NCBI GenBank assembly: GCA_020832465.1
Contig: JAFIER010000243.1
Span: 1-46,005 of the forward strand
Source of the DNA: Bernardetiaceae bacterium
GTDB lineage: Bacteria; Bacteroidota; Bacteroidia; Cytophagales; Bernardetiaceae
Reading direction: 5' to 3'
Length of the DNA: 46,005 nt
Part shown: positions 1 through 46,005 of the stretch, piece after piece
Numbering within the stretch: the stretch's first letter is position 1
How the letters are laid out: each line of letters starts with the position of its first letter
Translations under genes and position numbers: made by a program
Notes under the pieces: generated by a model
Database searches by the model: none
Told to the model about the DNA's origin: nothing
Seen by the model: the letters and a program-made list of their open reading frames with translations, nothing else

Positions 1-1
1 T

Positions 2-148
2 ACAGAATTAGGCTTAGAAGAGCCAATGAACCAAGTACCTTACTATGAAAAGATGGATAGCATTCACTATATAGTGATATTTAATCTTGGCTTTGATGAT
101 GCTAAGGTATATTCTACTAAATTAAAAAAATGGAAGCATAAGCCATAA
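2..148 (+). CDS. C-terminal fragment of an unknown protein (cut by window edge)
   Basis: An open frame enters from the left edge and stops at 146-148, giving 48 residues that include EEPMNQVPYYEKMDS and end in KLKKWKHKP. I do not recognise a family. The frame is followed within a few bases by an RHS-type scrap, so an immunity gene of a polymorphic toxin cassette is possible, but that rests on position alone. The true start lies outside the window. Confidence 0.4.
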   Translation, partial: TELGLEEPMNQVPYYEKMDSIHYIVIFNLGFDDAKVYSTKLKKWKHKP

Positions 149-155
149 AGTTCAA

Positions 156-230
156 CTTACTATTTGCGAATTTGCTTACAGCTACGATGCTATCGGCAAT
201 CTCACGAGCAATCCCGAAGATGATGTTTTT
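156..230 (+). pseudogene. RHS/YD-repeat gene scrap
   Basis: One frame reads EFAYSYDAIGNLTSN at 168-212, which matches the YD-repeat signature (Y-D-x-x-G-N-L) of RHS and teneurin-like proteins. The frame has no start codon of its own, runs into the interspersed repeat at 231 and stops at 294-296. It is read as the displaced tip of an RHS gene, not a working gene. The short length means chance similarity cannot be fully excluded. Confidence 0.45.
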
Positions 231-319
231 TGTCAGAATCAAGATTTTCAGCATTTTAGAATTTATTTGATTTTTGCCATCCTGCTAATCCTTTAATCTT
301 GTTAATCCTGACTCAGACA
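231..319. repeat. 89-bp interspersed element with imperfect inverted ends
   Basis: The left end TGTCAGAATCAAGATT and the right end AATCCTGACTCAGACA are inverted copies matching at 13 of 16 positions. The interior holds the run CTAATCCTTTAATCTTGTTAATCC. From memory, closely similar AATCCTGTTAATCCTGATTCAGACA sequences are scattered through many Bacteroidota genomes. It directly follows the RHS scrap. Confidence 0.5.
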
Positions 320-501
320 ACACAGAAATTGATGGCGAAATAGTATCCTCACCGTCCCTCACAGACAACCAGCGGCTTGCTTATGCAGATACAAGCAACG
401 GTGTATAATTGCATTTAATTTTAGAACTAACACACCTTTCAAACAAATCCTTATCCTTAGTGTAATACTTATGGCGAAGCGTGTATGTTTTTTTGAGTGC
501 A

Positions 502-550
502 ATAAAATTAGAAATAACATTTTTTGAAAAAATGTTATTTCTAATTTTAT
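502..550. repeat. Hairpin family copy, perfect 24-bp stem
   Basis: Arms 502-525 and 527-550 are exact reverse complements around a single G. The core is AGAAATAACATTTTTT / AAAAAATGTTATTTCT. This is the A:T-rich member of the hairpin family found between many genes of the window. There is no open frame across it. Confidence 0.85.
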
Positions 551-555
551 AATAA

Positions 556-672
556 GGCTCTTCTAAACTTTATACGGAAATATGCTCTCTCACAAATAAA
601 TTTATGGGCTTAATCAAGTAAAACCCACGATTTTAATCGTGGGAGCTAAAAAGCCATATAAATCTTAGCACA
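556..672. repeat. MITE-like element, partner of the copy at 38657-38744
   Basis: The left end GGCTCTTCTAAACTTTATAC and the block from about 622 to 667 (CGATTTTAATCGTGGGAGC, then GCC, TATAAATCTTAG) match the element at 38657-38744 almost base for base. This copy carries about 30 extra bases in the middle and a degraded right end. The rest of the gene-free stretch 149-874 shows nothing further that I can identify. Confidence 0.65.
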
Positions 673-874
673 CAGCTTATATCTTCGCACCTACCTAAAA
701 ACACCTAAAACGCTATACCATAACTAAAAAAAAAATTGGCTTTTTGCCTTAGTTTGGATAAAAGATAAGGTATATCTGAAATTTTAGTACAGAAATTGCT
801 GTTATAAATCTAACGAACCAATATTCCTAATCCGCATACTTTATGATTTACTTATTTTCTCAAATACTTACTCA

Positions 875-1987
875 ATGTATTTAGCTCCTTATATGTGGCT
901 TTTTATAGCCTTTTTTATATTTTTTGGTATCAATACTTCCGAAGCCGCTCCTAAGGATATGGCTGCGGCTATGGTACGCGGCAAGCTGCTTACCCAAGAA
1001 AATGGACAGCCCCTGCATACACATCTGAAAGTTTTACACCTTGAAAGTGGTACGCAGGAGCATAACATCAGCCAGCCCGATATGGAAGGCAATTATTTTA
1101 TGTTTTTACAAGCGGGCGAATTTTATCAAGTAGAAGTCAGTGGTGGTGCATTTCGCCCATATATTTTTGAGCTTTTTATTCCGCGTTATACCTATTACTA
1201 CGAAATTGATAAAACAATTGCGTTTGAAAAGGTAAATCTACTCGGCGAAGAGCTTGGACAACGTACACGCATTTTATACGTAAGCTATAATTTAGTCAAA
1301 TTGCAAGATAGCCGCCCTGTAGATATTATTCGTACACGATATAAATTTTTGGGTGAGTTTATTGAACATCTTATCAATAGCAATGATACTGCCGTAGATT
1401 TTGACAAAGTATTACCCAAAGCTACCACTCCCCTCGATGCTGTAGAGATTCCGGCCCTTCCAGATGCTGATGAAGGCGAACCAAGAGAAAAATATGTGCG
1501 TATAAGCCGCCAAATAGATAGTCTTATTCAAGATCCTAATAGCGACCCTGACCTCTTTTTTAAACGCATTGATAGCCTACAAAATGCAGAGTTGAGCTAT
1601 CTAAAATCTCACTCAGAAGAGCAACCTATCGAATGGGCAGAGTTATGGGAAATAAGTAGGCTTATTGCCAAGCACCAACTTCTTTTTACTAATCCTAAGC
1701 GTGCGAGAATTAGCCGTACGCAAAAGCAATCTTTACAAGAAATTGCTGATTTTATCAATAAAGAACCTTCTTGTACATTAGATATTTTAGCTTTTGTCTC
1801 AAGCGCAACAGATGATAACCGAAGAGCAGCTGCAAAAAGATTACAACGCATACATCGCTATTTGCAAAAGAGAATTGATAATACAGAAAAAATTCGTATT
1901 TTAGCCCTTGCATCACCCGAAGATTTGGGCTTAAAAAGTGAGACCTCACCCGAAGGTGTAGAAATTCAAATAAGACAAAAAAAATAA
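875..1987 (+). CDS. Secreted protein with regulatory-like and degenerate OmpA-like domains
   Basis: The 370-residue product has an N-terminal signal peptide (hydrophobic residues 8-19, cleavage likely near SEA/AP at 23-25). Residues about 33-120 resemble the carboxypeptidase-regulatory domain that precedes OmpA domains in many Bacteroidota proteins (VRGKLLTQENGQPL, then DMEGNYFMFLQAGEFYQVEV). The last 90 residues align by pattern with an OmpA-like fold: QKQSLQEIADFINKEP, then DILAFVSS in place of the usual GHTD, then KRLQRIHRYLQKR and an RI motif. The peptidoglycan-binding Asp appears lost. Six bases separate it from the YfiR-family gene, so the two are cotranscribed. It may play the role of YfiB, the outer-membrane partner of YfiR. 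The domain reading is by eye and moderately sure. Confidence 0.6.
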   Translation: MYLAPYMWLFIAFFIFFGINTSEAAPKDMAAAMVRGKLLTQENGQPLHTHLKVLHLESGTQEHNISQPDMEGNYFMFLQAGEFYQVEVSGGAFRPYIFELFIPRYTYYYEIDKTIAFEKVNLLGEELGQRTRILYVSYNLVKLQDSRPVDIIRTRYKFLGEFIEHLINSNDTAVDFDKVLPKATTPLDAVEIPALPDADEGEPREKYVRISRQIDSLIQDPNSDPDLFFKRIDSLQNAELSYLKSHSEEQPIEWAELWEISRLIAKHQLLFTNPKRARISRTQKQSLQEIADFINKEPSCTLDILAFVSSATDDNRRAAAKRLQRIHRYLQKRIDNTEKIRILALASPEDLGLKSETSPEGVEIQIRQKK

Positions 1988-1993
1988 TAACGA

Positions 1994-2539
1994 ATGCAAA
2001 TAGCGATACGAAGCCTACTGCTTATAAGCTTTTCTTTATGCACACTACTGCCTGCAAAAGCACAAACGCCTTATGAAATGAAAGCTGCTTTTATTCTCAC
2101 ACTGATGAAATATGTGAGCTTCCCAGAGTATGCTTTCGAAACGCCAACCGAGCGCATTCGCATCGGTATATTAGGAAAAGATCCATTTGGAGACCAAATG
2201 GATAGGGTACTTGAAAACCAACAACTCAACGGTAGATATTGGCAAATTAAACGCGCAAAAGTAGCAAACGAGCTTTGGAAGTGCCACATCGTATTTATTG
2301 CACATTCCGAAAAAGATAACATTGCCGAAATTTTACAATATTTTAGGCAATATCCAACGCTCACAGTAGGCGATGGCATTCCAAATTTTTGTGAAAATGG
2401 AGGCATTTTCAACTTTAAATCCGTAGAGAGTTATCGTATTGAAGCAAGCATAGATGCTGCCAAGCATATTGGAATTACGATAAGTGCAGCCATTTTAAGG
2501 CACGCTACAGATATAGTGCCTTGTAAAGTCTGTGAGTAA
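1994..2539 (+). CDS. YfiR family periplasmic protein (DUF4154)
   Basis: The 181-residue product has a signal peptide ending at AKA (residue 23). The mature part starts TPYEMKAAFILTLMKYVSFP, the usual opening of DUF4154/YfiR proteins. It continues with the family pattern: RIGILGKDPF, then CHIVFIAHSE, then LTVGDGIPNF-GGIFNF and a C-terminal ITISAAILRHA helix. In Pseudomonas, YfiR binds the periplasmic domain of the diguanylate cyclase YfiN and holds it inactive until YfiB removes it. Here the downstream partner is a histidine kinase with a similar periplasmic domain. Cysteines are present in WKCH, NFCEN and a terminal CKVCE, so disulfides are likely. Confidence 0.85.
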   Translation: MQIAIRSLLLISFSLCTLLPAKAQTPYEMKAAFILTLMKYVSFPEYAFETPTERIRIGILGKDPFGDQMDRVLENQQLNGRYWQIKRAKVANELWKCHIVFIAHSEKDNIAEILQYFRQYPTLTVGDGIPNFCENGGIFNFKSVESYRIEASIDAAKHIGITISAAILRHATDIVPCKVCE

Positions 2540-2567
2540 GCTGCATCAAACATTGAATTTATATGAT

Positions 2568-2800
2568 GAAGCTGTTTAAAAAACTATGTTAAAATAAAAT
2601 TCTACCTCTTAGATGTAGCCTTCAACCACCCCCAGCCCCTCCTAATCTTGGGAGGGGAGCTCAAAACTCCCCTCCTTTTCAAGGAGGGGACTAAGGGGTG
2701 GTTGAAAAATGCCTTACAAAAGCATACAAGTAAATGTAGAGCTGTGGCTATTGTAAAAGCTAATTTTATTGCGTTTTAAGAAATGTTTTTAAACAGCTTC
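2568..2800. repeat. 233-bp nested palindromic element
   Basis: The ends GAAGCTGTTTAAAAA (2568-2582) and TTTTTAAACAGCTTC (2786-2800) are perfect inverted repeats. Inside lie a second inverted pair, TTCAACCACCCC (2621-2632) and GGGGTGGTTGAA (2695-2706), and two GC-rich hairpins built on CCCCTCC / GGAGGGG. The GC content is far above the surroundings. It fills most of the 345-bp gap between the YfiR-family gene and the kinase gene. Similar CCCCTCCTT-hairpins recur in Bacteroidota genomes. Confidence 0.75.
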
Positions 2801-2884
2801 GATAAGTTTTGTTGCTAATGCTTAAATTTAGGTGTAAAAATATAACAATTTAAAACACACAATAAAAACGCAAAAAGTGTATAA

Positions 2885-4801
2885 ATGGCTATTTTAAAAA
2901 ATCAATCTATTCGAACAAAAGTCATATTTGTAATAATGACTGTAAGTAGCATTGCATTACTGCTTGCCTTTACGGCTTCTGTAATTTATGAAATTTTTAG
3001 CCACCAAAATAAAATGGTCGAAAATTTAATTGATAAAGCAGAAGTTATCGGCAACAACAACGTCATTACCATAGCCAATAACTACCCCGAGAGTGCAGAA
3101 CTAAATTTACGTGAAATACTTGGATCAGATAGACAAATATTAGCTGCCTGCATTTTCGACTCTGCCAATCAAATATTTGCTACCTATTCCTATCCTCAAA
3201 ATTCAAAACCTATAAAACCAGTATATCGCGAACCTACAATAAGCGATATTAATTTTTCTGAAAACTATTTAGAGGTTTACTACCTACAACCCAATGAAAC
3301 AGGAGGAAAATTTGCTACAATTTATCTCAGGAGTACGATAAACTCTTTCTACGAACGCCTCTATCAGTATGGATTGGTGCTATTAGTTATTTTTATTGCT
3401 ATGCTTTTTGTTACTTATTTGCTTGCACTTAATCTGCAAAGAATTATTTCAGAACCAATATTAAGCCTTGCCGAAACAACACGAAAAATATCCGAAGAAA
3501 AAGACTACTCCTTTCGCATAGATAGCGATAGAAAAGACGAAATCGGTACGCTTATCAATAATTTTGATGAAATGCTCTCCCAAATAGAGCAACAAAATAT
3601 GGCACTGGTGCTCGCCAAAGAGCAAGCAGAGCAGTCAGCAAAAGCCAAAGAACAGTTTTTAGCGAATATGAGCCACGAAATTCGAACACCTATGAATGGT
3701 GTTTTTGGTATGGTCGAACTTTTGCTCGATACTTCACTCGATAATGAACAAAAACGCTACCTCAGTTCTATCAAAAGCTCTGCCGACCACCTACTCGTTA
3801 TTATCAATGATATTCTTGATTTGGCGAAAATAGAATCAGGAAAACTCGACATAGAAGAAAGCCTCATTGAACTTGAACCTATCATAGAGGGTATATTAGG
3901 TAGCCTCAGAGTGCGCACCTCACAAAAAAATTTAGAAATAAAGAAAATCATAAGTCCAGAAGTGCCTGCTAAATTTTTGGGAGACTCTGTGCGCTTAAAA
4001 CAAGTTTTGCTGAATCTATATAGCAATGCCGTAAAGTTTACAGAGTCTGGAAGTATTACGCTTGGTATCGAGCTTTTGGAAGAAGATTCCCAGCATATAG
4101 AACTTCAGTTTTATGTAAAAGATACGGGTATAGGCATTTCTGCAGATAAAATTGATGATATATTCTCGATGTTTACTCAAGCAAGTAGCGATACAACACG
4201 CAAATATGGCGGTACAGGCTTAGGTTTAGCTATTAGTAAGCAGCTTGTCGAGTTGCAAGGCGGTCGTTTGTATGTAAAAAGTAAAATTGGTGAAGGTAGT
4301 ACTTTTGCTTTTCAAATTCCATATCGCAAAGTTGATGCAGCAAAGCGAGCTACACAATTACGCAAAAAAGTAAGCACGGGGCAGATTCCCAATATTTTAC
4401 AACAGCATATCGATGCTGCACGCCAGCCTTCTATAAATAATCGTATTCTACTCGCAGAGGACAACGAAATCAATCAAATGTTAGTACTTACTATGCTAAA
4501 AAAATGGAACTATAAAGTAGATGTTGCCAATAACGGTGCAGAAGCAGTAAGTAAAATGGCTACTGGAAATTATGATTTGATTTTGATGGACGTTCACATG
4601 CCCGAAATGGACGGCTATCAAGCTACACGAGAAATTCGAGATAAGCATACAGCAGATATTCCCATTATCGCTATGACAGCCTCCGCACTCAAAGGAGAAT
4701 CTGACCGCTGTCTCGCTGCTGGTATGGACGACTATATCGCCAAACCTTTTGAAAAGGAAGTATTGCGTAAAAAATTGATGTACTATTTAGGTGAAAAGTA
4801 A
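2885..4801 (+). CDS. Hybrid sensor histidine kinase with CHASE8-like sensor and receiver domain
   Basis: The 638-residue product is an inner-membrane hybrid kinase. Transmembrane helices lie at about 15-37 and 162-183. The periplasmic part between them has the YfiN (CHASE8) look: [12 protein letters not shown], then [23 protein letters not shown] segment (184-236) and a short coiled coil follow. The H-box [15 protein letters not shown] puts the phosphorylated His at 264. The N-box has Asn381, the G boxes are DTGIGI (413-418) and GTGLGL (443-448). The receiver has E525/D526, phospho-acceptor D569, T598 and K620. No DNA-binding output follows, so the receiver must hand on phosphate or act by contact. 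Context ties it to the YfiR-family gene upstream. Confidence 0.93.
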
Positions 4802-4855
4802 ATTCAAATACTGAAATGAACAAAAAATAACAACAAACCCCACCCTATCAGAAAT

Positions 4856-4902
4856 TTAGCCCAGCAATAAGATTTCTTAAAGAAATCTTATTGCTGGGCT
4901 AA
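4856..4902. repeat. Hairpin family copy between convergent genes, perfect 22-bp stem
   Basis: Arms 4856-4877 and 4881-4902 are exact complements (AGCAATAAGATTTCT core). Compared with the consensus AGAAATAACATTTCT, two base pairs are changed on both arms together. It lies between the stops of the kinase gene and hemA, where a two-way terminator would be useful, but no T-run follows. Confidence 0.85.
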
Positions 4903-4931
4903 TTATGATCATATTTGATACTGCCTTTCAT

Positions 4932-6212
4932 TTACTTTGTAACCTCTACCTCTTCTTGTGCCTCGAGGTTAAAGAGGTTGTTGAGCACATCAACAAGCGT
5001 TTCGGCTTCACCTCTTTTGCAAGCAGCTTTAAGTTGTAGCACAGGAAGTTTAATAATTTTTTGCATCATGCTTTTCGTAATACGATCTATTTTTTCGTAC
5101 TCTTCAGCCTCAGCATTTTTAAGGTATCGCCCCATCTCCTCTTTCCTGATTTGTTCTAATGTATTTTTGAGTTGCTGAATAGCAGGAGATACAAGCATTT
5201 CTTTTGTCCAATCTGAAAAGCCTTCAAGGGCTTCTTCGATGATTTCTCTGACCTTAGGCATCGATGCTTTTCGTTTTTGAATAGTTTCATTTACCCTACG
5301 ACTAATCTCATCGATATTATAAAGCACAGCACCAGCGACTTCTTCAATATCAGGCGCAATGCTACGTGGAATAGAAAGATCTATAAAATGCTTAAAAGCC
5401 AAAATTTCACAGGCTTCTACATCAGTTTTCTGTATAAATGGCTCCTGGCGCGCTACAGAGCATATAATAACGTCTGATTTTTTAATTGCATCTGCTATTT
5501 CTGAAAATGGCAGGTGTGTATAGCCCGTTTCAGCAGCAATTCTCCGTGCTTTCTCCTCCGTGCGATTGGCAATCCATACTTTTTGAATATTTGTATTTTG
5601 AAGATTGCGTACCGTATCAATGCCTATTTCGCCTGTACCAATAACAAGTACCTGCGGATCTGAAAACATAGCTGCCAGCTCACCCGTAAGCTCGGCTGCG
5701 GTATAAGACACAGAAGCAGCACCATCGCGGAATGAAGTCTCTTGGCTCACCCGCTTATTTGTATAGAAAATCGTGTGCATCAATCTATGCAAAAAAGGAC
5801 CCGCCATTTGCGCATCAGCTGCCGCTTGATAAGCTTTTTTGACTTGATTGCTAATCTGCAAATCGCCTATCACTTGTGAATCTAAGCCCATTGAAACCTC
5901 GAAAAGATGCCGCACTGCCGCTTCACTCTCGTTCAAAACCTTGAAATAAGGCAATAGTGCTTCTGCCTTTTCTATACTACCTTTTTGAGCTAAAAGAATT
6001 TTTACAACTTCTAAACTCAAATCTGTATCAGATTGATAATAAATTTCGGTTCGATTACAAGTGGAAAGCACAAGAGACTCTTCAATAGCAAGCATCTCTC
6101 GCAACTTGAAAAGCAAATCTCGTATTTGATTATCGTTTAAAGCGCATTTTTCGCGCGTCTCGACATCTGCCGTGTGGTAAGAAATACTCAGAACTCGAAA
6201 ATGTATTGTCAT
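4932..6212 (-). CDS. hemA: Glutamyl-tRNA reductase
   Basis: The enzyme reduces glutamyl-tRNA(Glu) to glutamate-1-semialdehyde, the first committed step of tetrapyrrole synthesis by the C5 route. The 426-residue product shows the family start FRVLSISYHTADVETREK, the catalytic Cys52 in LSTCNRTEIY, the substrate-side motif GLDSQVIGDLQISNQVKKAY, the NADPH fold VIGTGEIGIDTVRNL and a C-terminal dimerisation helix. The frame is open further upstream to 6299, but the ATG at 6210-6212 is chosen because family homology begins there. A TATTTTTG promoter box also lies at 6234-6241 inside the longer reading. It stands alone; no other heme gene is nearby. Confidence 0.95.
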   Translation of the reverse strand: MTIHFRVLSISYHTADVETREKCALNDNQIRDLLFKLREMLAIEESLVLSTCNRTEIYYQSDTDLSLEVVKILLAQKGSIEKAEALLPYFKVLNESEAAVRHLFEVSMGLDSQVIGDLQISNQVKKAYQAAADAQMAGPFLHRLMHTIFYTNKRVSQETSFRDGAASVSYTAAELTGELAAMFSDPQVLVIGTGEIGIDTVRNLQNTNIQKVWIANRTEEKARRIAAETGYTHLPFSEIADAIKKSDVIICSVARQEPFIQKTDVEACEILAFKHFIDLSIPRSIAPDIEEVAGAVLYNIDEISRRVNETIQKRKASMPKVREIIEEALEGFSDWTKEMLVSPAIQQLKNTLEQIRKEEMGRYLKNAEAEEYEKIDRITKSMMQKIIKLPVLQLKAACKRGEAETLVDVLNNLFNLEAQEEVEVTK

Positions 6213-6455
6213 AGTATATGCTAATTTTAAAAACAAAAATACAACAGCTAACGCAATTTTGGAAAGATTTTGATAATCTATTTTCGTATTTATAATCATT
6301 TTAAATAATCAAAGCAAAGGGATTGCTCATCGCTATCTGCTGTTATGCACTTTATAAACAGCTTGTTGAAAGCTTAGGTTTATGGTCTGTAAGACAATTT
6401 AAACAATTAAATTAAAATTTTTAGATATGTTTGTATATGCTTATTTCTAACTTTT

Positions 6456-6486
6456 TTTGAAGTCTGCCGTTTTATTTTTAAGTTTG
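6456..6486 (+). promoter_or_regulatory. Bacteroidota-type promoter of the metal-binding lipoprotein gene
   Basis: TTTG at 6456-6459 and TAAGTTTG at 6479-6486 are spaced by 19 bases, matching the -33 / -7 consensus of the phylum. A start near 6493 would leave a leader of about 34 bases before the TTG start at 6527. The rest of the 314-bp divergent gap 6213-6526 shows only AT-rich sequence. Confidence 0.6.
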
Positions 6487-6526
6487 CCTAAAAATTTATT
6501 ATATAAACACTAAAAAATAGTTTGTT

Positions 6527-7444
6527 TTGAAATACCCTTACCTTTTCCTCTGCGCTATGCTGGGCTTATTAGCCCTTATTTCTTGTGAAAGCGCGTCTCA
6601 AAATGCTGATTTACAATCTACAAAACTACGTATCACCTGTACTACAAATATTGTAGCCGACCTTGTCAAGACCATAGCTGGCGATTCCGCAGAAGTTGTC
6701 TCACTCATGGGCGCGGGCATAGATCCTCACCTTTATAAAGCCTCAGCAGGCGACTTAGACAAACTTGCAGATGCCGATGTAATATTTTATAATGGACTTG
6801 CACTCGAGGGCAAAATGGGCGATATTTTAGAAAAAATGGCTACAAAAAAACCTGTTTTTGCCGTATCAGACATAATTCCAAAAGATTCTTTGCGTATAAT
6901 CGGTAAGGATTATTACGACCCCCATATTTGGTTTGATGCAAAACTTTGGCAACTTGCCGCCCAGCACGTCAGCCAAGAGCTACAGGCATTAGCCCCCTCG
7001 GCGGCAACCTATTTTAAGCAGAGAGAGCGTGCCTATCTTAAAGATTTACAAGCATTAGAAAGCTATATTCACGAGGCAGTCGGTGAGATTCCGACCTCGC
7101 GGCGTTTGCTTATAACTTCTCACGATGCTTTTTTTTATTTTGGTGCAAGGTATGGCGTTGAAGTGCGTGGACTTCTCGGTATATCTACTGTAACAGAATC
7201 CAGCTTACGTGATGTAAACGAATTGGTAGCTTTTATCATTGAACGAAAAGTACCCGCAATTTTTATCGAAACTTCTGTTTCTAAGCGAGATTTACAAGCT
7301 GTTTTGGAGGGCTGCCAAGCTAAAGGGCATAATTTGCGCATCGGTGGCGAACTTTATGCCGATGCTTTGGGCGATGGAAAAGCATCTAATTATATCGGTA
7401 TGATGCAAGAAAATGTACGAATTTTTACAGAAGCAATGAAATAA
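6527..7444 (+). CDS. TroA/MntA-like metal ABC transporter substrate-binding lipoprotein
   Basis: A 305-residue cluster A-I binding protein for Mn, Zn or Fe. The lipoprotein signal ends at LALISC (Cys20). The four expected metal ligands are visible: His68 in GAGIDPHLY, His133 in DPHIWFD, His199 in TSHDAFFYFG and Asp279 in GGELYADALG. It lacks the His-rich loop of typical ZnuA, which leans towards Mn or Fe. The start is TTG: it gives a normal basic n-region (MKYPYLF), while the first ATG (6557) would remove the positive charge. No permease or ATPase gene adjoins, so it is an orphan component here. Confidence 0.9.
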   Translation: MKYPYLFLCAMLGLLALISCESASQNADLQSTKLRITCTTNIVADLVKTIAGDSAEVVSLMGAGIDPHLYKASAGDLDKLADADVIFYNGLALEGKMGDILEKMATKKPVFAVSDIIPKDSLRIIGKDYYDPHIWFDAKLWQLAAQHVSQELQALAPSAATYFKQRERAYLKDLQALESYIHEAVGEIPTSRRLLITSHDAFFYFGARYGVEVRGLLGISTVTESSLRDVNELVAFIIERKVPAIFIETSVSKRDLQAVLEGCQAKGHNLRIGGELYADALGDGKASNYIGMMQENVRIFTEAMK

Positions 7445-7463
7445 TAGCTCCTATAAAAATTTG

Positions 7464-7554
7464 GGTAGTGTATAACAAGTAATGCTTAGAACTAACAGTT
7501 CTTTGAGAACTGTTAGTTTTGAAAGACTTTGAGCATTACATCTTTAAGACTACC
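7464..7554. repeat. 91-bp nested palindrome, copy 1 of 2
   Basis: GGTAGT at the left and ACTACC at the right are inverted. Further in lie TAATGCTT / AGCATTA, and the centre is an AGAACTAACAGTTCT hairpin (7488-7520). The element recurs at 26752-26842 with a single base difference over 91 bases. It lies between two convergent genes. Confidence 0.9.
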
Positions 7555-7603
7555 AAAATTTGTAACTACTCAAGTGCTCAAAAGTGTGTATCACAGGTAT
7601 ATT

Positions 7604-7703
7604 TTAGAAATAACATTTCTCAAAGAAATGTTATTTCTAAGCCCATTTTTGCATAGGGTGAGGTTTGCAAACCCCACCCTATGCAAAAATGTACAGTAGT
7701 GTG
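7604..7703. repeat. Composite two-hairpin element (A plus B)
   Basis: Hairpin A has perfect 17-bp arms at 7604-7620 and 7624-7640. Hairpin B is a 48-bp palindrome at 7644-7691 (CATTTTTGCATAGGGTG ... CACCCTATGCAAAAATG around GGTTTGCAAACC) with one mismatched pair. The right end AATGTACAGTAGTGTG matches the terminal repeat of the copy at 45954-45969. It sits in the same convergent gap as the 91-bp element. Confidence 0.85.
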
Positions 7704-7711
7704 GGCTTTTA

Positions 7712-8881
7712 TCAAAACCCAAAGTCGTCGTCCTCTTGTTTCTGGTGAATGCCTTTATCGGCTAATTTTTTAGCTTTAATTTTGTCTTCATCGAGCAGTA
7801 CTATTTCAGGCTGATAATTAAACCCATCGGCTGCCCAAGATTTAATAAGTAACCCAATCCCTTCTTTTTGAAAGGCTGCTAAAATTTTCGTTGCTACCTC
7901 CGTACGTGCTTTCCAAACTCCAAAACTCGGCAAAGCATAAAAAATAACTTCTAACTCGATACCAAAATCACCAATTTTCTTTATGCCTACAAAATGCTTT
8001 TCTTTTGTACTTTCAGCCTCTGCTATCGCCTGTTCGCAGTGCGCCACAGCATTATGCAACTTTATTGCTTCTGTTTTAAGCGGTAAGTGTAAAATAAAAG
8101 TACAGCGTACGCCATCAGCACGTGTGATATTTACAACTTCTGTATCGCTAAAAATTTTATTAGGAATAGCAATTACCGTGTTATCTATAAAACGACGCAC
8201 AAAAGTAGTACTCAATCCAATATCTTCAACTATACCATCATAATTATCAATCAAAATACGGTCGCCAATACGAAAAGGTTGAACAAAAAGAATATAAATA
8301 CCGCCTATAATATTCATAAGCGTACTTTTAGCCGCAATGGCAATGGCAATACCACCTATGCCTAAGCCCGTAAGCAAAGCAGCTACGTCATAACCCGCAT
8401 TGCTCAAAGCCTCAATAATAGCAATAGACCATATCAATGTTTTGATAATACGCTTTATAATAGGAATAAGCCACGTATAACGAGAATTATTTTTGTGCGT
8501 AAGCGGTAGCAAATAACGCTCGACTACCACCTCTAATATCCTAACAATCAGCCATGCCGTATTAAGCGTTAGCAGTGTATAAATAGTATTGTCTAATCTT
8601 TGTTGAAAATTAGAACTTTCTGGAAACTCCAAAACAGTACGCGCGCTTATTTCTACTGCCAAGAAAACCGTGTACATAAGAAGCGGCTTATTTGCACGCT
8701 CAATAACTTTTTCATTAAATTTTACACCCCAATAAACGAGTACCTTACGTATCAAATGCCTTGTAAGGTAAAACAAAATAACAATAAAAGTTATAATAAA
8801 AGCAAGCACACCTAAAGCCTGCAACCAAGTTAGCACGCTATTATGATGAAACTCCGTGTCTAAAATGTCGCGAAAATTCAT
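7712..8881 (-). CDS. MscS-type mechanosensitive ion channel
   Basis: The 389-residue product is a small-conductance mechanosensitive channel family member of the inner membrane. Hydrophobic segments near residues 24-44, 68-85, 100-120 and 145-165 precede the pore helix, which has the family's Gly/Ala-rich pattern (ALLTGLGIGGIAIAIAAKST). The beta domain follows with PFRIGDRILIDNYDGIVEDIGL and TVIAIPNKIFSDTEVVN, and a C-terminal alpha/beta domain contains EVIFYALPSF. The tail is charged (KQEDDDFGF). It is longer than E. coli MscS (286 residues) through extra N-terminal helices. No partner gene adjoins. Confidence 0.93.
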   Translation of the reverse strand: MNFRDILDTEFHHNSVLTWLQALGVLAFIITFIVILFYLTRHLIRKVLVYWGVKFNEKVIERANKPLLMYTVFLAVEISARTVLEFPESSNFQQRLDNTIYTLLTLNTAWLIVRILEVVVERYLLPLTHKNNSRYTWLIPIIKRIIKTLIWSIAIIEALSNAGYDVAALLTGLGIGGIAIAIAAKSTLMNIIGGIYILFVQPFRIGDRILIDNYDGIVEDIGLSTTFVRRFIDNTVIAIPNKIFSDTEVVNITRADGVRCTFILHLPLKTEAIKLHNAVAHCEQAIAEAESTKEKHFVGIKKIGDFGIELEVIFYALPSFGVWKARTEVATKILAAFQKEGIGLLIKSWAADGFNYQPEIVLLDEDKIKAKKLADKGIHQKQEDDDFGF

Positions 8882-8941
8882 ACAATGATTATGTAGTAAA
8901 GTTTGATTTAGTTCGGAAAATACCTAAGCTAATACTGCTTC

Positions 8942-8974
8942 GAACTAACAGTTCTCAAAGGAATGTTATTTCTA
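8942..8974. repeat. Hybrid hairpin copy with unmatched arms
   Basis: The left arm GAACTAACAGTTCTCAAAG is of the C/G-type and the right arm GAATGTTATTTCT is of the A/T-type. At the positions that normally covary the two arms do not pair. It looks like a recombinant or decayed copy. Confidence 0.55.
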
Positions 8975-9048
8975 CATGGAGTATGACGCATTGCAAATCT
9001 AAGCAAAAAACCATGAATTTCTGTTATACAACTAAACATTCTCCAGCC

Positions 9049-9100
9049 AGAAATAATATTGCTCAAAAAAATGTTATTTCTAAGCCCATTTTTATATAGC
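9049..9100. repeat. Degenerate A-plus-B hairpin element
   Basis: AGAAATAATATT (9049-9060) and AATGTTATTTCT (9070-9081) form a weakened stem, followed by AAGCCCATTTTTATATAGC, a truncated start of hairpin B. It ends a few bases before the stop of the thioredoxin-like gene. The left part 8882-9048 holds the hybrid copy and otherwise nothing I recognise. Confidence 0.6.
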
Positions 9101-9106
9101 ATAGAC

Positions 9107-9397
9107 TCAGGCATCATAATAAAGTTGATACAATCTATCGAGGGATTGCTCTACTTCATAAAGTGAAAAATGCCGTGCAAAACGTAGCATTTCTTTTCCA
9201 TCAAAAAATACAAGCAAAGCAGGCGCTACAAAAACTTGATGCGAAGCACTGCGCTCTACTTGCTCACGCATAACAATTTGCTCAAAAGTAAGCAGGGGAT
9301 AGCGACGTGCGAATAACTCCTCGAGCTGCGGTGCAAGCTGCTCGCACACACCGCAAAGAGGCTGTGCAAAATAAAGGGCGTAATTAGTGGTAGTCAT
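9107..9397 (-). CDS. Thioredoxin-like protein
   Basis: A 96-residue cytoplasmic thioredoxin-fold protein. The redox motif is CGVC at residues 15-18 (YFAQPLCGVCEQ), and the cis-Pro segment VAPALLVFFDGKEMLRF follows at the usual distance. Between lies a helix and strand as in small thioredoxins. The ATG at 9395-9397 is chosen because the thioredoxin fold begins there; the frame continues upstream without homology. It starts 28 bases after the stop of the hydrolase gene, so the two are likely one transcript. A general thiol reductase is likely, but the partner is unknown. Confidence 0.85.
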   Translation of the reverse strand: MTTTNYALYFAQPLCGVCEQLAPQLEELFARRYPLLTFEQIVMREQVERSASHQVFVAPALLVFFDGKEMLRFARHFSLYEVEQSLDRLYQLYYDA

Positions 9398-9425
9398 ATT
9401 TCTTCGCTTTGTATGAAAATAAAAA

Positions 9426-10397
9426 CTAAGGTAAAAAATCAGAAACTTCACTAAGCCATTTTTCAGGATTTTTTAGTAAGTAAGACTCATGAGCAGCCTC
9501 TGCAAAGGTATATTGTCGCTTTTTATTACCTTTCCAATTTTCAAAAATAAGTTGAATCTCATCTGCACGCACCCTTTGGTCTTTTGCACCATAAAAAAGT
9601 AAAAGTGGTACTTCTATTTCTTTGGCATAGGCAGCAGGCTGATGCGCAAAACCCTTAAAATTATTTTGAACGCCACCCCAAAATAAAAGTAGTTGCACAA
9701 AAGGAAAAGGGGGTAATCCCATCAAAGCAAAACGATTTTGAAGCGCATCTTCTAAACGTGCAAAAGGGCATTCGAGGATAAGCGTTCGGGGTTGTATCAT
9801 ACGCTCCGATGTGGCTCGCATAACAGCTGCCGCCCCCATAGAAGGTGCAAAAATATGAATAGGAAAACCTCGCTCATAATAATGTTCTGCCCAATCAAAA
9901 AATAATTTAACTTCATGCGCTTCATGAAAACCAAGCGTACAGCGATGACCTTCCGAACCCCCATGAGCAGATAAATCTACCATAAGTACATCATATCCCA
10001 TTTCATAAAAAGCTAAAGCCTCCGGCAGTACATTAGATTTGCGCCCATTATAACCGTGAAAAGTCAAAAAACAACCCTTAGGCTTAGACTTTTTTAAATG
10101 CCAAGCCTCCAATAGATTACCCTGAGAATTTTCTAATAAAATAGTCTGAAAGTTTACAGGAGGTTTTGCCAAATTAGGATATTGATAGACGCTAATACCC
10201 AAAAAAATAGTTTTAATCTTAGCTAATAAAGACATCTTCTCCGGCTTTGCTTTAACAACAAGGGCATCAGTTTTTCGAAAATGTGTAAAACTATAAGCCT
10301 GCATAAAAGCAATGGCATTGAGCGCAAGCACACCACTCCCCAGCAAATAAGCCAAACGGCGTATTGTTTTTTTGGTTTTATTTCTTTTCAAACGCAT
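9426..10397 (-). CDS. Alpha/beta hydrolase, membrane-anchored
   Basis: The 323-residue product has an N-terminal basic stretch and one hydrophobic helix (about residues 16-35), so the catalytic domain probably faces the periplasm. The fold is of the serine aminopeptidase S33 / YqkD kind: GCFLTFHGYNG (oxyanion region), VLMVDLSAHGGSEG, nucleophile elbow FAPSMGAAAV with the Ser after a Pro instead of the usual GxSxG, LLLFYGAKDQRV with the acid Asp and AAHESYL with the His. The ATG at 10395-10397 is preferred to the in-frame TTG at 10431-10433. It precedes the thioredoxin-like gene. The substrate cannot be read from sequence. Confidence 0.87.
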   Translation of the reverse strand: MRLKRNKTKKTIRRLAYLLGSGVLALNAIAFMQAYSFTHFRKTDALVVKAKPEKMSLLAKIKTIFLGISVYQYPNLAKPPVNFQTILLENSQGNLLEAWHLKKSKPKGCFLTFHGYNGRKSNVLPEALAFYEMGYDVLMVDLSAHGGSEGHRCTLGFHEAHEVKLFFDWAEHYYERGFPIHIFAPSMGAAAVMRATSERMIQPRTLILECPFARLEDALQNRFALMGLPPFPFVQLLLFWGGVQNNFKGFAHQPAAYAKEIEVPLLLFYGAKDQRVRADEIQLIFENWKGNKKRQYTFAEAAHESYLLKNPEKWLSEVSDFLP

Positions 10398-10448
10398 TTT
10401 TTGTGTTGTCAAATAAAAAATCAATGTATTCAAGATGATTATCTTTCA

Positions 10449-10491
10449 GAATTAGAAATAAAATGTCCGAGAGACAGGTTATTTCTAATTC
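10449..10491. repeat. Hairpin family copy in a divergent gap
   Basis: Outer arms GAATTAGAAATAA (10449-10461) and TTATTTCTAATTC (10479-10491) pair perfectly and an inner TGTC / GACA pairs after an AA/GG mismatch. The site is between two divergent genes, where a terminator would not be expected. Confidence 0.75.
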
Positions 10492-10591
10492 CAAAAGGCT
10501 AATTTGTAGGCAAGATAATCGTAATTTACAAAATACTTTTATATATTGCAAACTATATTTTCGTATTTTTTATCAATTTTAGGTAGTTTTT

Positions 10592-12517
10592 ATGTGTGGA
10601 ATTACGGGCGTTTTTGCTTTCAACGAAATAGGACGTTTTCATATTGTGCGTTTGCAAGCGGCTACTGATGCGCTCGAGCATCGTGGTCCGGATAGCGGGC
10701 GAATTTTTAGTGATTATTTTGTGGGCTTAGGGCATCGCCGTTTGGCTATTATCGACCTCTCGAGCGATGCTTCTCAGCCTATGCAAGACGAAAGCGACCG
10801 CTATGTATTGGTTTTTAATGGTGAAATATTCAATTATCAAAGCCTCAAAAATGAACTTATAGCCAAAGGGTATAACTTTTTTTCTGATTCGGATACAGAG
10901 GTGCTACTCAAACTTTACATAGAAGAAGGTGAAAAGTGCCTACAAAAACTCAATGGTTTTTTTGCTTTTGCGATATACGATAAGCAAGAAAATAGCATTT
11001 TTATCGCCCGTGATAGATTTGGCATTAAGCCATTATACTACTACCAAGATGAGGATAAGTTTGTATTTGCTTCCGAAATGGACGCACTACTGACTTATAA
11101 CCTCCCCAAAGTGCTCAATTTTGAAGCCCTACAACTCTACTTCCAACTGCACTACGTGCCCGCACCGCATAGCATACTCAAAAATATTTATAAGCTCGAG
11201 CCAGGGCATAGCATGCGTGTGCGCAAGCGCAAACTCGAGATACAATCTTTTTATGAAATTCCGAATTATTATAAAAATCAAAACTATCCAATTCGGGATT
11301 ATGAAACGGCCAAAAAACAGCTCCTCGAAATTTTTGAAGATGCCGTACGTCTGCGTTTAGTGGCTGACGTGCCGATTGCTGCCTTTCTTAGTGGCGGGAC
11401 GGATTCCTCGGCTGTAGTTGCTATGGCAAGCCGCCATACTTCGCAGCTCAATACATTTTCTATTGGCTACGAAGACGAGCCACTCTTTGATGAAACAGCC
11501 TATGCCGAGCTTGTCGCTAAAACTTTCAAAACGCAGCACCGTGTTTTTAAGCTCAGCAATCAGGATATTTTTGCTGCCGTAGAGCAGATGCTCCCTTCGC
11601 TTTCAGAACCTTTTGCAGACTCTTCGGCAATTCCGTTTTATCTTTTGAGCCAAAAAACAAGGGCAGTAGCTACAGTAGCCCTTTCAGGTGATGGGAGCGA
11701 TGAGATTTTTGCAGGTTACAATAAATATGCTGGCGAATATCGAGTGCGGCAGGGCGGTATGATAGAAAATTTGCTCAAAGCCAACGTCGGACTCCTCGAG
11801 AAATTACCTAAGTCGCGCAACGGATTTTTATCTAATAAATTTCGGCAGATGCACCGCTTTGCCCAAGCCGCTCACCTCGATACGCATGAGCGTTATTGGT
11901 GGCTTTCTACCTTTGCCTCCGAAGCCGAAGTGCAATCGCTTTTTGGCAAGCAAACCCAAGCCCGCATCGCTACGGCAACTTATCGCGAGATGCAATCCCA
12001 TTACACGAAGCACCTCCTCGAAAAGGGCGATATGAACGATATGCTTTACGCCGATATGCACCTTTTGCTGCCCAACGATATGCTCACCAAAGCCGATAGC
12101 ATGTCTATGGCCTCGAGCCTTGAGGTACGTGTGCCCTTTTTAGACCACCGATTAGTAGAGTTTGCCTTTTCTATCTCTTCGGATTTCAAAATCAATAAAA
12201 AAATCAAAAAACGCATTTTGCAAGATGCGTTTCGTCCTATTCTGCCCGAGAAACTCTACAATCGCGCCAAGCATGGCTTTGATGTGCCACTTTTAAAAGG
12301 CTTTCAAACCGTGCTCAAACCGCTTTTAGATAAGTATTTTGATGCTGATAGCATCGAAGCGCAGGGGATTTTCGAGGTCGAAGCGGTGCAAAAGCTCAAA
12401 GCGCAAGCCCTCGAAGGCAAAAATATAGACCAAAATCGAGTGTGGGCAATGCTCGTTTTTCAGCATTGGTTTGAGCGGTATCGCCCCAAATTAGAAGAGC
12501 CACTCGAGCAAGATTAA
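10592..12517 (+). CDS. asnB: Asparagine synthase (glutamine-hydrolysing)
   Basis: The enzyme makes asparagine from aspartate, ATP and glutamine. The 641-residue product has the class II amidotransferase domain with catalytic Cys2 (MCGITGVF), HRGPDSG at 30-36, NGEIFNY at 76-82 and SDTEVLL at 100-106. The synthetase domain has the ATP loop SGGTDSS at 267-273, ALSGDGSDEIFAGY and LEVRVPFLDHRLVEFA. The length fits the long AsnB/AsnO type rather than E. coli AsnB (554 residues). Related amidotransferases act on sugars, so the exact acceptor is slightly open. It lies upstream of hisH on the same strand. Confidence 0.93.
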   Translation: MCGITGVFAFNEIGRFHIVRLQAATDALEHRGPDSGRIFSDYFVGLGHRRLAIIDLSSDASQPMQDESDRYVLVFNGEIFNYQSLKNELIAKGYNFFSDSDTEVLLKLYIEEGEKCLQKLNGFFAFAIYDKQENSIFIARDRFGIKPLYYYQDEDKFVFASEMDALLTYNLPKVLNFEALQLYFQLHYVPAPHSILKNIYKLEPGHSMRVRKRKLEIQSFYEIPNYYKNQNYPIRDYETAKKQLLEIFEDAVRLRLVADVPIAAFLSGGTDSSAVVAMASRHTSQLNTFSIGYEDEPLFDETAYAELVAKTFKTQHRVFKLSNQDIFAAVEQMLPSLSEPFADSSAIPFYLLSQKTRAVATVALSGDGSDEIFAGYNKYAGEYRVRQGGMIENLLKANVGLLEKLPKSRNGFLSNKFRQMHRFAQAAHLDTHERYWWLSTFASEAEVQSLFGKQTQARIATATYREMQSHYTKHLLEKGDMNDMLYADMHLLLPNDMLTKADSMSMASSLEVRVPFLDHRLVEFAFSISSDFKINKKIKKRILQDAFRPILPEKLYNRAKHGFDVPLLKGFQTVLKPLLDKYFDADSIEAQGIFEVEAVQKLKAQALEGKNIDQNRVWAMLVFQHWFERYRPKLEEPLEQD

Positions 12518-12642
12518 AACTCAAGTTTGTACGTTTGTCAAAAGCTATAAAAATGCTTTTTACACCGACTGCCCTATTTTTGATTTTTTTGTGTATTTTT
12601 GTCATTTCGCTTATTCATTATCAACATCAAAATATATCGCTT

Positions 12643-13236
12643 TTGATAGCCATTATAAAATACAATGCGGGCAATGTACAATCCGTGCAATATGCCCTTG
12701 AACGGCTCGGTGCGAGTGCTGTCCTCACGAATGATTGGGATACGATCGCTGCTGCCGACCGTGTGATATTCCCTGGTGTAGGGCATGCGGGTAGTGCTAT
12801 GCCTTACCTTAAAAATCTCGATTTGCACCTTAAAATACCGACGCTCAAACAGCCTTTTTTAGGTATTTGTTTGGGTATGCAACTTCTTTGTCAGCATTCG
12901 GAGGAAGGGGATACGCCCTGCCTCGGAATTTTTGATACAAAAGTAAAGAAATTTGAAAATCAAAAGGGTAGTGATTTTAAAATCCCTCACATGGGTTGGA
13001 ATGCCATTGTGCCAGAAAAAATTCCACTTTTTGAAGGCATTCAACCCAAAGATTATGTCTATTTTGTGCATAGTTATTATGCCGAAATAGCAGTTGAAAC
13101 TGTAGCGCAAAGTCATCATATTTTAAACTTTTCTGCGGCTTTAGCCAAAGATAATTTTATGGCTACACAGTTTCACCCCGAAAAAAGCGCTGCTATTGGC
13201 AATCGTATTTTACAAAATTTTATCCAAAATTATTAA
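12643..13236 (+). CDS. hisH: Imidazole glycerol phosphate synthase, glutaminase subunit
   Basis: HisH frees ammonia from glutamine for HisF in histidine synthesis. From the TTG at 12643-12645 the product is 197 residues, the normal family length, and opens IAIIKYNAGNVQSV. The catalytic triad is Cys76 (GICLGMQLL), His178 and Glu180 (ATQFHPEKS); the oxyanion region is FPGVGHAG. The frame is open for 36 more codons upstream, but that stretch is a low-complexity hydrophobic run without homology. It also contains a TATTTTTG promoter box (12594-12601), so the later TTG start is preferred. hisB follows after 12 bases. The partner hisF is not in the window. Confidence 0.9.
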   Translation: MIAIIKYNAGNVQSVQYALERLGASAVLTNDWDTIAAADRVIFPGVGHAGSAMPYLKNLDLHLKIPTLKQPFLGICLGMQLLCQHSEEGDTPCLGIFDTKVKKFENQKGSDFKIPHMGWNAIVPEKIPLFEGIQPKDYVYFVHSYYAEIAVETVAQSHHILNFSAALAKDNFMATQFHPEKSAAIGNRILQNFIQNY

Positions 13237-13248
13237 ATCCTTATTCCA

Positions 13249-14424
13249 ATGAAACCCATACTTTTTATAGATCGCGATGGTACAATTATAGAAGAACCAC
13301 CTGAAGATTTTCAAGTAGATTCATTACAAAAATTGCGTTTTTTGCCTAAGGTATTGCGCAACTTGCATAAAATTAGACATCTTGGTTCGTTCGAGTGGGT
13401 TATGGTAAGCAATCAAGATGGGCTCGGTACGCCTTCCTTCCCCACAGCAGACTTTGAAGCACCGCATCAAAAAATGTTAAATATTTTAGCTGATGAACAG
13501 ATTTTTTTTGATAGCATTTTTATAGACAAAACCTTCCCCCATCAGCAATCCCCGACAAGAAAGCCCGGCACTGCTATGCTCACTGGCTATATAGATAAGC
13601 CCGATTACGATATGGAAAATTCATTCGTAATCGGTGATAGACTCTCAGATATGCAACTTGCCCTAAACTTGGGCTGCAAAGGCATTTGGATTGCTCATAA
13701 ACCTGATTATGAAGCACTTGCTCATTATCTCAAGCAATCCAATAATAAAAATTTGCGTGAAAAATTTCCAATTATTACGCAGGACTGGGACGAGATTAGC
13801 AACTTTTTGTTAGCTCAGGGTGCGGCTAAAGCGGAGCCTGTGCCGCTCGAGCGAAAAGCGCATATCTCACGCCAGACCCATGAAACTACCATCAATATTG
13901 ATTTGAATCTCGATGGCTCGGGGCGTTCGAATATTACAACAGGCGTTGGATTTTTAGACCACATGCTCGAGCAGCTGGCTTATCACGGCAAATTAGATTT
14001 GGATATTAGTTGTATAGGAGATTTGCATATAGATGCACACCATAGCATCGAAGATATTGCTATTGCTTTGGGTGAAAGTTTTAGAAAAGCATTAGGCGAT
14101 AAACGCGGCATCGCACGCTATGGCTTTTTTGCTTTGGTTATGGACGAGAGTTTGGCACGTGTTTCTTTAGATTTTTCGGGCAGACCTTACCTTACTTGGC
14201 AGGTAGATTTTCAAGAATCCATGCTCGGCACAATGCCTACTTCTATGTTTAAACATTTTTTCTACTCTTTTGCCGTGCATGCACAAACGAGTTTGCATAT
14301 TTGCGTAGAGGGCGAAAATGCACACCATCAAATAGAAGCAGTATTTAAGGCTTTCGCCAAATCCGTAGCTATAGCCAAAACTATAGAGAGTAATCGCATC
14401 GCCAGCACAAAGGGCGTTTTGTAA
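13249..14424 (+). CDS. hisB: Bifunctional histidinol-phosphatase / imidazoleglycerol-phosphate dehydratase
   Basis: This enzyme catalyses two steps of histidine synthesis. The 391-residue product starts with a HAD phosphatase domain: the nucleophile motif IDRDGTI (Asp8, Asp10), MVSNQDGLGT and VIGDRLSDMQLALNLGCKG. From about residue 198 the dehydratase domain follows (ISRQTHETTINIDLNLDG) with the metal-binding motifs GVGFLDHMLEQLAYHG, DAHHSIEDIAIALGE and ENAHHQIEAVFKAFAKS. The fused form is as in E. coli. It is cotranscribed with hisH, 12 bases upstream. Confidence 0.96.
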   Translation: MKPILFIDRDGTIIEEPPEDFQVDSLQKLRFLPKVLRNLHKIRHLGSFEWVMVSNQDGLGTPSFPTADFEAPHQKMLNILADEQIFFDSIFIDKTFPHQQSPTRKPGTAMLTGYIDKPDYDMENSFVIGDRLSDMQLALNLGCKGIWIAHKPDYEALAHYLKQSNNKNLREKFPIITQDWDEISNFLLAQGAAKAEPVPLERKAHISRQTHETTINIDLNLDGSGRSNITTGVGFLDHMLEQLAYHGKLDLDISCIGDLHIDAHHSIEDIAIALGESFRKALGDKRGIARYGFFALVMDESLARVSLDFSGRPYLTWQVDFQESMLGTMPTSMFKHFFYSFAVHAQTSLHICVEGENAHHQIEAVFKAFAKSVAIAKTIESNRIASTKGVL

Positions 14425-14432
14425 GGGCTGAA

Positions 14433-14469
14433 AAAGAACTAACAGTTCTAGCAGAGCTGTTAGTTCTTT
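14433..14469. repeat. Hairpin family copy, AGAACTAACAG type
   Basis: Arms 14433-14449 (AAAGAACTAACAGTTCT) and 14453-14469 (AGAGCTGTTAGTTCTTT) pair over 17 positions with one G-T pair. It starts 9 bases after the hisB stop and faces hisG, again a convergent junction. Confidence 0.8.
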
Positions 14470-14503
14470 ACTTCTTACCATACTACGAGACTTTTTCCCC
14501 TCC

Positions 14504-14643
14504 AGCAATAACATTTCTTTGAGAAAATCGGCTTAAATAGTTTCAGCTCTCACAATTTTCAAAAATTGTAGCCTGAAGCTCCAGCTTCGGAAGGCTACAG
14601 CGAAGCTGGAGCTTCGTTATTACAAGCGCCGAGATGTTATTGC
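14504..14643. repeat. Hairpin family copy split by a CGAAGCTGGAGCTTC element
   Basis: The left arm AGCAATAACATTTCT with its TTG loop and the first bases of the right arm lie at 14504-14526. The remainder of the right arm, ATGTTATTGC, appears only at 14634-14643. Between them is a different palindrome, GAAGCTCCAGCTTCG (14575-14589) with CGAAGCTGGAGCTTC (14601-14615), a perfect 15-bp stem. This reads as an insertion of one repeat into another. Confidence 0.55.
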
Positions 14644-14693
14644 AGCACTTTTTTAGCAAAGTTATCGTACACCCTCTGCTCGCCTTGTGTTAT

Positions 14694-15554
14694 TTATAAA
14701 ATCATTTTTTCTATGGGTGCAATCAGAATGCCTTCTGCACCTAATGCTTTGAGTTTTTCGATAATTTCCCAGAAGTGATCTTCTTTGATAACGGAGTGTA
14801 ACGAAATCCACCCTTCGGTAGCGAGTGGCAAAATCGTTGGGCTTTTCATACCAGGAATCAGTCTTTTAATATCTTCGAGGCTACTTTCAGGTGCATTGAG
14901 CAAGATATATTTATAATCTCTTGCTTTTTTGTGCGCCTCGATACGGAATAAAAGTTTGTGTAGGAGTTGCTCTTTTTCAGCTTCGAGTTGTGGGTGCGCT
15001 ACGAGTACTGCTTCGGAGTGCATCACGACCTCTACTTCTTTAAGCCCATTGCTCAAGAGCGTCCCTCCCGTGCTGACAATATCAAAAACGCCATCAGCAA
15101 GCCCAATGCTTGGCGCAATTTCTACCGAGCCATTGATCGTATGAATACTGGCTTTAATGGCATTTTTTTCTAAAAAATCAGCAAGAATAGTAGGATAGGA
15201 AGTAGCAATTTGCTTACCTTCAAAATAGCTAACACCTATATAATCTATTTCACGAGGTATGGCTAATGAGAGTTTGCAACGCGAAAAACCAAGTTTGTCT
15301 CTTACGCTGATATCGCAATCGCTCTCCAAAAAAGTATTTTCTCCGATTATGCCTAAGTCTGCTGTGCCATCTTCCACATAGGCTGGGATATCGCCTACAC
15401 GCAAAAAGAGGAGTTCACACGGGAAGTTATAAACTTGTGCTTTCAAACGATTTTTACTCATCTCGACTGAAAATCCACAAGCCTTTAGCAATGCCATAGA
15501 ATCTTCATACAAACGCCCGCTTTTTTGTAGGGCTATGCGCAGTTTTTTTTGCAT
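14694..15554 (-). CDS. hisG: ATP phosphoribosyltransferase
   Basis: HisG catalyses the first step of histidine synthesis, joining ATP and PRPP. The 286-residue product is the long form with a C-terminal regulatory domain that lets histidine inhibit it. Visible motifs: LRIALQKSGRLYEDSMALL, LRVGDIPAYVEDGTADLGI, DIVSTGGTLLSNGLKEVE (the PRPP loop) and the ACT-like tail IPGMKSPTILPLA ... VIKEDHFWEIIEKLKALGAEGILI. The ATG at 15552-15554 is taken as start. It is on the opposite strand to hisHB. The cobalamin adenosyltransferase gene lies 45 bases upstream on the same strand, so the two may share a transcript. Confidence 0.96.
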   Translation of the reverse strand: MQKKLRIALQKSGRLYEDSMALLKACGFSVEMSKNRLKAQVYNFPCELLFLRVGDIPAYVEDGTADLGIIGENTFLESDCDISVRDKLGFSRCKLSLAIPREIDYIGVSYFEGKQIATSYPTILADFLEKNAIKASIHTINGSVEIAPSIGLADGVFDIVSTGGTLLSNGLKEVEVVMHSEAVLVAHPQLEAEKEQLLHKLLFRIEAHKKARDYKYILLNAPESSLEDIKRLIPGMKSPTILPLATEGWISLHSVIKEDHFWEIIEKLKALGAEGILIAPIEKMIL

Positions 15555-15599
15555 CAAAATGTCAGGATTTTAGTTTTTTTGATAAGGTTCAATTTGCAT

Positions 15600-16151
15600 T
15601 TATACACGTGGTTCCCAAGGGATTTCTTCCACGTTTAATTCTTGTGTAATAAGTCTTGATAGTACAAAAAGATAATCCGAAAGTCGGTTTAAGTACTGCA
15701 AAATAATAGCTTCTACGGGTTCTTGCTCGTGCAAACGAATACACAAACGCTCTGCCCTGCGACATATAACACGTGCTGTATGTGCCTGCGAGACAGCGAT
15801 ATGCCCACCTGGGAGTACGAATTTTCGCATAGGTGGTAGATGCGTATTCATTTCATCAATTTGATTTTCCAAAAAAGTAACATCTTGTTCACTAATTTCG
15901 GGAATTTGCACTGGGGATTTGCGTGTAGGGTCGGAGGCTAAGTGCGAACCAATCGTAAATAAACGGTCTTGAATTTCGACAATAACCATTTTTCGCGAAG
16001 CATTTGCATCTAAATCTCTAAGCATACCTATGGCTACATTCAGCTCATCTACTGTACCGTAGGCATCAATACGCAGATTGGCTTTTGATATTCTGCGCCC
16101 ACTGACAAGGGCAGTAGTGCCTTTGTCGCCTGTTTTTGTGTATATTTTCAT
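15600..16151 (-). CDS. pduO: Cob(I)alamin adenosyltransferase, PduO type
   Basis: The enzyme transfers the adenosyl group of ATP to cob(I)alamin to make the B12 coenzyme. The 183-residue product carries the PduO signatures: TKTGDKGTTALVSGRR (ATP-binding N-terminus), RIDAYGTVDELNVAIGMLRD, FVLPGG and the late helix ARVICRRAERLCIRL followed by LNRLSDYLFVLSR. The start is the ATG at 16149-16151, where the TGDKGTT homology begins; a longer open frame exists. No B12-dependent enzyme is nearby. It may share a transcript with hisG. Confidence 0.93.
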   Translation of the reverse strand: MKIYTKTGDKGTTALVSGRRISKANLRIDAYGTVDELNVAIGMLRDLDANASRKMVIVEIQDRLFTIGSHLASDPTRKSPVQIPEISEQDVTFLENQIDEMNTHLPPMRKFVLPGGHIAVSQAHTARVICRRAERLCIRLHEQEPVEAIILQYLNRLSDYLFVLSRLITQELNVEEIPWEPRV

Positions 16152-16214
16152 GGATAAATTTAATTGTGATATGCTCTGAACCTTTAAGTTCAATGCGTTT
16201 TAATTGGAATAGCA

Positions 16215-16309
16215 CATACTATTAGGCCTTAACAACCAGCAATAACACGTCTCAAAGATGTGTTATTGCTAAGCTCATTTTTCGCTATGTAAAAATGTAT
16301 AGAGGTATG
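16215..16309. repeat. Composite A-plus-B hairpin element, degenerate B
   Basis: Terminal repeats CATACTATTAG (from 16215) and AATGTATAGAGGTATG (16294-16309) are inverted and match the ends of the copy at 45866-45969. Hairpin A (16238-16252 / 16256-16270, AGCAATAACACGTCT type) pairs at 15 positions with one G-T. Hairpin B is shortened to CATTTTT ... AAAAATG. Confidence 0.7.
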
Positions 16310-16386
16310 GCAATAGCATATAAAAGCGCAATATAAGCAAATTTGTTTTAACCTAAAAATATCTTGAGACTAAGTCAGCCCTGCTT

Positions 16387-16899
16387 TTATTGCTGACCAT
16401 AAGGCTTTGCTTTTAGTGATTTCAGGATAAAGTAAGTCAGTGGAATAAAAATTAGTCCTATAAATAATGGCAAAAACCAAACACCAAGTTCAGTAGCTTC
16501 TCCATTTGCACTTTGAATTGTTTTAAATACTATGAATGCAAAACTAACCACAATGAGAAATTTTAAGTAGCGAATTATTCTAGTTGCATTCGTATATTGA
16601 CTCAAGGCATTGTCTCTTGTTATTTCGGTAGGATAGTTAAAAACGTGCGGAAATTTGTTTAATATAGTCATTGCTACAAACAAAATAGTTGCGATAATTG
16701 GTAGTATTAGGATATTTGTCTTATCTCCAAATCCATCTGCTTCTCCGACACTGTTATAGTGTATTGGAATAGTATCGGGTAACTTTGCAAAATTTGAAAT
16801 AGCAAGCACCCAAATTGCGATAATTGCAAGCCAGCCGAGTAGCTCGAGCGTCTTATCTATTGTTGTCAGTTCTAATTTAATTTTTGGTCTGTTATCCAT
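16387..16899 (-). CDS. DUF1648 domain membrane protein
   Basis: A 170-residue integral membrane protein with four hydrophobic segments at about 20-38, 62-80, 110-126 and 142-160. After the first helix comes FAKLPDTIPIHYNSVGEADGFGDK, the DUF1648 signature (P-x-x-x-P-x-H-x-x-x-G-x-x-D-G). The function of the domain is not established; some members occur in regulators of cell-wall autolysis such as SdpI. It lies alone between two hairpin repeats, on the same strand as the cation transporter upstream. Confidence 0.85.
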   Translation of the reverse strand: MDNRPKIKLELTTIDKTLELLGWLAIIAIWVLAISNFAKLPDTIPIHYNSVGEADGFGDKTNILILPIIATILFVAMTILNKFPHVFNYPTEITRDNALSQYTNATRIIRYLKFLIVVSFAFIVFKTIQSANGEATELGVWFLPLFIGLIFIPLTYFILKSLKAKPYGQQ

Positions 16900-16930
16900 A
16901 TTTTATTTTTTTTAGTTATTTTGTAGCTAT

Positions 16931-16990
16931 CATGCCACTATAGATTCGCTAGCCAGAAATAACATTTCTTTGAGAAATGTTATTTCTGAA
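16931..16990. repeat. Hairpin family copy with left terminal repeat
   Basis: The left end CATGCCACTATAGATT (16931-16946) matches the terminal repeat CATACTACTATACATT at 13 of 16 positions and is followed by CGCTAGCCAG. The hairpin has perfect 16-bp arms, 16954-16969 and 16973-16988. The right half of the composite element is missing; the next gene's stop is at 17001. Confidence 0.75.
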
Positions 16991-17000
16991 TGGAAAATTA

Positions 17001-17645
17001 TTATTCGCAACCGCTATCACAGCAGGCTTTTCCTTTGGCTTTATCAAAACATTCTTTAGCCTCTTTGCTTGCAAAATAAATAATTCCGATACTTCCTATC
17101 AAGTCCCAGTGTCGGATAGCAGTAAGTTCGTAAAGTGCGCTGGCGAGCAGTAGCACAACTGACATATATAAACAAGCACGTGTGCAATTGGCATCAGCTA
17201 AAATTGGTGCTGAGTCTAATGCTTTGCCTACCTTTACTTTTGCGTAAATCAAAGCAGTCATAATAATTATAGAAGCAATGGAAACGATAAGACCAACGAC
17301 TGTAGTCTCTGGCGTATTTTCATAGATAAAATTTAATATCACTGAAAAAGATAAGCCTATCACCAATAAGACAAAAGCAGTGCCTGTGAGCCTCAAAGCC
17401 TGCACTTCAAAATGAGAACGCGGGCTTTGGGGTGCACGCCGAATGCGCCACACCATATATAGTATTCCTACGCCTGAAATAATTTCGATAAAGCTATCTA
17501 AACCAAAACCAAAAAGCACTAAGGTATCGTCTTCTATTCCATAATAAGAGGCTACCATGCCCTCTATAAGGTTATAGAAAATGGTAAAAATACTAAGCGC
17601 AAAGGCCCAAGTAAAATATTGCTGTTCGCTGTATTTGTTAGTCAT
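17001..17645 (-). CDS. CDF-like cation transporter without cytoplasmic domain, Cys-rich
   Basis: The 214-residue product has six hydrophobic segments and matches the membrane part of cation diffusion facilitators (GFGLDSFIEIISGVGILYMVWRIRR, then IYAKVKVGKALDSAPILADA). The C-terminal cytoplasmic domain of the family is absent. Where ordinary CDF proteins have H-x-x-x-D in helix 5, this one has Cys154 and Cys158 (ADANCTRACLYMS). The tail ends KACCDSGCE, giving three more cysteines. This suggests a soft metal, but the cargo is not known. It has its own promoter at 17674-17703 and is divergent from the M23 peptidase gene. Confidence 0.8.
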   Translation of the reverse strand: MTNKYSEQQYFTWAFALSIFTIFYNLIEGMVASYYGIEDDTLVLFGFGLDSFIEIISGVGILYMVWRIRRAPQSPRSHFEVQALRLTGTAFVLLVIGLSFSVILNFIYENTPETTVVGLIVSIASIIIMTALIYAKVKVGKALDSAPILADANCTRACLYMSVVLLLASALYELTAIRHWDLIGSIGIIYFASKEAKECFDKAKGKACCDSGCE

Positions 17646-17673
17646 AAACTTATTTTTTTATCATATTTAAGCG

Positions 17674-17703
17674 CAAAAATACAGATATAAATCGGATATT
17701 CAA
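17674..17703 (-). promoter_or_regulatory. Promoter of the cation transporter gene
   Basis: On the minus strand TTG (17701-17703) and TATTTTTG (17674-17681) are separated by 19 bases. The expected start near 17667 leaves a leader of about 20 bases. Confidence 0.5.
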
Positions 17704-17714
17704 TGAAAGTTTTG

Positions 17715-17722
17715 TATATTTG
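17715..17722 (+). promoter_or_regulatory. -7 box of the M23 peptidase gene
   Basis: TATATTTG fits TAnnTTTG and lies 24 bases before the ATG at 17746. No clear TTTG is seen at the -33 position. It is back to back with the transporter promoter. Confidence 0.4.
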
Positions 17723-17745
17723 CGTCTTATTGAATAGCGTATTTT

Positions 17746-18606
17746 ATGCAGACAAAAAAGACTTTTTCAGAATGGTTTACTCATCCTTACGCAGTAATTG
17801 TAAGAGATGAGGAGAATTTCGAGCAGCGTCGGAGCTTCAAAATAAGTTATGCCAAAATCATGGTTTTTGGTGTGCTTATTTTTGGTTTTATGCTGTTGCC
17901 TGTGTATTTTGTATCCGATGCACTGCAAGCCTTGTTTGAGCGTAAAAATCCTATAGAGAGCAAAGAAGCCAAACTTCTTACACTTATTAGCAAAGTAGAT
18001 TCGCTCGAATTGCTCAGTCAACATCAAGAAACTTATTTACAGAAACTCAATGAAATTATCAGGGGCGATATACACCCCGATATTTTGGAAAAAGAAATTC
18101 AAAAAGAAGCTGAAAATGCCATAGACTGGGCAGAGGTAGAAGCATTAAACCCTATAGATTCGCAATTTAGAAAAGAGTTTGAATCTAAAGGGGGGGCTAC
18201 ACCCTCTGGCAACAGAATGAAACGAGATTTAGGCAATATTGTACTTTTTGCACCTGCTGAAGGTTTCGTAACACGCAAATACGATCCTATTCAAGAACAT
18301 TTTGGTGTAGATATTGTAACGCCTAAGGCAAACGAATCTATCAAATCTATTGCAAGTGGTACGGTCATTATAGCTTCTTGGACTCAAGATACAGGGCATG
18401 TAATCGGCATACAGCACCCTAATCAAATGGTTTCTTTTTACAAACACAACTCCGTATTGCTCAAAAAAGTAGGTGATTTTGTAGATGCTGGTACTGCAAT
18501 CGCTATTATAGGTAACTCTGGTGAACTGACGGACGGACCGCATTTACATTTTGAAATTTGGTACGACGGTTCACCCGTTAATCCAGAAGATTTTATATCC
18601 TTCTAA
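17746..18606 (+). CDS. M23 family metallopeptidase
   Basis: A 286-residue peptidoglycan endopeptidase anchored by one N-terminal helix (about 36-57), with a coiled-coil-like linker (66-130) and a C-terminal LytM domain. The zinc and catalytic residues are present: H185 and D189 in HFGVD, H234 in FYKHNS and H268 in GPHLHFEIW. All four are conserved, so the enzyme should be active rather than a regulator. The bactofilin gene follows after 75 bases. M23 peptidase and bactofilin pairs are known in several phyla to control local cell-wall shaping, and the same partnership is inferred here. Confidence 0.93.
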   Translation: MQTKKTFSEWFTHPYAVIVRDEENFEQRRSFKISYAKIMVFGVLIFGFMLLPVYFVSDALQALFERKNPIESKEAKLLTLISKVDSLELLSQHQETYLQKLNEIIRGDIHPDILEKEIQKEAENAIDWAEVEALNPIDSQFRKEFESKGGATPSGNRMKRDLGNIVLFAPAEGFVTRKYDPIQEHFGVDIVTPKANESIKSIASGTVIIASWTQDTGHVIGIQHPNQMVSFYKHNSVLLKKVGDFVDAGTAIAIIGNSGELTDGPHLHFEIWYDGSPVNPEDFISF

Positions 18607-18681
18607 AAACGACAAAAAACGAAAGCCATATAAGGCATTTGAATAAACGATTTTTTTATCAATTTATTTAGTAAGTACAAC

Positions 18682-19134
18682 ATGGGTATTTTTAATTCAA
18701 AAAAACAAGACGATGCGCCGATTGATGCGAACAACATTATCGGAAAAGGTACGCAAATTGACGGCAACCTAAAAACGCTGGGCAATATACGCATCGATGG
18801 CGAAGTCAAAGGCAATATTTTTTCGCAATCTAAAGTTGCACTCGGGCAAAATGCTGTTATTGAGGGCAATATAGAAGCGCAGTATGCTGAAATTGAAGGT
18901 ACGGTTACAGGTGATTTGCAAATTTACGAGCAACTTACACTTAAATCTACTGCCTTAGTAAAAGGTAATATACAAGCTAAAAAAATTATGGTAGAAGTAG
19001 GTGCTAAGTTCTACGGGCAATGCACTATCGGAGACGAGCTTAATCATAATAACAAAGCTGATAATCATAAAGCTGGTGGAAGCGCAAGTAGTCATAATGC
19101 AAAACAAGAAAAATTTGAAAAAGTAGGTGCCTAA
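18682..19134 (+). CDS. Bactofilin (polymer-forming cytoskeletal protein)
   Basis: A 150-residue bactofilin. The central domain (about 20-112) is a run of right-handed beta-helix turns rich in G-x-I/V: NIIGKGTQIDGNLKTLG, IRIDGEVKGNIFSQSKVALG and so on. The short N-terminus (MGIFNSKKQDD) and polar tail (NNKADNHKAGGSASSHN) flank it, as is usual. It forms filaments at the membrane without nucleotide. It follows the M23 peptidase gene and its last codons overlap the AtpZ gene by 8 bases, so translation of the two is probably coupled. Confidence 0.94.
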   Translation: MGIFNSKKQDDAPIDANNIIGKGTQIDGNLKTLGNIRIDGEVKGNIFSQSKVALGQNAVIEGNIEAQYAEIEGTVTGDLQIYEQLTLKSTALVKGNIQAKKIMVEVGAKFYGQCTIGDELNHNNKADNHKAGGSASSHNAKQEKFEKVGA

Positions 19135-19381
19135 CTACCCTTCCAACAAAGCACTCAAATATTTAGGCATTGCCACTGAAATGCTCGCTGCAGTAGCACT
19201 GGGCGCAATGGGTGGCAATGCCTTAGATAAGTATGTAGCTTTAAAATTTCCATTATTTACTGTAATGCTCACACTGCTTGGGCTGGCTGCCGTTTTTTAT
19301 CATCTGCTCAAGACTTTACAACAAGATAATAATAGCGATAACCAAGATACACAAAATACAGAAAACGATAAAGAAGCCTAA
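19127..19381 (+). CDS. atpZ: AtpZ/AtpI family protein
   Basis: An 84-residue membrane protein with two helices (about 15-34 and 41-63) and a polar tail. The GGNALDKY and FPLFTVMLTLLGLAAVFYHLLK segments match the AtpZ/AtpI family, which assists assembly of the F1Fo ATP synthase c-ring and may carry magnesium. The start is GTG, inside the end of the bactofilin gene (8-base overlap). No ATP synthase gene follows, so in this window it is separated from its usual partners. The family call is fairly sure from the pattern and length. Confidence 0.8.
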   Translation: MPNYPSNKALKYLGIATEMLAAVALGAMGGNALDKYVALKFPLFTVMLTLLGLAAVFYHLLKTLQQDNNSDNQDTQNTENDKEA

Positions 19382-19389
19382 GTACACAG

Positions 19390-19487
19390 GTGCATGACAA
19401 CTTTGCTAAATTAGCCCAGAGATAACATTTCTTTAAGAAATCTTATTTCTGAAACTATCTAAGCCGATTTAGCAACTTGACATACAC
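19390..19487. repeat. Hairpin family copy inside a different pair of terminal repeats
   Basis: The ends GTGCATGACAACTTTGCTAAAT (in 19390-19411) and ATTTAGCAACTTGACATACAC (19467-19487) are inverted, differing in the middle. The core hairpin is 19417-19432 / 19436-19451 with two mismatches. Related half-ends occur near 14647-14665 and 29437-29459 in reverse. Confidence 0.65.
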
Positions 19488-19555
19488 CCAAAGTACACAG
19501 CACTTCATTCTATCAGCATAAATCCTTTACTATATCAAATAAAAATTTAAAGGTC

Positions 19556-20098
19556 ATGACTTCTTCTGCCATTAAGCGTTTTTTGGTTATTTTTATAGGT
19601 CTTTTCGGTACTTGGTATTTGCTTTATGAGTTTTGGCTCTCGGGTGGTTTTTTAGATATTCTTTTGAATCAATGGGTAGGCAAAACAGGGACTTATTTTT
19701 TACAGCTTTGGGGTTATGAAGATGCTTATTTTGCAGAGGCGGATCATTGTGTATATTTGGGTATGCGAGCGATGGTCTCGATAGGTGCGCCTTGCAATGG
19801 TTTAGATCTTTACGTGCTTTACGCTTGTTTTTTAATCGCTTCACCAGGACCTTGGCAGCGCAAATTATGGCTTATTCCACTTGGCATTATCGGTATTTTT
19901 CTTATCAATGCTTTGCGCATAGCCATTCTTACGCTCAACGTAAAATACGCACCTGAATATGTGGACTTTAATCATCACTATCTTTTTACTTTCCTTGTTT
20001 ATGGTTTTATTTTTCTGATTTGGATGTATTGGATTAACAAGCACTCCTTCCTCGCTGCCCATCGTAAAACTCAAAAAAAAATAGCTAATGAGCAGTAA
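19556..20098 (+). CDS. xrtX: Exosortase X (archaeosortase/exosortase family)
   Basis: A 180-residue membrane transpeptidase. The catalytic residues are visible in their family motifs: Cys80 in IGAPCNGLDLYVLY, Arg121 in LINALRIAILTLN and His140/141 in DFNHHYLFTFLVYG. At least four hydrophobic helices surround them. Exosortases cut C-terminal sorting signals and pass proteins on to the cell surface. The downstream gene, overlapping by 11 bases, is of the type found beside XrtX in Cytophagia, which supports this subtype rather than XrtF or XrtN. No protein with an obvious exosortase sorting tail is encoded in the window. Confidence 0.85.
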   Translation: MTSSAIKRFLVIFIGLFGTWYLLYEFWLSGGFLDILLNQWVGKTGTYFLQLWGYEDAYFAEADHCVYLGMRAMVSIGAPCNGLDLYVLYACFLIASPGPWQRKLWLIPLGIIGIFLINALRIAILTLNVKYAPEYVDFNHHYLFTFLVYGFIFLIWMYWINKHSFLAAHRKTQKKIANEQ

Positions 20099-20513
20099 AA
20101 AACATAAGATAATGAGCAGTATTTTAGCTTGTTTGCTCTTTCTTTTCATGGCAACAATGGCTTTTTTACGTCCGCAACTTACCGAACCCCTAAGCACTTG
20201 GATAGCTACCCACGCCAGCAGTTTGCCTTTGTACGAAAAAATAGATACCTTAATCTTTGCCCTTGTATTTGCTATTTGTATATCTTTCGTGCCTTTTTTG
20301 GCTTTTCAAAGTTTTCAGTACTTTAAATGGAGCATAATTATATATATATTGATTTTTGTGAGTATTGCGATTGGCTATGGTATTGCCCGCTTGGGTTGGC
20401 CTATAGGTTATAATATGCACGAGGGTTTGATAAGATTATATTTTTCAGGATTGCCCACGCTCATGCTACTCGGGCTTATTTACTTGCAAAAAAAAGCCAA
20501 TACACAGGCATAG
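20088..20513 (+). CDS. XrtX-associated membrane protein
   Basis: A 141-residue protein with four predicted helices at about 7-25, 53-72, 80-100 and 117-133. I recognise it mainly by position: it starts inside the exosortase gene (ATG within AATGAGCAGTAA, 11-base overlap) and matches the size and layout of the partner protein annotated beside exosortase X. Soluble motifs or catalytic residues are absent. It probably assists the exosortase in the membrane. Confidence 0.7.
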   Translation: MSSKKHKIMSSILACLLFLFMATMAFLRPQLTEPLSTWIATHASSLPLYEKIDTLIFALVFAICISFVPFLAFQSFQYFKWSIIIYILIFVSIAIGYGIARLGWPIGYNMHEGLIRLYFSGLPTLMLLGLIYLQKKANTQA

Positions 20514-20701
20514 CCATAATTTAAGAACTAAAAAGCAAATAGACGGCGTAACGCATTTTAAGTGGATAAATAAATGAAAATCAAGGCAGTAGAATCAATC
20601 TAAATACAAATAAAGACAAGATAAGGCTAAAAAAAGCATACATAGTGCAAACAATTTGATATAATATTTTCTTTATATATGGAGTAAAATTTAACTTTGA
20701 C
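20514..20701. other. Gene-free stretch upstream of the desaturase promoter
   Basis: This AT-rich stretch shows no repeat, hairpin or open frame that I can support. It is the left part of a 358-bp gap; the right part holds the promoter at 20702-20732 and a leader of about 130 bases. Confidence 0.5.
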
Positions 20702-20732
20702 TTGACAAATCAAGAAAAAATCATTAAATTTG
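20702..20732 (+). promoter_or_regulatory. Promoter of the desaturase gene with a long leader
   Basis: TTG (20702-20704) and TAAATTTG (20725-20732) are spaced by 20 bases. Transcription would start near 20739 and leave about 130 untranslated bases. The start of the leader can fold (TTGAAAT ... ATTTCAA, 20738-20756). Confidence 0.6.
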
Positions 20733-20871
20733 CTTACTTGAAATACTCAATTTCAAAATCCAAAATTATCTATATGGGCAGTTTTGAAAACCGACAAGCA
20801 ACTATAGCAAATGTAATTTTGCTTTTCTATTATCTTTATTTACTTCCAATTCCATTTCCATTTCACAACAC

Positions 20872-21627
20872 ATGGCAGTCATTATTTTTACCATAATACT
20901 TTGGTACTCTGGTCTCTTTTTTCAATCCTTTTTCTTACACCGTTACGCAGCCCATCAGAGTTTTACAATGTCTAAACTCGGTGAACGTATTTGCTTTATA
21001 CTCACTTGGATCACTCAAGGTTCTAATTATTTGAGTGCTTATGGCTATGGTGTAATGCACCGAATGCACCACGCTTTTGCAGATACAGAAGACGATCCGC
21101 ACTCTCCGATGTACTCACCCAGTTTGTTTGCTATGATGTGGCGTACGCGCAATATTTATAGCGATGTCGTAAGGCATAGAATAGAAGTAGAAGACCGCTT
21201 TACACGCAATGTGCCTAAGTGGGATACTTTTGACCGTTTTGCAACTTCTTGGGCTTCACGTATTGGCTGGGGATTAGCTTATACAGCTTTTTTCTTTTAT
21301 TTTGCTACTGCTTGGTGGCAGTGGTTGTTGCTACCCGTAGCCTATCTTATGGCACCTATTCACGGTGTGATTATCAATTGGTTTGCACATAAATATGGCT
21401 ATCGTAACTTTAAAGTAGGCGATACCTCTCGCAATTTATTGCCTTTTGATTGGCTTATGATGGGTGAGGCTTATCACAATAATCACCACAAATACGGCGA
21501 TAGAGCAAATTTTGGCGGAGTAAGATGGCACGAAATTGATGTTACTTACGTCGTTATGAGAGTATTGCACGCATTTAATATTATCAAACTCAAACCCGCA
21601 AGAGTTAAAGTGGTGAGAGAGTATTAG
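20872..21627 (+). CDS. Acyl-CoA / fatty-acid desaturase
   Basis: A 251-residue di-iron membrane desaturase of the delta-9 type, which puts a cis double bond into fatty acyl chains. All three histidine boxes are present: HRYAAH (23-28), HRMHH (63-67) and HNNHH (202-206). Hydrophobic pairs before box 1 and between boxes 2 and 3 anchor it in the inner membrane. It is short but complete for the bacterial family. Its promoter and long leader suggest control by temperature or membrane state, which is inference only. The gene faces the DUF4132 gene. Confidence 0.93.
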   Translation: MAVIIFTIILWYSGLFFQSFFLHRYAAHQSFTMSKLGERICFILTWITQGSNYLSAYGYGVMHRMHHAFADTEDDPHSPMYSPSLFAMMWRTRNIYSDVVRHRIEVEDRFTRNVPKWDTFDRFATSWASRIGWGLAYTAFFFYFATAWWQWLLLPVAYLMAPIHGVIINWFAHKYGYRNFKVGDTSRNLLPFDWLMMGEAYHNNHHKYGDRANFGGVRWHEIDVTYVVMRVLHAFNIIKLKPARVKVVREY

Positions 21628-21644
21628 CATACTATCAAAATTAA

Positions 21645-21726
21645 GCTTAGAAATAACATTTCTCAAAGAAATATTATTTCTAAGCCTGTAGCCACGAAGC
21701 TCCAGCTTTGTTTTCCGAAGCTGGAG
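21645..21726. repeat. Hairpin family copy followed by a CGAAGCTCCAGCTT palindrome
   Basis: The first hairpin has 19-bp arms (21645-21663 / 21667-21685) with one mismatched pair. Directly next to it is CGAAGCTCCAGCTTT ... CGAAGCTGGAG (to 21726), a member of the family also seen at 14575-14615 and 31711-31770. The pair fills the convergent gap between the desaturase and DUF4132 genes. Confidence 0.75.
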
Positions 21727-21765
21727 TTTTGCGCTTCAGTTAATAGATACTCACAAAATTCAACG

Positions 21766-23628
21766 CTACATCGCTTCCAGACATAGCAAATAAATCAAAA
21801 TTTGATATAAAACTTCATCATCGGCCTTGTTTTGTAGTTGTTTTTTAGCTTTTTGTTTGATGTCCGTATCCTCGAGTTGTGCGATGAGTAACTCTCTAAG
21901 CTGTGGGGGAGCTTCTAAGGTTGCATCTTCTAACGAAATCTCTGCAATATGCCACTCACCTTTCCAAGTAAGTCTATCTGCATTTATTTCTATCTGCTCA
22001 CCTATCGGACTATCTATCAAATAACTATTTTTCAGGTACTTTGCACGGCTATAAGGCGAAGGCTTTCCTTCTGAAAGAAAATCAGCTTCAGGTATTTCAG
22101 ACTCTAAGGCTGCTACTCTTGCAAAAAAATGCACATCTCGCAGCACTTCCGAAAACACAACCGCAGGCACTTCATTGAGTAACATTGCCACGCCGTAACG
22201 CCTGAATTGTATATGTATGATTTCTAATGAAACCTGCCCGAGTCCTCCTCGTGGTATGGATACATCAAACCAACATTCCGCTTCAATTTTATAATGTAAA
22301 AAATTACGTGTAGCTTCTCTAAATCCTGCAGCGTTAGCAAATCGTTTGTATTTCCAATCTCTCACTCTTGCCAAAGCTCGGAATCTATTTTGTTGCAACC
22401 TCAAACCGCTTAAACGCTGGCAGGCGGTTTGTCCCCATTCCTCATTTTCAATTTCATAGGTACTCCTAAAAGCCTGCGGAAAAGGTTGGGTAATTTCTTT
22501 CTCTCGCAAATATTCCTGCCATGCTTCTCGCTCAAGTGGAAGGCTTTCAGTAGGATGCCAAAGTTGCACATCAGCACCAGCCAAATGTTCCAATTTTTTG
22601 CCATAGGCATCTACAAAATGCAGGTGTTGCCAAATGCCTGTTTCTCTCAATCCATTTGTGCGTTCAAATTGCCATATCAACTTTTTAGCAAAAAAGCCAA
22701 AAATTGCGTGCATTGTAAAATCATTAACAAAATAATCAAAAGCAAAAACACGAGGGTTATAAAATGCTGCTTCGAGTCGGTTGCGCTGGGCTTGCAACGT
22801 TTTTTCAGCTTCTTTGCATTTATCCTTAAAGCCTTGCCACTTCCAAGCATATTGTTTTTTTACAGTAGCTGGGAGTGTTTTTTGCTTGCTCCCATAGGGT
22901 TTATACCATTGCATTTTGATTTTTCCTTTGTCTTGTAGCTGCGCTACAATCCAATACTCACCAAACTCTGCTTTTCGCAAACCTTCATCGAAGCCAAAAT
23001 CTGGAATCAGTTGGTCTTCAAAGTCGTCCTTACTTTTGCCCTGCGCCTCCGCTGCTTTTTGAATTTGACTATCTATGTATATCTGGGTTTTGCGTTTCTT
23101 TACGTGGTCTCTAATATGAATAAGTAAGGCTGCCGCTTGCTGGCTTTGCGCTAAAGTAGCTACTGCGGCATTTCCTATTTTCACGGAGGGTTGCGCAAAC
23201 CCTTTATAAAATGCGTAAGCCTTCAAGGCAATTTCTTTGATTAAGTGATAGAGCGTCTCCTCCTCTATGCAAAGTGCGCTATGAATAAGTCCTTTTAAAA
23301 TATGCTCGTTAGGAGGTAGCGTCAAAAATACTTTTTCAAAACTATCGCCCTCTTCTCCTTCATAAAAAACAACTTGTGGCTCAATAAAAAGTATAGCCTC
23401 GAGCCACTCTTCGAGCTTTTTTTGATAGCTATCTGTTCCAATGCGCTCGATAAGTGTAGCGGCTTGAGATAAAAAAACTTGACTTGGCTTGACTAAATGG
23501 GAAGCCTCTGCCATCAGCGCAAACAAGGACTGCCAATGCCTCCCCTCATCGAAGTCTTGCAAGTCTGAAAAAAAGTCTGCAAGGCGCATGCCCCACTCAT
23601 CTTCTGTATTTAATCGAAAATATTTCAA
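21766..23628 (-). CDS. DUF4132 domain protein
   Basis: A 620-residue soluble protein without signal peptide. The middle and C-terminal part carries the DUF4132 pattern: KMQWYKPYGSKQ, LQAQRNRLEAAFYNPRVFAF, IFGFFAKKLIWQFE, then RLSGLRLQQNRFRAL and RRYGVAMLLNEVPAVVFSEVLRDV. The family includes the C-terminus of E. coli MolR-like WGR proteins and has no proven function. The N-terminal 180 residues are helical and unlike anything I know. No partner gene adjoins on its strand. Confidence 0.75.
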   Translation of the reverse strand: MKYFRLNTEDEWGMRLADFFSDLQDFDEGRHWQSLFALMAEASHLVKPSQVFLSQAATLIERIGTDSYQKKLEEWLEAILFIEPQVVFYEGEEGDSFEKVFLTLPPNEHILKGLIHSALCIEEETLYHLIKEIALKAYAFYKGFAQPSVKIGNAAVATLAQSQQAAALLIHIRDHVKKRKTQIYIDSQIQKAAEAQGKSKDDFEDQLIPDFGFDEGLRKAEFGEYWIVAQLQDKGKIKMQWYKPYGSKQKTLPATVKKQYAWKWQGFKDKCKEAEKTLQAQRNRLEAAFYNPRVFAFDYFVNDFTMHAIFGFFAKKLIWQFERTNGLRETGIWQHLHFVDAYGKKLEHLAGADVQLWHPTESLPLEREAWQEYLREKEITQPFPQAFRSTYEIENEEWGQTACQRLSGLRLQQNRFRALARVRDWKYKRFANAAGFREATRNFLHYKIEAECWFDVSIPRGGLGQVSLEIIHIQFRRYGVAMLLNEVPAVVFSEVLRDVHFFARVAALESEIPEADFLSEGKPSPYSRAKYLKNSYLIDSPIGEQIEINADRLTWKGEWHIAEISLEDATLEAPPQLRELLIAQLEDTDIKQKAKKQLQNKADDEVLYQILIYLLCLEAM

Positions 23629-23730
23629 GATTTTTCCAAAGTTTATGCGTTGGGTAAATGACTAAATAATAAGTTTTTAACTGCTTAATGAGCAGGCTAT
23701 AAGGCACGTTATAAAAATTTAATTACCAAT

Positions 23731-23758
23731 TTGTGTGCTTTATAGGCTTTTAAATTTG
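23731..23758 (+). promoter_or_regulatory. Promoter upstream of the small ORF and yciO
   Basis: TTTG (23730-23733) and TAAATTTG (23751-23758) are spaced by 17 bases, two short of the usual distance. Transcription would start near 23764. Confidence 0.4.
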
Positions 23759-23810
23759 TTTTTTTCGTAACAATACCGTAAATTAACGATAAGAAATAGC
23801 AAAATCCAAA

Positions 23811-23927
23811 ATGAACGCTTATTTATTCTACCTTATGAAAAAATCTAATAAGACTAAACTCTGGCTAATCTTTGTTTTTATAGTTTTGCTTACCGCAAAT
23901 GTCAGTATAAATGCAAAGCTAAATTAG
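23811..23927 (+). CDS. Small ORF with signal-peptide-like sequence
   Basis: The frame encodes 38 residues (or 30 from the second Met). It contains a basic n-region KKSNKTK, a hydrophobic core LWLIFVFIVLLTA and a possible cleavage site near SINA, then ends after three more residues. It looks like the leader of a secreted protein whose mature part is gone, or a small membrane peptide. It lies 47 bases after a likely transcription start and 84 bases before yciO. No homologue is known to me and chance is possible. Confidence 0.3.
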   Translation: MNAYLFYLMKKSNKTKLWLIFVFIVLLTANVSINAKLN

Positions 23928-24011
23928 GCATATTTCTATTATTAGAAGTTGTATGAAGACATAAAAAAGCGTTTTTCTTTACACAAATATATATTTAAAC
24001 CCCAAACCATT

Positions 24012-24650
24012 ATGGCAGAACTCTTAAAAATTCATCCTGATAACCCTCCTATCAAACATATCCAGCGTGTAGTCGAGTGCTTGCGCGATGGTGGTGTGAT
24101 TATCTATCCGACCGATACGGTCTATGGTTTTGGATGTGATTTGCAGAATCCGAAAGCTATTGAAAGGCTTTGCCGCTTACGTGGCGAAGACCCGAAGAAA
24201 ATGTATCTTTCGTTTATCTGTTATGATTTAAGTGATATTAGCCTTTATGCTAAAATCACAACGCCTATGTTCAAACTCATGAAAAAGGCACTACCAGGCG
24301 CATTTACTTTTATTGTGCCCTCAAGCACGAAAGTACCTAAAATTATGGGATTTAAAAAACAAGAATCTGGTATTCGAGTGCCCGACCATAATGTGCCTCG
24401 TATGATTGTGCAAGAATTAGGAAATCCTATCGTAACCACTTCTGTAAAAGTTGAACGAAAGGACGGCAAAATGGAATATATGATACACCCCGAGCTAATG
24501 AAGGAAGAGTTCGAGCATAGTGTTGATATTGTCATCGATAGTGGTGTGGGCGCAGATATTCCATCTACAGTAGTAAATTGCATTGACGAAGAGTTTAATC
24601 TTATCCGACAAGGGGCGGGAGATTTTAGTCAATATGTAGAATTGGTATAG
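24012..24650 (+). CDS. yciO: YciO-type Sua5/YrdC domain protein
   Basis: A 212-residue cytoplasmic protein of the TsaC/YrdC fold, which in TsaC makes threonylcarbamoyl-AMP for the t6A base of tRNA. The N-terminus LLKIHPDNPPIKHIQRVVE and GGVIIYPTDTVYGFGCDL, then ERLCRLRGEDPKKMYLSFICYDLSDIS, PGAFTFIVPSS and SGIRVPDHN follow E. coli YciO closely in layout. YciO lacks the full KRxxxxPL motif of TsaC, and this protein has RLRGEDPKKMYLS there. The true TsaC role is therefore open. The ATG at 24012 is chosen because IHPDNP-type homology begins right after it. A strong terminator follows. Confidence 0.85.
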   Translation: MAELLKIHPDNPPIKHIQRVVECLRDGGVIIYPTDTVYGFGCDLQNPKAIERLCRLRGEDPKKMYLSFICYDLSDISLYAKITTPMFKLMKKALPGAFTFIVPSSTKVPKIMGFKKQESGIRVPDHNVPRMIVQELGNPIVTTSVKVERKDGKMEYMIHPELMKEEFEHSVDIVIDSGVGADIPSTVVNCIDEEFNLIRQGAGDFSQYVELV

Positions 24651-24683
24651 CTTAGCCTCTCTGACTGACTTTATCAAAATGCT

Positions 24684-24726
24684 AAAGCCTGCATTACGTC
24701 TTGAATGGCATAATGCAGGTTTTTTG
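24684..24726 (+). terminator. Rho-independent terminator of yciO
   Basis: CCTGCATTA (24688-24696) pairs with TAATGCAGG (24711-24719), followed by six T. The T-run overlaps the -33 element of the next promoter. Confidence 0.85.
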
Positions 24727-24753
24727 TTCAAATAAAATTACTTTATAGCTTTG
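24723..24753 (+). promoter_or_regulatory. Candidate promoter of the E2 gene
   Basis: TTTG (24723-24726) and TAGCTTTG (24746-24753) are spaced by 19 bases. It would give a leader of about 245 bases before the ATG at 25006. The remaining part of the gap 24754-25005 is AT-rich without a recognised structure. Confidence 0.5.
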
Positions 24754-25005
24754 TTTGGAATAGAAAAATCTGGCTTAAAGCCAATATGCAAAAGACAGAA
24801 ATGTAGCAAGTACAGCACTTCATAATAAAATTTTGAAAAATTTTACGGCTCTTGTAAGCATTTCTGTATCCTAAAAACTGCAAATTTTATATCATATAGA
24901 TAATTCTTTACAAATCATTACGCAAAACTACTTTTTTTTTGTAACTTGCATAAGTAATAACTCAACTCGAAACCCAATTTTTATCATAAAAACGACACAG
25001 AAAAT

Positions 25006-26688
25006 ATGGCAACAATTATCCGCATGCCGCGCCTAACCGATACCATGGAAGAAGGAAATATCGCTGCTGTTCTTGTAAAAGAGGGCGATACTATAGCTCC
25101 TGGAGACCCATTTGCAGAAGTAGAAACCGATAAAGCCACCATGGAATGGGAGTCTTATGAAGACGGTACAATCCTTTATGTAGGTATTTCAGAAGGTGAA
25201 TCAGTACCCGTAGAATCTCCGGCTTTTATTATTGGCAAAAAAGGTGAAGACATCACCGCACTCAAAGCTGAGTTTGAAAAAGGTGCGCCAACAGCAGCTA
25301 CAACTACACCCGATGTCCAACAAAAAACACAAGAAAAAAATGCCGAACCTGCCAAAGCATCGGCTGCAAGCAGTGATATAGATATATCAAATATCCCCGC
25401 AAAAGCTGTGAGAATGCGCAAAATGACCGATACAATGGACGAAGGCGTACTCGCTAACTGGCTTGTAGAAGTCGGTGATAGTGTAAGCAGTGGAGACCCC
25501 ATCGCAGAAGTTGAAACTGATAAAGCCACTATGGACTTCGAAACCTACGAAGAAGGAAAAATTCTATACTTAGCCGTAGAAGGCGGAAGTACAGTAGCTA
25601 TAGATGCAATTATTGCCATTATTGGCGAAGAAGGCGCAGATTATCAGAAAATCCTCGATGCTGAAAATAATAAAGGCAACCAAAAAGATAGTAGCCCCGA
25701 AGCTACAGCCTCATCAGCACAAAAGCAAGGCGCAACGCAGCAAACAGCAAGTACGCCCGCCACTATCAGTAGCTCTGTAAGTAGCCAAGATAGTAGCGGA
25801 CGAATCATAGCCTCGCCCTTAGCGAAAAAATTAGCCTCTGAAAAAGGATATGCACTTAGCGATATTCAAGGCTCAGGAGAAGGCGGAAGAATTATCAAAA
25901 GAGATATCGAAGCCTTCGAGCCCAAAGAAGCAAATGCGCAACCCCAACAGCAGCAAACACAGCAACCTACTGCCGCACAGGTAAGTGATGAACCCGTCTT
26001 TGGCAAAGAAAGCTACAGAGAAGAGAAAGTCCCACAAATGCGTAAAGTTATTGCCAAAAGACTTAGCGAAAGCAAATTCAATGCACCCCATTTCTACCTC
26101 AATATCACGGTAGATATGACACAAGCCATAGAAGCAAGAAAGCGTTTGAACGAACTTTCAGATACCAAAATTTCATTCAACGACCTCGTTATTAAGGCTT
26201 CCGCTGCTGCTTTGCGCAAACACCCACAAGTAAACGCCTCTTGGCAAGGAGATACTATTCGCTATAACCACCACGTTAATGTGGGTGTAGCAGTAGCCGT
26301 ACCTGACGGACTGCTCGTGCCAGTCGTGCGCTTTACAGATAACAAAAGCCTATCTGATATTGCCAAAGAAGTCAAAGAATTTGCTCAAAAAGCAAAAGAT
26401 AAAAAACTACAACCCTCTGACTGGGAAGGAAGCACTTTTACTATCTCAAACTTAGGTATGTTTGGTATAGAAAGTTTTACAGGCATTATCAATCCTCCTG
26501 ATGCTTGCATCTTGGCTGTAGGGGCAATAAAGCAAGTACCCGTAGTTAGAGACGGGCAACTCGCTATCGGTAACGAAATGAAAATGACGCTATCCTGCGA
26601 CCACCGTATCGTAGATGGTGCAATCGGTGCAGCTTTTCTCAAAACACTCAAAGAAATGCTCGAAGAACCATTGCGTATGTTAGTCTAA
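25006..26688 (+). CDS. Pyruvate dehydrogenase E2, dihydrolipoamide acetyltransferase
   Basis: The 560-residue core subunit passes acetyl groups from E1 to CoA. Two lipoyl domains lie at about 2-77 and 133-208, with lipoyl-lysines Lys43 and Lys173 in the sequence VETDKATM. Ala/Gln/Ser-rich linkers connect them. The peripheral-subunit-binding domain is SPLAKKLASEKGYALSDIQG (about 270-310), and the catalytic domain (about 335-560) ends with the active-site motif SCDHRIVDGA (His533, Asp537). E1 and E3 genes are not adjacent. The motif VETDKATM is typical of pyruvate rather than oxoglutarate complexes. A perfect terminator hairpin follows. Confidence 0.94.
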   Translation: MATIIRMPRLTDTMEEGNIAAVLVKEGDTIAPGDPFAEVETDKATMEWESYEDGTILYVGISEGESVPVESPAFIIGKKGEDITALKAEFEKGAPTAATTTPDVQQKTQEKNAEPAKASAASSDIDISNIPAKAVRMRKMTDTMDEGVLANWLVEVGDSVSSGDPIAEVETDKATMDFETYEEGKILYLAVEGGSTVAIDAIIAIIGEEGADYQKILDAENNKGNQKDSSPEATASSAQKQGATQQTASTPATISSSVSSQDSSGRIIASPLAKKLASEKGYALSDIQGSGEGGRIIKRDIEAFEPKEANAQPQQQQTQQPTAAQVSDEPVFGKESYREEKVPQMRKVIAKRLSESKFNAPHFYLNITVDMTQAIEARKRLNELSDTKISFNDLVIKASAAALRKHPQVNASWQGDTIRYNHHVNVGVAVAVPDGLLVPVVRFTDNKSLSDIAKEVKEFAQKAKDKKLQPSDWEGSTFTISNLGMFGIESFTGIINPPDACILAVGAIKQVPVVRDGQLAIGNEMKMTLSCDHRIVDGAIGAAFLKTLKEMLEEPLRMLV

Positions 26689-26713
26689 GCTAAAAACGGA
26701 AAGCACGAAAAAC

Positions 26714-26751
26714 AAAAACCTATAAAGATTTAAAATCTTTATAGGTTTTTT
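26714..26751 (+). terminator. Terminator of the E2 gene
   Basis: A perfect 16-bp stem, 26714-26729 with 26735-26750 (AAAAACCTATAAAGAT), ends in a T-run. It is A-rich on the left, so it can work for both strands at this convergent junction. Confidence 0.85.
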
Positions 26752-26842
26752 GGTAGTGTATAACAAGTAATGCTTAGAACTAACAGTTCTTTGAGAACTG
26801 TTAGTTTTGAAAGGCTTTGAGCATTACATCTTTAAGACTACC
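26752..26842. repeat. 91-bp nested palindrome, copy 2 of 2
   Basis: Differs from 7464-7554 at a single base (G for A in the GAAAG-CTTTGAG segment). Core hairpin at 26776-26808. It abuts the terminator at 26751. Confidence 0.9.
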
Positions 26843-26856
26843 AGTTTTTTTATGCT

Positions 26857-27711
26857 TTAATCCTCCACGACAATATCCTCTGTAATCGTAATTTCTCGCC
26901 AAACCATAGCAGAGGTTGAAAATATGCCTATAACACGCCCCCCTCGGATATTGCTACGAGGGTTTACAGGCGGTGGTGAAAATAGCCCACCGTCGTTAAA
27001 AAAACTACTGATAAGTTGGTCGTAATAATTGTAAGCCTCTTCGGTAAGCGAATACTGCTCAAGGCGCACGTGGTCTCCCATATCAAACCTATAGGGTAAC
27101 TCTAAATTTTCAATTTCAGAACCTACAAGCTCATCGCTTGCTATAAGTATATCGCTCACATTTTCATAAATCAAAGTATCGTTGCGATAAGTTTTCCAGC
27201 GATAAAAATCTCGCGTTTCTGGCGGTTCGTAAGCAAAGAAATAAAGGTAATAACCTTCGTCTCTAAAAAAATTACCCGGCACGAAGCGTACCACTACTGA
27301 ATCTATATCCGTAGTGCGGAAAATCGTACTCTCGGCATCAAATACTTCGTCCCCAACCTCTATACGCAGTGTATAGGTTCTACCAATTTCACCTTTATAA
27401 TCAGGATTTTCAGGTACGTAGTAGCCTGCTGAATCGGGTTTTTCTAAAAAACGTTCGCTATTACCTAAGTCATCAGTTACAGTAATTTGTGCGTTTGAAA
27501 TGCGTGGCGTACTGCCTGGTGCATAAAAATCCATCGTTTGAGTGAGTTTTACAAAGGAGTATCCTTTGTAATTGACCACATGCGCATCAACTACATAAAA
27601 AGGATTATCCGTGCCCTCAAGCTCTAAATCAATCACTTTTTCGCAGCTATAAAGTAAAAAGCTCATCAAAAATACGCCCACTATGAGCAAAATAAAATGG
27701 AATTGTTTCAT
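26857..27711 (-). CDS. DUF4249 family lipoprotein
   Basis: A 284-residue outer-membrane or periplasmic lipoprotein; the signal ends at LLYSC (Cys23). The mature start EKVIDLELEG is the hallmark of DUF4249, followed by PFYVVDAHVVNYKGYSFVKLTQT, ISNAQITVTDDLGN and the closing GIFSTSAMV. Such proteins in Bacteroidota usually follow a TonB-dependent receptor gene and may help with its ligand. Here no receptor is adjacent; the only one in the window is 16 kb away. Its substrate is unknown. Confidence 0.88.
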   Translation of the reverse strand: MKQFHFILLIVGVFLMSFLLYSCEKVIDLELEGTDNPFYVVDAHVVNYKGYSFVKLTQTMDFYAPGSTPRISNAQITVTDDLGNSERFLEKPDSAGYYVPENPDYKGEIGRTYTLRIEVGDEVFDAESTIFRTTDIDSVVVRFVPGNFFRDEGYYLYFFAYEPPETRDFYRWKTYRNDTLIYENVSDILIASDELVGSEIENLELPYRFDMGDHVRLEQYSLTEEAYNYYDQLISSFFNDGGLFSPPPVNPRSNIRGGRVIGIFSTSAMVWREITITEDIVVED

Positions 27712-27889
27712 AAGTAGAATAATGATAAAACGTAAAGTAAATAGACAAACAGACAGACCAGACAGCCCCCCTTTAGAACAACCGTAGCATTCAGAGTGCT
27801 CAGAGCACTGTGAGTGCAGGGCTAATTTTGCAATTTTTTAATTTTTTTTGCAACTAAGTGCTTGTACTCATATAGTTTGTATTAAAAGC

Positions 27890-27946
27890 AATACTACTAG
27901 ACATTCGCTAGCCAGCAATAACATTTCTCAAAGAAATGTTATTGCT
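27890..27946. repeat. Hairpin family copy with left terminal repeat
   Basis: The left end AATACTACTAGACATT (27890-27905) matches CATACTACTATACATT at 14 of 16 positions and leads into CGCTAGCCAG. The hairpin has perfect 15-bp arms, 27914-27928 and 27932-27946 (AGCAATAACATTTCT). The right half of the composite is absent. Confidence 0.75.
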
Positions 27947-27980
27947 AAGGCCAATTGCTGCCATTGATTTATGCAAGTAC

Positions 27981-29318
27981 TTATTCCTGCTTTATTAAAG
28001 TAAAAACACCGCCCCCTTGTTTCAAAATCATTTTGTTTTCATTGGGCACAAACTCAAGGCTAATCCCTGCATCTTTAAAGCTAAAATGATGCTCTTCGCC
28101 ATCGGCATCGAGTTTGAATGCCATCTGCCCCGTGGCTTGTGCGATAAGTACGCCATTTTTTGTTGTAATGCTGATATCAAGCGGGAAATTATCTGCACCA
28201 TAAGTACCTACATAGGCTTCTAATTGTGCTTGGCTCACTTCGCGTTGCTTAAAATTAGGAAACTCGTAAGGCTTATTGAAGTAAATGCTCAGCACACCGA
28301 TAATTATATCGTTCATTTCCATAGACTGCCCGTTGCTACAGTAAGCTATACTCATTTTTTCTTTGGGAAAATAAGCAGCTACCGACGAAAATCCATCAAT
28401 ACCACCTGTATGCCCCAAAGCTGTATGCTCATAAAACGGAAAGGTAAAAATACCCATACCCATACCTTCGAGAATCGTAGTCATTGTATCGAGCGATGCT
28501 TTTTTAATGATTTTACCTTCAAAAAGGGCGTTAAAAAAGGTAAGTAGCTCCGCAGGTGTCGATACAATAGCACCCGCTGCGTGAGGCGTAAGCATATAAG
28601 TTTGTGTAGCTTTTTGCCACTTTCCTACGTTTGTGTAGGAGTAGGCATCGTTATTTTCGGGATTGATAACGGTAGCAAAGGTCGTATGCTTGAGCCCAAT
28701 TTTATCACAAATTTCTTGCTTCATAAACTCAGCATAGCTCATGCCACTTACTTTCTCGATGATATTACCCAAAAGCACATAGCCACTGTTGCTATAAGAT
28801 ATCGTACTATCAGGCTCGAAAGCGGGGTCATATTTGGCGATAAGCTCGATAATTTGTGCTTGCGTGCGTTCCTCTTCCAACCAAGTCAAATACGCTGGGT
28901 CATTCGTAAAATTAAAAATGCCGCTTCGGTGCAGGAGTAGATGCCTAATTTGAATTTTTTCAGCATTGGGTACTTCGGGGAAGTATTGAGCAAGCTTCGT
29001 ATCTAAGCTTATTTTTCCATCTTCTATCAATATGAATATCAATGCAGCAGTAAAAGTTTTGCTAATAGAACCAATATGATAGCGAGTTTTTGCACTATTT
29101 TTTGTTTGATTTTCTACGTGGCTATATCCAAAATGCGCTTCGTAAATTTGCTTACCATCTTGGCTCATGGCAAAACTGCCCATAGCCTTATTATTTGTTT
29201 CGATATGTGCAAAAAGGCTGTCTAATCTTTTTGTATTCAAATCCTGTGCAGATATATCTGGTATCAATAGCATAAAGGAAAACAATGACATAAAAAAAGC
29301 TGTGCAATAGTAACGCAT
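27981..29318 (-). CDS. Serine hydrolase, beta-lactamase (class C) family
   Basis: A 445-residue secreted enzyme; signal peptide ends near ISAQ (residue 25). The catalytic motifs of class C penicillin-binding-like enzymes are present: SISK (nucleophile Ser84, Lys87), YSNSGY and GHTGG. Between them lie HLLLHRSGIFNF and GLKHTTFATV, usual for the Pfam beta-lactamase family. A C-terminal lipocalin-like domain follows (about 360-445, LEAYVGTYGADNFPLDISI). It is likely a peptidase or esterase rather than an antibiotic-resistance enzyme. The ATG at 29316-29318 gives the proper signal peptide; the frame runs a little further upstream. Confidence 0.9.
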   Translation of the reverse strand: MRYYCTAFFMSLFSFMLLIPDISAQDLNTKRLDSLFAHIETNNKAMGSFAMSQDGKQIYEAHFGYSHVENQTKNSAKTRYHIGSISKTFTAALIFILIEDGKISLDTKLAQYFPEVPNAEKIQIRHLLLHRSGIFNFTNDPAYLTWLEEERTQAQIIELIAKYDPAFEPDSTISYSNSGYVLLGNIIEKVSGMSYAEFMKQEICDKIGLKHTTFATVINPENNDAYSYTNVGKWQKATQTYMLTPHAAGAIVSTPAELLTFFNALFEGKIIKKASLDTMTTILEGMGMGIFTFPFYEHTALGHTGGIDGFSSVAAYFPKEKMSIAYCSNGQSMEMNDIIIGVLSIYFNKPYEFPNFKQREVSQAQLEAYVGTYGADNFPLDISITTKNGVLIAQATGQMAFKLDADGEEHHFSFKDAGISLEFVPNENKMILKQGGGVFTLIKQE

Positions 29319-29661
29319 AATTTTTGTTTTTGAAATGTAAAATAATATGGAATTTCCATGTGTACGTCGCAATTAGTCAATCTGCTTAGGGAATTTCAGC
29401 ACTCACATTTTTGGCAGAAATCTTATTTCTGGGCGAATTTAACAAAGTTGTCTTACACGCGAATTGCCTATAAGACGCAATTTTGTCAAAATCTTATGCA
29501 AGCAAGATAAGATTTATTTTTTTTTAACAAAAACAACTTACAGTCTATGCCTATTCGAGCTGCAAAAATCAAAAAAAATCAAAAAAATGATTTACAACTA
29601 CCGCAATTCTCAAAGATTGCCTAATTTTGCCACTCTTATTACCAAAACCCATTTAAAGATT
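29319..29661. other. Divergent intergenic stretch with a hairpin remnant
   Basis: The 343-bp gap holds a reduced hairpin copy, CAGAAAT-CTT-ATTTCTG (29415-29431). Beside it lies a half-end (AATTTAACAAAGTTGTCTTACAC, near 29437-29459) resembling the terminal repeat at 19390-19411. The rest is AT-rich with a long T-run near 29515-29525. No gene is supported; an open frame reaching back to 29464 lacks any leader signal. Confidence 0.5.
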
Positions 29662-30993
29662 ATGATGACCAAAACTTTATCTTACATTTTTATTCCCTTG
29701 CTACTTACTCTTTGGGCTTGCGAAGGCAAAAAGCACAGCGAGCTCGAAGGCAAGTGGTTCGAGATGAGTGAAGAAAATCCTGATATTTTTGATTTTAACA
29801 CTGAAAAACAGTCTGTCGTAATCAATAATTTAGATAAGCGCACCTACAGCTTTAGAGATGAGCATACGATGGACATGACTTGGCAGGATATGAAGGATAC
29901 TTATAAAGTGAGGGTAAACGGCGATTCACTATTTATGACAAGTCCTGATGCACGCCGTATATTTTTGCGCGAACATCTTTTTGGAGAGCCCAAAGAATTA
30001 TTAGCGCGCAAACTGCAAGCAGAGGCGCAAATGCAGTATGGTATAGAAGTACTCAACGTCTCACTTGTAGCTTATAAAGGTGCGGACTTAAAAGGAAAAT
30101 TTCACCTTGCACGTGAGGGCGAGAAGGGTATTGCCGATGACGAGTCTATTTATAAAGGCGAGGTGCGTTTTGTAAAAGGTCTTCCTGCGACAGTACTCGT
30201 TCGCGAGGGGCGCGATAAAGCGGGGTGGCTTATCCCAGCTTGGGAAGAAACTTATGAATCTACTATTTTACGATACCTCAATGGCCGCATGGGCTTGCGT
30301 CCAGACTCGGTAAGTTTAACACGGCTCGAACGTGCTAAATTTGATGGTATTGCTTACTTTGGCGAGCAAAAGCTCAACTTAGATGTAGATGGAGAAAGCG
30401 GTCCTTATCCCAAAAATACTGAAACAGATATGGGCGTTTTTCTAACAGAAACAATGCGTGTACGATTCGGAGATGCGCTCGAGAAGGTAGAATTAGCATC
30501 TAAAGGAGATTTTACGTATCACGGAAACGTGCATTTTAAAAATGAAAAAAGTACTATTCCAATTAGTCTCACTTACAAACGCTCTTGGGAACTCGAGGAC
30601 ACACCCGAGAGTAATAAAATTTATGCAAAGCATTACCTAAGCCAACAATTAGGCAAAAATTTTGAAGTTGTAGCCGCACAAAAAAAGACTGATGCTTACC
30701 TTTATGAACTCAAAGACCAAGAAAGTGGCGAAAGTATTAAAGTACTTTCAACTATCAATCAAGGCTGGAGTCCTCTCTGTGAAAAGACAAACCTCGAGCG
30801 TGTGATAGCCTATCAGTATGAACGAACGGTATATGAAAGCAAAGTAAATGCCGTGAATCTGAAAGCCATCGGCGAACAGTTTGAAGGCACTGTCGAAATA
30901 GAAGGCAAAGGCTCTAATGAGATAGAAGTAACTTGCACAGATAAAGATTTTAGATGGCAGTTTAAGAAAAATGCAGCGACATCTTTACGATAG
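29662..30993 (+). CDS. Lipoprotein with internal repeats, function unknown
   Basis: A 443-residue lipoprotein. The signal MMTKTLSYIFIPLLLTLWAC puts the lipid Cys at 20. The start is the ATG at 29662 (or 29665). The N-terminal 100 residues (SELEGKWFEMSEENPDIFDF) resemble a small beta domain of the lipocalin-like type. After that at least four segments repeat a loose pattern ending in x-V-x-L then G or F, then G-x-hydrophobic strand: LNVSLVAYKGADLKGKFHL, DSVSLTRLERAKFDGIAYF, KVELASKGDFTYHGNVHF and NAVNLKAIGEQFEGTVEI. I do not recognise a family. It probably faces the periplasm or the outside. Confidence 0.65.
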   Translation: MMTKTLSYIFIPLLLTLWACEGKKHSELEGKWFEMSEENPDIFDFNTEKQSVVINNLDKRTYSFRDEHTMDMTWQDMKDTYKVRVNGDSLFMTSPDARRIFLREHLFGEPKELLARKLQAEAQMQYGIEVLNVSLVAYKGADLKGKFHLAREGEKGIADDESIYKGEVRFVKGLPATVLVREGRDKAGWLIPAWEETYESTILRYLNGRMGLRPDSVSLTRLERAKFDGIAYFGEQKLNLDVDGESGPYPKNTETDMGVFLTETMRVRFGDALEKVELASKGDFTYHGNVHFKNEKSTIPISLTYKRSWELEDTPESNKIYAKHYLSQQLGKNFEVVAAQKKTDAYLYELKDQESGESIKVLSTINQGWSPLCEKTNLERVIAYQYERTVYESKVNAVNLKAIGEQFEGTVEIEGKGSNEIEVTCTDKDFRWQFKKNAATSLR

Positions 30994-31016
30994 ATAAAAA
31001 CACAATATACTTACAT

Positions 31017-31131
31017 CATACTTCTATACATTTTTGCAGGGTATGGGGTTTGCAAACCCCACGCCATGCAAAAATGGGCTTAGAAATAACGTATCTCAAA
31101 GAAATGTTATTTCTGACTAGCCAATGTATAG
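31017..31131. repeat. Composite hairpin element in reverse orientation (B then A)
   Basis: The left end CATACTTCTATACATT (31017-31032) is the terminal repeat of the family. Hairpin B is a 48-bp palindrome at 31029-31076 and hairpin A is at 31082-31096 / 31100-31114 with two mismatches. The right end GCCAATGTATAG matches the other terminus only partly. Confidence 0.8.
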
Positions 31132-31148
31132 GACTTACAATAAGATGT

Positions 31149-31182
31149 TTAGCCCTGAAAGTTTTGAAAACTGACAGGGCTA
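31149..31182. repeat. Hairpin of AGCCCTG type
   Basis: AGCCCTGAAAGTTTT pairs with AAAACTGACAGGGCT around one G, with a two-base mismatch. It lies beside the composite element and 70 bases before the next gene. Confidence 0.55.
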
Positions 31183-31252
31183 ACCTCTAAACTGACATCG
31201 CATTTGCCAATTATCTTTTTTTATTTCACATCAAAAAAAACAAAATAAAAAA

Positions 31253-31669
31253 ATGCAAACAAAAATTGTTTATCAAAACGAATATTGGACAATTTATCAC
31301 GACGAAAAAAATGCTATGATTATCCCTGTTTGGAACAGCACCTCTTCAAGTCTAACGAATGATTTGTATAAAATTGAAATGCAAAACTACGCAGCAGTGG
31401 TGGAAAAGTACACACCTAAACAACTCTTAATTGATTGTCGAGACCTATATTTTGCCATAGCTCCTGAAGTACAAGACTGGACTAATATTACAATATTTCC
31501 AATAGTGTTTGCTGCTGGTGTGCGAAATGTTGCCGTTATTTTACCTAAGGAGTTTATAGCTAATTTATCTATCGAACAAGTGATGGAAGAAGTGGAAGGT
31601 ACTAAATTTTTCACTCGTTATTTTGGTACGCAAGACAAAGCTAAAGAATGGTTATTCTCCCTATCTTAA
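31253..31669 (+). CDS. SpoIIAA-like / STAS-like small protein
   Basis: A 138-residue cytoplasmic protein. The alternating pattern of strands and helices (YWTIYHDEKNAMIIPVWNS, KQLLIDCRDLYFAIAPEVQDW, VRNVAVILPKEFIANLS, then a C-terminal EGTKFFTRYFGTQDKAKEWLF) resembles the SpoIIAA-like or STAS fold seen in short Bacteroidota proteins. There is no clear catalytic motif. It stands alone between repeats. The family call is a judgement by pattern and may be wrong. Confidence 0.5.
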   Translation: MQTKIVYQNEYWTIYHDEKNAMIIPVWNSTSSSLTNDLYKIEMQNYAAVVEKYTPKQLLIDCRDLYFAIAPEVQDWTNITIFPIVFAAGVRNVAVILPKEFIANLSIEQVMEEVEGTKFFTRYFGTQDKAKEWLFSLS

Positions 31670-31710
31670 CCCATTTAAAACCCCATCTTTTGGCTTTAAT
31701 ATTTGTGCAC

Positions 31711-31770
31711 CTGTAATAACGAAGCTACAGGTTCATTATAAACTTTCGAAGCTGGAGCTTCGGGCTACAG
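31711..31770. repeat. CGAAGCTGGAGCTTC family copy
   Basis: CTGTAATAACGAAGCTACAG and CGAAGCTGGAGCTTCGGGC with TACAG form an imperfect palindrome with CTGTA / TACAG ends. It is the third copy of the family seen at 14575-14615 and 21688-21726. Confidence 0.6.
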
Positions 31771-31874
31771 ATTTTAAAATTGTTAATACAGAAGCAACCT
31801 AAGGCAATTTTCCCACTTGACGTGCGCACTAAGTTTGGGCAATTTAAAAAAAACAAATAAATTTTGCTTGAAAT

Positions 31875-31906
31875 TTTGCATTGTACATGAATTTTGTCTA
31901 AATTTG
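31875..31906 (+). promoter_or_regulatory. Promoter of pnp with a long leader
   Basis: TTTG (31875-31878) and TAAATTTG (31899-31906) are spaced by 20 bases. Transcription from about 31913 would leave some 270 leader bases before pnp. The leader contains an out-of-frame ORF of 56 codons (32037-32204, stop at 32205-32207) that overlaps the pnp start. Confidence 0.55.
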
Positions 31907-32185
31907 AGTGCGCAATATATTTTGATGCGCCCATTGCTCATTATAGAAAGGCATATAAGCAGTAGCGGCAATGATGAGAAATAAAGCGGAGTAGTAAATA
32001 TTTAAAGCAGAACAGACAGACACTAAGTACGACTATATGCACCTTCCCTCTGAACTCATATCCACAGCGACCTACGCACAATTCTACTATGCCAATCGTA
32101 AGATAACGCAATTTGTACGCTTATACAAACAAGAATTTTCACATATTATATTTATTTCTAATCTTCATATTTGTTTTACAATACA

Positions 32186-34423
32186 ATGCAACTCAATCCA
32201 ATTATAAAAACCATCGAGCTCGAAGATGGTCGCACCATTTCTGTCGAAACGGGACGTTTAGCCAAGCAAGCCGATGGGGCTGTAGTAGTCAGAATGGGAA
32301 AAACCATGCTTCTCGCTACCGTAGTATCTAATAAGGATATTCGCGACGGTATGAACTTCTTACCTATGTCTGTAGAATACCAAGAAAAATTTGCAGCTGC
32401 GGGTAAAATACCAGGTGGTTTTATCAAACGTGAAGGACGGCTTTCAGAACATGAAATTTTAGTATGTCGCCTCGTCGACCGTGCATTGCGTCCTTTATTT
32501 CCAGATGATTTTCACGCTGAAACACAAATCAATATTTCGCTTATCTCTGCCGATGAGCAAGTGCCGCCAGATGCCTTAGCCGCTTTTGCTGCCTCGGCTG
32601 CCTTAGCCGTATCTGATGTACCAATAACAGATTACCTTTCAGAGGTTCGTTTAGTACGTAATGCTGAGGGTAAGTTTATCATAAATCCTGATTATAAAAC
32701 TATCGCAGAGTCTGACTTAGATATTATCGTAGGTGCAACTTATGATAACATTACGATGGTAGAAGGCTCTCTTAAAGAAGTACAAGAAGAAGACCTTTTA
32801 GAGGCGCTCAAAGTAGCTCATGAAGCGATTAAAGTGCAGTGCTTGCTACAGAAAGAACTGGCAGAAGCTACTGGAAAAACACAAAAAAGAGACTATGATA
32901 AGTATGAAACAGACCCAGAGCTGGCTCAGAAAATCATGGATGAGTTTTATCCTAAGTTTTACGCAATTGTAAGCTCACCAGAAGCGCATGACAAGGCTAC
33001 GCGTAGCGAAATGTTTAAGAAGGTAAAACAAGAATATATCGATAATTTGCCCGAAGACGAGGAGCATAACCTCTCTTTGATTAGTGAATATATTGGCAAA
33101 GCTCACAAAAAAGCAGCAAGAGACCTGGTACTCAAAACTCGTACAAGATTAGACGGACGCGCTTTAGACGAAATCAGACCGATTTGGGTTGATGTAGATT
33201 ATTTGCCTTCGGCGCACGGCTCGGCAGTATTTACACGTGGTGAAACACAAGCTCTAACTACTGTAACGCTTGGCACTAAGCTCGATGAGCAAATGATTGA
33301 TGGTGCTGTTATCTCTGGCTCGAGCAGATTTATTTTGCATTACAATTTTCCTGCATTTTCTACGGGCGAAGTGCGTCCTAACAGAGGTCCGGGCAGGCGT
33401 GAAATTGGTCATGGCAACTTAGCCGCTCGTGCTTTGCGATTTGCACTGCCACCAGATGATGAGAATCCTTATACAGTACGTGTGGTTTCTGATATTTTAG
33501 AATCCAATGGCTCATCTTCTATGGCAACGGTTTGTGCGGGTTCTTTAGCACTTATGGACGCTGGTATTCCCGTAAAAGCTGCTGTTTCAGGCATTGCAAT
33601 GGGTATGATTTCGGACGCAGAGACGGGTCAGTATGCGATTTTGAGTGATATTTTGGGTGATGAAGACCATTTAGGCGATATGGACTTTAAAATCACAGGT
33701 ACAGCCGATGGCATTACAGCTTGCCAAATGGACATCAAAGTAGATGGTCTCTCTTACGAAGTATTGAAAGAAGCCTTAGAGCAAGCCAAAAGAGGGCGTT
33801 TGCATATTTTGGGCGAGATGAACAAAGCCTTAGATAAGCCTCGTGAGGATATGAAAGAGCATGCACCTCGTTCTGTGAAGTTTGAAGTAGAGCGTGAGTT
33901 TATTGGTGCTATTATCGGACAAGGCGGTAAAGTCATTCAAGAAATTCAACGCACCACAGGCACAACGGTTATCATAGAAGAAATCAATAACAAAGGTGTA
34001 GTTACGATATTCGCTAACGATAAGCCTTCAATGGAAGCAGCGCATAACACGATTAAAGAAATTATCACACCGCCAGAGGTAGATAAAGTTTATGAAGGTG
34101 TTGTCAAAACAATTACAGAGTTTGGTGCGTTTATAGAATTTATGAAAGGCAAAGAAGGTCTATTGCATATTTCTGAAATTACTTGGGAACGCTTAGAATC
34201 TATGGACGGCGTAATGGAAGTAGGAGAAGAAGTGCAAGTTAAGCTCATCGAAGTCGACGAGCGCAGTGGCAAATTCCGCCTTTCACGCAAAGTACTCCTC
34301 CCACGTCCCGAAGGTTACGAAGATAGAAGTAGCAACCGAGGCGGCGGTGGTAGTGGTGGATTCCGACGTGGTGGTAGCGGTGGTAGTGGTGGTGGAAATC
34401 GCCGCCCCAATAATCGCAGATAG
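32186..34423 (+). CDS. pnp: Polyribonucleotide nucleotidyltransferase (PNPase)
   Basis: PNPase degrades RNA from the 3' end with phosphate. The 745-residue product has two RNase PH domains (the first with VSVEYQEKFAAAGKIPGGFIKREGR, the second with TRTRLDGRALDEIRPI, GPGRREIGHGNLAARAL and the catalytic DILGDEDHLGDMDFKITG). A KH domain (GAIIGQGGKVIQEIQRTTGT) and an S1 domain (GVVKTITEFGAFIEFMKGKEGLLHISEI) follow. A Gly/Arg-rich tail (from about 712) probably adds RNA binding. The ATG at 32186 is taken over the TTG 15 bases upstream. rpsO, the usual upstream neighbour in many bacteria, is absent; rpoD follows. Confidence 0.97.
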   Translation: MQLNPIIKTIELEDGRTISVETGRLAKQADGAVVVRMGKTMLLATVVSNKDIRDGMNFLPMSVEYQEKFAAAGKIPGGFIKREGRLSEHEILVCRLVDRALRPLFPDDFHAETQINISLISADEQVPPDALAAFAASAALAVSDVPITDYLSEVRLVRNAEGKFIINPDYKTIAESDLDIIVGATYDNITMVEGSLKEVQEEDLLEALKVAHEAIKVQCLLQKELAEATGKTQKRDYDKYETDPELAQKIMDEFYPKFYAIVSSPEAHDKATRSEMFKKVKQEYIDNLPEDEEHNLSLISEYIGKAHKKAARDLVLKTRTRLDGRALDEIRPIWVDVDYLPSAHGSAVFTRGETQALTTVTLGTKLDEQMIDGAVISGSSRFILHYNFPAFSTGEVRPNRGPGRREIGHGNLAARALRFALPPDDENPYTVRVVSDILESNGSSSMATVCAGSLALMDAGIPVKAAVSGIAMGMISDAETGQYAILSDILGDEDHLGDMDFKITGTADGITACQMDIKVDGLSYEVLKEALEQAKRGRLHILGEMNKALDKPREDMKEHAPRSVKFEVEREFIGAIIGQGGKVIQEIQRTTGTTVIIEEINNKGVVTIFANDKPSMEAAHNTIKEIITPPEVDKVYEGVVKTITEFGAFIEFMKGKEGLLHISEITWERLESMDGVMEVGEEVQVKLIEVDERSGKFRLSRKVLLPRPEGYEDRSSNRGGGGSGGFRRGGSGGSGGGNRRPNNRR

Positions 34424-34471
34424 TTTTTAAGCTAATTGCAACTTTATTATAGCTTTTTAGGTTCTGTCGTT

Positions 34472-34505
34472 GTGCTTTTGTAAAATTATAAATTTTGCAA
34501 AAGCA
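34472..34505 (+). terminator. Hairpin downstream of pnp
   Basis: GTGCTTTTGTAAAATT (34472-34487) pairs with AATTTTGCAAAAGCAC (34490-34505) with one G-T pair. No T-run follows, so termination is uncertain; it may instead protect the 3' end. Confidence 0.45.
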
Positions 34506-34676
34506 CATTACAGAATTTTTGCTTTTGCAAAATTATGCTAAGTTGTTTTTGGATAGCAAGTATGCAATCTGAAAAAAGCCAAAAAAACAACAAAAAAGAA
34601 ACTAATCGTTTTTTTTTTCGTTTACATGTCAGTTCTATGCGTTTTATAGCAATTACATTAACAAACATTACACTCG

Positions 34677-35540
34677 ATGCGACAACTAAAAATCAGTAAG
34701 CAGATAACTAATCGCGAAAGCCAATCCTTAGATAAATATTTACAAGAAATTGGTAAAGTTGATTTGCTTACACCCGATGAAGAGGTCGAACTAGCTAAAC
34801 GTATCCGAGAAGGCGACCAAGTAGCCCTCGAGAAGCTAACCAAAGCAAATTTAAGATTTGTGGTCTCAGTTGCCAAGCAATACCAAAATCAAGGTCTTTC
34901 CCTTGGAGATTTAATCAATGAAGGCAATCTCGGTCTTATTAAAGCCGCACAACGCTTTGACGAAACGCGTGGTTTTAAGTTTATTTCTTATGCTGTTTGG
35001 TGGATACGTCAATCTATTTTGCAAGCACTTGCAGAGCAATCCCGTATTGTACGCCTGCCACTCAACAGAGTAGGTTCGCTCAACAAAATTTCTAAAACAT
35101 TCTCCGAACTCGAGCAAAGGTACGAAAGAGAACCCTCGCCAGACGAACTCGCCGACGAGCTCGAACTAACCTCTGCAGAAGTCGTCGATACACTTAAAAT
35201 ATCTGGAAGGCACGTCTCTATGGACGCACCCTTTGTGCAAGGCGAAGAAAATACTCTGTACGATGTACTCGAAAATGACTTGGAAGAAAAACCCGATTCC
35301 GAGCTTATGAACGACTCTCTCAGAAGAGAAGTACAGCGTGCACTATCTACCCTCACACAGCGTGAAGCTGATGTCATTTCACTCTATTTCGGACTCAACG
35401 GAGAGCATCAGCTCACCCTTGAAGAAATCGGCGAAAGATTTGGACTTACAAGAGAGCGCGTCAGACAAATAAAAGAAAAAGCCATTAGAAGGCTTAGACA
35501 TACTTCAAGAAGTAAATCGCTTAAACCTTATTTGGGATAA
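34677..35540 (+). CDS. rpoD: Principal sigma factor (RpoD/SigA)
   Basis: The 287-residue product is the short primary sigma factor of Bacteroidota, without region 1.1. Region 1.2 starts [27 protein letters not shown]. Region 2 has [30 protein letters not shown] and the -10 reading part [17 protein letters not shown]. Region 3 follows, and region 4.2 ends in [30 protein letters not shown]. It recognises the TTTG / TAnnTTTG promoters seen here. It lies 253 bases after pnp in the order often seen in the phylum. Confidence 0.97.
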
Positions 35541-35565
35541 GCCAATACTTTATAATTATTTTTGC

Positions 35566-35605
35566 AAACTTACCAAGCCGTAATGACTTGGTGAGTTTCT
35601 TTATT
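35566..35605 (+). terminator. Terminator of rpoD
   Basis: AAACTTACCAAG (35566-35577) pairs with CTTGGTGAGTTT (35587-35598) with one T-G pair, followed by CTTTATTT. Confidence 0.75.
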
Positions 35606-35624
35606 TCGAACCTTTCCGAATACA

Positions 35625-36518
35625 ATGATTAAAGCCAATATTTTAGTAACAGGTGCTAACGGACAACTCGGGCAAGCACTACAAAAAATTGCAAAAAACT
35701 ACCCTTTTTCCTTTCATTTTGCCAACGCTGATACTTTGGATATCACCGATAGCAAAGCCGTTGCACAGCTTTTTGATATGAAACCTTTTGATTTTTGTAT
35801 CAATGCCGCTGCTTATACAGCCGTAGATAAAGCCGAAAGCGAAAAGTTAGACTGTTATGAAGTAAACGTGCTCGGCGTTACTAATCTGGCTAAAGCATGC
35901 CTACAGCATAATGTTGTCTGCCTACATATATCTACTGATTTTGTCTTTGACGGACAAAAAAGTAGCCCATACACAGAAGAGGACCAGACCAATCCGATAG
36001 GCGTATATGCACAAAGCAAGTTACAAGGAGAGCGCACACTGCTCAAGCATCAGCCAAAAAGTTTGATTTTGCGCACCTCTTGGCTATATTCAGAATACCG
36101 AAAAAACTTTGTCAAAACCGTACTGCAGCTCGTCAAAAAGCAAAATAAAATTCGTATTGTCGCAGACCAAATAGGCTCACCCACCTATGCCGGAGACCTC
36201 GCTGCTGCCCTGCTACAAATCATTGAACAAATACACGAAAAGGAAGTAGAAAATCAAAACATCTGGGGTATTTATCACTATTGCAACGAAGGGGTAGCCT
36301 CTTGGTATGATTTGGCAAAAGCCGTACTTTACATGGAAAGCATTCCCACGACAGTTACACCTATTTTAAGTGAAGATTATCCCACGCCTGCCCAAAGACC
36401 TAAGTATAGCGTACTCAATAATCACAAAATCAAAGATACCTTTAATCTGCATATTCCCTATTGGCGAAATAGCTTGCAGCAATGCTTAGGCTATCTCGAA
36501 GAGGAAGAGGTGTATTAA
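35625..36518 (+). CDS. rfbD: dTDP-4-dehydrorhamnose reductase
   Basis: The enzyme reduces dTDP-4-keto-rhamnose to dTDP-rhamnose, the sugar donor for surface polysaccharides. The 297-residue short-chain reductase shows the NADPH motif LVTGANGQLGQAL, INAAAYTAVDKAE, HISTDFVFDG, the active-site YAQSK, and RTSWLYSEYRKNF and VADQIGSPTYAGDLA, all typical of RfbD/RmlD. The other rml genes are not in the window. It faces the potassium channel gene with only 58 bases between the stops, the one convergent junction without a hairpin repeat. Confidence 0.93.
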   Translation: MIKANILVTGANGQLGQALQKIAKNYPFSFHFANADTLDITDSKAVAQLFDMKPFDFCINAAAYTAVDKAESEKLDCYEVNVLGVTNLAKACLQHNVVCLHISTDFVFDGQKSSPYTEEDQTNPIGVYAQSKLQGERTLLKHQPKSLILRTSWLYSEYRKNFVKTVLQLVKKQNKIRIVADQIGSPTYAGDLAAALLQIIEQIHEKEVENQNIWGIYHYCNEGVASWYDLAKAVLYMESIPTTVTPILSEDYPTPAQRPKYSVLNNHKIKDTFNLHIPYWRNSLQQCLGYLEEEEVY

Positions 36519-36576
36519 GCATTATAGAAACCATTTGATGATAATATAAATATATGCCAGCTATCCGCACTTTAGC

Positions 36577-37419
36577 TTAGTCTTCAAAAAGTGGGTATTG
36601 ATGCTCATGGGCGCACAAGTCATGACCACATCGGCTACAATAATTAGGCGTGCTATCCTTACTCATAAACTGGCAACGAGGGCAGGTGTTGAAATTAGAC
36701 TCATTTTCTTTGGCAATTTCAGCAGTAATAATGCCCGTGGGCACTGCAATAATGCCATAACCCAAAAGCATAATAAAAGATGCAATAAACTTGCCCATAT
36801 CCGTTTGCGGCACAATATCCCCATAGCCCACTGTAGTAATCGTGATAATAGCCCAATACACAGATAATGGAATACTTTGAAAACCATTTTTGCCCTCTTC
36901 CACCACATACATAAAACTCCCCAAAATAATAACCAAGGTAAGCAAACCCAAAATAAAAACAGATATTTTGTAAGAGCTCGCACGCAAAGCGCGGCTCAAA
37001 TGCTGCGCAGCTAAAAAATGCTGCCCAAGTTTCATAATCCTGAACATACGCATAAGGCGCACAAGCCGTATGCTAAAAAGATATTGCATATTAGGACTCA
37101 GAAACAGCACAAAAACAGGAAGCACTGCCAGCAAGTCTATCATACCCCAAAAACTAAAAATATACTTCCAAGATTTCGGGTGGCTATAAATACGCAAAAC
37201 ATATTCTATCAAAAATAACAAACTGAAAAACCACTCCAGATAGTAAAATACGTAAGTATATCGCTCTCGAAGTTCTACTATACTTTCCAAAAGCACTAAG
37301 GAAACACTCACAACAATAGCTATCAACAAAAGCACATCAAAAAGCTGACCTGCTTTTGTATCCGTACCGAAGATAACCCGGTGTATTTTATCTTGTAAAC
37401 GTTTATGATTTATGCCCAT
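36577..37419 (-). CDS. Voltage-gated-type potassium channel with C-terminal zinc ribbon
   Basis: A 280-residue six-helix channel of the Kv fold. The S4 helix carries four spaced arginines (R118, R121, R124, R127 in SIRLVRLMRMFRIMK), which suggests voltage sensing. The selectivity filter is TVGYGD at 196-201, so it conducts potassium. After the S6 helix (212-233) a short linker leads to a zinc ribbon with Cys246, Cys249, Cys261 and Cys264, then a CxHxH tail (269-273). Zinc ribbons are uncommon at the end of such channels. The protease gene upstream, 47 bases away on the same strand, carries a similar ribbon; the two are probably cotranscribed. Confidence 0.9.
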   Translation of the reverse strand: MGINHKRLQDKIHRVIFGTDTKAGQLFDVLLLIAIVVSVSLVLLESIVELRERYTYVFYYLEWFFSLLFLIEYVLRIYSHPKSWKYIFSFWGMIDLLAVLPVFVLFLSPNMQYLFSIRLVRLMRMFRIMKLGQHFLAAQHLSRALRASSYKISVFILGLLTLVIILGSFMYVVEEGKNGFQSIPLSVYWAIITITTVGYGDIVPQTDMGKFIASFIMLLGYGIIAVPTGIITAEIAKENESNFNTCPRCQFMSKDSTPNYCSRCGHDLCAHEHQYPLFED

Positions 37420-37466
37420 ATTCTTTATGATAATCTCTTACGCCTAAAACCTAATCGTATTAAGGG

Positions 37467-38558
37467 CTAATCCTCCTCCTTGTCCCGCCAGCGTGCATCG
37501 TATTGATTGACAAGCAGGTTATCATAGTCATCAGCTTGCTGAAGGAGGTATTTGAGTTGTGCAATCCCACTTTTTTCTTTCAAATATTGACTATGGATAG
37601 CCAAAGACAGTACAATATCCTGATGATGTATGCTAAACCTCAAACCTTTGAGTTTGTAGTTTTCGCGTAGTAAGTACTCATAAATTGCACCAATATTTTT
37701 CTTTGGAAGTTTGCATAGATAAGCATCACCAAAAATATAACCTGTATCGGGATTATAAGATAAGAAAATAGTAGCGCTGCCTTCGTCTATATCCCAGCGG
37801 TTAGGACCGCTACGTGATAGTTTGACATTTTTACCTGTTTTGTCTATCATTTGCTCTATCATAGCCACTATGCCTGTTACCTCGTAAGTCTCTCCTGTAT
37901 GAATTTTAGGAATTTTTGCACCGCAATGTGGGCAGTATTCTTGGCTCTGAATTTCGCTTTCTAAAACAAAATTTTGACAAGAAGCACATCGAATCATCGG
38001 CTGTCTCTGATGCGCTTCAAACTCTTTTAAAGCCTCCAACACATACTCTACTGGCAGGGCAAAGCCTAAGTCATTGCCGTTACGGATAATAAACGTATTG
38101 ACACCTACGATTTCCCCACGCTCGCCGACCAAGGGGCCGCCGCTATTGCCAGGGTTAATCGCTGCATCTACCTGAATGTAATGAATATTTTTGTACAAAC
38201 GGCGCGCCTTCGAGACAATACCCTGCGTAGCCGTGTATTTAAGCCCATAGGGATGCCCAATAGCAATGATAGAATCTCCATCATTTACCTTACCAAAGAC
38301 AGTCTGCGTATCGCTAAATTGGCTCATATCGTGCGTATCGGGCAACAGGATAAATGCCAAATCGTGGCGTGTATCTATAAAATATACATCGGCTAATGTT
38401 TTTGCAAAATGACGACTGCTAATCGTTACCTCTTGACAGTTTTTTACTACGTGATAATTTGTAACAATCAAACGATACTCGGGCAGATAAAAGCCCGTAC
38501 CCGCACCGTAAGGTGTAGCTATTTGAATAACGATATTTTTATAATCTGCAATAGTCAT
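37467..38558 (-). CDS. Cytosolic trypsin-like serine protease with zinc ribbon
   Basis: A 363-residue protein with a chymotrypsin-fold domain of the HtrA/DegP kind: His36 in VTNYHVV, Asp66 in TRHDLAFILLP and Ser139 in NPGNSGGPLVGE. There is no signal peptide and no PDZ domain. A zinc ribbon follows (Cys191, Cys194, Cys209, Cys212). The C-terminal part (about 225-340) has the look of a YbjN or type III chaperone-like fold (GPNRWDIDEGSATIFLSY, NYKLKGLRFSIHHQDIVLSL), a guess by pattern. The combination suggests a regulated, protein-binding protease in the cytoplasm. It is upstream of the channel gene on one transcript. Confidence 0.87.
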   Translation of the reverse strand: MTIADYKNIVIQIATPYGAGTGFYLPEYRLIVTNYHVVKNCQEVTISSRHFAKTLADVYFIDTRHDLAFILLPDTHDMSQFSDTQTVFGKVNDGDSIIAIGHPYGLKYTATQGIVSKARRLYKNIHYIQVDAAINPGNSGGPLVGERGEIVGVNTFIIRNGNDLGFALPVEYVLEALKEFEAHQRQPMIRCASCQNFVLESEIQSQEYCPHCGAKIPKIHTGETYEVTGIVAMIEQMIDKTGKNVKLSRSGPNRWDIDEGSATIFLSYNPDTGYIFGDAYLCKLPKKNIGAIYEYLLRENYKLKGLRFSIHHQDIVLSLAIHSQYLKEKSGIAQLKYLLQQADDYDNLLVNQYDARWRDKEED

Positions 38559-38590
38559 ATTTTTTTATAAAAATTAGAAAGTCATTTTTT

Positions 38591-38643
38591 AGCAGCCCTC
38601 AGAAATAACATTTCTCTGAGAAATGTTATTTCTGAGGGCTGCT
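38591..38643. repeat. Hairpin family copy, perfect 26-bp stem
   Basis: Arms 38591-38616 and 38618-38643 are exact complements around one base, the longest perfect stem in the family. The flank CAGCCCTCAGAAATAAC differs from other copies on both arms together. Confidence 0.9.
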
Positions 38644-38656
38644 ACTTTGCTTTATT

Positions 38657-38744
38657 GGTTCTTCTAAACTTTATACGGAAATATGCTTAAAACCCCCGAT
38701 TTTAATCGTGGGAGCTAAAAAGCCGTATAAATCTTAGTAGAACC
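38657..38744. repeat. MITE-like element with 22-bp terminal repeats
   Basis: Ends GGTTCTTCTAAACTTTATAC and GTATAAATCTTAGTAGAACC (extended to 22 bases) pair at 19 of 22 positions. An internal palindrome CCCCCGATTTTAATCGTGGG lies at 38693-38712. A longer copy is at 556-672. It ends three bases before the aminopeptidase stop. Confidence 0.75.
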
Positions 38745-38747
38745 GCT

Positions 38748-41333
38748 TTACTCTAATGCACGCTGAAACTCGATAACACGCCTATCTGTCTCTTGCTCTC
38801 GAATCGGCGTAAGGTCATATTCAATTTCATCTTGATTCAAAATTATCACAATCAGTGCCTGATAAGCATCTTTGCGCACCTGAAAATAGCTGTGATGCTG
38901 TGCTAAATCAGCCAGATAATCAAGCCCTTTTTGCTTTACATCAACTGGCTGATTGATTAAATATTGCGTAAGCAAACTAAGTAAAAAACTCAACTCACGT
39001 CCTGATTTTGTATCTAAGGTCTGCGTAAACCAATCGAGTTTGTTCGGAATACCTAAGCTACTGTAAAAATCAGCTAATGAATATACAATATGCCGTTCCA
39101 TTTCACCTTCTAATGGTTCTATTTTATCTAAAGCCTCTTCGCCTTCTTGATTTAGATAGGCAAAAATCGTGTTACTTTTTACGTAATACGAACTATCTTT
39201 CATCGTTTGTGCTAAAAAATCGCTATCGTAGCGCAAAGAAGCCACAATATCAACAGCCGAAGCACGCACCGTAGAGTTAGGGTCTGAAAATGCTAAACCC
39301 TTGATTTGAGCCAAATAATTATCCAAATCCTGTCCTTTATATTCGCCTAAGCTACGCATTGCATTTTCGCGAATTGCCCAAAACTCATGCCCTAAAAGTG
39401 CGGAAAGTTGCGTACGCACACGCTCATCACCTACATAAGACGAAAGCTGGCTAATCGCCTCTTGTTGCAATAAATAATAATCATCGAGCTGGCTCATTGC
39501 CAAATAAGCCCTCAAATCGTGCGTCTCGTCTATGTAGGCGGGTAGCAACCGATAAGGGTCTAAGATTACATAATCAGGCATAGCAGCTGCCTCAAAGCTA
39601 AAATAGGCACTATCTCCCTTTATCTGTATGGGTTGATGGTATTGCTTATCGCCAATTTGATAAAAAATTTGCGTGTTTAGTTCGTAAATAGGGGTATAAC
39701 GGCTATCTTGTAATTGCTGAATCCTAACTTGAATTTGATTATCGGAAAAAGTATAACTCATTTGCAACTCTGGGTGGCCGCGCTGGAGAAACCATTGGTC
39801 AAAGAAGCGTTTTAAGTCCCTTCCTGTAATATGCTCGAAAGCCAAGCGCAAATCGTGAATCTCGACGCTCGAATAGGCGTGTTTTTTTAGGTAATAACGA
39901 AGCGAAGCAAAAAAAGCCTCATCGCCAATCTCATGACGGAGCAGATGCAGAATTAGGGCTGATTTAGCATAGGAATGGCTATCAAACATATCGTCCCTAT
40001 CGGCATAATGATAGCGAATCGCAGGCTCTCTTTTAAACATCGCTTCATAAAAATAAGCATTGCGCGCATCAAAACGCTCAATTTCAGCCTCACGCTCCCC
40101 ATGGCGATGTGCCTGCCACAAATATTCAAAATACTTGGCAAAGCCCTCATTTAAAGGTAAGTTTGCCCACGACTCACAAGTAACCACATTGCCAAACCAT
40201 TGATGTGCTAACTCATGCGCAATAATGCCCTCGTAGTTATAGTCCGAAAGTGCTTGCCGACTCTCTACTTGTAATGATTCATTAAAAATAGAAATACTTG
40301 TGTTTTCCATAGCCCCTGATACAAAATCGCGCACAACCACCTGTGCATACTTATCCCAAGGAAAAGGAAAATCCAAAAGTTCGGAAAAATAATCTATCAT
40401 CTGTGGCGTTTCGGCAAAAACTGCCTCAGCCACTTCTGCATATTCAGGCTCGACGTAATAGCTCAAAGGCAAACCGCTCGAGGTTTTTTTCTGAATATGC
40501 GCAAAATCACCAATCACAATAGCTGTGAGATAAGGTGCATGCGGTTTTTCTTGTTTCCAATAATCTCGGCGCAAGCCATTGCCATTTTTTTCAGAAGAGA
40601 CAAGCCTGCCATTAGATATGGTTATGAACGAATCAGGGACAGTAAGATAAATATCTAAGCTCGTTTTGATGTTGGGTTTGTCAAAAGTGGGAAACCAAAC
40701 AGAGTTGTCTTCTGTCTCACCTTGCGTCCAAACTTGTGTAGGACGCTTTGGATAATATCCCGTAGGGTTGATAAAATACAAACCTTGCTCTTTAATTTCA
40801 TCGCTTTGTAGCTCGTCCATAGCCCGCTTAGGCTTACTGGTATAATCGATGCTTATCTGTATAACTTGCTCTTTGTCGTATATTGTATCGAGTAAAATCT
40901 CGAGCGTAACGCCGTCATAGGCATAGCGCAAAGAATCAGTTTGCTTATCTTTGAGCAACAAAACTCGATAAATATCCATTGCTTTAGCATCGAGCTTAAT
41001 TCTATCTTGTGGATAAAAATAAGGACGCATCGTAAGCAAAGCATTGCTGCGCACTTGCTGCTTTTCAAAATCAAAAGATAAATCTAAGCGTGTGTTAAGG
41101 AGTTCAAAATGTCGCTCATAAGCCGGACGGTACGGGCTTGGGGGCGAAAGCCACTCGGGCTTTTCCTCTTCGGGCTCGAAACCTACAATTTTTTCTCGCG
41201 TCGGAACTTGGTTTTCGGAGGACTCTGCTAATGCCTGTTGCACTTTTTTTTCACCTGTTTTGCAGGAGTTTAGCGTGCATAACAAAGTAATTATCAGAAT
41301 CCAATAAGCAAAGTTTATGGTATGTCTATTCAT
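38748..41333 (-). CDS. M1 family metallopeptidase lipoprotein
   Basis: An 861-residue zinc aminopeptidase anchored as a lipoprotein (signal ending LLCTLNSC). The substrate motif is GAMENTSISI and the zinc site is HELAHQWFG (His373, Glu374, His377) with the third ligand Glu in PLNEGFAKYFEY. The C-terminal part is made of HEAT-like helical repeats (from about 590 on, REQETDRRVI at the end). Start choice: the ATG at 41331-41333 follows a promoter with perfect spacing at 41352-41382, which rules out the longer frame reaching 41381. It probably trims peptides in the periplasm or at the surface. Confidence 0.93.
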   Translation of the reverse strand: MNRHTINFAYWILIITLLCTLNSCKTGEKKVQQALAESSENQVPTREKIVGFEPEEEKPEWLSPPSPYRPAYERHFELLNTRLDLSFDFEKQQVRSNALLTMRPYFYPQDRIKLDAKAMDIYRVLLLKDKQTDSLRYAYDGVTLEILLDTIYDKEQVIQISIDYTSKPKRAMDELQSDEIKEQGLYFINPTGYYPKRPTQVWTQGETEDNSVWFPTFDKPNIKTSLDIYLTVPDSFITISNGRLVSSEKNGNGLRRDYWKQEKPHAPYLTAIVIGDFAHIQKKTSSGLPLSYYVEPEYAEVAEAVFAETPQMIDYFSELLDFPFPWDKYAQVVVRDFVSGAMENTSISIFNESLQVESRQALSDYNYEGIIAHELAHQWFGNVVTCESWANLPLNEGFAKYFEYLWQAHRHGEREAEIERFDARNAYFYEAMFKREPAIRYHYADRDDMFDSHSYAKSALILHLLRHEIGDEAFFASLRYYLKKHAYSSVEIHDLRLAFEHITGRDLKRFFDQWFLQRGHPELQMSYTFSDNQIQVRIQQLQDSRYTPIYELNTQIFYQIGDKQYHQPIQIKGDSAYFSFEAAAMPDYVILDPYRLLPAYIDETHDLRAYLAMSQLDDYYLLQQEAISQLSSYVGDERVRTQLSALLGHEFWAIRENAMRSLGEYKGQDLDNYLAQIKGLAFSDPNSTVRASAVDIVASLRYDSDFLAQTMKDSSYYVKSNTIFAYLNQEGEEALDKIEPLEGEMERHIVYSLADFYSSLGIPNKLDWFTQTLDTKSGRELSFLLSLLTQYLINQPVDVKQKGLDYLADLAQHHSYFQVRKDAYQALIVIILNQDEIEYDLTPIREQETDRRVIEFQRALE

Positions 41334-41351
41334 TTCGCACTTTTTTTGTAC

Positions 41352-41382
41352 CAAAAGTAAGCAATCCACAGGTTTTTTCAAA
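41352..41382 (-). promoter_or_regulatory. Promoter of the M1 peptidase gene
   Basis: On the minus strand TTTG (41379-41382) and TACTTTTG (41352-41359) are spaced by 19 bases. The leader would be only about 12 bases long. Confidence 0.65.
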
Positions 41383-41507
41383 ATTTTCCACGCTTTGAAA
41401 ACAAATAATATTCAATAAATAGGGCTATGCTCGCTTTTCAAAACCCCTTATTGCAAATAAAATCAATAAAAATCCTCTTTGAGTATAGAGTTTTCAAAAA
41501 ACCTTTT

Positions 41508-41515
41508 TACTTTTG
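41508..41515 (+). promoter_or_regulatory. -7 box of recN
   Basis: TACTTTTG fits TAnnTTTG; the nearest TTTG upstream (41478-41481) is 26 bases away, too far for the usual spacing. The leader would carry the repeat at 41533-41591. Confidence 0.35.
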
Positions 41516-41532
41516 CGTTGTATGCTTCCTTT

Positions 41533-41591
41533 GTAGCATAGCCTTTAGGCTGTGTCTGTAGTTGCTATACAGACTAAGGTCTGTTATACAG
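41533..41591. repeat. Repeat with AGCCTTTAGGCT and CAGAC / GTCTG palindromes
   Basis: TGTAGCATAGCCTTTAGGC, TGTGTCTGTAG and then CTATACAGACTAAGGTCTGTTATACAG form a string of short palindromes in the recN leader. From memory, similar AGCAACTACAGACACAGCC sequences are common interspersed repeats in Bacteroidota. Confidence 0.5.
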
Positions 41592-41625
41592 ATTTTTATT
41601 TATTCAAACACAATAGTGCATTTTT

Positions 41626-43281
41626 ATGCTGCGACGTTTATATATCCGTAATTATGCTTTAATTGAAGAGTTAGGCATTGATTTTTCAGCGCATTTGAAT
41701 GTCATCACTGGCGAAACGGGTGCGGGTAAGTCTATTTTAAGGGGTGCGCTGGGTTTGCTTACTGGCGAGCGTGCTGATACGAAAGTTTTGCTCAAAGAGG
41801 GAGAAAATTGTATTGTAGAGGGGCTTTTTGAGCTTTCGCAATACAATCTAAAAAGCATATTCGATGCTGAAGATTTAGAGTACGAACCGCTATGTCTTAT
41901 CCGTCGGCAGATTAGCCCCTCCGGACGCTCTCGGGCTTTTGTCAATGATACGCCCGTGCGTCTTGAGTCGCTCAAAAAAATTGGTGTGCGTTTAATGGAT
42001 ATTCACGCTCAGCACGATACCTTGCGCCTCACCTCTAATGAATATCAGCTCGAAGTGCTCGATGCCTATGCCAATGTCGAAGCGGAGCTAAAAACTTACC
42101 AAAGCTGTTTTAAAACCTATCAACAAGCCCTACAAGCCTTTCAAAAATTACAAAAAGATGCTAATGAATTGCGTAAAGCACACGATTATAATCGCTTTTT
42201 GTGGGAAGAGTTGGATAGAGCTAACTTAGATGCGCTCGATCAAGCAGATATGGAACAGACACTCGAGCGTCTTGAGAACGTCGAGCTTATCAAACAAAGT
42301 TTGCAAAGTAGCAATAAAGCCTTGACTGACGATGAGTTTTCCGTAGATATGATATTACAAGAAGCAGCGAATGCACTGGGCAAAGCCCGGAATTTTTCAG
42401 AAGAGTACAATGCGCTTTATGAACGTTTGCAAAGTGCTATTATAGAGATTAGAGACATCGCTTCCGAAATTGAAAGCGAGTTTGAAAATATCGATACCGA
42501 CGAGGAAGCTGCTGAAAAAATTCGTCATAGCCTGAACTTACTCTACGACCTCGAGCGCAAGCACCACGTCGAAACACTCGAGGAGCTTATCGCTATTCGC
42601 AATGATTTGGAAGAAAAAGTTGGGCAAGTCGAAAACTTCGATGAAGCCTTAGCCCAACGCCAAAAAGCCCTTGCAGATGCCGAAACGCACTTAAAAAAAG
42701 CAGCCCAAGACCTACGACAAAAACGCCAGCAAGCTATACCCGATACAGAAACTGAAATTGGCGAACTACTCAAAGAACTTGGCATGCCACAGGCGCGTTT
42801 TCAAATTCAAATGCGTGAAATTGAGTTTGCACCCTTAGGTGCAGATGAAATTGAGTTTTATTTCTCTGCCAACCAAGGGGTGCGTATGCAACCTATGCGT
42901 GAAGTCGCCTCCGGTGGTGAGTTCTCGAGGCTTATGCTTTGTATCAAATATCGCTTGGCAAAGCATATTGCATTGCCAACCATTGTTTTTGATGAAATTG
43001 ATACAGGCGTTTCGGGAGAAATTGCACTCAAAATGGGAAAAATGATTCACGATATGTCAAGCTCGCATCAAGTGCTGACAATCAGCCATCTACCTCAAAT
43101 TGCTGCCAAAGGTGAAGCGCATTACTACGTCTATAAAGACCTCTCTAACGAGCGCACCATATCCAAAATCCGCCGTCTCTCAGACGACGAGCGTGTGCAA
43201 GAAATTGCACAAATGATTGGTGGCGATAAGCCCGGTACGCATATTTATGAAAGTGCAAAAGAGCTTTTAAAAGGAATTTAA
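41626..43281 (+). CDS. recN: DNA repair protein RecN
   Basis: RecN is an SMC-like ATPase that helps hold broken DNA ends during recombination. The 551-residue product has Walker A at GETGAGKS (29-36), a central coiled coil (about 160-365, rich in Glu, Lys and Leu), the signature REVASGGEFSRLMLCIK, Walker B TIVFDEIDTGVSG and the late HLPQIAAKG. The family start MLRRLYIRNYALIEEL fits the ATG at 41626. The DNA repair role is inferred from the family. A hairpin repeat separates it from the TonB receptor gene. Confidence 0.96.
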   Translation: MLRRLYIRNYALIEELGIDFSAHLNVITGETGAGKSILRGALGLLTGERADTKVLLKEGENCIVEGLFELSQYNLKSIFDAEDLEYEPLCLIRRQISPSGRSRAFVNDTPVRLESLKKIGVRLMDIHAQHDTLRLTSNEYQLEVLDAYANVEAELKTYQSCFKTYQQALQAFQKLQKDANELRKAHDYNRFLWEELDRANLDALDQADMEQTLERLENVELIKQSLQSSNKALTDDEFSVDMILQEAANALGKARNFSEEYNALYERLQSAIIEIRDIASEIESEFENIDTDEEAAEKIRHSLNLLYDLERKHHVETLEELIAIRNDLEEKVGQVENFDEALAQRQKALADAETHLKKAAQDLRQKRQQAIPDTETEIGELLKELGMPQARFQIQMREIEFAPLGADEIEFYFSANQGVRMQPMREVASGGEFSRLMLCIKYRLAKHIALPTIVFDEIDTGVSGEIALKMGKMIHDMSSSHQVLTISHLPQIAAKGEAHYYVYKDLSNERTISKIRRLSDDERVQEIAQMIGGDKPGTHIYESAKELLKGI

Positions 43282-43303
43282 AAGCAGGAAGTTAAGCATC
43301 TTG

Positions 43304-43350
43304 CCAGCAGCACTAACCAGTTCTTGAAGAACTGTTAGTGCTGTTGCTGG
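43304..43350. repeat. Hairpin family copy, AGCACTAAC type
   Basis: CAGCACTAACCAGTTCTT (43308-43325) pairs with AAGAACTGTTAGTGCTG (43327-43343) with one bulged C, and CCAG / CTGG extends the stem to 43304-43350. Two base pairs differ from the main consensus on both arms. Confidence 0.8.
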
Positions 43351-43397
43351 ACTCTAAATAATCTCTAATACACTACAAATTCAAAAACCAAATTTTT

Positions 43398-45806
43398 ATG
43401 AAAATCATCGCATGGCTTATTTTGAGCCTGTGCCTGCCCTTTATTGTGCAAGCCCAAACCCTTATGGTTCAGGATAAAAAAACGGGAGAGCCTATCGAAA
43501 TGGTAATGGTAGGCAACAAAGATGGCCGTAATTTTGTACTAACCAATCAGCAAGGGCAGGCAGATATATCGGGCTTGGATAAAAGCAGAATGTTTCAAAT
43601 TGATATTTTAGGCTACAAAAAAGCGATATTGAGTTTTGAAGATTTAGAAAAAAGCAGCTTTGTAGTGCTTCTTGAGTCTCAATTTTTGATGATAGATGAA
43701 GTCGTCGTATCGGCTACCCGCTGGCAGCAAGCATCGAGCGATGTACCCGCTAAAATTATAAGTATATCCCCACAAGAAGTGGCTTTACAAAATCCACAAA
43801 CTACTGCCGACTTGCTGGGCATATCGGGTAAAGTATTCATACAAAAAAGCCAACAAGGAGGCGGAAGCCCCATGATACGTGGTTTTTCTACGAATCGTTT
43901 ACTCTATAGCATAGACGGTGTGCGTATGAATACTGCTATTTTCAGAAGTGGCAATATTCAAAATGTCATATCTTTAGACCCCTTTGCTATCGAACGTACG
44001 GAGGTGCTCTTCGGCCCCAGCTCTACGATGTATGGCAGCGATGCGATTGGGGGAGTAATGAGCTTTCGCACACTTACGCCAGAGTTAGCGCAAAGCGATG
44101 AGCCACTTATAAAAGGAAAAGCTTCCGCACGCTACTCATCTGCTAATCAAGAAAAAACAGGACATTTTGATGTCAATATCGGTTGGAAAAAATGGGCATT
44201 AGTCAGTAGCTTTAGCTCTTTTGATTTCGACCATTTGAGGCAGGGCAACCACGGCCCGCAGGATTATGTGCGCCCTTTTCACGTGCAGCGTCAAGATAGT
44301 GTTGATAGGGTCGTGGCGCAAAGCGACCCCTTGTTGCAAGTGCCCTCGGCTTATTCTCAAATCAATATGATGCAAAAAGTACGTTTTAAGCCATCTGAAA
44401 ACTGGGATTTACAATATGCTTTCCACTATTCCGAAACCTCATCTTACGGCAGATATGATAGGCACAATCGCATGCAAAACGGACTCCCAAGGTATGGAGA
44501 GTGGGATTACGGACCGCAAAAATGGCTAATGAACCACCTACAAATCAGTCATCAAAATCAAAGTTTTTTATATGAAAGCCTCAATATTCGCTTAGCACAC
44601 CAATCATTCGGCGAGAGCCGCATAGACCGCACTTTCAACCGTAATAATCGCCGCATCAGAGAGGAAAATGTAGAGGCTTTTTCAGCAAATATAGATTTTA
44701 CAAAAAAAATTACACCCCAAAATACGCTATTTTATGGCGCTGAATATGTATATAATGAAGTGCACTCCATAGGCACAGAGCAAGACATCCGCACGGGAGT
44801 AATCACAGCTGGCGTACCTCGCTATCCACAAGCAGGCTGGCAGTCATTGGGTATCTACCTCAACAACCAACATAAATTTTCGGATAAACTACTTCTACAA
44901 ATGGCTTTGCGCTATAATCAAACAGCTATTGACGCACGCTTTGATAATGAAATTTATAACTTGCCTTTTGGCGACGAGGCTACACTTCGAGAGGGCGGTT
45001 TTACGGGTAGCTTAGGGACGGTGTATCGCCCATCGGAGAGCTGGGTTTTTAGTGCCAATTTCGCCACAGCATTTCGTGCGCCCAATGTTGATGACATCGG
45101 AAAAATTTTTGATTCAGAACCCGGTGCCGTTACAATTCCGAACCCCAATTTGCAAGCCGAATATGCCTATAATATAGATTTGAATATTGCCAAAATTTTT
45201 GCCGAAGTCGTAAAAATTGATTTGAGTGTGTATTACACGCAACTACAAAATGCACTTGTAAGGCGAAACTTCTCGCTTAATGGACAAGATAGCATTCTTT
45301 ACGACGATGTCATGAGCCGTGTGCAAGCGATTCAAAATGCTGCAACTGCCAATGTCTATGGTTTACAGTTGGGTGTAGAGGTGAAATTGCCCATAGGCTT
45401 TTCCTTTACTTCAGATTTTAATTATCAAGAAGGACGTGAAGAGCTCGATGATGGAAGTGTAAGTGCTTCGCGCCATGCACCGCCTTGGTTCGGAGTTTCT
45501 CGATTGCGCTACAAATACAAAAAACTGGAGTGGCAGTGTTATGCCGTGTATCAAGGCGAACGCAAACATGAAAATTTAGCTTTCGAAGAGCAAGGAAAAA
45601 CCGAAATCTACGCTTTAGATGCCAATGGCAATACCTACGCACCCGCTTGGTACACCCTGAACTTCAAAGTACGCTATAATTTTACAGAAAAATTAAGCCT
45701 AAGTAGTGGACTTGAAAACATCACCGACCGTCGCTATCGTCCCTATAGCTCGGGCATTTCGGGCGCAGGGCGAAATTTTATCATGGCTTTACTGGCTAAG
45801 TTTTAA
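43398..45806 (+). CDS. TonB-dependent receptor, heme-receptor-like
   Basis: An 802-residue outer-membrane receptor. The signal peptide ends near VQAQ (residue 20). A carboxypeptidase-regulatory domain (about 22-90) is followed by the plug (EVVVSATR, then RGFSTNRLLYSIDGVRMN and VLFGPSSTMYGSDAIGGVMSF) and the barrel, which ends in FIMALLAKF with the terminal Phe needed for insertion. In the barrel lie FRAP (in FATAFRAPNVDD) and NPNL (in IPNPNLQAEYAY), boxes known from heme and hemoglobin receptors. The His that normally lies between the boxes is missing, so heme is a hint only. Confidence 0.92.
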   Translation: MKIIAWLILSLCLPFIVQAQTLMVQDKKTGEPIEMVMVGNKDGRNFVLTNQQGQADISGLDKSRMFQIDILGYKKAILSFEDLEKSSFVVLLESQFLMIDEVVVSATRWQQASSDVPAKIISISPQEVALQNPQTTADLLGISGKVFIQKSQQGGGSPMIRGFSTNRLLYSIDGVRMNTAIFRSGNIQNVISLDPFAIERTEVLFGPSSTMYGSDAIGGVMSFRTLTPELAQSDEPLIKGKASARYSSANQEKTGHFDVNIGWKKWALVSSFSSFDFDHLRQGNHGPQDYVRPFHVQRQDSVDRVVAQSDPLLQVPSAYSQINMMQKVRFKPSENWDLQYAFHYSETSSYGRYDRHNRMQNGLPRYGEWDYGPQKWLMNHLQISHQNQSFLYESLNIRLAHQSFGESRIDRTFNRNNRRIREENVEAFSANIDFTKKITPQNTLFYGAEYVYNEVHSIGTEQDIRTGVITAGVPRYPQAGWQSLGIYLNNQHKFSDKLLLQMALRYNQTAIDARFDNEIYNLPFGDEATLREGGFTGSLGTVYRPSESWVFSANFATAFRAPNVDDIGKIFDSEPGAVTIPNPNLQAEYAYNIDLNIAKIFAEVVKIDLSVYYTQLQNALVRRNFSLNGQDSILYDDVMSRVQAIQNAATANVYGLQLGVEVKLPIGFSFTSDFNYQEGREELDDGSVSASRHAPPWFGVSRLRYKYKKLEWQCYAVYQGERKHENLAFEEQGKTEIYALDANGNTYAPAWYTLNFKVRYNFTEKLSLSSGLENITDRRYRPYSSGISGAGRNFIMALLAKF

Positions 45807-45865
45807 AGCTAAAATACTGAGTAGCTTACGAACGATTGCGTTTTTTTTTGTGTTTGAAAAATGAT

Positions 45866-45969
45866 CATACTAATAGACATTTTCCATCAAAAAATGACAG
45901 GTCTAAGCTCATTTTTGCATAGCTTGGGGTTTGCAAACCCCACGCTATGCAAAAATGTATAGTAGTATG
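45866..45969. repeat. Composite element with complete 16-bp terminal repeats
   Basis: CATACTAATAGACATT (45866-45881) and AATGTATAGTAGTATG (45954-45969) are inverted, matching at 14 of 16 positions. Hairpin B is a 48-bp palindrome at 45910-45957; hairpin A is degraded to ACATTTTCCATCAAAAAATGACAGG-like sequence. This copy defines the ends of the family. The rest of the tail to 46005 holds nothing recognised. Confidence 0.8.
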
Positions 45970-46005
45970 AAACATAATAAGAAAGCACTGGTTCTTATTA
46001 CACAA

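Follow-up and report, generated by a model that had tools for sequence, protein, structure and literature searches.

Palindromic cassettes common to several element families in the interior of a MITE from a Bernardetiaceae genome

Described repeats and the E1 element

REP and REPIN sequences, found with the RAYT transposase, are short palindromes that occur in hundreds of copies, and the BOX elements of Streptococcus pneumoniae are modular repeats made of sub-units; we know of no BOX modules that are common to families with different ends. MITEs mobilised by IS elements are described as short and non-coding, with terminal inverted repeats, target duplications of fixed length and many copies, and truncated MITEs may resemble REPs (both from excerpts of PMC10969869). 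The Rickettsia palindromic elements (RPE) are ~105–150 bp long and lie in frame inside coding genes (excerpts of PMC10969869 and PMC2229807), and the CIR elements of Caulobacter and Brucella consist of two hairpin arms and a linker, given without a terminal inverted repeat in the excerpt of PMC2229807.

Here we describe E1, an element from the 4.6-Mb draft genome (289 contigs, designated G000) of a Bernardetiaceae bacterium, of which the window, the whole stretch of 46,005 nucleotides that was analysed, is contig C19. Between its inverted ends E1 carries two palindromes, hairpin A (33 bp) and hairpin B (48 bp), joined by a short linker. In this modular build E1 is similar to BOX, while hairpin A resembles the REPs as a short palindrome in hundreds of copies; unlike REP/REPIN with RAYT, the loci (2.0–3.3 kb) of three Y1-type transposase genes contained no match to A or B. 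Hairpin A resembles RPE, as excerpted, in lying in frame inside genes, which it does in other genomes only, but differs in being 33 bp long and mostly intergenic. With CIR, as far as the excerpt describes it, E1 has in common the two linked hairpin arms, and it differs by its terminal inverted repeat and target duplications. The closest likeness is to the IS-mobilised MITEs (PMC10969869, excerpt), in anatomy, fixed duplication, copy number and an IS with the same ends, but the interior of E1 is common to other families, and E1 is more than an internally deleted form of the IS that was found.

Among the matches listed in a literature search, titles and abstract starts held no description of these elements, and those of papers containing one of the searched motifs concerned unrelated subjects. 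Named records with the same palindrome, again among the matches listed, were from Cytophagales or were Bacteroidetes MAGs. An Rfam search of the window for known structured RNAs at gathering score gave 0 matches.

E1 as a MITE and its copies in the window

The ends of E1 read CATACTACTA... and its typical length is 122 bp. Within a sample of 707,309 bases, comprising the window and 40 stretches picked around B hairpins and thus carrying a sampling bias, we identified 89 candidate units with inward-facing ends and hairpin A or B inside. The 9-bp flanks matched perfectly in 27 of these candidates, while 14 more had one mismatch and 9 had two, giving duplications in 41/89 at ≤1 mismatch, compared with 0.17% for flanks mispaired between units, and in 50/89 at ≤2 mismatches. 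Flank-match lengths from 5 to 12 other than 9 bp were seen in 0–2 of the 89 candidates. The 39 candidates without a duplication at two mismatches include some decayed or false pairs. Units with duplications ranged from 47 to ~150 bp, most often 122 bp, and are short and non-coding with terminal inverted repeats; of the 50 that show a duplication at ≤2 mismatches, 44 contain hairpin A. By anatomy and duplications, E1 is firmly identified as a real MITE. The sequence-only reading of the window had proposed this, and had suggested looking for the ends across the genome, for target-site duplications and for a transposase gene with the same ends; the ends recur across E1 copies, the duplications are 9 bp long in 50/89 candidates, and a transposase gene lies within an IS of this genome that has such ends (see below).

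The individual copies are collected in Table 1. That reading described inverted ends common to its units, and CATACTACTATACATT indeed has 10 matches in the window at ≤3 mismatches versus a shuffle mean of 0.53; the linker AAGC(C/T)C was likewise recovered, at 45866–45969 and 31017–31131. The two hairpins had been assigned to all three units, which holds in part: A is found in 31017–31131 and 16215–16309 but not in 45866–45969, the left arm of which gave no match to the A pattern even at ≤9 mismatches, and B on GGTTTGCAAACC is found in 45866–45969 and 31017–31131, with only the outer stem left in 16215–16309. The 9-mers flanking 45866–45969 (AAAAATGAT / AAACATAAT) are equal at 7/9 positions, and the duplication at 16215–16309 (GGAATAGCA/GCAATAGCA) at 8/9. 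As for the four proposed partial copies, those at 16931–16987 and 27890–27946 are left halves with hairpin A, the one at 9049–9100 has a broken B and goes with an E1 end that matches at 9025 with 3 mismatches, and the one at 7604–7703 turned out to be a chimera, in which an E8 left half is joined at hairpin A to an E1 right half.

Table 1. Elements, hairpins and terminal repeats located in the window
Feature	Position	Strand	Details
Solo hairpin A with extended stem	510..542	.	
E2 element	7464..7554	-	8-bp duplication CAAATTTT; hairpin A at 7488-7520
Chimera	7557..7703	+	E8 left half (~7557-7600), hairpin A (7606-7638), E1 right half (7639-7703)
E1 left end, hairpin A, linker and broken B	9025..9100	+	hairpin A at 9049-9081
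E1 copy	16215..16309	+	hairpin A present; hairpin B shortened to outer stem
Hairpin A of 16215-16309 copy	16238..16270	.	
E1 left half and hairpin A, then break	16931..16987	+	
E3 element, ends near GGGTGTACG	19388..19489	+	hairpin A at 19418-19450
E2 element	26752..26842	-	hairpin A at 26776-26808; duplication 7/8
E1 left half and hairpin A, then break	27890..27946	+	
Hairpin A between E3-type halves	29398..29430	.	
E1 copy	31017..31131	-	~7 bp missing from left end
Hairpin B of 31017-31131 copy	31029..31076	.	
Hairpin A of 31017-31131 copy	31082..31114	.	
Solo hairpin A at tip of longer G+C-rich stem	38601..38633	.	stem GCAGCCCTC/GAGGGCTGC
E1 copy	45866..45969	+	right half intact; left arm degenerate, without proper hairpin A
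Left terminal inverted repeat CATACTAATAGACATT	45866..45881	+	2 mismatches
Hairpin B palindrome, core GGTTTGCAAACC	45910..45957	.	in 45866-45969 copy
Right terminal inverted repeat CATACTACTATACATT	45954..45969	-	0 mismatches

A search of the 707-kb sample for an autonomous partner, as pairs of ends 500–3500 bp apart with a 9-bp duplication, found none. A PF01609 profile search of the genome detected three transposase genes, one of them in an IS with E1-like ends on contig C277. This IS is 1224 bp long, has CATACTACTAGACAAAA at both ends and encodes a 384-aa transposase, and the first 14 bp of both ends are those of a common E1 end variant. The best model for the transposase is NF033591 (NCBIfam IS4_2), at 149.7 bits slightly below the cut-off of 152, and its DDE_Tnp_1 domain (Pfam) scores 78.9 bits against a cut-off of 23. 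A single full copy of the IS was found in the genome, and since its right end is also the end of the contig, its own duplication is unreadable; inside the IS there was no match to A or B.

Homologues of this transposase at E ≤1e-40 are present in 9 other genomes among 291. Scanning 11 homologue loci for ends and a duplication gave two perfect cases and four loci with no candidate (including L102), the rest being weak or ambiguous. Two homologues from sister genomes, L160 and L161, each lie between perfect 9-bp duplications (TGTATTTGT and ACTATTTCC); their 16-bp ends, TACAGTACTGGACATG, are identical and equal the E1 end variant CATACTACTGGACATT at 12/16 positions. At L112 (contig C194), an E1 together with the last 31 bp of the IS right end is bracketed by perfect 9-bp GGTTTGGAT repeats. 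The likeliest reading is a single transposition event in which one MITE end and one IS end took part. The case for the IS4-like element as the partner of E1 is strong, and E1 apparently relies for its movement on a separate transposase, one that recognises the ends of the element. We infer that this is the transposase encoded on C277, which would act in trans on the non-autonomous E1 by recognising ends of ~14 bp, and would produce the 9-bp target duplications.

Hairpins A and B in other element families

At ≤2 mismatches, hairpin A is present in 779 copies in the genome, with 0 matches for the reversed control pattern, and looser settings gave 244 matches in the 707-kb sample. Clustering of the flanks at 241 of these places (three too close to a stretch end were omitted) grouped the halves around A mainly into pairs of E1a with E1b (54 places) and E2a with E2b (20), plus E3 types; the partner was unassigned for E1b at 33 places and for E1a at 12, and 57/241 matched no family on either side. 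E2 (ends GGTAGT...) has perfect 8-bp duplications in 16/20 elements. For E3 (ends GGGTGTACG...), perfect 8-bp duplications were seen in 15/38 rows, some of them counted on both strands, and a second listing of 32 rows gave 9 perfect and 8 one-mismatch 8-bp duplications; the E3 element at 19388–19489 has no in-register duplication, a copy of AAGTACAC being one base off. A search of the genome for IS1595 (PF12762) as partner of the families with 8-bp duplications gave no match. Three E5 elements in the sample contain hairpin A, and their ends match those of an IS701-family element (L103:1284–2501). The E8 family has ends GGTAACTACTCAG with hairpin A inside, one full copy having been read (L065); a search for E8 by loose ends returned 132 rows, mostly false, and was discarded. 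For 44 of 45 pairs of family halves, 2–13 of the 24 positions compared outside A are equal; the E3b and E5b halves are equal at 17/24, so these two families may be related. Hairpin A is therefore common to at least five element families, as told apart by their ends.

A long E3 variant (L072:905–1112) contains palindromes around CGAAGCT...AGCTTCG that repeat at several places in the sample. The pairing of E3a with E6 at five places was rejected as a chimera, as E6 is the interior of this long variant, which has a perfect 8-bp duplication.

Among 291 genomes of the sampled order, hairpin A is present in eight: 779 copies in G000, 79 in G089, 50 in G151, 29 in G160, 22 in G128, two in G122 and one each in G003 and G102, a patchy spread that fits transfer or loss. 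In another Cytophagales MAG, L098:3625–3708 carries A and a second palindrome in frame, in the HATPase region of a histidine kinase (978 aa). Hairpin A also lies in frame at L086:4926–4958, in a protein of 527 aa that has no Pfam match, and at L100:6825–6857, in a 607-aa FAN1-type protein.

Across the 4.6-Mb genome, the hairpin B pattern at ≤3 mismatches is matched 133 times on the forward and 129 times on the reverse strand, a single palindrome often being scored on both; the reversed control gave 0 matches. All 10 further genomes that we found in the family are from genera other than the window's own. In seven genomes of one sister genus (g2), A had 0 matches at ≤2 mismatches, and all seven contain B-like palindromes. 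We read 27 of these B loci, one of which was without a B match and one a repeat, leaving 25 places; by eye and with clusters, 11, 10 and 3 of these fall in three MITE-like families and one in none, the second family mixing two kinds of ends. Hairpin B is thus found in at least three MITE-like families of the sister genus. Both sides of its stem change together there (pairs 5–9 are compensatory) and GGTTTGCAAACC is nearly invariant, and among 70 copies from the window's own genome, covariation in the stem hardly goes beyond chance. In hairpin A, compensatory changes at pairs 2, 3, 5, 11 and 14 are well above independence, and the pairing so kept may stem from selection acting on the hairpin or from repair in which one arm corrects the other. 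The loops of A in E1 are about equally frequent in both orientations (TTG 44 and CAA 38 of 103), and those in E2 are in a single orientation (20/20), which fits a recent spread of E2. Two functions were considered for the hairpins: a DNA uptake sequence was rejected, as 296/322 arms are paired rather than forming a single unpaired motif, and an intrinsic terminator is not supported, no A or B within 26006–46005 having been listed as terminator-like.

In about 12 copies read by hand, halves of two families meet at hairpin A (7557–7703 in the window, and L056, L057, L058, L060, L062, L063, L064, L066, L067, L070 and L075 elsewhere); these were located via anchors on A or the E1 linker, which favours such copies, and were read by eye without a control. 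The chimera in the window aligns to two E8 left halves with scores of 34 and 37, the maximum of 500 shuffles being 17. At L066:6411–6530, A and then an E1 right fragment lie between the left and right halves of an E3, the whole being enclosed by an 8-bp duplication with one mismatch, and at L056 an E8-type arm (loop GGC) and an E1-type arm (loop TTG) form one palindrome. Elsewhere, at L050:1757–2000, the hairpin A of an E1 copy is split by ~200 bp that end in an E3-type end. Since A and B lie inside other families, and halves of different families are joined, we regard E1 as a MITE whose cassettes also belong to other transposon families; as a description, an interior made up of palindromic cassettes common to element families is firm. 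The sequence-only reading overlooked that A and B are not specific to the E1 MITE and that its partial copies include at least one chimera.

Origin of the palindromic interior

We consider it probable that E1 is a MITE mobilised in trans, with an interior of palindromic cassettes exchanged between element families. The interior, which was not found in the partner IS, would then be composed of the A and B cassettes common to several families, A being found in elements that differ in their ends, in the length of their duplications and, for one of them, in the kind of transposase. Most likely, ectopic recombination or template switching at the palindromes that the families share would have carried the cassettes from one family to another and joined halves of different elements, so that the palindrome itself may be the point of exchange.

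Hairpin A could instead be an independent mobile palindrome whose targets are the tips of hairpins already present, those of MITEs (only the most common carriers) as well as single inverted repeats, and whose insertion leaves no target duplication; we regard this as unlikely. In its favour, the flanking inverted repeats of 58 solo copies are longer than those of mispaired flanks (mean 3.0 versus 1.03 bp), although solo copies could be what is left of decayed MITEs. The near-equal loop orientations in E1 point the same way, as do the in-frame copies (33 bp being 11 codons) within frames of 978, 607 and 527 aa, which account for 3 of 22 loci from other genomes holding 28 A-like matches; the HATPase match of the 978-aa histidine kinase spans 137 residues for 106 profile positions. 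However, no empty site was found, the FAN1-type homologue compared being too divergent at the place, and in our own sample only 2/244 copies of A lie in open frames of ≥120 codons, one of these frames being short and the other copy being near the frame start. Deletion between short repeats can account for the E1 copies without A at L039 and L052, and no gene for such movement was identified.

Two further explanations assign a function to the hairpins. If A and B were required in the transposition substrate, their folding would bring the ends together for the transposase, and six copies folded as single strands do exceed shuffles in stability by a wide margin (z -4.8 to -13.8), with the terminal repeats also paired in four of the six; but elements with inverted repeats fold well anyway, and E1 copies of 47, 71 and 85 bp have perfect duplications without A, the 47-bp copy lacking both full hairpins, unless A was deleted later, which makes this role distinctly doubtful. 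Least probable of all is an ordinary MITE with hairpins selected as transcription terminators, the sharing of A and B then reflecting common terminator use. Solo copies of A do lie between convergent genes in 18/53 intergenic cases against ~10.6 expected from intergenic length and simple gene calls, yet E1 copies with duplications are unbiased (6/42 intergenic copies convergent), A and B in E1 are followed by AAGCCC and TATAG rather than a T-run, and a shared function alone does not explain identity over 33 and 48 bp.

The exchange of cassettes between families remains our preferred reading, and the recurrence of both hairpins in other elements of this genome and of relatives suggests that palindromic parts are common to small mobile elements or pass between them. 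A broader version, which we put forward tentatively and at somewhat under an even chance, is that the Cytophagales hold a pool of cassettes with conserved pairing, including at least A and B, from which transposon families with different transposases assemble MITEs combinatorially; the cassettes of such a pool would move between families as independent units or via recombination at the hairpin. The interiors of MITEs are commonly regarded as leftovers of the parent IS. Here, the interior is common to families with different ends, with different transposases where these are known, and across genera, and compensatory changes at several positions maintain its pairing. Closed genomes and simple recombination assays can thereby put directly to the test where MITE interiors come from and whether palindromes play a role in joining mobile elements.
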